DNA of 32,716 nt from an uncultured Bacteroidales bacterium (GCA_902779265.1 CACZAY010000043.1:1-32716); one strand, 5' to 3'. Positions 1 to 32,716 are shown, numbered from the stretch's first letter. Translations and numbers: made by a program. The notes: generated by a model not told the origin, from the letters alone.

Positions 1-116
1 TCCTCGATGCGCGAGGGGTAGGAGAACTCCGTTCCACGGTCGGTGAGGATGACCGGGAAGAGTCTCGTGAACAGCTCGTGCCCGAGCTCCGCGTAGAGCC
101 TGTCGAACACCGCGAA
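1..116 (-). mobile_element. IS30-type transposase fragment (window edge)
   Basis: Read on the minus strand, bases 116 to 3 encode a continuous peptide containing FDRLYAELG, LFPVILTDRGTEF and SYPSRIE. This is the catalytic-core signature of IS30-family transposases, where the D of LTDRGTEF is the second Asp of the DDE triad. Only about 38 residues are visible; the rest lies beyond base 1. The fragment runs head-on into the ketosynthase-like gene, whose N-terminal part is missing. This suggests an IS insertion or a contig joined at an IS. The exact junction, somewhere around 105-130, cannot be fixed by eye, and no terminal inverted repeat or target duplication was identified. Confidence 0.7.
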
Positions 117-1007
117 CCGTTCGTGCGTGCCATCGACCCCGACTTCCGCGACTATGTGTCGCCGGTTGAAGGCCGTCGCATGGGCAAACTGATGAAAAGG
201 GCATTGGCCACATCGCTCAAGACGTTGCGCGAGTGCGAAATCGACCAGCCGGATGCCATCGTGACGGGTACGGGATTGGGCAGCGTGGAGAGCACCGAGG
301 CGTTCCTGCTCGACCTCTGCCAGAACGGCGAACAGCTCCTGAAGCCGACCCATTTCATGCAATCGACGCACAACACCATCGGCTCGCTCGTGGCCATCCA
401 GACCAAGACGCACGGCTACAATGCGACCTACAGCCACGGCACAATCAGTTTCGAGAGTGCTTTGGCCGATGCTTATCTGCAACTGCGTGTGGGTGACATC
501 GGCAACGCGCTGGTGCTGGGTCAGGACGTGACGACCGAACGCTATTTCCACCTGCTCGAACTCATCGACTATGTGGGCAACGGCATGGACGGCGCGTGCG
601 GCGAGGCATCGGTGGCGGCTATGCTTATGGCCGATGCATCGGACGAAAAGACCCTGTGCGAACTTGCCGGCGTGAAGCTGCTGCATCGGCCGACGACCGA
701 CGACTGGCAACGTGCGCTGGAGCAGCTCGGCGTTCTGTCCGATGGGGCATTGGCCGACGACATCGTGGTGATGAGCGGCGAGAACGGCCATCCGAAAAAT
801 GATGAACTTTATGGCCAATGGCTCAGCCGTTTCGCACCGAAAAACCGCGTAGTGAGCTACAAACGATGGTTCGGCGAGTGTTTTTCGGCCTCGGCCCTCG
901 GATTCTACGCCGCTGCGCACTGGATTCACGCCGACCGCGCGCGCTACGTGATATTGTTGAACATCGGTCGCGAAGGTTCGTCGGCCATAACCCTCTTGAA
1001 ACGATGA
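78..1007 (+). CDS. Beta-ketoacyl synthase-like chain-length factor, 5'-truncated (aryl polyene cluster)
   Basis: The protein resembles the N-terminal-like ketoacyl-synthase family (Ketoacyl-synt_2) found in aryl polyene/flexirubin clusters. Recognisable blocks are SPVEGRRMGK, DAIVTGTGLGSVEST, FMQSTHNTIGS, SFESALADA, SGENGHPKND and FGECFSASALG. The catalytic Cys of a true ketosynthase is not at the expected place (SFESA instead), so it may be the chain-length-factor partner of a KS/CLF pair (ApeC-like). The frame stays open to base 1, but upstream of about base 117 it is antisense to an IS30 transposase fragment. The GTG at 78 is therefore not the native start, and roughly 30-40 native residues are lost. 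It overlaps the next gene by ATGA, indicating translational coupling. Family call good; CLF role inferred. Confidence 0.8.
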   Translation: MPELRVEPVEHREPFVRAIDPDFRDYVSPVEGRRMGKLMKRALATSLKTLRECEIDQPDAIVTGTGLGSVESTEAFLLDLCQNGEQLLKPTHFMQSTHNTIGSLVAIQTKTHGYNATYSHGTISFESALADAYLQLRVGDIGNALVLGQDVTTERYFHLLELIDYVGNGMDGACGEASVAAMLMADASDEKTLCELAGVKLLHRPTTDDWQRALEQLGVLSDGALADDIVVMSGENGHPKNDELYGQWLSRFAPKNRVVSYKRWFGECFSASALGFYAAAHWIHADRARYVILLNIGREGSSAITLLKR

Positions 1008-1357
1008 AGCTGCTTTTGCTCTGCCTCCTTCAGTCGATGCTGCTGGCCGTCGGACAGGTCTTCCTGAAGCTGGCCACGCACGAACTGCAGCCCTTCGGGT
1101 GGCATTGGACGTACTGGCGCAGTGTGCTGCTGAATGTGCCATTGGCCATGATGGGCTTGTGCTACGGCGCGGCCGGCCTCCTGTGGCTGTGGATCGTGAA
1201 GCACTATCCGCTCAGCCAGGCCTATCCGCTCACGAGCCTGAGTTTCGTGTTCGGCATCCTGTTGGCCATCATCCTGCTGGGCGAACGCGTCTCGGTGTGG
1301 GGCTGGCTCGGCGTGGTCTGCATCGTGGCCGGCTGTATGCTGATTACGTTGAAATAA
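1004..1357 (+). CDS. Small DMT-superfamily (EamA/SMR-like) membrane protein
   Basis: A 117-residue protein with four predicted hydrophobic segments, at about residues 2-20, 33-53, 62-82 and 92-115. It contains the DMT-type pattern of a short polar N-terminal helix (GQVFLKLA) and a closing GERVSVWGWLGVVCIVAGCMLI helix. Small half-size proteins of this superfamily (EmrE, ArnE/ArnF) work as dimers to move drugs or lipid-linked sugars. The ATG at 1004 overlaps the stop of the ketosynthase-like gene (ATGA). This is preferred over the longer frame from 818, which only runs antiparallel through that gene. Its place between fatty-acid-type biosynthetic genes suggests it moves an intermediate or lipid across the inner membrane; that is inference. 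Confidence 0.72.
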   Translation: MKLLLLCLLQSMLLAVGQVFLKLATHELQPFGWHWTYWRSVLLNVPLAMMGLCYGAAGLLWLWIVKHYPLSQAYPLTSLSFVFGILLAIILLGERVSVWGWLGVVCIVAGCMLITLK

Positions 1358-1367
1358 AAAGTTGATT

Positions 1368-1706
1368 ATGAGTGATTTCTATCAAATAGAGAGTGTCGAG
1401 AACGTAGATGGATTGACCCATGTCACCGTCCGCGTGAACAGCGAGCACGACATCTGCCGCGCCCATTTCCCCTCGAAACCGATCACGCCCGGCGCGATGC
1501 TGATTTCCATCGCCATCGACCTCGTGACCAGCGAAAAGGGTGCCACGACCGATGTGGACGAGTTGAAGAATGTCAAGTTCCTCAGCCCGCACAATCCCGT
1601 TGCGCAGCCCCGCCTCACGTTCGTGTTCGATGCCGCAAAATCGCCCGTCGATGTGTCCGTCATGGCCGATGAGACTGCCATTGCCAAGATGACATTGGTC
1701 ATATAA
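1368..1706 (+). CDS. Hot-dog fold 3-hydroxyacyl-ACP dehydratase (FabZ-like)
   Basis: A 112-residue protein with the FabZ/ApeI signature HFPSKPITPGAML at residues 33-45. The His at residue 33 is the expected catalytic base. The Glu that FabZ carries a few residues later is not in the equivalent position (Ser instead), as I recall for other polyene-cluster dehydratases. It would remove water from 3-hydroxyacyl-ACP during each cycle of polyene extension. I chose the ATG at 1368 over the TTG at 1362 because the alignment-like region starts immediately after it. It lies 10 bases downstream of the membrane-protein gene and 12 upstream of the glycosyltransferase-acyltransferase gene, so it is operonic. 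Confidence 0.78.
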   Translation: MSDFYQIESVENVDGLTHVTVRVNSEHDICRAHFPSKPITPGAMLISIAIDLVTSEKGATTDVDELKNVKFLSPHNPVAQPRLTFVFDAAKSPVDVSVMADETAIAKMTLVI

Positions 1707-1718
1707 AAAAGTAAAGAA

Positions 1719-3206
1719 ATGTCCGATTGCCTCGCATTTTTCCGCCGCACGCGCACGTGTGCCATCGTTCCGACCTACAACAATGCCGGGACGGTGCTCG
1801 ACGTGATTGGCCGGTTGCGTCCGTTTGTGGCCGATGTCATTGTCGTCAACGACGGTTCGACCGACGACACCGCGCGGCTGTTGGCTACGTTGGCCGACGA
1901 CGCATCGGTCACGGTGGTCAGCTACGCGAAAAATCGGGGCAAGGGACACGCGCTAAAGGTCGGTTTCCGCACCGCCATCGAACGCGGCTTCGACTACGCG
2001 ATTACCATCGACAGCGACGGCCAGCACTTCCCCGAAGACCTGCCGCTTTTTGCCGATGCGATGGCCGCCAATCCGGGTGCGCTGCTCGTCGGCCGACGCA
2101 CATTGGCCGCAACCAACATGCCCGGCAAGAACACCTTCGCCAACTATTTCTCGAACTTCTGGTTCATGGTGCAGACGTGGCAGTATCTGCCCGACACGCA
2201 GACGGGCTACCGCGTCTATCCGTTGCATCGGCTGTGCGGATTGCGTTGGCTCACAAGTCGTTATGAAGCCGAACTGGAACTGCTCGTGCTCGCGGCGTGG
2301 AGGGGAGTGGCATTGGCCAATGTCCCGATCCGCGTCTATTATGCACCGCGCGGCGAACGAGTGAGCCACTTCCGGCCGGTGTGGGATTTCGCGCGCATCT
2401 CGTTGCTCAACTGCGTGCTGTGCGTGCTCTGCATCTGCTTCGGCTGGTGGTCCATCGTGTGGCATCGTGTGTGGGACAGTCGCATCGACCGTAAAATCCT
2501 TACTTTCAGTTTCTTGGCCTATGCGCTTATCTCCGCGCTCCTGTGGCCGCTGCTCATCCTGAACGCGATGCGGCTGATGCGCCTGAAGAGCGAAGGTGCG
2601 AAAATGTGGTATCGACGCCGTCTGAGCCGCTATTTCGGACACTTGCTGCACGCCATTCCGCGCGTCGATGTGGCGGTCGAGAATCCCCACGGCGAGACGT
2701 TCGAGCGGCCTTGCATCATCGTGGCCAACCATCAGTCGCACATCGATTTGCTCTCGATCCTGTCGCTCTCGCCGCGCATCGTCGCCCTGACCAACCTTTG
2801 GGTCTGGAACTTTCCGATCTACAAGCCCGTGCTGCGCTATCTGGAGTATTATCCCGCGACCGAGGGGCTTGAAAGCAGCGTCGAACACCTCGCCACGCTC
2901 ACGGCGCGCAACTATTCGATTGTGATTTTCCCCGAGGGCACGCGCTCGGCCGACTGCACGATTCTGAAGTTCCATCGCGGCGCATTCTATTTGGCCGAGA
3001 AACTGGGCTGCGACATCGTTCCCGTCTATCTCGATGGCCCTGGCCGCGTCCTGCCCAAGACCGACCTGACGCTGCGTCCCGGCCGTGTGACGATCCGCAT
3101 TGGCCAACGCATTTCGGCCGATGACACCTCGATGGGCACGAACTACCGCGAGAAGACGCGCGCGTGGCACAGACATTACGTCGAGAAATTCGACGTAATG
3201 AGTTAA
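1719..3206 (+). CDS. Fused family 2 glycosyltransferase / lysophospholipid acyltransferase
   Basis: This 495-residue protein joins two enzymes. Residues about 12-220 are a dolichol-phosphate-mannose-synthase-like GT2 domain (AIVPTYNNAG, VIVVNDGSTDDT, NRGKGHALK, ITIDSDGQHFPED). One or two membrane segments follow around 225-290. Residues about 325-470 are a PlsC-type acyltransferase with NHQSHIDLL (His 338, the HX4D catalytic motif) and IFPEGTRS near 404-411. Such GT-AT fusions are characteristic of aryl polyene clusters and are thought to add a sugar and an acyl chain to the polyene, anchoring it in the outer membrane. The ATG at 1719 is 12 bases after the dehydratase stop. Domain calls are firm; the substrate is inferred. 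Confidence 0.85.
   Translation: MSDCLAFFRRTRTCAIVPTYNNAGTVLDVIGRLRPFVADVIVVNDGSTDDTARLLATLADDASVTVVSYAKNRGKGHALKVGFRTAIERGFDYAITIDSDGQHFPEDLPLFADAMAANPGALLVGRRTLAATNMPGKNTFANYFSNFWFMVQTWQYLPDTQTGYRVYPLHRLCGLRWLTSRYEAELELLVLAAWRGVALANVPIRVYYAPRGERVSHFRPVWDFARISLLNCVLCVLCICFGWWSIVWHRVWDSRIDRKILTFSFLAYALISALLWPLLILNAMRLMRLKSEGAKMWYRRRLSRYFGHLLHAIPRVDVAVENPHGETFERPCIIVANHQSHIDLLSILSLSPRIVALTNLWVWNFPIYKPVLRYLEYYPATEGLESSVEHLATLTARNYSIVIFPEGTRSADCTILKFHRGAFYLAEKLGCDIVPVYLDGPGRVLPKTDLTLRPGRVTIRIGQRISADDTSMGTNYREKTRAWHRHYVEKFDVMS
2311..2322. repeat. Perfect 12-bp palindrome CATTGGCCAATG (intragenic)
   Basis: One of five perfect copies of the full palindrome in the window, here inside the glycosyltransferase domain, encoding part of VALANV. 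Confidence 0.85.
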
Positions 3207-3311
3207 AAAACAAGAATTAAGAAATAAGAGTTGGAAGTTTGCGACCGATGTATAAAAGAAAGATGAAGATATGGCTAATGCGATTCCTTGCCGACATGGG
3301 CAGGAAACTTT

Positions 3312-3345
3312 CCACCTCCCCTCGGGGAGGACGGGTGGGGGTCTT
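3312..3345 (+). repeat. REP-like GC-rich palindromic repeat, copy A
   Basis: This copy is centred on CCTCCCCTCGGGGAGG, followed by ACGG and GGGGTCTT, then a long T-rich run to about 3360. An inverted near-copy lies at 5144-5180. With the T-run it could act as a terminator for the upstream gene that stops at 3206. It occupies the place where the N-terminal coding part of the following esterase should be. Confidence 0.65.
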
Positions 3346-3389
3346 TTTTCTTTTTTTTATTTTGTCGTTTTCTTCTCTTTTCGCCGCCC

Positions 3390-4019
3390 AGCCGGGGCAT
3401 TTCGGCCTATGTGCTTCGCTACCGCGTGCAGGGCGGATTCGCTTTCGCGTCGGGCATCCGTCACATCGTGCGCGGACATCAGTATCCCGATGCGCAAGAG
3501 GACCTGCAGCAGGCCATCCTTTGGTTGCGCGACAATGCAGACAGCCTCGGCATCGACCCGAACCGCATCGGCGCGATGGGCTTTTCGGCGGGCGGTCATC
3601 TGGTGGCCTCGGTCGGGGCATTGGCCGATAGCGCAAGCCGACCCGACTTTGTCGTGCCGATTTATCCCGTGGTGACGTTGCGGCAGCGCGATTACGTGCA
3701 CCGACGCAGCCGACGTGCCCTGTTGGGTGAATATCGCCGATGGAGCCGGCTTTGGCGCGACAGCCTTTCGCTCGAAAATCATGTGCCGGACGACATGCCG
3801 CCCGTGTTTTTGGCCAACTGCAAGGACGACCCCATCGTCCACTACCACAACAGCGAACTGCTCGATTCGGCCTTGACGGCGAGGGGCATCGGCCATAATT
3901 ATCTGCAATTTGAGCACGGCGGACACGGTTTCGGTGCCGACAGTGCAAAGGCCGGCGCGGAGGCCATCGTCTGGAAAAATGAATTCTTAAACTGGTTGAA
4001 AGATGTGCAAATTCGATGA
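3390..4019 (+). pseudogene. 5'-deleted alpha/beta hydrolase (BD-FAE/acetyl-esterase type)
   Basis: The recognisable hydrolase starts abruptly at GISAYVLRYRV (about 3393). It continues through YPDAQEDLQQAI, SLGIDPNRIG, GFSAGGHL (the nucleophile Ser), a C-terminal Asp region (NCKDDPIVHYHNS) and the His (HGGHGFG). Family members normally carry a signal peptide and a CPGGGY/HGGG oxyanion-hole block 40-100 residues upstream. Here that region is absent: only about 180 bases separate it from the preceding gene, and these hold a GC-rich repeat and a T-run. The open frame from 3288 gives a low-complexity Phe-rich start, and a signal-peptide-like stretch (ILSFSSLFAA) sits in a different frame. I read this as an inactivated remnant. 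A short secreted variant cannot be excluded. Confidence 0.65.
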
Positions 4020-5142
4020 TATACGTCCCTATCGCGAGGACGAGATTCCCGCTGCGATGCAACGCATTGCGGCCCATGAACTGTTCCCGAAGTTGGCCGA
4101 TTTCGTCTTTCCCGACCGCGATGTGGCCGATGTGAGCCGCATGGTCGCCTCATTGACCACGGTGGCCGACTTCCAGCACCGCGTGATGAACGAGTTCAAC
4201 CATCAGGTCATCCGACGCAGCATCAGCGAGTTTTCGTTCGACGGGTTGAACCGCATCGACCGCAACGAGGCATACCTCTACGTGAGCAACCACCGCGACA
4301 TCGTGCTCGACAGCAGCCTGTTGCAGACGGTGTTGCATGAAAACGGCTTCGACACGACCGAAATCACCTTCGGCGCGAACCTCATGCAGGGGCAGCTGGT
4401 CATCGACATCGGCAAGTCGAACAAGATGTTCCGTGTGGAGCGCGGAGCCACGCCCAAGGAGTTCTACCGCCTTTCGTCGCACCTGTCGGACTATATCCGC
4501 GAGACCATCCGCGAGGGGCGCAGCGTGTGGATTGCGCAACGCAACGGCCGTACCAAAGACGGCAACGACCGCACCGACCAGGGCATCATCAAGATGTTCT
4601 CGATGAGCGGGTCGGACGACAAGATTGAGTCATTGGCCGAACTTCACATTCTGCCCGTCAGCGTGTCGTACGAGTGGGAGTCGTGCGATGTCGAGAAGGC
4701 CATCGAACGCTATTGCCGCGAACGCGACGGCCGCTACGTGAAGCAGCCCGGCGAGGATATCCGCAGCATCCTGAAGGGCATCATGCAGCCGAAGGGACGC
4801 GTGCATTTCGAGATTTGTCCGCCCATCGAGCCGCCCGAACTGATGGCCTTCCAGAACCGCACGCAGAACGAATATCACCTGCAGGTGGCGCGCCTCATCG
4901 ACCGCCGCATCTGCGCGCACTACAAGCTGTGGCCGAACAACTACATCGCGCACGACCGGCTCTATGGCCAGACGACCTACCGCCGCCAGTACGACGACGT
5001 GCAGAAAGCTGCGTTCGATGCCCGCGTAGAGGTTCTGCTGGAGCGCGCAAGGCAGTTGTTGGCCGATGATTTCGATGCAGACCGTCTGGTCGAGATGTTC
5101 CTCGAAATTTACGCTAACCCGGTGAATAACAAGCAGTATTAA
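4003..5142 (+). CDS. PlsC-like glycerol-3-phosphate/lysophospholipid acyltransferase family protein
   Basis: A 379-residue protein with an acyltransferase core. It has YLYVSNHRDIVLDSSLL (His 97, HX4D motif), a substrate-binding stretch MFRVERGATPKEFY, and WIAQRNGRTKDG in the position of the usual FPEGTRS motif. The C-terminal third is helical and charged, without clear membrane segments. It overlaps the esterase remnant by 17 bases and ends just before a GC-rich inverted repeat. In the cluster it may acylate the glycosylated polyene or a lipid acceptor. The long C-terminal extension matches glycerol-3-phosphate acyltransferase-type family members in Bacteroidota. Activity likely; exact substrate unknown. 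Confidence 0.75.
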   Translation: MCKFDDIRPYREDEIPAAMQRIAAHELFPKLADFVFPDRDVADVSRMVASLTTVADFQHRVMNEFNHQVIRRSISEFSFDGLNRIDRNEAYLYVSNHRDIVLDSSLLQTVLHENGFDTTEITFGANLMQGQLVIDIGKSNKMFRVERGATPKEFYRLSSHLSDYIRETIREGRSVWIAQRNGRTKDGNDRTDQGIIKMFSMSGSDDKIESLAELHILPVSVSYEWESCDVEKAIERYCRERDGRYVKQPGEDIRSILKGIMQPKGRVHFEICPPIEPPELMAFQNRTQNEYHLQVARLIDRRICAHYKLWPNNYIAHDRLYGQTTYRRQYDDVQKAAFDARVEVLLERARQLLADDFDADRLVEMFLEIYANPVNNKQY

Positions 5143-5143
5143 G

Positions 5144-5180
5144 AAGACCCCTTCCGTCCTCCCCGAGGGGAGAGGTGCGG
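5144..5180 (-). repeat. REP-like GC-rich palindromic repeat, copy B (inverted)
   Basis: The reverse complement shares GCACCT, TCCCCTCGGGGAGGACGG and GGGGTCTT with copy A at 3312-3345. It begins two bases after the acyltransferase stop. The pair brackets the esterase remnant and the acyltransferase in opposite orientation. Confidence 0.65.
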
Positions 5181-5205
5181 TTTGAATTGGTCTATAATAT
5201 TTAGA

Positions 5206-5224
5206 ATTTAATATTTAATATTTT
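5206..5224 (+). repeat. 19-bp AT-only inverted repeat, left arm
   Basis: ATTTAATATTTAATATTTT, whose exact reverse complement is at 7596-7614. It overlaps the first two bases of the TTG start codon of the exporter gene. Confidence 0.7.
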
Positions 5225-7616
5225 GGAAAAATATTTCCTCCTTTTCCACGATTGGGTCCAATGTCACCGACGAATGGCATTGGCCGCGCTCACGCTCTTT
5301 CTGGCCGTGTGCGTCGCGCTCGTCGCGCGGCTCGATTTCAAGGAGGATATCACCGATTTCCTGCCCGTCGATGAGCATTACCGCCGCTCGATGCAGGTCT
5401 ATCAGGAGGTCGCATCGGCCAACAAGATAGTGCTCCAGTTCCGCTCGGACGAGGGCATGGACAGCATCATCGCGGGCGTCGAGCGTTTCGGCGCGGAATT
5501 GCCCAAACATGACACAATCGGTTGGGTGCGAGCCTTCGAGCCGCAGATGGACATGACCGTCGCATTGGACGTGGCCGAGTTCGTTTACAGCCATTTGCCC
5601 TACCTGCTCGACGAGGCCGACTACGCCCGCATGGATTCGCTTTTGGCCGATGCCGATTTCGCGCCGCGCCGTCTCGCGTGGATTGAGCAGCAGCTCACCT
5701 CGATGACAGGCTCGTTCATGCAGCTGATGTTGCAGCTCGACCCGATGGGCATGGGAAATCGCGTAGCGGCGCATCTGCGTGATTTTCAGCCGGAAATGTC
5801 GTGGGTGCAGCACGACGGTTATCTCTTTACGGCCGATAGCGCGTGCTGTCTCGTCACCATCGACAGCCCCTTCGGCAGCAGCGAATCGGACATGAACGGG
5901 CGGCTCGTCGAAATGCTCACCAGTGTGGCCGATGCCTCTCTGCCCGACGGCGTTACGATGCGGCCGACGGGTGCGCCGGTGATTGCTGCCGGCAACGCTA
6001 CGCAGATTCGCCGTGACACGGTTTTGTCGCTTTCCGTCTCGGTCGTGCTGATTCTGGCCCTGCTGCTCTGGGCGTTCCGAAGTCTGCGTTCATTGTGGTA
6101 CATTGTGCTCTCCACGTCGTTCGGATTCCTCGTCGCATTGGCCGCCATCTCGCTCATGGGACAGAGTCTGTCGCTCATCGTGCTCGGCATCGCGTCCATC
6201 ATTGTCGGCATCGCGGTGAACTATCCGCTGCACTTCGCGTGCCACAGCCAGGAGGTGGGCGAGGGGCGACGCACATTGGCCGAACTCATCAAACCGCTGC
6301 TCGTGGGCAACGTGACCACCGTGGCAGCCTTCATGACGCTCGTTCCGCTCAAGGCCGAAGCCATCCGCCAACTCGGCCTTTTCAGCGCGCTGATGCTGGT
6401 CGGCACCATCCTTTTCGTGCTCGTCGTGATGCCGCATCTGCGGCCGGTGAAGGGTCGGGTTATGGCCGATGGAGCTGCATTGGCCGATACACGGAAAAGA
6501 ATCGTCGGCGAGGCTGTCGTGAAAAGTCCGTTCTCGCTGATAATCATCGCGTTGCTGACCGCATTCTTCGGCTGGTTCAGCCTCCAGACGACGTTCGACA
6601 GCGATGTGTCGCACCTCAATTTTATGACCGATGAGCAGCGCGCGGACATGTCGCAGCTCGCCTCCATGCAGGGACAGAGCGACGGTGTGACGGTCTATCT
6701 GCCGGCCACCCAGACCGCGATGGAGGCGATGCGGCCGATGCTCGACAGCCTGTGGCGCGCGGGTGAGATATTGGCCGAAAAGAACGCCTCGTTCCTCTTC
6801 CCGTCGGCCGAAAAACAGCGCGAACGGCTGCAACTCTGGCACGACTTCTGGCAGACGCACAACTACCACATCTTCCTTTCGCAGGCGCGCGATGCGGGCT
6901 TCAGCGAAGAGGCGTTCGAGCCGTTCCAGCTGATGGTCGAGATGGAGCACAAGCCATTGGCCTACAGCGACTTCGAGCCGCTCACATCGACCGTGCTGAC
7001 CGGCTACGTCTCGCCCGACGCACTCGTGACGCGCCTCATTGTGGCCGATGCCGATGCAGCCGCCCGCGTGGAATCCGTCCTGCCCGGCAGCTTCGACCTC
7101 ACGTCGCTCAACAGTCGCGTAGCGAACGCCTTGACCGACAATTTCAACTTCATCGGCCTCGCGTGCGCGTGCATCGTGTTCCTCTTCTTGTGGCTCTCTT
7201 TTGGCCGATGGCAATTGGCCGTCATCGCTTTCACGCCGATGGCTGTGGGCTGGATTTGGATTCTCGGGCTGATGCAACTGCTTGGCATCCAATTCAATAT
7301 CGTGAACATCATTCTGGCGACGTTCATCTTCGGACAGGGCGACGACTACACGATTTTCATCACCGAGGGGCTGCTACGCGACTATCGCGAGGGCACCGGA
7401 CGGCGCACGCTCATCGGCTACCAGCGTTCGATTCTGCTGTCGGCCGCCATCATGCTGGTCGGCATCGGCTCGCTCATTCTGGCCAAGCATCCCGCGATGC
7501 ACTCATTGGCCGAAGTCACAATCATCGGCATGGGCGTTGTCGTCATGATGGCGTGGTTGCTGCCGCCGATGATTTTCCATTGGCTATTGAAAATCAAAAT
7601 ATTAAATATTAAATAA
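5223..7616 (+). CDS. MMPL/RND-family lipid exporter
   Basis: A 797-residue inner-membrane protein with the RND/MMPL plan. One N-terminal helix (about 19-37) is followed by a large periplasmic loop, a cluster of helices at about 255-410 (WAFRSLRSLWYIVLSTS, IASIIVGIAVNYPLHF), a second periplasmic loop, and a second cluster at about 650-790. Family motifs include IFGQGDDYTIFITEGLLRD in the second half. MMPL-like exporters are standard in aryl polyene clusters and are proposed to carry the finished polyene lipid towards the outer membrane. The start is a TTG at 5223, chosen because the next in-frame Met (residue 18) would cut into the first helix. The stop falls inside an inverted repeat. Confidence 0.85.
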   Translation: MEKYFLLFHDWVQCHRRMALAALTLFLAVCVALVARLDFKEDITDFLPVDEHYRRSMQVYQEVASANKIVLQFRSDEGMDSIIAGVERFGAELPKHDTIGWVRAFEPQMDMTVALDVAEFVYSHLPYLLDEADYARMDSLLADADFAPRRLAWIEQQLTSMTGSFMQLMLQLDPMGMGNRVAAHLRDFQPEMSWVQHDGYLFTADSACCLVTIDSPFGSSESDMNGRLVEMLTSVADASLPDGVTMRPTGAPVIAAGNATQIRRDTVLSLSVSVVLILALLLWAFRSLRSLWYIVLSTSFGFLVALAAISLMGQSLSLIVLGIASIIVGIAVNYPLHFACHSQEVGEGRRTLAELIKPLLVGNVTTVAAFMTLVPLKAEAIRQLGLFSALMLVGTILFVLVVMPHLRPVKGRVMADGAALADTRKRIVGEAVVKSPFSLIIIALLTAFFGWFSLQTTFDSDVSHLNFMTDEQRADMSQLASMQGQSDGVTVYLPATQTAMEAMRPMLDSLWRAGEILAEKNASFLFPSAEKQRERLQLWHDFWQTHNYHIFLSQARDAGFSEEAFEPFQLMVEMEHKPLAYSDFEPLTSTVLTGYVSPDALVTRLIVADADAAARVESVLPGSFDLTSLNSRVANALTDNFNFIGLACACIVFLFLWLSFGRWQLAVIAFTPMAVGWIWILGLMQLLGIQFNIVNIILATFIFGQGDDYTIFITEGLLRDYREGTGRRTLIGYQRSILLSAAIMLVGIGSLILAKHPAMHSLAEVTIIGMGVVVMMAWLLPPMIFHWLLKIKILNIK
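7596..7614 (-). repeat. 19-bp AT-only inverted repeat, right arm
   Basis: Exact reverse complement of 5206-5224. It encodes the last residues (KILNIK) of the exporter and ends two bases before the end of its stop codon. AT-rich sequence continues to about 7720 with no gene. Confidence 0.7.
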
Positions 7617-7719
7617 TAAATATTAATTCTAATTCTCAACAATTCTGAATGTCAAGAGATTGAATTCTCAAATTCTTGAGATATTCACTAAATTCCGACT
7701 TAAATCATTGATAGATAAT

Positions 7720-7944
7720 ATGAAACAAAAAATCAAAAAACTGCTCGAAGACCAGCTTCCGTTGGTCGATTTGGATTCCGAACGCCTCTACGACGACCTC
7801 GATTCGCTCGGCGTGACCACCATCCTGATGACCTTGTCCGAGGAATTTGACATCGAACTCGACACGCGCGATGCCACGCCGAAGAACCTCCGTAACCTGG
7901 ATGCGCTTGTGGCATTGGTCGAGAAAAAACTGGCCGCAAAATGA
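7720..7944 (+). CDS. Acyl carrier protein
   Basis: A 74-residue acidic helical protein. It carries the phosphopantetheine attachment motif DSLGVT at residues 27-32, with the Ser at 28 as the modified residue, within LYDDLDSLGVTTILMTLSEEFDIEL. It would carry the growing polyene chain. The ATG at 7720 gives normal ACP length; a longer frame from 7660 adds an unlikely N-terminus. The 103-base gap upstream is AT-rich and may contain a secondary promoter, but I see no convincing consensus. Its stop overlaps the ligase start (ATGA at 7941), coupling the carrier to the enzyme that loads it. Confidence 0.85.
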   Translation: MKQKIKKLLEDQLPLVDLDSERLYDDLDSLGVTTILMTLSEEFDIELDTRDATPKNLRNLDALVALVEKKLAAK

Positions 7945-9251
7945 GAATCATCGACTGCCTCGAACGGCATGCCACGGCCTCGCCCGACAAGCTTTTCGCC
8001 ACGCAATCCGACGGCACGAGCGTGACCTATGGCGCGTTCATGGCCGATGTCCGTCGTCGGGCTGGGGTTTTGTCCGATGAGCATCGGCCGCACACTGCCC
8101 GCGTGTTGCGTACATCGCAGACAATCAGCTACTTGGCCGACTATTTTGCCTGCCATTTGGCCGATGTCGTTGCCGTCCCCGTCGAACATGACCTGCCCGC
8201 CGAGAAATTGGCCGAAATCGAGCGTATGGTGGCCGATGTGACCTTCCCCGACGATGCCGCCGACGTGCTTTTCACGACCGGAACGACGGGTGCGCCGAAG
8301 GGCGTCGTGCTGAGCCACAAGGCGCTTATGGCCGATGCCGAAAATCTGGCGCAAACGCTTGGTTTCCATGCCAATCTGACATTCTTCATCAACGGCCCGC
8401 TGAACCATTTCGGCAGCCATTCGAAGGTGCTTCCCGTGGTGCTGACGGGCGGCTCGCTCTACGTGATGGAGGGCATGAAACGGCTCGACGACTTCTACTG
8501 CGCCATCGACCACATCGAAGGTCACGTAGCGACGTTCCTCGTGCCGGCCAGCATCCGTATGCTCGTCCAGTTCACGGCCGACCGCCTTGCCGCTAACGCT
8601 ACGCGGATTGAGATGATCGAGACCGGCGCCGCGCCCATCACGCAGGCCGACATGCGCCGAATGTCCGAACTGCTGCCCGCTACGCGACTTTTCAACACGT
8701 ATGCCGGCAGCGAATCGGGCGTCGTCTGCACCTACAACTATAATGACGGCCAATGTCTCCAGGGCTGCGTCGGCCGACCTTATCCGTTGTCGCACATCGA
8801 GTTACGCGACGGCGTGGTGGTCTGCTCGGGCGATGGCCTGATGATGGGCTACCTGGGGCAGGACCTGACGTCGCCGCCATCGGAAATTGTCACTTCCGAC
8901 CTCGGCCGCATCGACAGCGAGGGGCGTCTGTTCCTCATCGGCCGTCAGAGTGACATCATCAACGTGGGTGGCATGAAGGTGTCGCCCGTCGAGGTCGAGG
9001 ATGCCGCCGCCGCCGTCATCGAGGGGCTGAAGGACTGCATCTGCATCGGCCAGAAACACCCCGTGATGGGGCAGGTGCCGAAGCTGCTTGTGGTTATGGC
9101 CGATGGTGTTGCATTGGACAAGAAGGCCGCCGCCCGTGGCCTGCGTGCGAGGTTGGAATCGTACAAGATGCCGGTCGATATCGAGGCCGTCGGGAGCATC
9201 GCGCGCACCTACAATGGCAAGTTGGACAGAAAATTTTACGTGAACATATAA
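7941..9251 (+). CDS. AMP-dependent acyl/aryl acid-ACP ligase (ANL superfamily)
   Basis: A 436-residue adenylating enzyme. The P-loop-like motif FTTGTTGAPKGVVLSH lies at about residues 110-125, YAGSESG near 254, and SDLGRIDSEGRLFLIGR with DIINVGGMKVSP near 320-350. The C-terminal lysine motif (YNGKLDRKF) ends the protein. It is shorter than typical 500-600-residue ligases because the region before the P-loop is compact, as seen in polyene-cluster ligases. Overlap with the ACP gene supports a role in activating an aryl starter acid (4-hydroxybenzoate or cinnamate type) onto that ACP; this is inference. It is the last gene of the cluster; the next locus starts 89 bases downstream. Confidence 0.83.
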   Translation: MRIIDCLERHATASPDKLFATQSDGTSVTYGAFMADVRRRAGVLSDEHRPHTARVLRTSQTISYLADYFACHLADVVAVPVEHDLPAEKLAEIERMVADVTFPDDAADVLFTTGTTGAPKGVVLSHKALMADAENLAQTLGFHANLTFFINGPLNHFGSHSKVLPVVLTGGSLYVMEGMKRLDDFYCAIDHIEGHVATFLVPASIRMLVQFTADRLAANATRIEMIETGAAPITQADMRRMSELLPATRLFNTYAGSESGVVCTYNYNDGQCLQGCVGRPYPLSHIELRDGVVVCSGDGLMMGYLGQDLTSPPSEIVTSDLGRIDSEGRLFLIGRQSDIINVGGMKVSPVEVEDAAAAVIEGLKDCICIGQKHPVMGQVPKLLVVMADGVALDKKAAARGLRARLESYKMPVDIEAVGSIARTYNGKLDRKFYVNI

Positions 9252-9340
9252 TAAAATGTGTGAACATTCGTTAAAGTAAAGGTGCGGGCGTGGAAACCGA
9301 ACGTCTTGCAGCCGTCAAATGTCATTTTAACCTCTTATCT

Positions 9341-11848
9341 ATGAAATTGTCAAAAGCACTTCTTCTGCTGTCGATTGCGCTGCTGCCCGCTGTGGCATTG
9401 GCCGACATGACCGACCAGCAAATCATCAAATACGTCAGCGAGGCATCGGCCAAGGGTACAAGCCAGGCCGAAATGGTGCAGTACCTGCTCAGTCAGGGCG
9501 TCAGTCCGCAGCGTCTGCAACAGCTGAAAGAGAAGTTCAAGTCGTCGCAGTCGGGCAGCAAAGGCACATCGGCCACAACCGACCGCCGTCGCACCAACAA
9601 CGGCGAGGGACGTGCGGCATCGGCCACAACGAGTAAGACCAACGGACGCCTGATGGGCACATCGGCCAAGAGCGGCAAGTTCGACGAGACATCGGCCGAC
9701 TACCTCTCGATGCAGGACGCGCTCACCGGCCTCGTGCCCGACTCGACCAACCAGTCGATGCTCCTGCCGTTGGAGCCGGAAAAGCCGAAAATCTTTGGCC
9801 ATGAAATGTTCAACAACGAGAATATCAGCTTCGAGCCGAACATGAATATCGCTACGCCGGCCAACTACGTGCTCGGTGCGGGCGATGTGGTCTTCATCGA
9901 CATCTACGGCGCGTCGCAGCTCACCATCGAGGGCACAATCTCGCCCGACGGCTGCATCGTCATCGAAGACTTCGGCCCGCTCCAGTTGGGCGGCCTCACC
10001 GTCGAGGAGGCCAACCGCCGTGCGCGCCAGAAGCTGAGCTCCTGCTACGCGGATTCCAAAATCAAGCTGACCGTCGGCCAGACGCGCACCATCCAGGTCA
10101 ATGTGATGGGCGAGGTGCAGGTGCCGGGCACATACACGCTGTCGGCCTTTGCGACCGTCTTCCACGCGCTCTACTACGCGGGCGGCGTGAGCGAAATCGG
10201 TTCGTTGCGCAGTGCCAAACTGTTCAGAGACAATAAGTTGGTGGCCGATGTCGATGTCTATGACTACATCCTGAACGGCCAGCTTTCGGGCGACATCCGC
10301 TTGCAGGACAACGACGTGCTTGTGGTTGCGCCCTACTCCGTCATGGTCAACATCGCGGGCAAGGCCAAGCGTCCGATGCTCTACGAAATGAAGCCCGGCG
10401 AAAGCATCGGCAAGGCCCTCGAATATGCGGGCGGTTTTGCGGCCGATGCCTACCAGAAGTCGATGCGTCTGGTGCGCACCTCGGGCGGAATGCAGGTGTT
10501 CAACATCGCGCCCGACAACATGAACGATTTCACGGTGGCCGATGGCGACTCACTCTTCATTGACTCGGTGCTGATGCGCTACGAGAACATGGTCGAACTG
10601 AAGGGTGCCGTGTTCCGCCCCGGAATGTACCAGCTGAACGAACAGACACGCACCGTGCGCCAGCTTTTGGCCTATGCCGACGGCCTGACCGAGACCGCAT
10701 TCACCTCGCGCGCCGTGCTGCAACGTATGCGTAAAGACCGTCAGATGGAGGTCATCCCGCTCAATCTGGAGTCCATCGTCAGCGGAAAGGCGGCCGATGT
10801 GACCCTTCAGAACGAAGATGTCATTTTCGTGCCCGACACCAAGGAACAGAAAGAAAACCAGACGCTTACCATCCGTGGCGAAGTGTTCGAGCCGGGCATC
10901 TACCAGTTCGCCCACAACACCACCGTCGAAGACCTCGTGCTCCAGGCCGGCGGCTTGAAGGAATCGGCATCGGCCAACAAGGTAAGCATCGCCCGCCGCG
11001 ACAGGGCAGGCCGCATCAAGACCTTCACCATCGACCTCAACCATAACCTTTCGGCCGACGCCAAGTCATCGTTCATCCTTGAACCCAACGACGAGGTGCT
11101 CGTGAAGCGCATCGAGGGCTATGCCGAGAAGGTGACAGTCAGCATCGAGGGCGAGGTGAACTTCCAGGGCGAGTTCTCATTGGCCAATGACCATAGCCGG
11201 ATCAGCGACGTCATCGCCATGGCCGGTGGCCTGACCGAATCGGCTGCCGAGAATGGCGTCTACGTCCTGCGACAGATGGACGACGAGGAGTTGCGCGTGC
11301 GTCGTAACCGACTGGATGCCAACCGTTATTACAATTCACACGTCGCCATTCAGCGGAGTTCTCAGATGCAGGGTGTCACCAAGTTGCCAATCACCGACTC
11401 GTTGATGGTTGTACGCGACACTCGCGAAGATTTGTATAAAGTGGCGGTCGATGTGCGCAAGGTACTCAAGAAACCAGGCTGTGCTGAAGACCTCGTGTTG
11501 CGTGACGGTGACATCATTGTGGTCGAGAAGGTAAAGAACACCGTTACTTTGGGCGGCAATGTGCCCTATGTCGGGACTGTGCCATACGTCAAGGGCAAGA
11601 CGTTGAAATATTATCTGCGCCAAGGCGGTATCCGACCCACACACCGCAACCTGAAAATGGCATATACTATTTCACAGAACGGTCAGGCCATGTCCTACCG
11701 TCGTTGGCGAAAGATTGAGCCGGGTAGCGAAATCTACTTGCGAGAGACCACGTCCGAAATGACCACGGCCCAGAAGACTGCCATCTTCACCTCGGTGGCC
11801 AGCACATTTGCCACAGCCGCCGCCGTCGTTATCGCGGTGTTAAAGTAA
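9341..11848 (+). CDS. Wza-like polysaccharide export protein with multiple SLBB domains
   Basis: This 835-residue protein has a signal peptide (MKLSKALLLLSIALLPAVALA) and no obvious lipobox Cys. A Gln/Ser/Thr-rich low-complexity linker covers about residues 55-125. The Poly_export domain follows (NYVLGAGDVVFIDIYG near 185). Next come six SLBB-like repeats recognised by GEVQVPGTYTL, GKAKRPMLYEM, GAVFRPGMYQL, GEVFEPGIYQF, GEVNFQGEFSL and GGNVPYVGTVPYV, each followed by an AGG- or YADG-type turn. A C-terminal hydrophobic helix could span the outer membrane, as in Wza. Classical Wza has about 380 residues, so this is the long Bacteroidota form. The ATG at 9341 was chosen because the signal peptide begins there. 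It heads the exopolysaccharide locus. Confidence 0.88.
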   Translation: MKLSKALLLLSIALLPAVALADMTDQQIIKYVSEASAKGTSQAEMVQYLLSQGVSPQRLQQLKEKFKSSQSGSKGTSATTDRRRTNNGEGRAASATTSKTNGRLMGTSAKSGKFDETSADYLSMQDALTGLVPDSTNQSMLLPLEPEKPKIFGHEMFNNENISFEPNMNIATPANYVLGAGDVVFIDIYGASQLTIEGTISPDGCIVIEDFGPLQLGGLTVEEANRRARQKLSSCYADSKIKLTVGQTRTIQVNVMGEVQVPGTYTLSAFATVFHALYYAGGVSEIGSLRSAKLFRDNKLVADVDVYDYILNGQLSGDIRLQDNDVLVVAPYSVMVNIAGKAKRPMLYEMKPGESIGKALEYAGGFAADAYQKSMRLVRTSGGMQVFNIAPDNMNDFTVADGDSLFIDSVLMRYENMVELKGAVFRPGMYQLNEQTRTVRQLLAYADGLTETAFTSRAVLQRMRKDRQMEVIPLNLESIVSGKAADVTLQNEDVIFVPDTKEQKENQTLTIRGEVFEPGIYQFAHNTTVEDLVLQAGGLKESASANKVSIARRDRAGRIKTFTIDLNHNLSADAKSSFILEPNDEVLVKRIEGYAEKVTVSIEGEVNFQGEFSLANDHSRISDVIAMAGGLTESAAENGVYVLRQMDDEELRVRRNRLDANRYYNSHVAIQRSSQMQGVTKLPITDSLMVVRDTREDLYKVAVDVRKVLKKPGCAEDLVLRDGDIIVVEKVKNTVTLGGNVPYVGTVPYVKGKTLKYYLRQGGIRPTHRNLKMAYTISQNGQAMSYRRWRKIEPGSEIYLRETTSEMTTAQKTAIFTSVASTFATAAAVVIAVLK
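11178..11189. repeat. Perfect 12-bp palindrome CATTGGCCAATG (intragenic)
   Basis: Copy inside the SLBB export gene, coding SLAND. Confidence 0.85.
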
Positions 11849-11878
11849 GGAACATTGGCCAATAAACCTGAAAGAATC

Positions 11879-12931
11879 ATGGAAAAAGAAAAGAATCATG
11901 TGATAGATTTGGGCGCCATCGTTTCGCGTCTGTGGGAGCGGCGCATGGCCTTCGTCAAAGTCCTGCCTGTCGTCTTGGTGCTGTCGGCCATCTATATCTT
12001 CCCGCAGCCGCGCTACTACCGCGCCGAGGTCTCACTTGCGCCCGAAACGGGAGGCACGGAGCTGAGCGGCGGATTGGCCTCAATCGCCTCGTCGTTCGGT
12101 TTCAATCTGGGTGGCCTGTCGAGCAATGATGCCATCTATCCGCTGCTGTATCCGGAACTGTTCGAGTCGCCGCAATTCCTTGTCAGTCTGTTCGATATAG
12201 AGATTCGTACGGCCGATGGAGAACTGCAATGCGACTATTACACCTACTTGAAGGATCACCAGAAGAAGAATCCATACACGAAGCCGTTCAAGGATGCCTC
12301 GCGTTGGGTCAAGAGCCTTTTTGTCTCGCCGAAGAAGAGCGTTTTGGGTGACGATGCAGGCATCAATGCCTTTTCGTTGTCGGAACGCGACTATGGCATC
12401 ATGGAGGGGATGAAGGATAAGATTGTCTGTTCCAATGACAAGCAGACAGATGTGACCACCATCAAGGTCGAGGCTCAGGACGCGTTGGTCTGTGCGCTTT
12501 TGGCCGATTCGATTTGCGCGCGTCTGCAGGATTTTCTCATCCAGTATCGCACGCGCAAGGCACGTATGGACTTGGCCTACTACCAGTCGTTGTCCGATTC
12601 TGCCTTGTTGGAATATGAGGCATCGGCCAAACAGTTCAGCGACTTCTGTGATGCGAACAAGAACATCTTCCGTCAGGTTGACATGACTCGTAAGGATCAA
12701 TTGCAGAATGACCTGTCAATGAAGCAGGCCACCTATCAGGCCTATCAGGCTCAGGTGCAGGCCATGCGCTCGAAGGTGCAGGAGAAGACTCCGGCCTTCA
12801 CCATGTTGAAGTCGGCCACTGTGCCCATCAAGCCAGCTGGCCCGAAGCGAGTCCTGTTCATGTTGGGCATGTGCATTCTTGCAGGCCTTGTAACATCGGT
12901 CTGGCTGGTCCGAGACCTGATTTTCAAGTAA
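11879..12931 (+). CDS. Wzz/GumC-like polysaccharide chain-length determinant
   Basis: A 350-residue polysaccharide co-polymerase. A first membrane helix lies near residues 25-43, followed by a periplasmic region with a helical stretch around 240-310 (DLAYYQSLSDSALLEYEASAKQFSDF). A Pro-rich approach (PIKPAGPKR) leads into a second helix at about 322-345. No Walker motifs or tyrosine-kinase tail are present, so chain-length control here lacks a fused BY-kinase. I chose the ATG at 11879. The TTG at 11855 lies inside the CATTGGCCAAT motif and would add eight unconvincing residues. It is 30 bases downstream of the export gene, and together they form the secretion machinery. Confidence 0.85.
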   Translation: MEKEKNHVIDLGAIVSRLWERRMAFVKVLPVVLVLSAIYIFPQPRYYRAEVSLAPETGGTELSGGLASIASSFGFNLGGLSSNDAIYPLLYPELFESPQFLVSLFDIEIRTADGELQCDYYTYLKDHQKKNPYTKPFKDASRWVKSLFVSPKKSVLGDDAGINAFSLSERDYGIMEGMKDKIVCSNDKQTDVTTIKVEAQDALVCALLADSICARLQDFLIQYRTRKARMDLAYYQSLSDSALLEYEASAKQFSDFCDANKNIFRQVDMTRKDQLQNDLSMKQATYQAYQAQVQAMRSKVQEKTPAFTMLKSATVPIKPAGPKRVLFMLGMCILAGLVTSVWLVRDLIFK

Positions 12932-12952
12932 TGCGGCATCGTTTCATTGGAC

Positions 12953-14140
12953 ATGAAACTTACACTGAATCTTAAGGAATTCCGGCTGGTTCCAGCGGCC
13001 ATGATAGCCAGTTTCGGCATATACAATGCGATTTCATTCTCGGCCATTGAGATGATGACGCTTTCGTATATGTCGTTGGCCGTTATGTTGGCCATGTTCC
13101 TGCTTTCATGTTGTCTTTTGGCCAATGAACCTTCGATGACACGCTTCGACCTTGCGATTTCGGCGATGGTGGTGGTCATTTTGGCCGTTTCGCTTATGGC
13201 CGATACCGATTTCAAGGACTGGATCTATCAGGGATGCAGCATACTGCTGCTGGTATTCCTGTTCCGCTACTACCGCGACAGCCTTTCGCCGCTGTTGATT
13301 GGATCGCTTGTGGCACTTTCATTGGCCGTCTATGCCGGATTCTTCCAGTTGTTGCGTCATCCCGAGATGTGGATTGTCGAAGATTCCAAACTCGTACGCG
13401 GCTACCTGTTGGGCAACAACTACAACCAGATGGGATGTCGTCTCATTGCCGCAGTCATCACCAATATCATGTGCCTGCGCATCAGCCGCTGGTTCTGGCT
13501 GAACCTTATCCCGCTGTTGGGCTCATGTTTCGGAATATTGGTCATCGTCCATTCCACTACATCGCTCAGCTGTCTGTTGCTGCTGGTCATCATCTGTCTG
13601 TTTCCGTCGCTCAGGTTGCAGCGGTGGGGAACATCGGCCCTGATGGTCGGAATCCTGTTGTTTGAGGCCTTTGTCTGTTTCCAGGGTAACGGATTGCAGA
13701 ACAACGAGTTCGCCCGTTGGCTTGTGATTGATGTCATGGGCAAGGATCTGACGTTCACCAATCGCACCTACATGTGGGATGCTGCCATCCAGTGTTTTGC
13801 CAAGTCGCCCGTCTGGGGCTACGGGTATGTCGATGCAGACTGGTTTGTGGCCAATATGGCATCTCGTGCTGTCGGCCCTCACAATATGATATTGGCCGTC
13901 ATGATTTATGGCGGAGTCATTGCCCTTGTGCTCTATTTCTACACGATGTGGACCGCCTTTCGTCGTGTCTGGAGTGTTGAGGGGCGTGTGGCCAATAGCG
14001 TTTACGCCGCTATTGTCGTGCTCAGTCTGACGATGTTGATGGAGTATTTTCCGCTGCCGTTCTACTTCTATATGTTGGCATTGGCCTATTACTATCCGGA
14101 ATTTCATCGGCAGACAACAGAAGAACCCGCAGAAGAATGA
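12953..14140 (+). CDS. O-antigen polymerase/ligase-like membrane protein (Wzy)
   Basis: A 395-residue protein with about ten to twelve hydrophobic segments. The large periplasmic loop holds FTNRTYMWDAAIQCFAKSPVWGYGY and PHNMILAVMIYGG, the pattern of the Wzy_C (O-antigen ligase/polymerase) family. In this context it is the likely repeat-unit polymerase. Start at the ATG at 12953; a TTG six bases earlier is possible. The stop overlaps the flippase start (ATGA), so polymerase and flippase are translationally coupled. Sequence conservation in this family is low, so the call rests on topology, the loop motif and position between wzz-like and wzx-like genes. Confidence 0.8.
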   Translation: MKLTLNLKEFRLVPAAMIASFGIYNAISFSAIEMMTLSYMSLAVMLAMFLLSCCLLANEPSMTRFDLAISAMVVVILAVSLMADTDFKDWIYQGCSILLLVFLFRYYRDSLSPLLIGSLVALSLAVYAGFFQLLRHPEMWIVEDSKLVRGYLLGNNYNQMGCRLIAAVITNIMCLRISRWFWLNLIPLLGSCFGILVIVHSTTSLSCLLLLVIICLFPSLRLQRWGTSALMVGILLFEAFVCFQGNGLQNNEFARWLVIDVMGKDLTFTNRTYMWDAAIQCFAKSPVWGYGYVDADWFVANMASRAVGPHNMILAVMIYGGVIALVLYFYTMWTAFRRVWSVEGRVANSVYAAIVVLSLTMLMEYFPLPFYFYMLALAYYYPEFHRQTTEEPAEE

Positions 14141-15666
14141 ATCAGAATACGCGCATCATTGTAAATACATTGGCACAACACCTTCGCTCGCTGCTGAATA
14201 TCAGTATGTCGCTCTATTCGACACGACTGATAACCAGCGCATTGGGAGATATGGACTATGGTGTCTATTCACTGGTGGCAGGCGTGGTTGTCATGTTGGC
14301 TTTTGTGACCAATGCGATGGTCGTCACGACCCAGCGGCAATTGTCTTTTTATCATGGCCAATGTCGCATGGACAAGGTGCGTTGCATGTTTGCCAACAGT
14401 CTGCTGCTACACGTCGTGTTGGGAGCCTTGCTTGCCTTTGTCCTGTACGGATGTGAACCGTTGTTGTTCAACGGATTCCTGAACATCGAGCCCGGACGCA
14501 TCGAGGCTGCCGTGGTGGTCTATCGGCTGGTCATTGTCGCCCTGTTGCTCTCATTCGTTACGGCTCCATATCGGGCCATCTTCATTGCACGCGAAAACAT
14601 CGTTTACCTATCGGTGGTCGATGTGATTGATGGCGTTTTCCGGCTGTTGGCTGCCGTGTGGCTGTTGCATTGTCCGTTTGATCGGCTCATTTCCTACGCC
14701 TGGCTTGTGACCGGCATCACGGCCTTCAACATGACTGCACTGGTAGCGTGGGCTGTCCCGAAATTTGAAGAGAGCCGCGTCCTGCCGCGTCCTGCCCATT
14801 TCAACCGGAAGGCTATGGGGGAGTTGCTTGGCTTTGCCGGATGGACTGTCTATAGTCTGGGCTGCATCATCGGGCGGACACAGGGTGTAAACCTCATCCT
14901 GAACCAATTCTTTGGCACACTCATCAATATGGCCTATGGCATTGTCCAGCAGATTTTCGGCTCGTTACAATTCGTCGCGCAGGCCGTTGTCAATGCCATA
15001 AGTCCGCAGGTCATCAAGGCCGAGGGTATGGGAGACCGCAGGCGTATGCTTGCTATGAGCGAGTCGTTGAGCAAATATGCCTATCTGCTGCTTGCCGTGG
15101 TTGTGATTCCGTTGTTGTTCGAGATGCCGGCTGTCTTGCTGTGGTGGCTGGGCAAGGTGCCCGAATATGCCGTTGTGCTGGCGCGGTTCATCCTCATCGC
15201 GGCGCTGTGTGACCAGTTGACGATTGGTCTGGGTACGGCTAATCAGGCCATTGGCCAAATCCGTAACTATTCGCTCACCATCAACAGTATCAAGCTGCTT
15301 ACCCTGCCGGCTGTCTGGTTCGCCCTGTGGCGCGGAGAGTCTGTCGAGGTGGTGATGTGGATCTATCTGGCTTTCGAGTGCATCTGCGCCATCGGGCGTC
15401 TGCCGTTCCTGAAATATACGGCGGGACTGTCCATTGGCCATTATGCCAAACATGTCTTCGGACGCGTCCTGGTGCCATCGGCCACAATCATTGTCGCTTG
15501 CTGGGCGGTGGTCTTTATGGCCAATTTCCCTTACCGTTTCCTTGTGACGGGCTGCGTTTCGGTGGTGACGGCTGCGGTGACGGTTTGGTTTTTCGCGTTG
15601 GAGGATGCCGAACGGAGATTTGTGGTCCAGCTGTTAAGAAATCGTTTGAAGAATTATGTTGACTGA
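14137..15666 (+). CDS. Oligosaccharide flippase (Wzx-like, MOP superfamily)
   Basis: A 509-residue protein with about 12-14 hydrophobic segments. It starts NTRIIVNTLAQHLRSLLNISMSLYSTRLITSALGDMDYGVYSLV, the N-terminal pattern of polysaccharide transporters of the PST/MATE-like group. It would flip the undecaprenyl-linked repeat unit to the periplasm for polymerisation by the preceding gene product. The ATG at 14137 overlaps the polymerase stop, and the 3' end overlaps the next gene by 11 bases. Confidence 0.86.
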   Translation: MNQNTRIIVNTLAQHLRSLLNISMSLYSTRLITSALGDMDYGVYSLVAGVVVMLAFVTNAMVVTTQRQLSFYHGQCRMDKVRCMFANSLLLHVVLGALLAFVLYGCEPLLFNGFLNIEPGRIEAAVVVYRLVIVALLLSFVTAPYRAIFIARENIVYLSVVDVIDGVFRLLAAVWLLHCPFDRLISYAWLVTGITAFNMTALVAWAVPKFEESRVLPRPAHFNRKAMGELLGFAGWTVYSLGCIIGRTQGVNLILNQFFGTLINMAYGIVQQIFGSLQFVAQAVVNAISPQVIKAEGMGDRRRMLAMSESLSKYAYLLLAVVVIPLLFEMPAVLLWWLGKVPEYAVVLARFILIAALCDQLTIGLGTANQAIGQIRNYSLTINSIKLLTLPAVWFALWRGESVEVVMWIYLAFECICAIGRLPFLKYTAGLSIGHYAKHVFGRVLVPSATIIVACWAVVFMANFPYRFLVTGCVSVVTAAVTVWFFALEDAERRFVVQLLRNRLKNYVD

Positions 15667-16582
15667 AAAGATAAAGGATATTTTTCGGCCTCTTTACAGG
15701 CAGTGGGAACGGGTGGAGATGTCGCTTTTGTGGCACATTTCTCCTCGCCGGTTGGCCGACTATCACTACAGGCGGTGCTACCATCGTGCGTTGAACTGGG
15801 AACATCCGCGTGACATCGACGAGAAAATCAATTGGCTGAAATTTAACACCGATGTGAGCCGATGGGTGACATTGGCCGACAAATATCGTGTGCGGCCCTA
15901 TGTCGAGCAATGTGGATTGGGCGATATGTTGGTGTCTCTTTATGGCCGATGGGACCACGCCGAAGAGATTGACTGGAACGCACTGCCCGAACGGTTTGTC
16001 ATGAAGACCAACAATGGTAGTGGCGATGTCCTGATCTGTCGCGACAAGTCTAAACTTGACACAACGCTTTGGACGCGCAGGTTTCACAATTTGCTCAATC
16101 TGAAATTCGGTCTGGACCGCGCCGAGCCTCATTATGTGCAGATGCCGCCCTGTATCGTGGCCGAGGAGTTGCTCGACTGCACGAAACAGTCTGTCGTCTC
16201 GTCTTCGCTCATCGACTATAAGATCTGGAGTTTCGATGGCCGGCCGGCCTACATCTGGGTCTGTTTCAACCGTACGCACCATTCGTGCGAGGTGATGACC
16301 TATGATCTGGACTGGAACGCACATCCCGAATATTGCGTCGATCGTGACCATTATAAGGTGACGCATACTGCGGTGCCTCGTCCCGTATCGCTCGATCGGA
16401 TGATCGATGCTGCCGCCCGTCTGTCCAAGGGTTTCCCCGTGGTTCGGGTGGACCTCTACGAGGTGGATGGAAAGCCCTATTTCGGGGAAATGACATTCAC
16501 GCCCGCCGCGGGATTCAACTATTTCTATTCGCAGGAGTTCCTGAACCGGCTGGGTGATCTGGCTGAAATCGGAATGAAATAA
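15656..16582 (+). CDS. TupA-like ATP-grasp protein
   Basis: A 308-residue protein matching the TupA-like ATP-grasp family seen in polysaccharide clusters. Blocks include DIDEKINWLKFNTD, VTLADKYRVRPYVEQ, PERFVMKTNNGSGDVLICRDKS, VAEELLDC, DYKIWSFDGRPAYIWVCFNR and FPVVRVDLYEVDGKPYFGEMTFTPAAGF. The last two carry the expected ATP/Mg-binding acidic residues. ATP-grasp enzymes join a carboxylate to an amine or thiol through an acyl phosphate. In a polysaccharide locus the plausible job is linking an amino compound to a sugar acid, but the substrate is not visible. The ATG at 15656 overlaps the flippase end. Confidence 0.83.
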   Translation: MLTEKIKDIFRPLYRQWERVEMSLLWHISPRRLADYHYRRCYHRALNWEHPRDIDEKINWLKFNTDVSRWVTLADKYRVRPYVEQCGLGDMLVSLYGRWDHAEEIDWNALPERFVMKTNNGSGDVLICRDKSKLDTTLWTRRFHNLLNLKFGLDRAEPHYVQMPPCIVAEELLDCTKQSVVSSSLIDYKIWSFDGRPAYIWVCFNRTHHSCEVMTYDLDWNAHPEYCVDRDHYKVTHTAVPRPVSLDRMIDAAARLSKGFPVVRVDLYEVDGKPYFGEMTFTPAAGFNYFYSQEFLNRLGDLAEIGMK

Positions 16583-16585
16583 TGA

Positions 16586-16597
16586 CATTGGCCAATG
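16586..16597. repeat. Perfect palindrome CATTGGCCAATG overlapping a start codon
   Basis: The last three bases (ATG, 16595-16597) are the start codon of the downstream glycosyltransferase; the palindrome fills most of the 12-base gap between genes. Confidence 0.85.
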
Positions 16598-17653
16598 AAA
16601 CAGAACTCGTCGATTGAACCGCCGCGACTCAGCATCGTCATGCCCGTCTTCAACCACGCTGCACTCGTGGTTGAGATGATGGCTTCCATCCGTGCCAACA
16701 CGTGGACGGATTGGGAGCTGATTGCCGTTGATGACGGATCGGACGTGGCCGATTTTCAGCTGGTTGCAGAATTTACCGCGGGAGACGAGCGTATCCGGTA
16801 TGTACGTCGTGACCGAGAACCGAAGGGGGCTCAGACGTGCCGCAACATCGGTTTTGCGATGTCACGTGGCGAATATGTCGCCTTTTTCGACTCGGACGAT
16901 TGGGTGACGCCCGTCTGTTTGGAGCAGCGTATTCGGGTCATTGGCCAACATCCCGAACTCGATTTCATGGTCTTTCCGGCAGGTGTCTATCGCGATGGTG
17001 GCATCCTCGTCGAGCCGGGTTGCAGCATGTTCGGATACCCGATTTACGGTGACGACATTGCGGCCTTCTGCAACCGGACATTGCCGTTCGTTGTGTGGAA
17101 CAATCTGTATCGGCGCAGTTCGCTTTTGGCCAATGGCATTCGTTGGGACGAGCGTCTGCTCTCGTTGCAGGATGCGGCGTTCAACCTCGCAGTGCTGACC
17201 AAAGGGTTGAAATATGCCTATGCGACCGATGTCGCTGCCGACTACGCCTACCGCCTTTCCACGGGCGGCTCGGTCTCGAAGCAGATTGGCGGTGCGGCGC
17301 ATTTCTGCAGCAACGTTTTGGCCACCGAGATCGCCTACAGCCTTGTGCAACAGAGGTTTGCACACCATTATGACCTTGCACTCTATCGTGGTGCGCTTTA
17401 CGTCTATGTCAAGGTGGCGCGCGAGGGCTACGAAGCCGATTTTGTCGCTGCGATGGCTCGGGTCATTGCCCGCTATTCCCCTCTTTATGGCCGCTGGTTC
17501 CGCCTCCAGATGTGGCTCACGCGCCGGCTGATGAGCCTGTTGCCCTACAGGGTGGCACGGCAGCTGCCCTTGGCGTTTGACCTGCTGCGCCGATGGCTTG
17601 TGGAGGAACTGTGGATCCCACGTCGGCAGAAAAAATGGATGAAGTCATTATGA
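16595..17653 (+). CDS. Family 2 glycosyltransferase
   Basis: A 352-residue GT-A fold enzyme. It has RLSIVMPVFNHAALV near residues 11-25, WELIAVDDGSD, GAQTCRNIGFAMSRGEYVAFFDSDDWVTP (metal/nucleotide-binding SDD) at about 75-108, and a conserved acceptor-side block WDERLLSLQDAAFNLAVL. It would transfer a sugar to the lipid-linked repeat unit in the cytoplasm. The start codon lies within a CATTGGCCAATG palindrome, leaving only 12 bases to the upstream stop. The stop overlaps the next glycosyltransferase (ATGA). Confidence 0.85.
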   Translation: MKQNSSIEPPRLSIVMPVFNHAALVVEMMASIRANTWTDWELIAVDDGSDVADFQLVAEFTAGDERIRYVRRDREPKGAQTCRNIGFAMSRGEYVAFFDSDDWVTPVCLEQRIRVIGQHPELDFMVFPAGVYRDGGILVEPGCSMFGYPIYGDDIAAFCNRTLPFVVWNNLYRRSSLLANGIRWDERLLSLQDAAFNLAVLTKGLKYAYATDVAADYAYRLSTGGSVSKQIGGAAHFCSNVLATEIAYSLVQQRFAHHYDLALYRGALYVYVKVAREGYEADFVAAMARVIARYSPLYGRWFRLQMWLTRRLMSLLPYRVARQLPLAFDLLRRWLVEELWIPRRQKKWMKSL

Positions 17654-18546
17654 GTCAGAAAGTTGTATCTATCATCATCGTGACCTACAACTCGGAGCGC
17701 GATATTTACGATTGTGTTCGGTCGATTGTGGCCAATGCCGATGTTCCGCGCGAGTGTCTCGAACTCGTCGTGGTCGATAACTGCAGCCGTGAGCCCGAAG
17801 CCATGTTCGCCCAGCTCAGGCAGCTGTGGGGTGAGGATGCGGTCCTGATTCGTAACACGAAGAATGGCGGTTACGGCCAGGGAAACAACGTCGGCCTGCG
17901 AGCCGCGTCAGCGCCATTGGCCCTCATCATGAATCCCGACGTGCGGCTTGTAATGCCTGTGTTCCAGTGTGCGGCTGCGCGGTTTGAGGCCAATGGAGAT
18001 TTGGCCGTCATGGGACTGAAGCAGATGACGTCGGCCAATAGGGTCAGCACGAACTCCATCTGTTGCGACTGGCTGATGAGCGGCTATCTGCGGCCTGTGA
18101 TAAGCGCATTGGCCAATAGGTTCGACTGGTTCTGGCCGAGGCGGATGTATGTGCAGGGGTCATGCTTCTTCGTGCGACGGTCGATGTTCGAGAGCGCCGG
18201 AATGTTCGACGAGGAGCACTTCATGTATGGCGAGGAGGAGGATATCCATTACCGCCTGCTGGCTCGTTACGGCGCGTCATGCTATGCCTACGACAAGGGG
18301 CTGCGCTACATCCACCAGACGGAAGACCGTGCCCCCTCATTGGCCTACGAAAAGCGAATCGTTGAGGCCAATGTCTCGCTTTATCGCAAGAAGGGAGTCG
18401 CATCGGCCATTATCCTGAACCACTTTCTGCAGAACCTGCGGTTTGTGATGATGCGCGATTGCTGTTTCGGCACAAGTCGGGAGCAACGCGCTGTGAATGA
18501 ACAGTTAAAGACCTATCTTAAGACTCGGTTGAAAGAAGAGAAATGA
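17650..18546 (+). CDS. Family 2 glycosyltransferase (rhamnosyltransferase-like)
   Basis: A 298-residue enzyme. It opens SIIIVTYNSERDIYDCVRSI, then LVVVDNCSREPEA, RNTKNGGYGQGNNVGLRAA and LIMNPDVRL (the DxD-equivalent NPDV). A later block is YVQGSCFFVRRSMFESAGMFDEEHFMYGEEEDI, with the catalytic acidic cluster typical of the WbbL/rhamnosyltransferase branch. Start at the ATG at 17650, which overlaps the previous stop; an upstream ATG at 17635 would add five residues. The 3' end overlaps the following gene (ATGA). Confidence 0.86.
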   Translation: MSQKVVSIIIVTYNSERDIYDCVRSIVANADVPRECLELVVVDNCSREPEAMFAQLRQLWGEDAVLIRNTKNGGYGQGNNVGLRAASAPLALIMNPDVRLVMPVFQCAAARFEANGDLAVMGLKQMTSANRVSTNSICCDWLMSGYLRPVISALANRFDWFWPRRMYVQGSCFFVRRSMFESAGMFDEEHFMYGEEEDIHYRLLARYGASCYAYDKGLRYIHQTEDRAPSLAYEKRIVEANVSLYRKKGVASAIILNHFLQNLRFVMMRDCCFGTSREQRAVNEQLKTYLKTRLKEEK

Positions 18547-19679
18547 ATCGAACAGTCTTCTATATAGATCCGCAATCGTACAACAATCTGTCAGTCTATG
18601 ACCACTCGCTGCTGAAGGGCATCAAGGACTGGCAGATACACTATTTCTGCAATCGGAAGTACGATTTCAAGCCGCTTGACGGGGTGCATGTCTATCCGAT
18701 CTTCCGCTATAGTGACTACCGCAAGTCGTGGCGTAAGGTGCTCAGCTATTCGGGCAGCCTGTTCCGCCTTATGGCGAGCGCCTTGCGGTATCGGCCGTCG
18801 GTTGTTCATGTCCAATGGATTCACTTCTGGCCGCTGGATTATCTGTTCGTCATATTCCTGCACCTGTTGGGCGTCAAGGTCGTCTTTACGGCCCATAACC
18901 TGTTGCCTCACGAACGGCGGCGTGGCGACGGACACCTGTTCCGCTGGTATTATGAGAAGGTCGATGCTGTCATTGTCCACACGCAGCGCACGCGATTGGA
19001 AATGATTGACAATCTGCATATTGAAAGAAAAAAAATCCACGTGCTGCATCATGGAATACTCAACTCCGAGGTCGATGAATCGGCCGTCCGTCAGCGAATG
19101 GCAGAACTTCGAGACCAGCTTCATCTGCCCGATGGAGCCGTCATCTTCTCTTGCCTTGGAATGCAGAACAAGTACAAGGGCATCAATCTTGTGACGCGCG
19201 TCTGGAGCCGCTCCAAGGTGTTTTGTGACAAGAATTGTTACCTGCTTATTGTCGGCAAGAACGTCGAGTCGATTGACTATTCCGAAGTCGTTTCATTGGC
19301 CAATGTCCATATTCTGAACGAAAAGGTGAGCAATCTGGATTTCGAGGCCTATCTGCGGCTCTCGTCGGTTGTCCTGTTGCCCTACACACGTATTTCGCAG
19401 AGTGGCCTGCTCTTCTCGGCCATCCAGGCAGGCGTGCCGGTGCTGGTGAGCGACGTGGGCGGCTTGACCGAGCCGTTGGCTGTGGCCGATGTGGGCTGGA
19501 ACATTGGCCGACCCGGTGAAGAGCCATTGGCCAAGGTCATGGAACAGCTTGCCGCCCATCCCGACGAAGTGTCTCGTGTGAGGGCCAATGCCGAGGCCTT
19601 CCAGCGTGTTCGCGCAGCTTATGACTGGGCTGAAATATCGGCCGAAACCAACTTGTTGTATCAGAGTTTGTTACAGTAA
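18543..19679 (+). CDS. Family 4 (GT-B) glycosyltransferase
   Basis: A 378-residue GT-B enzyme. The N-terminal half includes VVHVQWIHFWPLDYL and VVFTAHNLLPHERR, with the acceptor-side His. The linker has VIVHTQRTRLEMI and VLHHGIL. The C-terminal nucleotide-sugar half has FSCLGMQNKYKGINL, YLRLSSVVLLPYTRISQSGLLFSAIQAGVPVLVSDVGGLTE and a closing GRPGEEPLAKVM stretch. It overlaps the upstream gene by four bases, and a 14-base gap separates it from the aldolase gene. Confidence 0.85.
   Translation: MNRTVFYIDPQSYNNLSVYDHSLLKGIKDWQIHYFCNRKYDFKPLDGVHVYPIFRYSDYRKSWRKVLSYSGSLFRLMASALRYRPSVVHVQWIHFWPLDYLFVIFLHLLGVKVVFTAHNLLPHERRRGDGHLFRWYYEKVDAVIVHTQRTRLEMIDNLHIERKKIHVLHHGILNSEVDESAVRQRMAELRDQLHLPDGAVIFSCLGMQNKYKGINLVTRVWSRSKVFCDKNCYLLIVGKNVESIDYSEVVSLANVHILNEKVSNLDFEAYLRLSSVVLLPYTRISQSGLLFSAIQAGVPVLVSDVGGLTEPLAVADVGWNIGRPGEEPLAKVMEQLAAHPDEVSRVRANAEAFQRVRAAYDWAEISAETNLLYQSLLQ
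19294..19305. repeat. Perfect 12-bp palindrome CATTGGCCAATG (intragenic)
   Basis: Copy inside the GT-B glycosyltransferase gene, coding SLANV. Confidence 0.85.
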
Positions 19680-19693
19680 AAATTCGATAGTGT

Positions 19694-20479
19694 ATGGCAC
19701 TAAAGTTAATGTATATTACCAACCGTCCGGCGGTGGCAAGAATTGCGGAGCAGGCGGGCGTCGATTGGATTTTTCTCGAGCAGAATCATCACACGGTGGC
19801 CGATGTCGCCAATATCCGCAGCGCAGTTACGCGGTCGGAGGTGCTTGTGCGCGTGAATCCGATACATGAGGCATTGGCCGACTATCCATCTTCGGCCGAG
19901 GAGATTGATGCCGTCATCAAGGCTGGAGCAGACATTGTCATGCTGCCCTATTTCAAGACGATCGATGAGGTGCGTCGCTTCATAGCTCTGGTGGGCGGTC
20001 GGGCCAAGACGTGCCTGCTGCTCGAAACGGTCGAGGCTGCCGCGCTTTTGGATGAAATCCTTGCGGTGAAGGGCATAGATTTTATTCACATCGGCCTGAA
20101 TGACATGCATTTGCAGCTCGGCATGAAGTTCATGTTCGAGTTGTTGGCCAATGGCACTGTTGAACGATTGTCCGAAAAGATCAAGGCCAATGGCATTCCG
20201 TTCGGCTTCGGCGGCATCGCGCAGCTGAACACGGGAATGTTGCCCGGCGCGGCAGTGTTGAAGGAGCACGTCCGTCTCGGGTCAAGCATGGTGATTTTGA
20301 GCCGCAGTTTCTGCAATTCGGAGGCCATCAGCGACCTTGACGAGGTGCGCAGGATTTTTAGTGAGGGTGTGTCGGCCATTCGCGCATTGGAGCGGGAGGC
20401 ACAGCGGATGCCATCGGCCGAACTGGAAAAGAACCGCGAGGCAGTGGCATTGGCCGTAAACAAAATCGTGAAAAAGTGA
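19694..20479 (+). CDS. HpcH/HpaI (citrate-lyase-type) aldolase family protein
   Basis: A 261-residue TIM-barrel protein. It has AGVDWIFLEQNHHT near residues 17-30, KAGADIVMLPYF near 76-87, CLLLETVEAAALLDEI (the metal-binding Glu region) near 107-122 and IDFIHIGLNDMHLQLG (Asp region) near 128-143. This is the layout of class II pyruvate aldolases such as HpaI. It would make or cleave a 4-hydroxy-2-oxo acid from pyruvate and an aldehyde. Its location between glycosyltransferases and directly before a PLP decarboxylase points to synthesis of a polysaccharide decoration or unusual sugar acid. The arginine usually seen at the active site was not identified with certainty. Confidence 0.78.
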   Translation: MALKLMYITNRPAVARIAEQAGVDWIFLEQNHHTVADVANIRSAVTRSEVLVRVNPIHEALADYPSSAEEIDAVIKAGADIVMLPYFKTIDEVRRFIALVGGRAKTCLLLETVEAAALLDEILAVKGIDFIHIGLNDMHLQLGMKFMFELLANGTVERLSEKIKANGIPFGFGGIAQLNTGMLPGAAVLKEHVRLGSSMVILSRSFCNSEAISDLDEVRRIFSEGVSAIRALEREAQRMPSAELEKNREAVALAVNKIVKK

Positions 20480-20485
20480 GAGAAA

Positions 20486-21697
20486 ATGGAAATTAACAGC
20501 AAGAAGATAAAAGAGTTGCAGGCCGACTACGGCGAGGCATTCTACCTGTTGGACAGTGCGCAGTTCCGTCAGAATTTCACGGAGCTGAAGGCGGCGTTCA
20601 ATGCCGTTTATCCGCACTCGAACATTGCCTATTCGTACAAGACGAACTACACACCGAAGCTGTGCCGCATCGTCAACGAGATGGGCGGCTATGCCGAGGT
20701 CGTGAGCGAAATGGAGCTTGAAATCGCGCGTCGGGTGGGTTGTGCGGCCAATCGGATTATCTGGAACGGCCCCATCAAGAATGTCTCCGTCATGGAGCAA
20801 TTCCTGCTCGATGGCGGCACGGTGAACATCGACAACCGTGAGGAACTTGATGTCGTCAGGGGCATTGGCCAACGACATCCGGATGCCATGCTTCACGTGG
20901 GCCTGCGCTGCAATTACGATGTGGCCGATGGCGTTGTCTCGCGATTCGGATTCGATGTCGATGGTGCAGATTTTCGCGAGGCGTTCGATTTTGTAACATC
21001 GGCCAACAACTTGAAACTGATTAACTTGCAATGCCATTTTGCCAAGCGTCAGATTGAATATTGGCCAGCCCGTGCACAGGGAATGGTTGACCTGCTCAAA
21101 CGGCTCGATTTCATCCCCGAGCGCATCGACATCGGCGGCGGACTGTATGGGAAGATGGCCGATGACCTTCGTGCGCAGTTCTGTGGCGAGATTCCCGACT
21201 ACGCAAGTTACGCCAAGGCCGCAGCGACTGTCTTTGCCGACTATTTCAAGGCCAAGGGCGTGCAGCCGGAACTGCTCATCGAGCCGGGCAGCGCGGTGGT
21301 GGGCGACTGCATGAAATTTTTGGCTACGGTCAAGACTATCAAGCAGGTACGCGGAAAATGGTTCGCTACCGTGTTGGGCAGTCAGAAGAACATCAGCATG
21401 ACGGGCATCAATCCGCCCATCGAGGTTGTTGCGATGGGAGGGGAGCGCCGTCACTACGCGGATTTGGACTTCGTGGGCTTCACCTGTATCGAGGGCGACG
21501 TGCTGCACCGCAACTACACGGGCGACTTGGCATTGGCCGATGTCATCGTGATAAGCAACTGCGGCAGCTATTCGTTGGTCATGAAACCGCCGTTCATCTT
21601 GCCCAATTTCCCGGTGCTTGACATCAGTGAGGGGAAGACGGAGGTCATCAAGCGAGGCGAGACGTTCGACGACTTGTTCCATACGTTCAACTTTTAA
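20486..21697 (+). CDS. Fold-type III PLP-dependent decarboxylase (DAP/ornithine decarboxylase-like)
   Basis: A 403-residue enzyme of the LysA/ODC group 4 family. The PLP lysine is Lys 52 in IAYSYKTNYTP. Others are the His of LQCHFAKRQ near 192-200, the phosphate-binding IDIGGGLYG near 212-220 and the dimer-contributed Cys-Asp motif CIEGDVL near 333. The substrate-side EPGR of diaminopimelate decarboxylase reads EPGSAVVGD here, so the substrate is probably not meso-DAP. The gene starts six bases after the aldolase stop and is followed by the priming transferase. Not a housekeeping lysA by context; it likely decarboxylates an amino acid made for the polysaccharide. Confidence 0.82.
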   Translation: MEINSKKIKELQADYGEAFYLLDSAQFRQNFTELKAAFNAVYPHSNIAYSYKTNYTPKLCRIVNEMGGYAEVVSEMELEIARRVGCAANRIIWNGPIKNVSVMEQFLLDGGTVNIDNREELDVVRGIGQRHPDAMLHVGLRCNYDVADGVVSRFGFDVDGADFREAFDFVTSANNLKLINLQCHFAKRQIEYWPARAQGMVDLLKRLDFIPERIDIGGGLYGKMADDLRAQFCGEIPDYASYAKAAATVFADYFKAKGVQPELLIEPGSAVVGDCMKFLATVKTIKQVRGKWFATVLGSQKNISMTGINPPIEVVAMGGERRHYADLDFVGFTCIEGDVLHRNYTGDLALADVIVISNCGSYSLVMKPPFILPNFPVLDISEGKTEVIKRGETFDDLFHTFNF

Positions 21698-21710
21698 TCC
21701 ATAACTGATT

Positions 21711-22397
21711 GTGTATAAGTTGCATCTATTCATCAAACGGGCTTTTGACCTGATTGCTTGCCTGATAGCTGTGGTGCTGCTCATTCCCGTGTGGATTGTG
21801 ATAGCCATCGCCATCAAGGTCGATTCGCGCGGGCCGGTGTTCTTCAAGCAGGGACGTCGCACGAAGGACGGCCGTATTTTCCAGATGCTGAAGTTCCGCT
21901 CGATGGTGGACAATGCCGAACGGCAGGGTACAGGGTTGTTCTCCTACGACAATGACCCGCGCGTGACCCGCGTAGGAGCCTTCCTGCGACGCACCAGTCT
22001 GGACGAGTTGCCACAGTTCTTCAACGTGATTGCGGGCGACATCTCGATTGTCGGTCCGAGGCCGTGCGTATCGTATGAATTGGGCGACTTCGACACGTTG
22101 AACAAGAAATTCCGCAAGCGTTTTCAGGTGAAGGGCGGCATTACGGGATTGGCACAGTGCAAGGGCAGAAACGAGAATTCGTGGGCAGAAAAAGCCACGC
22201 TCGATGGTGAATATGTCGATTTGTTCCGCTCCGAGGGCATTTGGATTGACATAAAAATCCTGTGGTGGTCATTGGCCAAGGTCTTCCAGAGCGCGAACAT
22301 CAACGAGACGCAGCGCGAGGGCATGACAGCCGAGGAATCGGCCGAAATGAGTGACGAAGAGGTCAAGCGGCTTGCGCATCTGCCCGACGAGGATTAA
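21711..22397 (+). CDS. Undecaprenyl-phosphate sugar phosphotransferase (priming transferase)
   Basis: A 228-residue monotopic phosphoglycosyl transferase of the WcaJ/PglC type. A single N-terminal re-entrant helix (residues about 8-30) is followed by [25 protein letters not shown]. Next come [26 protein letters not shown], containing the catalytic Asp-Glu pair, and the C-terminal [12 protein letters not shown]. It loads the first sugar-1-phosphate on undecaprenyl phosphate. The start appears to be the GTG at 21711, because no ATG precedes the conserved [10 protein letters not shown]. Its acidic C-terminal tail is longer than in PglC. Confidence 0.88.
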
Positions 22398-22453
22398 CTT
22401 TTGGGCAGATGGAGTTCATTGGCCATGAAAATGAAAAAAAAATTGATTGAGAT

Positions 22454-23389
22454 ATGGCAAAAACAGATGTTGCAAATCGTTTTATCTGGTTCAAGGGACA
22501 GATAATGAACGTGAACGATGCCAAGGTGAACGTGCTTTCGCCCACATCGCAGTTCGGACTGAACGTGTTCGAGGGCATTCCGTGCTATTGGAACGACACG
22601 CAGAAACAGCTTTATGCCTTCCGGTTGGACGACCATTATGACCGACTGCTCCGTTCGGCCAGACTGATTCAGTTGGATTGCCGGTTCACCAAAGACGAGC
22701 TGCGTAAGGCATTGATTGATACGGTCGTGGCCAATGAATATGACGAGAATCTCTCGGTGCGGCAGACGCTTTTCGTCGATGGTTTCGGCTCGTGGGGTTC
22801 TGAAGGTCCGGTCGAGATGTTCGTCGCGCCCATTCCGCGTGGACGCACCAGTGCCGAATACAACAAAAAGGGGCTGCACTGCTGTGTCACCTCGTGGCGC
22901 AGGATCAGCGACGAGAACCTCAGCCCACGCATCAAGTGCGGCGCGAACTACATCAACAGCCGCGTCGGCCAACGTGAAGCCTTGCGCAACGGCTACGACA
23001 CCTGCATCTTCCTCAACGAGGTGGGCAAGGTGGCCGAGGGGCCGGGCAGTTGTTTCTTCATGATCAAGGGCAATAGGCTGATTACGCCGCGTCTCACCGA
23101 CAGCGTTCTGGAGAGCATCACGCGCGACACCATCATCCAATTGGCCACCACGGAACTCGGCCTTGAATTCGAGGAGCGCACCATCGACCGTACCGAACTT
23201 TATTTGGCCGATGAGGCTTTCCTGTGTGGCTCGGCAATGGAAGTCACGCCCGTTTACAGCATCGACCGCTATGCCATCGGCCAAGGTGAAACCGGTGCGT
23301 TGACCAAGGAAATCCATCTGAAATATTTGGAGGCCGCACGCGGTGAACTCGCGAACAGAAAGAATTGGCTGACACCGATTTATAAGTGA
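22454..23389 (+). CDS. Class IV aminotransferase (branched-chain aminotransferase-like)
   Basis: A 311-residue fold-type IV PLP enzyme. It has FGLNVFEGIPCY near residues 34-45, the PLP lysine at 161 in RIKCGANYINSRVGQREA, EGPGSCFFMIKGNRLITPRLTDSVLESITRD (phosphate and cofactor contacts) and CGSAMEVTPV near the C-terminus. Family members aminate 2-oxo acids or, as D-amino acid transaminases and aminodeoxychorismate lyases, act on related compounds. Embedded in the polysaccharide locus near an aldolase and a decarboxylase, it is better read as a dedicated biosynthetic enzyme than as IlvE. The ATG at 22454 follows a gap that holds one CATTGGCC copy and an A-run. Confidence 0.84.
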   Translation: MAKTDVANRFIWFKGQIMNVNDAKVNVLSPTSQFGLNVFEGIPCYWNDTQKQLYAFRLDDHYDRLLRSARLIQLDCRFTKDELRKALIDTVVANEYDENLSVRQTLFVDGFGSWGSEGPVEMFVAPIPRGRTSAEYNKKGLHCCVTSWRRISDENLSPRIKCGANYINSRVGQREALRNGYDTCIFLNEVGKVAEGPGSCFFMIKGNRLITPRLTDSVLESITRDTIIQLATTELGLEFEERTIDRTELYLADEAFLCGSAMEVTPVYSIDRYAIGQGETGALTKEIHLKYLEAARGELANRKNWLTPIYK

Positions 23390-23395
23390 TTGACG

Positions 23396-24166
23396 ATGGA
23401 AAAACAACGCGTTGAAGGACTCGTTTCGGTCATCGTTCCCGTCTATAATGCCGAAAGGGTCATCGAGCGGACAATCCGTTCGGTGCAGGCGCAGAGCTAT
23501 CAGAACTGGGAACTCATCATGGTCGATGATTGTGCGTCCGACAATTCCGCCTCATTGATTGGCCGGATGGCATTGGCCGATGCCCGAATCAAATACTTCA
23601 AGTTGGAGCAGAACAGCGGTGCCGCCGTCGCCCGCAATCGCGGTTTGGCCGAGGCTCATGGCCGATATGTCGCCTTCCTCGATGCCGATGACTATTGGCT
23701 GGCCGACAAGTTGCAGCGGGAACTGGACTTGATGCGCGGGCGTGATTGTGCGTTCGTCTATTCGGCCACGCAGATGATTGACGAGGACGACAAGCCGTTG
23801 TGTGCTTACACGCCCGTGCCTGCGTGGACGGACTACCGCCACTTGCTGAAACGCACGGTGATTGCGACCTCGACCGTCTTGCTCGACATGGAGAAGGTGG
23901 GCGACTTCTCGATGCCGTTGCGCCGTTCGGGGCAGGACTATGCCACGTGGTTGATGCTGTTGCGGCGCATTGACCGCGCATACGGAATCGACGAACCGTT
24001 GGTCTGGTATCGCATTTCGCGCAATTCGTTGTCGTCCAATAAGTTGAAGAGCGTCCGGCAGGTGTATGAAATCCAGACCCGCAATGAAGGGCTGAATCCG
24101 GTCTATGCTGCGTGGAATACGCTATTCTTCTGTCTGTACGCTTTTAAGAAGCATTTTTTGAAGTAA
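23396..24166 (+). CDS. Family 2 glycosyltransferase
   Basis: A 256-residue GT-A enzyme. It has VSVIVPVYNAERVIERTIRSVQ near residues 10-31, WELIMVDDCASDNS, NSGAAVARNRGLAEAHGRYVAFLDADDYWL (DADD metal site) and the WbbN/KfoC-like block SGQDYATWLMLLRR with the catalytic Asp. I chose the ATG at 23396, six bases past the aminotransferase stop; a TTG at 23390 is possible. It is compact (no C-terminal membrane helix), as in capsule side-chain transferases of Bacteroidota. Confidence 0.85.
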   Translation: MEKQRVEGLVSVIVPVYNAERVIERTIRSVQAQSYQNWELIMVDDCASDNSASLIGRMALADARIKYFKLEQNSGAAVARNRGLAEAHGRYVAFLDADDYWLADKLQRELDLMRGRDCAFVYSATQMIDEDDKPLCAYTPVPAWTDYRHLLKRTVIATSTVLLDMEKVGDFSMPLRRSGQDYATWLMLLRRIDRAYGIDEPLVWYRISRNSLSSNKLKSVRQVYEIQTRNEGLNPVYAAWNTLFFCLYAFKKHFLK

Positions 24167-24225
24167 AATAATTTTCGGCTATTGTCCACTGGTATTTCAG
24201 CCGCGACTCGCTGCCTTATTGGTGC

Positions 24226-26052
24226 GTGTTGGCGATTGATTGCCTGAGCCTGATTTTCTTCTACTACATCGGCTATTTCTGTGTGCTGGGCTCTCAGGGC
24301 GTGGCGGAATATTTTTGGGTCAAGTTGTCTCTGATTTGTTTCTGTCTAATTCCCTACCTGATCTTCTTCCGCATCTTCCACACCTACGCCAACGTGGTGC
24401 GCTATTCGTCGTTCATCGATCTGCGTAATGTGTTGATGGCCAATGTGCTTGGCTCGCTCGTTGTGATTGCCATCCGTGCCGTTTTCTTCGAGTACAATGA
24501 CGAGATTTTTCCAGGAATGCGCATCGTGCTGATAGCCTTCGCATTGGCCACAATGGTGATGTGCAGTTGGCGCATCATTTGCCGCACGGTGTTCGATGTA
24601 GTCAATACCGAGGCCGATGCCAAGCGCATCTTCATCTATGGTACGCGCGAGGGTGGAGTCTCATTGGCCAAAAGCTTCCGCAGCCAGAAACCTGTGAAAT
24701 ATAACGTCTTGGGTTTCATTGCACCGCAATGCAACCTTGAGTCGCGCTATCTGGCAGGACTGCCGGTCTATGCCGATGACGTGCGGCTAATCAGTGTGCT
24801 GATGCGCGAGGAGATTCAAGCCGTCATGGTTGCACCGTTGCAGGTCGATGACTTCCGAAACAACGAACGGCTTGTGAGCGAGCTGACCGATGCGGGAATC
24901 CAAATCTACATGATGCCCGAGGTGCAGAAGTGGGACGGCAAGAGTCCGCTGCGGCAGGAAATGCTGAAGGAGGTGGAGATTGAAGACCTCCTGCCACGCG
25001 AGGAAATAGAGGTCAACATGACGGCCATCGGCCAGATGCTGTACGGCAAACGTATCCTCATCACGGGTGCGGCCGGTTCCATCGGCAGCGAAATGGTGCG
25101 GCAGATTGCGTCGTTCGCGCCATCGGAAATGATCCTTATCGACCAGGCAGAGACGCCGATGCACGACATCCGTCTGCTCATGGCGCGTTCTTTTGCCGAT
25201 GTCCCGTCGCAGACCATCGTCACCAGCATCACCAACCAGCGGCGCATGGAGCAGATTTTCGCGGAACATCGGCCGGAATATGTCTTCCATGCTGCGGCCT
25301 ACAAGCATGTCCCGATGATGGAGGACAACCCGTCGGAGGCCGTCCAGAACAACATCGAGGGCACAAAGGTCATCGCCGACCTCGCTGTGAAATACGGCAC
25401 GCGCAAGTTCGTCATGATTTCGACCGACAAGGCTGTCAACCCGACCAACGTGATGGGTTGCTCGAAACGCATCTGCGAGATGTACTGTCAGTCGCTCAAC
25501 AATGTTCAGACGACGTGCCAGTTCGTCACTACGCGATTCGGCAATGTGTTGGGGTCCAATGGCTCGGTCATCCCGATTTTCCGCGAACAGATCCGGCGCG
25601 GTGGTCCCGTCACGGTGACGCATCCCGACATCATCCGCTTCTTCATGCTCATTCCCGAGGCGTGCAAGCTCGTGCTCGAAGCGGGCACATTCGGCAAGGG
25701 CGGCGAGATTTTCGTGTTCGACATGGGCAAACCTGTCAAGATTGCGGACTTGGCCAAGAGGATGATCGCCCTATCCGGTGCGACCGATGTCGAAATCCAA
25801 TATACAGGTCTGCGCGACGGCGAAAAGCTCTTCGAGGAGGTTTTAAGCACGGCCGAGGTCACCAAGCCGACACCGCACGCCAAGATTTTCGTGGCTCAGG
25901 TGCGCGAATATCCTTTTGTCGATGTGAGCCGTCAGGTTGATGAACTCTACCAACTGAGTTTCACGGCATCGGACATGGACATCGTTCGCAAGATGAAGGA
26001 GATAGTGCCCGAATTCAAGTCGCAACACTCGAAATATCAAGCACTTGATTGA
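24226..26052 (+). CDS. CapD/WbpM/PglF-like UDP-sugar 4,6-dehydratase, membrane-bound
   Basis: A protein of about 608 residues. It has four N-terminal membrane helices, a linker Rossmann-like domain (KRIFIYGTREGGVSLAKSF) and a C-terminal SDR domain with ILITGAAGSIGSEM near residues 276-290. The catalytic block MISTDKAVNPTNVMGCSKR lies near 395-413, with Met in place of the usual SDR Tyr as is normal in this family. It makes a UDP-4-keto-6-deoxy-HexNAc precursor. The GTG at 24226 is the first standard start, but the same frame upstream reads VHWYFSRDSLPYWC, which looks like genuine N-terminal sequence. An ATT at 24181 is the only near-cognate start between it and the stop at 24169. Last gene of the locus, followed by a terminator. 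Confidence 0.88.
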   Translation: MLAIDCLSLIFFYYIGYFCVLGSQGVAEYFWVKLSLICFCLIPYLIFFRIFHTYANVVRYSSFIDLRNVLMANVLGSLVVIAIRAVFFEYNDEIFPGMRIVLIAFALATMVMCSWRIICRTVFDVVNTEADAKRIFIYGTREGGVSLAKSFRSQKPVKYNVLGFIAPQCNLESRYLAGLPVYADDVRLISVLMREEIQAVMVAPLQVDDFRNNERLVSELTDAGIQIYMMPEVQKWDGKSPLRQEMLKEVEIEDLLPREEIEVNMTAIGQMLYGKRILITGAAGSIGSEMVRQIASFAPSEMILIDQAETPMHDIRLLMARSFADVPSQTIVTSITNQRRMEQIFAEHRPEYVFHAAAYKHVPMMEDNPSEAVQNNIEGTKVIADLAVKYGTRKFVMISTDKAVNPTNVMGCSKRICEMYCQSLNNVQTTCQFVTTRFGNVLGSNGSVIPIFREQIRRGGPVTVTHPDIIRFFMLIPEACKLVLEAGTFGKGGEIFVFDMGKPVKIADLAKRMIALSGATDVEIQYTGLRDGEKLFEEVLSTAEVTKPTPHAKIFVAQVREYPFVDVSRQVDELYQLSFTASDMDIVRKMKEIVPEFKSQHSKYQALD

Positions 26053-26060
26053 ATACAAAG

Positions 26061-26090
26061 AAAGCGGCCTCATCGGTCGCTTTTTTTCTT
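26061..26090 (+). terminator. Rho-independent terminator after the exopolysaccharide locus
   Basis: AAAGCGGCC (26061-26069) pairs with GGTCGCTTT (26075-26083) through one G-U wobble around a 5-base loop. The descending arm runs into seven or more T residues. Confidence 0.85.
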
Positions 26091-26098
26091 TCTTCAGT

Positions 26099-26141
26099 TT
26101 TATGGCCAATGTCCCGTCGCGTCAGGAACATTGGCCATAAA
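26099..26141. repeat. Inverted pair of the GGCCAATG motif between convergent genes
   Basis: Arms TTTATGGCCAATGT (26099-26112) and ACATTGGCCATAAA (26128-26141) are perfect 14-base complements with a 15-base loop. The pair lies between the terminator of the + strand locus and the stop of the - strand lipoprotein gene, and can form a hairpin in either transcript. Confidence 0.85.
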
Positions 26142-26145
26142 CAAA

Positions 26146-26586
26146 TCAATATTTCTCGAAATAGAGCCGGACAACATCGTCTGACAACTGCATCTTCTTG
26201 CGGTCGAGGTGTTCCATTTCGAACGTGTCTGGCACGCTGTTGATACCATAGGGTTGTAATAGGTAAAAACTGTCGGCCGAAAGGAAAATGTCTCCGTCCA
26301 GGCGGTTGTAGATGAATGGCGTGGAAAGAATCATTTTCCCTTCGCTGTTCTCGAATCGCGTCATGAGAATCTCCTTGTATTCCCAGTCTCTTTCATAATA
26401 GAACAGCTGCATGAGCTTGTCCTGGAATGACCAGAATTTCAATTCTTTCCGGATGTCGGCCGATGTTCCGTTCCCGATGCTGTCAATGCGCGTGATGTGC
26501 CACATGCCGTCCAGGTCGCCGTTGTTCGAGCTTTCGCAGGCCGAGAGCGCGACGAGCAGCAAGGGAAGTATAAGTATTTTCCTCAT
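26146..26586 (-). CDS. Small lipoprotein, lipocalin-like
   Basis: A 146-residue protein with a type II signal peptide (MRKILILPLLLVALSAC; lipobox LSAC, Cys 17), so it is membrane-anchored. The mature part begins ESSNNGDLDGMWHITRIDSI and alternates short beta-like segments, as in small lipocalin-like lipoproteins common in Bacteroidota. I do not recognise a specific family. It starts three bases after the wzi-like stop, so the two are co-transcribed and it may assist surface polysaccharide or outer-membrane assembly. Confidence 0.72.
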   Translation of the reverse strand: MRKILILPLLLVALSACESSNNGDLDGMWHITRIDSIGNGTSADIRKELKFWSFQDKLMQLFYYERDWEYKEILMTRFENSEGKMILSTPFIYNRLDGDIFLSADSFYLLQPYGINSVPDTFEMEHLDRKKMQLSDDVVRLYFEKY

Positions 26587-26589
26587 AAT

Positions 26590-28176
26590 TTACAGTTTGT
26601 ATTGGACCGTAATTTGCAACCCTTTGTTGTCGCCCATTAGGTCTCCCTTGTCCATGCCATAGGCCGCACGCACGATGAAGTTGCGCAGGAAGCTGTTTTC
26701 GGGCATCTGATAGGTCATTTCCACAAGGACGCTCGTGTTTTCGACAGGGCGGGCGATGGGCTTGTGGTAACTGCCGAAGGACTTCTGCCACGTGTAGAGC
26801 ATACGATAGTCCAGCCCCTTGGTGATATGTCCGCGCACGCCGCCGTGCAGTGCGATGAACCGGTTGTGCTCGAAGCGGATATATCCATCCTTGTTATATT
26901 GCGGTGAGCGGTACAGCGGGTTGCCGATGGCCTGTCCCCAATGCTGCCAGCCGGGAAGCGTCGAGTGGTTGTAATAGTCGTCGATGCCGCCCAGGTGGTC
27001 GCTGTTGCCGCTATTTCGGTCGTGATAGACCGGGCCGCTCTGGTATTTCGTGTTCATGAACTCCAAGGTCATGGCCTCCAGCCACGGGAAGTTCTTCAGT
27101 CTGATGTCCAATCCCCATTGGCCATCCACAGGATTATAGGCGAAGAATTTCAGCTCCTTCTTTTCGCGCCATTGGTCACCCTCACCATAACCGTTATAGT
27201 CGAGCAGGAACATCGACGAGTGGTCCTCGAAAAAGTGGTCATAATAAAGGCCAATGGTGTAATTCTCGCCCTCCCAGTTCAGTCGTGCCAGCCAACTGCC
27301 CACCTGATTGCCCTCGGCATTCTGGAATTCGGTTTCGTTCGTGTCACCGCCGCCAGGGACGAAGGCGTTCCAATAGCTTCTGATGTCACTTTTCAGTTTC
27401 ATGCCGCTGCTACCACGGAAATGGTTTTCGTCCGTACCATGATAGTTGTAGAGCGAACCTCCGAATTCGGCACCCATTTCAAGGCCGATGGTCAGCGTCA
27501 GCGGAAACTTCTCCTCTTTGCCGATGCGCAGGTAGCCCGCTTTCTCGTGGTAGCGTGTCCAGCGGTTGTACGAATTGCCGCTCGTATAGACGAATGCCTC
27601 CTCCCAGTCTGCGTCACTCATGATGCCGTAGGCGATGTGACCCTTGAAGGCCAACCAGTCGTTTGTGCGTGGTATGGACCACCAGTCGGCCATCGCCAAT
27701 CGGCCTTGCGGCACGGGGCGCGCGTTGATGCCGAATGTCTGCGCACCGCTCGACAGCAGATTGTCGCGTAGTTCGGCCGGATATTGTTTTGCGCCAATGG
27801 TAATCGTCCCCTTGTGCCAGCGCACCTCGGCGTAGAGCTGCTGCATGATGATGCTGCTGCGGTACTCCGACTCGTTGTAGCCCCGGTGCCAGTAGCGCAG
27901 GGGGAGGACCAGGTCGCTGCCGATGGTATATGAAACGCCCCATGGCTTGTATTCATCATCGTAGTACATCATGCCGCGGGCGTATGCATTGGCGTTCGAG
28001 AGGCAGCTCAGGCCATATTTGTTGGCATTGAGCCACAGCGGTGTCTGGCCCTCACAGCCCGATGCCTGGAACTCCATCGTTCCAGTGACCTTGTCGTTCT
28101 TCGCCGACATTGGCCAAAAACTACATATTGATGATATGGTAAGCGCTAATAAGGTTAGCAGCAGATGTCTCTTCAT
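26590..28176 (-). CDS. Wzi-family capsule assembly outer-membrane protein
   Basis: A 528-residue protein with a signal peptide (about residues 1-25) and long runs of alternating hydrophobic/aromatic residues typical of an outer-membrane beta-barrel. It carries the Wzi_2-type start MEFQASGCEGQTPLWLNANKYG and an aromatic C-terminal strand ending VQYKL. Wzi anchors or organises capsular polysaccharide at the cell surface, which fits the neighbouring export locus. It is transcribed against that locus, with its own promoter at 28211-28241. A CATTGGCC copy lies right after the signal peptide region (28110). Confidence 0.83.
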   Translation of the reverse strand: MKRHLLLTLLALTISSICSFWPMSAKNDKVTGTMEFQASGCEGQTPLWLNANKYGLSCLSNANAYARGMMYYDDEYKPWGVSYTIGSDLVLPLRYWHRGYNESEYRSSIIMQQLYAEVRWHKGTITIGAKQYPAELRDNLLSSGAQTFGINARPVPQGRLAMADWWSIPRTNDWLAFKGHIAYGIMSDADWEEAFVYTSGNSYNRWTRYHEKAGYLRIGKEEKFPLTLTIGLEMGAEFGGSLYNYHGTDENHFRGSSGMKLKSDIRSYWNAFVPGGGDTNETEFQNAEGNQVGSWLARLNWEGENYTIGLYYDHFFEDHSSMFLLDYNGYGEGDQWREKKELKFFAYNPVDGQWGLDIRLKNFPWLEAMTLEFMNTKYQSGPVYHDRNSGNSDHLGGIDDYYNHSTLPGWQHWGQAIGNPLYRSPQYNKDGYIRFEHNRFIALHGGVRGHITKGLDYRMLYTWQKSFGSYHKPIARPVENTSVLVEMTYQMPENSFLRNFIVRAAYGMDKGDLMGDNKGLQITVQYKL

Positions 28177-28210
28177 CCGAATAAATGATACAGGTTCTGT
28201 TTTAGTGCCG

Positions 28211-28241
28211 CGAAGTTACTGTTTTTTTTCCATAGCGCCAA
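28211..28241 (-). promoter_or_regulatory. Bacteroidota-type promoter for wzi-like gene
   Basis: On the minus strand, TTGG (28241-28238), a 19-base spacer and TAACTTCG (28218-28211) approximate the TTTG/TAnnTTTG consensus. The distance to the ATG at 28176 leaves a leader of about 30 bases. Confidence 0.5.
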
Positions 28242-28351
28242 GCCTTTCCTCGAAAATTTGAAAAAAATGCTCGGGTCGTGCAATAATTGCAGTTTCCGTG
28301 CGTTGAATCTATAAATCTAAAGTTTTTGAAGAATCCGTAACAACTTAGACC

Positions 28352-29233
28352 GTGATAACTGCATCGATTGTAACCTACGATCACCACTTGCTCGACTTCG
28401 AGCCGGTATTGCGCAGTCTGTTCGCCTCGCCCGTTGATGTCATCTACATCATCGACCACTCCGAACACATGCCAGAGCTCAAGGCCGAGCTGCAGGAATT
28501 TGCCGCACACGTCCTCGAGGGCGAACCCCAATTGCGTCGTAAGGTGGCCAATGGTTTCAAACTCATCTACTTCGAACATCCCAACAACGGCTACGGCGGC
28601 GGTCATAACTATGCCATCCGTATGGCGGCCGATGCTGGCAGTCAGTATCATCTCGTGGTCAATCCCGATGTCTGGTTCGGTCCCGAGGTGATGCCCGAGC
28701 TGATCCGCTACATGACGCTCCATCCCGAGGTCGGCCAGATGATGCCCAAGGTGCTTTATCCCAATGGCTATACCCAACGTGTGGCCAAACTTCTGCCTAC
28801 GCCGCTGGATTTTTTCGGCCGATTTTTCTTGCCCGCCTTCCTGTTCGATTCACGCAATTCCCGTTTCGAGCTGCGTCAGTCGGGATTCACCATGATGCTC
28901 GACGTACCGTTCCTCTCGGGCTGCTTCATGATGTTCCGAATGTCGGCTTTGCAGGAAATCGGCATGTTCGACGAGGATTTCTTCCTCTATGCCGAGGACA
29001 TCGACATCACGCGCCGCATCCATGCCCGCTACCGCACGCTCTATTATCCCAAGCTGTCCATCTACCACAAGTTCAGCCGTGCGTCCCACCACAGCCTCAA
29101 ACTCTTCTGGTTCCACGCCACGAGCATCGTCAAGTATTTCAACAAGTGGGGCTGGTGGACCGACCCGGAGCGTGACGAATACAACGCGCGCTGCCTCGAC
29201 GAAATCGCCCACAACGGCTATGTCGATTCATGA
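28352..29233 (+). CDS. Family 2 glycosyltransferase
   Basis: A 293-residue GT-A enzyme. It has ITASIVTYDHHLLDFEPVLRSL at the start, IYIIDHSEHMPE, HPNNGYGGGHNYAIRMA, LVVNPDVWFGPEVM (NPDV metal site) and VPFLSGCFMMFRMSALQEIGMFDEDFFLYAEDIDITRR, with the catalytic acidic residues of the rhamnosyltransferase-like branch. The frame begins with a GTG at 28352; no ATG precedes the conserved N-terminus. It is separated from the main locus and divergent from wzi, so it has its own promoter somewhere in 28260-28350. I could not define that promoter. A perfect extended palindrome follows at the stop codon. Confidence 0.84.
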   Translation: MITASIVTYDHHLLDFEPVLRSLFASPVDVIYIIDHSEHMPELKAELQEFAAHVLEGEPQLRRKVANGFKLIYFEHPNNGYGGGHNYAIRMAADAGSQYHLVVNPDVWFGPEVMPELIRYMTLHPEVGQMMPKVLYPNGYTQRVAKLLPTPLDFFGRFFLPAFLFDSRNSRFELRQSGFTMMLDVPFLSGCFMMFRMSALQEIGMFDEDFFLYAEDIDITRRIHARYRTLYYPKLSIYHKFSRASHHSLKLFWFHATSIVKYFNKWGWWTDPERDEYNARCLDEIAHNGYVDS

Positions 29234-29247
29234 CATTGGCCAATGTC
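29232..29247. repeat. 16-bp palindrome GACATTGGCCAATGTC at a stop codon
   Basis: The longest uninterrupted copy of the recurrent palindrome. It starts inside the TGA stop codon (29231-29233) of the glycosyltransferase gene and ends about 20 bases before a terminator-like hairpin. Confidence 0.88.
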
Positions 29248-29261
29248 CCAATTCCGCACAA

Positions 29262-29297
29262 CGAAAATCCCCGTCCGGCATCACTGCCAGGCGGGGA
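29262..29297 (-). terminator. Terminator-like hairpin, probably for the minus-strand operon
   Basis: TCCCCG (29268-29273) pairs with CGGGGA (29292-29297), with further GGC/GCC pairing inside. On the minus strand the stem is followed by TTTT. It may also stop + strand transcripts of the glycosyltransferase. Confidence 0.55.
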
Positions 29298-29367
29298 CTT
29301 CATTATTATGGATTCCGTTTGATTATTCTATACCCACTGATCATTAAACTATACTCACTGCTCTTTT

Positions 29368-29550
29368 TCAATATTTCGTGAAATTATATTTCTTGCGCAG
29401 CTCTTCCTTCTGTTCGTCGGTGCGGCTGTTGAAATAGCGCTTCCAGCCGGGACAGAAGTTGATGTGCCAGCGCCAGAATTTTCCGAGGAGGGAATCCGGC
29501 TTCTGGTCATAATGAGCTCGGAACTTGCAATTTTCACATGCGTGTGCCAT
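29368..29550 (-). CDS. Small Cys-containing protein, Bacteroidales-type, function unknown
   Basis: A 60-residue basic protein beginning MAHACENCKFRAHYDQKPDS, with a CxxC pair at residues 5-8 and a third Cys in HINFCPGWKRYF near 33. It has no signal peptide or membrane helix. The length and Cys pattern look like a conserved small protein I recall from Bacteroidales genomes, usually annotated hypothetical. A metal (zinc) site is possible. It is downstream of the OhrR-like regulator on the same strand, followed by a hairpin terminator. Confidence 0.7.
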   Translation of the reverse strand: MAHACENCKFRAHYDQKPDSLLGKFWRWHINFCPGWKRYFNSRTDEQKEELRKKYNFTKY

Positions 29551-29600
29551 AATTTTTTTGAAATTTAGAAAGTTGGTAACTAATTGGCCGAAGCCTACAT

Positions 29601-30044
29601 TCAGTGCTTCAGCGTTGAGATGATGGCGTCCAGTTCGCCGGCCAGATGCTTGTAGTCCGCCAGCTCCAGCGGGCAGGCCGAGAGCCGGTCGCCCATGCCG
29701 GCTGGAATCAGCTCGTAGGCGATGTCCTCCAGCTTCTTGCCCTGGTCCGTGAGACTGACAATCTGTTGGCGCTTGTCCTTTTCACCGCGCGTACGCGTCA
29801 CGATGCCCTGCTTCTCCATGCGCTGCAGGAGTGGCGTCACGGTGTTCGTCTCTAGCAGCAGCCGGTGCGCGATGTCGTTCACCGTCTGCCCGTCCTGTTC
29901 CCACAGCACCATCAGCACGAGATATTGCGGGTAGGTTATGCCCAATGCGTTCAGCATCGGAGTGTAGGCCTGTGTGATGAGCCTCGTCGCCGCGTACAGG
30001 CGGAAACAGATCTGGTTGTTCAGCTGCAGTTCTGCGTGTGACAT
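29601..30044 (-). CDS. MarR-family redox regulator, OhrR-like
   Basis: A 147-residue winged-helix regulator. The N-terminus NNQICFRLYAATRLITQAYTPML closely parallels OhrR of Bacillus, whose single reactive Cys sits at the same spot (here Cys 13). The DNA-binding core is TVNDIAHRLLLETNTVTPLLQRMEKQGIVTRTRGEKDKRQQIVSLTDQG. OhrR-type proteins repress peroxide-defence genes until the Cys is oxidised. The upstream neighbour on the same strand, 45 bases away, is a glutathione peroxidase whose promoter carries palindromic operators, so this is the likely repressor of that operon and of itself. Confidence 0.84.
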   Translation of the reverse strand: MSHAELQLNNQICFRLYAATRLITQAYTPMLNALGITYPQYLVLMVLWEQDGQTVNDIAHRLLLETNTVTPLLQRMEKQGIVTRTRGEKDKRQQIVSLTDQGKKLEDIAYELIPAGMGDRLSACPLELADYKHLAGELDAIISTLKH

Positions 30045-30052
30045 TATTTTTG

Positions 30053-30085
30053 CAAAATTACAGATTTCAATTTATTTTTGGCCAA
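30053..30085 (-). promoter_or_regulatory. Possible internal promoter of the OhrR-like gene
   Basis: TAATTTTG (30060-30053) matches TAnnTTTG. A TTGG at 30085-30082, 21 bases upstream, lies within a TTGGCC motif copy. The box is only 8 bases from the ATG, so the transcript would be almost leaderless. Confidence 0.3.
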
Positions 30086-30089
30086 TGGT

Positions 30090-30632
30090 TCAGAGCATCG
30101 CCTCGATATCCTTCTCGAAGGCTTTCGGCTCGGTGGTCGGCGCATAGCGCTTGATGGTCTCGCTGTCCTTGGAAATCAGGAACTTGGTGAAGTTCCACTT
30201 GATGTCGCTGTCCTTCTCGACGCTCTTGCTGATGGTCTTGAAGAGGGTCTTGGCGGCCTTGGCCTTCAGTCCCTTGTATTCCTCGCCGGGAGCCTTGGCC
30301 TTCAGAAATTCGAAAATCGGGTCGGCCGATGCACCGTTCACGTCAATCTTCTTCATGATCTGGAACGAGACGCCGTAGTTCAGCTGGCAGAAACCCTCGA
30401 TTTCGCTGTCGCTGCCCGGATCCTGCTGGGCAAACTGGTTGCACGGGAAGCCGATGATGACCAGTCCGCAGTCCTTGTATTTTTGGTTCAGCTCCTCCAG
30501 TCCGGCGAACTGCGGTGTGAATCCGCACTTGCTCGCCGTGTTGACGATAAGCAGGACTTTCCCCTCGAACTGGTTGAAGTCCAGTTCCTTGCCTTTGCTC
30601 GTCAGAGCCTTGAAGTCATAGATCTTTTCCAT
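30090..30632 (-). CDS. Glutathione peroxidase family (thiol peroxidase, BsaA/BtuE-like)
   Basis: A 180-residue peroxidase with the GPx tetrad region. Cys 36 sits in LLIVNTASKCGFTPQF, Gln lies in the neighbouring loop, IIGFPCNQFAQQDPG covers 59-73, and Trp 146/Asn 147 are in IKWNFTKFL. The catalytic residue is Cys, not selenocysteine. An extra Cys at 64 and another at 82 suggest a thioredoxin-dependent enzyme. It reduces hydroperoxides in the cytoplasm. The upstream promoter overlaps ATCG-N4-CGAT operators, and the OhrR-like repressor follows in the same direction. Confidence 0.88.
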   Translation of the reverse strand: MEKIYDFKALTSKGKELDFNQFEGKVLLIVNTASKCGFTPQFAGLEELNQKYKDCGLVIIGFPCNQFAQQDPGSDSEIEGFCQLNYGVSFQIMKKIDVNGASADPIFEFLKAKAPGEEYKGLKAKAAKTLFKTISKSVEKDSDIKWNFTKFLISKDSETIKRYAPTTEPKAFEKDIEAML

Positions 30633-30686
30633 AATTTCTTGTAGTTTTGATTAAAAAAAATACTGGTTTGAAATTTCCGTTTTTAT

Positions 30687-30698
30687 ATCGTTTACGAT
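30687..30698. promoter_or_regulatory. Putative MarR/OhrR operator O1
   Basis: ATCGTTTACGAT, a dyad with half-site ATCG. It begins right after the gpx -7 box (TATCTTTG on the minus strand), over the likely transcription start. Confidence 0.55.
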
Positions 30699-30699
30699 G

Positions 30700-30730
30700 C
30701 AAAGATACGGCAAATAATTTATATCGCAAG
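30700..30730 (-). promoter_or_regulatory. Promoter of glutathione peroxidase-ohrR-like operon
   Basis: The -7 box TATCTTTG (30707-30700) fits TAnnTTTG exactly. The -33 element CTTG (30730-30727) lies 19 bases upstream, inside operator O2. The leader to the ATG at 30632 is about 60 bases. Confidence 0.65.
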
Positions 30731-30734
30731 CGAT
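30723..30734. promoter_or_regulatory. Putative MarR/OhrR operator O2
   Basis: ATCGCAAGCGAT, a dyad with 5-base arms (ATCGC/GCGAT), flanked by TTATAT and TTTATC. It covers the -33 element of the gpx promoter. Confidence 0.6.
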
Positions 30735-30764
30735 TTATCTGAAAATCTGTCAAAATTCAATTGT

Positions 30765-30776
30765 GTCGCGTGCGAT
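30765..30776. promoter_or_regulatory. Putative MarR/OhrR operator O3 (weaker)
   Basis: GTCGCGTGCGAT, related to O2 with one mismatched outer base and a mismatched centre, about 42 bases further upstream. Confidence 0.4.
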
Positions 30777-30812
30777 ATTTTTATTTTTGTCCAATGGAGA
30801 TTGCATTATGGT

Positions 30813-31712
30813 CTATGCATTGGCCGACAAGATTACGGAAGAGAGCAGGAGGGCCATCAGGAACATGTTGCGGCTGGTCTCGCCAAGGATGGCGTTCAGG
30901 GCGCGTCCCTGGCCGATTGTGTTCATCCTGCGCCAGGTGGAGACGTGCAGGGCCGTGTAGATGCCCATCGGCAGCAGGACCCAGGGGGAGGGGACGACCA
31001 GCGGCATAAGGACATCGGCCAACAGCCCGATGATGAGGTAGTGGATGCTGCCCGCGCGGGCGCCGAAGCGGACGACGAGGGTGCGCTTGCCCGAGAGCTT
31101 GTCCTGGTCGCGGTCGCGGTAGTTGTTGATGACGAGCAGGGCGTCGATGGCCAATCCGCTGATGAGGCTGAGCAGGAGGACATCGGCCGAAAGCCGCTCA
31201 CTCATTATATAATAGGTGCCGCACACGGGGATGAGGCCGAAGAAGACGAGCACGAGCACGTCGCCCCAGCCGAGGTAGGAGAGGCGCGTGGTGTAGAGGA
31301 AGGCGAAGGCGACGCACAGCACTCCGACGGCGATGAACTCGGCGCCCATCGTGGGGAAAATCTGTCCGGCGAGGATGACGGCCAATAGTCCGATGGCGCA
31401 GGCTGCGATGATCACGACGGCGATGCCCCGCTTCATGGCGCCTGGTGTTATCCAGCCTTGGGCGCAGGCTCGTTCGGGGCCGAGGCGGTCGGCGCGGTCG
31501 CTGCCCTTGAGGAAGTCGTAGAGGTCGTTGATGAAATTGGCCGCAATCTGCATCAGCCCGGCGAAGGCGAGGCAGCAGAGCCACAGGTGGAGCCGGAAAA
31601 CGCCATCGGCCCAAGCCTGCGCTCCGGCCAGGATGACGGGGATGAAGGCGCCGGTCAGCGTCTTGGGGCGTGCGGCCCACCACCATGCCTGAAGGTTATT
31701 TCGGGGTGTCAT
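30813..31712 (-). CDS. menA: 1,4-dihydroxy-2-naphthoate polyprenyltransferase (MenA)
   Basis: A 299-residue UbiA-family membrane enzyme with about eight to nine helices. Both Asp-rich prenyl-diphosphate motifs are present: NFINDLYDFLKG at residues 59-70 and NNYRDRDQDKLSGKRTL at 196-212. It starts LQAWWWAARPKTLTGAFIPV, typical of MenA. It joins the polyprenyl chain to DHNA in menaquinone synthesis. I chose the ATG at 31712 (MTPRNN); an earlier in-frame start at 31784 would only read through the end of the ubiE-like gene. The two overlap by 17 bases, and the product of this step is the substrate of that methyltransferase. Confidence 0.9.
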   Translation of the reverse strand: MTPRNNLQAWWWAARPKTLTGAFIPVILAGAQAWADGVFRLHLWLCCLAFAGLMQIAANFINDLYDFLKGSDRADRLGPERACAQGWITPGAMKRGIAVVIIAACAIGLLAVILAGQIFPTMGAEFIAVGVLCVAFAFLYTTRLSYLGWGDVLVLVFFGLIPVCGTYYIMSERLSADVLLLSLISGLAIDALLVINNYRDRDQDKLSGKRTLVVRFGARAGSIHYLIIGLLADVLMPLVVPSPWVLLPMGIYTALHVSTWRRMNTIGQGRALNAILGETSRNMFLMALLLSSVILSANA

Positions 31713-32397
31713 TTTTTTGTCCAATGAACATTCGACATAGTCCGAAGGTGAAGGCGCGGGCCTCGATGTGCTGGAATCCGGCATTGGCCAACATCTCGCA
31801 GAATGCCTTCGGTTTCGGGAAATTGAGCACCGAGGTGGGCAGGTAGCGGTAGGCCGCGCGGTTGCCCGAAATGAGGCCGCCGAAGAAGGGCAGCAGGTGC
31901 AGAAAATAGAGCTTGTAGAGCCACAGCAGTACGGGATTTTCGGGCACCGAGAGCTCGAGCACGCAGACGATGCCGCCGGGCCGCAGGACGCGGTGCATCT
32001 CGTTCAGGCCGACCTGCAGATGTTCGAAGTTGCGCACGCCGAAGGCCACGCTGATGGCGTCGAACGAGGCATCGGCCATGGAGAGCCGCTCGCTGTCATC
32101 GACGTGCATCTCGATGTCGAGGCCGAGGTCACTGACTTTTTTTCGGCCGATGGCGAGCATCCCCTCGCTGATGTCGATGCCGGTGACGTGCGGGACGCCG
32201 CTCTGGGCCAATGTGATGGCGAAGTCTCCGGTGCCGCACGCGATGTCGAGTGCGTCGGCCGGCCGTGTCTCGACGATGCGCCGCACGGCCTTGCGCCGCC
32301 AGCCCTTATCGACGTTGAGCGACAGGATGTGGTTCAGTTTGTCGTATGTCGGCGCGATGTCGTTGAACATCTGCTCGACCATTGTCTTTTTTGCCAT
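31696..32397 (-). CDS. ubiE: Demethylmenaquinone methyltransferase (UbiE/MenG)
   Basis: A 233-residue class I SAM methyltransferase. It has MFNDIAPTYDKLNHILSLNVDKGWRR at 10-35, the SAM-binding LDIACGTGDF at 50-59, GIDISEGML, FDAISVAFGVRNFE and a C-terminal LPTSVLNFPKPKAFCEMLANAGF block. All are hallmarks of UbiE/MenG. It carries out the last step of menaquinone synthesis. It overlaps menA by 17 bases downstream. The 62-base gap to uvrA holds two GGCCAATG-type motifs in inverted orientation. Confidence 0.92.
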   Translation of the reverse strand: MAKKTMVEQMFNDIAPTYDKLNHILSLNVDKGWRRKAVRRIVETRPADALDIACGTGDFAITLAQSGVPHVTGIDISEGMLAIGRKKVSDLGLDIEMHVDDSERLSMADASFDAISVAFGVRNFEHLQVGLNEMHRVLRPGGIVCVLELSVPENPVLLWLYKLYFLHLLPFFGGLISGNRAAYRYLPTSVLNFPKPKAFCEMLANAGFQHIEARAFTFGLCRMFIGQKNDTPK

Positions 32398-32422
32398 TGT
32401 CTATAGTTTTTTAAGGAAAGTC

Positions 32423-32455
32423 CATTGGCCACAATCATCATTATTTCGGCCAATG
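32423..32455. repeat. Inverted pair CATTGGCC...GGCCAATG between uvrA and ubiE
   Basis: Perfect 8-base arms at 32423-32430 and 32448-32455 with a 17-base loop, directly after the uvrA stop on the minus strand. A terminator-like placement. Confidence 0.75.
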
Positions 32456-32459
32456 TTCA

Positions 32460-32716
32460 TCACTTTGCGTCCTTGGGCAGCGGATGTACCAGCTCCTCGC
32501 GCAAAAATCGCGTAGTCGGAGTGTCGGCCGCGTGCGACTTGTCGTCGGCCAGACCGCAGATCTCTTCGGGAGTGCCATTGGCCACTACGCGACCGCCTGC
32601 CGAACCGCCGTCGGGACCCATGTCGATGATGTAGTCGCACGACTTGATGACGTCCATGTTGTGTTCGATGACGAAGACCGAATTGCCGCGTTCGACGAGC
32701 TGGTTGAGCACGCCGA
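32460..32716 (-). CDS. uvrA: Excinuclease ABC subunit A, C-terminal end (partial)
   Basis: The C-terminal 85 or so residues of Uvr[40 protein letters not shown] is the H-loop/D-loop end of the second ABC domain, followed by [10 protein letters not shown] and a tail ending HPLPKDAK. The rest lies beyond base 32716, so the start is outside the window. UvrA recognises DNA lesions in nucleotide excision repair. Confidence 0.93.

Follow-up and report, generated by a model that had tools for sequence, protein, structure and literature searches.

In the HS:2 capsule of Campylobacter jejuni, the enzymes Cj1435-Cj1438 provide the amide that glucuronic acid forms with ethanolamine or serinol (PMC12409886). 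This glucuronamide route is the closest described case known to us for the module reported here, with which it shares dedicated capsule-locus enzymes, including a decarboxylase, for a small amino alcohol (in C. jejuni as the phosphate; in our case predicted). However, serine phosphate and a dihydroxyacetone compound are the sources of the C. jejuni amines and no aldolase takes part, whereas our module would begin with one, and the ATP-dependent ligase Cj1438C joins the amine to glucuronic acid in the chain, whereas our module has no conserved ligase. The module is moreover tied to an initiating transferase and has alternative branches, and HS:2 has neither.

A similar order of reactions has been realized in vitro, where the E. 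coli branched-chain aminotransferase (BCAT) aminates 4-hydroxy-2-oxo acids produced by a pyruvate aldolase (PMC8482765). Pyruvate aldol addition followed by glutamate-dependent BCAT transamination is also the order proposed below, but that cascade is an engineered one-pot system with another aldolase (HBPA), no decarboxylase and no polysaccharide. In Vibrio cholerae O1, perosamine is acylated with 3-deoxy-tetronate, a small hydroxy acid on a surface sugar with a skeleton like that of a 4-hydroxy-2-oxo acid, and its route uses different enzymes and is not known to involve an HpaI-type aldolase. This group is comparable with the branch in which our aldolase is paired with a dehydrogenase. SbnG and SbnH bring together an HpaI-fold enzyme and a fold-III PLP decarboxylase in one siderophore cluster. 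SbnG/SbnH and FslC resemble the module in this combination within one biosynthetic cluster, but they are not known to include such an aminotransferase, they serve siderophores rather than polysaccharides, and the FslC score of our decarboxylase is far under the cut-off. A search of the full text of the open-access literature found no published description of the module.

A conserved unit in a Wzx/Wzy-type locus

The window, that is, the whole stretch of DNA analysed (32,716 nucleotides), is contig C43 of a 2.8-Mb genome that is 83% complete. Profile search and ORF inspection revealed a polysaccharide locus of the Wzx/Wzy capsule/exopolysaccharide type on its plus strand, with an initiating transferase, Wzz, an SLBB/Poly_export protein and several glycosyltransferases (Table 1); the flippase and polymerase were assigned from ORF inspection only. 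The flippase-like gene is followed by TupA, three glycosyltransferases, the aldolase (ALDO), the decarboxylase (DECARB), a PglC-type transferase, the class IV aminotransferase (AT4), one further glycosyltransferase and a PglF/CapD-like dehydratase. The Pfam profiles PF14305, PF03328, PF02784 and PF01063 confirmed the four families of the initial annotation (ATP-grasp, aldolase, decarboxylase and aminotransferase) at their places, and no uronic acid gene was found in the window.

Table 1 Features of the polysaccharide locus in the window
Feature	Position	Strand	Evidence or remark
SLBB/Poly_export protein	9290	+	upstream of the four named enzymes
Wzz	11855	+	upstream of the four named enzymes
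Polymerase- and flippase-like proteins	12947 and 14137	+	ORF inspection
TupA-like ATP-grasp	15656..16582	+	PF14305, 1.7e-38; outside the conserved module
ALDO, HpcH/HpaI-type (PEP/pyruvate TIM barrel), distinct capsule-locus family	19694..20479	+	PF03328, 5e-11
48-bp in-frame deletion in ALDO relative to G002	19779..19780 (approximate)	+	DNA alignment, blastn break, family alignment
DECARB, fold-III PLP decarboxylase, LysA-like but not LysA	20486..21697	+	PF02784, 1.7e-21
PglC-type initiating sugar-phosphate transferase	21711..22397	+	PF02397
AT4, class IV aminotransferase, branched-chain (IlvE type I) clade	22454..23389	+	PF01063, 3e-46
TuaG-like family 2 glycosyltransferase	23390..24166	+	directly 3' of AT4
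PglF/CapD-like nucleotide-sugar 4,6-dehydratase	24226..26052	+	PF02719

The conserved unit consists of ALDO, DECARB, the PglC-type transferase and AT4, without TupA. A genome of the same genus (G002) shares about 95-97% DNA identity with window positions 19703-26086, a segment that opens with ALDO and closes with the PglF-like gene. The genes that G002 carries upstream of ALDO differ from those of the window. Eight loci, from Bacteroidota and Clostridia, contain ALDO, PglC and AT4 together, and DECARB is present in six of them. The order ALDO-DECARB-PglC-AT4 is found in the window, G002, L028, G397 and G819, it is reversed in G719 (AT4-PglC-DECARB-ALDO), and L068 and G1120 have ALDO-PglC-AT4 without DECARB; no module-type DECARB was detected anywhere in the sequence examined of the G793 and G1120 genomes. 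The TuaG-like glycosyltransferase usually follows AT4 in the Bacteroidota loci (G002, L028 and L020, not L111), and the PglF/CapD-like dehydratase is kept alongside the module in G002 and absent from some other loci.

Partners of the aldolase were counted with tblastn in 84 loci, which are not independent of one another and comprise the best 80 of 274 relatives, mostly from Clostridia and Bacteroidales, found by a restricted pattern search of genome contigs, plus four other loci. The PglC-type transferase is the constant partner: no more than 150 bp separate it from ALDO in 66 of these 84 loci, and no more than 1.5 kb in 74. A D-2-hydroxyacid dehydrogenase (2HADH, PF02826) is present in 65/84, usually directly after ALDO, and Ldh_2 (PF02615) lies within 1.5 kb of ALDO in 3/84. 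AT4 and DECARB are each found in 6/84, five of the DECARB loci also having AT4. The tie to PglC and the alternative dehydrogenase branch had been overlooked in the initial annotation.

In a blind test, the AT4 profile was run on genomes picked irrespective of ALDO. Only G000 and G397 matched among 393 genomes of the window's order, only G793 (centre), G819 and G1120 among 381 Clostridia genomes, and only G719 among 98 genomes of its class. In G819 and G1120, both new from this search, AT4 lies beside ALDO and PglC, accompanied in G819 by DECARB, and cassette-type AT4 was seen only beside ALDO and PglC in the genomes searched. The association exceeds chance, since it recurs in eight loci of two phyla with differing gene orders, including two blind-search finds. 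The proposal that aldolase, class IV transaminase and decarboxylase belong together is supported in that they co-occur, as a dedicated set, in the capsule-type loci of lineages that are only distantly related; a scattered distribution would have spoken against it.

Identity of the dedicated enzymes

ALDO passed the Pfam HpcH/HpaI cut-off of 25 with 42.7 bits in the window and 51.2 bits in the full-length relative L028, but scored 28.6 bits with the HpaI equivalog TIGR02311 (cut-off 368.8) and very low, far under the cut-off, with YfaU-type equivalog models. The predicted structure of the L029 ALDO (pLDDT 94.5) has the PEP/pyruvate TIM-barrel fold, with Foldseek matches to HpaI (4b5w, 7.6e-10), YfaU (2vws, 1.3e-9) and also pyruvate kinase. 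Its likeness to pyruvate kinase (Z 21.1) equals that to HpaI, and VIA-align placed pyruvate kinases on top with no HpaI row among the 50 matches listed, so this comparison does not discriminate between them. R68, E126 and D152 are unchanged across the 33 aligned rows of the family; we take them to be the pyruvate-binding arginine and the two acidic metal ligands of HpaI-type enzymes, an assignment made by alignment rather than by structural superposition. The family also has an invariant segment, DxExIGKxxRQ, which is absent from the HpaI alignments obtained. Three weak matches (G354, G327 and G253) were dropped from the family, as they align with one another, apart from it, and look like nicotinate-nucleotide pyrophosphorylase-type proteins. 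The function of the ALDO family in capsule-type loci appears to be undescribed so far.

The aldolase of the window itself lacks 16 residues, as 48 bp that are present in G002 have been deleted from it in frame; the initial annotation had overlooked this. The lost residues include D28, E30, I32, G33, K34, R37, Q38 and D42 (L029 numbering), all eight of them invariant in the 33 family members. The cause is either recent damage to the gene or an assembly error at this site, and because of the deletion the copy of the module in the window may be inactive. Comparison of the window with G002 indicated purifying selection on all four genes (w 0.13 for ALDO, 0.20 for DECARB, 0.05 for PglC and 0.03 for AT4).

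DECARB reached 77.1 bits with PF02784 (cut-off 23.4), and five aligned DECARBs share the lysine of YSYKTN, a histidine, GGG, the glutamate of EPG and the cysteine of a CxExD site, in which, by analogy with ODC and LysA, we presume the PLP lysine, the glutamate facing the pyridine nitrogen and the CxExD cysteine. It does not belong to the LysA equivalog TIGR01048 (146.5 bits against a cut-off of 297.9), with which a true LysA elsewhere in the genome scores 410 bits. A separate LysA is present in every DECARB genome tested, which rules out DECARB as the LysA of the cell. The LysA motif EPGR is changed to EPGS or EPGT in DECARB, with the LysA side of this comparison represented by the single row L121, and this change suggests that the substrate probably differs from diaminopimelate. 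DECARB also matches PDB 7kh2 and obtained 84.1 bits with the model for FslC, an N-citrylornithine decarboxylase (NF041039, cut-off 500). No near relatives of DECARB were found in viral contigs.

AT4 passed both the BCAT type I equivalog TIGR01122 (271.6 bits, cut-off 245.55), which gives a predicted substrate only, and NF005146 (288.9, cut-off 279). A second BCAT on contig C56 of the same genome rules out AT4 as the sole BCAT of the cell. Given this second BCAT in the window genome and the separate LysA in the DECARB genomes tested, DECARB and AT4 are extra, locus-bound and hence dedicated copies.

Exchange of transaminase and dehydrogenase beside the aldolase

AT4 and 2HADH are mutually exclusive, as 2HADH was present in 0/6 AT4 loci and in 65/78 others (Fisher p=6.7e-5, calculated on loci that are not independent). 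On a tree built from 86 ALDOs, five changes are needed to account for the AT4 label, and a single clade of AT4-linked ALDOs was rejected in a 34-row subset (log-likelihood 91 lower, p-AU 2.9e-4), also when the long branch L111 was left out. The mutual exclusion and the absence of such a clade indicate that the same aldolase has had its partner switched between transaminase and dehydrogenase. Ldh_2, D-2-hydroxyacid dehydrogenases and class IV transaminases all act on 2-oxo acids, and because these partners are interchangeable, ALDO probably makes a 2-oxo acid. This lends indirect support to the 2-oxo acid part of the earlier suggestion that the aldolase yields a 4-hydroxy-2-oxo acid.

The AT4-linked PglCs form one clade apart from the PglCs of dehydrogenase loci (support 89 with 81 rows and 100 with 34 rows). 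Since the AT4-linked ALDOs do not, the initiating transferase tracks the finishing branch, as expected if the finished group sits on the unit that PglC transfers. Plain linkage could also account for the shared history of PglC and AT4, because they are neighbours in all eight loci.

Proposed pathway and alternative explanations

With confidence a little above even, we propose that ALDO, AT4, DECARB and PglC constitute a transferable module in which pyruvate and an aldehyde are turned into a small amine for modifying the unit that starts a surface polysaccharide. The chemistry and place of attachment that we infer would be as follows. ALDO would join pyruvate, or a relative of it, to an aldehyde to give a 4-hydroxy-2-oxo acid, AT4 would convert this into a 4-hydroxy-2-amino acid with an amino group from glutamate, and DECARB, where present, would remove the carboxylate to leave an amino alcohol, whereas in other loci the D-2-hydroxyacid dehydrogenase or Ldh_2 would reduce the oxo acid instead. 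The finished group would be attached by an enzyme that varies between loci, probably to the sugar placed on the lipid carrier by the dedicated PglC; no ligase or transferase for this is common to all eight loci. The product, derived from pyruvate, is probably an amino acid or amino alcohol of an unusual kind that decorates the surface polysaccharide. The order ALDO, AT4, DECARB, as first suggested from the window, seems to fit the data: decarboxylation as the last step agrees with the two loci whose genomes have ALDO, PglC and AT4 without a module-type DECARB, and amination of the aldolase product by a class IV transaminase is supported by the in vitro activity of E. coli BCAT on 4-hydroxy-2-oxo acids (PMC8482765).

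The initial annotation had included TupA as the fourth enzyme of the pathway, forming an amide with a sugar acid. TupA is a PF14305 member (133 bits, cut-off 25) with a predicted ligase activity and belongs to the same locus, at a distance of 3.1 kb upstream, and glucuronic acid amides with ethanolamine or serinol are known from C. jejuni, with the ligase Cj1438C (PMC12409886). Nevertheless, no TupA was found in the G002 stretch compared, despite the near-identical cassette there, it is likewise missing beside the cassettes of L028, G397, G719 and G819, and among the 84 ALDO loci (best 80 of 274 relatives plus four) it occurs in six, never within 1.5 kb of ALDO. The window also lacks a uronic acid gene, and the eight loci have no amide ligase in common, as a uronamide pathway of the C. 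jejuni type would require. We therefore rejected TupA as a pathway member on conservation and regard the amide route as very improbable. Still less credible is the view that AT4 and DECARB are a spare BCAT and a spare LysA, unrelated passengers in a gene-rich polysaccharide locus: AT4 does satisfy general BCAT cut-offs, but the separate LysA and second BCAT, and a set kept through eight loci, two phyla, varying order and blind confirmation, have largely refuted it already.

Two further explanations concern the chemistry. DECARB might act on an already-joined amino acid, in the manner of the siderophore enzymes SbnH and FslC, rather than on the AT4 product, the module then making two pieces that are later condensed. 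The matches to FslC and 7kh2 point in this direction, as does L089, where a DECARB relative (39% identical) is accompanied by 2HADH and a PylC/Ter-type ATP-grasp and by no AT4; L089 also counts against our preferred pathway, because DECARB need not follow AT4. However, AT4 is present in six other DECARB loci, no condensing enzyme is conserved and the FslC cut-off is far from reached, which makes a joined substrate rather unlikely. It is also conceivable, though we doubt it, that ALDO is not a strict aldolase and uses the enolate of pyruvate or PEP in another condensation (CoA-dependent Claisen, or enolpyruvyl chemistry on a sugar), with AT4 or 2HADH acting on that 2-oxo product. The equal likeness to pyruvate kinase, the very low HpaI and YfaU equivalog scores and the segment absent from HpaI would agree with this, whereas ALDO passes the Pfam HpcH/HpaI cut-off and no CoA ligase or thioesterase is conserved nearby.

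The proposed aldolase module might, as a tentative extension that we hold at less than even confidence, represent an undescribed and widespread class of initiation, in which the first lipid-carrier unit bears, or partly consists of, a pyruvate aldol product with exchangeable finishes (reduced, aminated, or aminated and decarboxylated) and a transferase matched to the finish. In gut Clostridia and Bacteroidales, many capsule-type loci have a member of the ALDO family next to the initiating transferase (274 relatives in a restricted pattern search). If the proposal is true, it would reveal a new means by which bacteria vary their surfaces and provide a rule, readable from genomes, for predicting non-sugar decorations on the surfaces of gut bacteria. 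The switching between dehydrogenase and transaminase around a common aldolase would be a clear example of surface chemistry evolving by modules.

Sequence quality and flanks

Relative to G002, a genome of the same genus with a nearly identical cassette, the window's HpcH/HpaI-type aldolase lacks 48 bp in frame around 19779, with loss of family-invariant residues, which reflects either a broken gene or an assembly error. The X run in the Wzx-like ORF of G002 represents bases that are either withheld or unresolved. Aryl polyene/flexirubin-like genes, truncated by the contig start, immediately precede the window capsule locus.

Features of the window and compared loci
Feature	Location	Remarks
Aryl polyene/flexirubin-type cluster-like genes	window 1-9251	ketoacyl synthase, acyltransferases, MMPL exporter, AMP-ligase
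Distant Wzi-like capsule assembly protein	window 26590-28176 (-)	PF14052, score under cut-off
Wzx-like ORF of G002	L018 15214-16557 (-)	contains run of X
Single run	L089 6205-11727	PglC, LmbE-like deacetylase (assigned by inspection), decarboxylase relative, PylC/Ter-type ATP-grasp, aldolase, 2-hydroxyacid dehydrogenase
Aldolase-dehydrogenase loci with extras	L049 11747-14274; L107 11749-13368; L104 10814-11683	

Variation among aldolase loci

The L089 run contains the fold-III decarboxylase family and lacks the class IV aminotransferase. Loci combining the aldolase with the dehydrogenase, such as L049, L107 and L104, frequently also encode candidates for the enzyme that would attach the hydroxy acid to the sugar: an asparagine-synthase-like protein, a sugar-transfer ATP-grasp (PF14397) or an acyltransferase (PF01757). 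In L080, L102 and L103, a DegT aminotransferase lies within 100 bp of the aldolase and PglC, the initiating transferase, is divergent, a combination that possibly constitutes a further branch.
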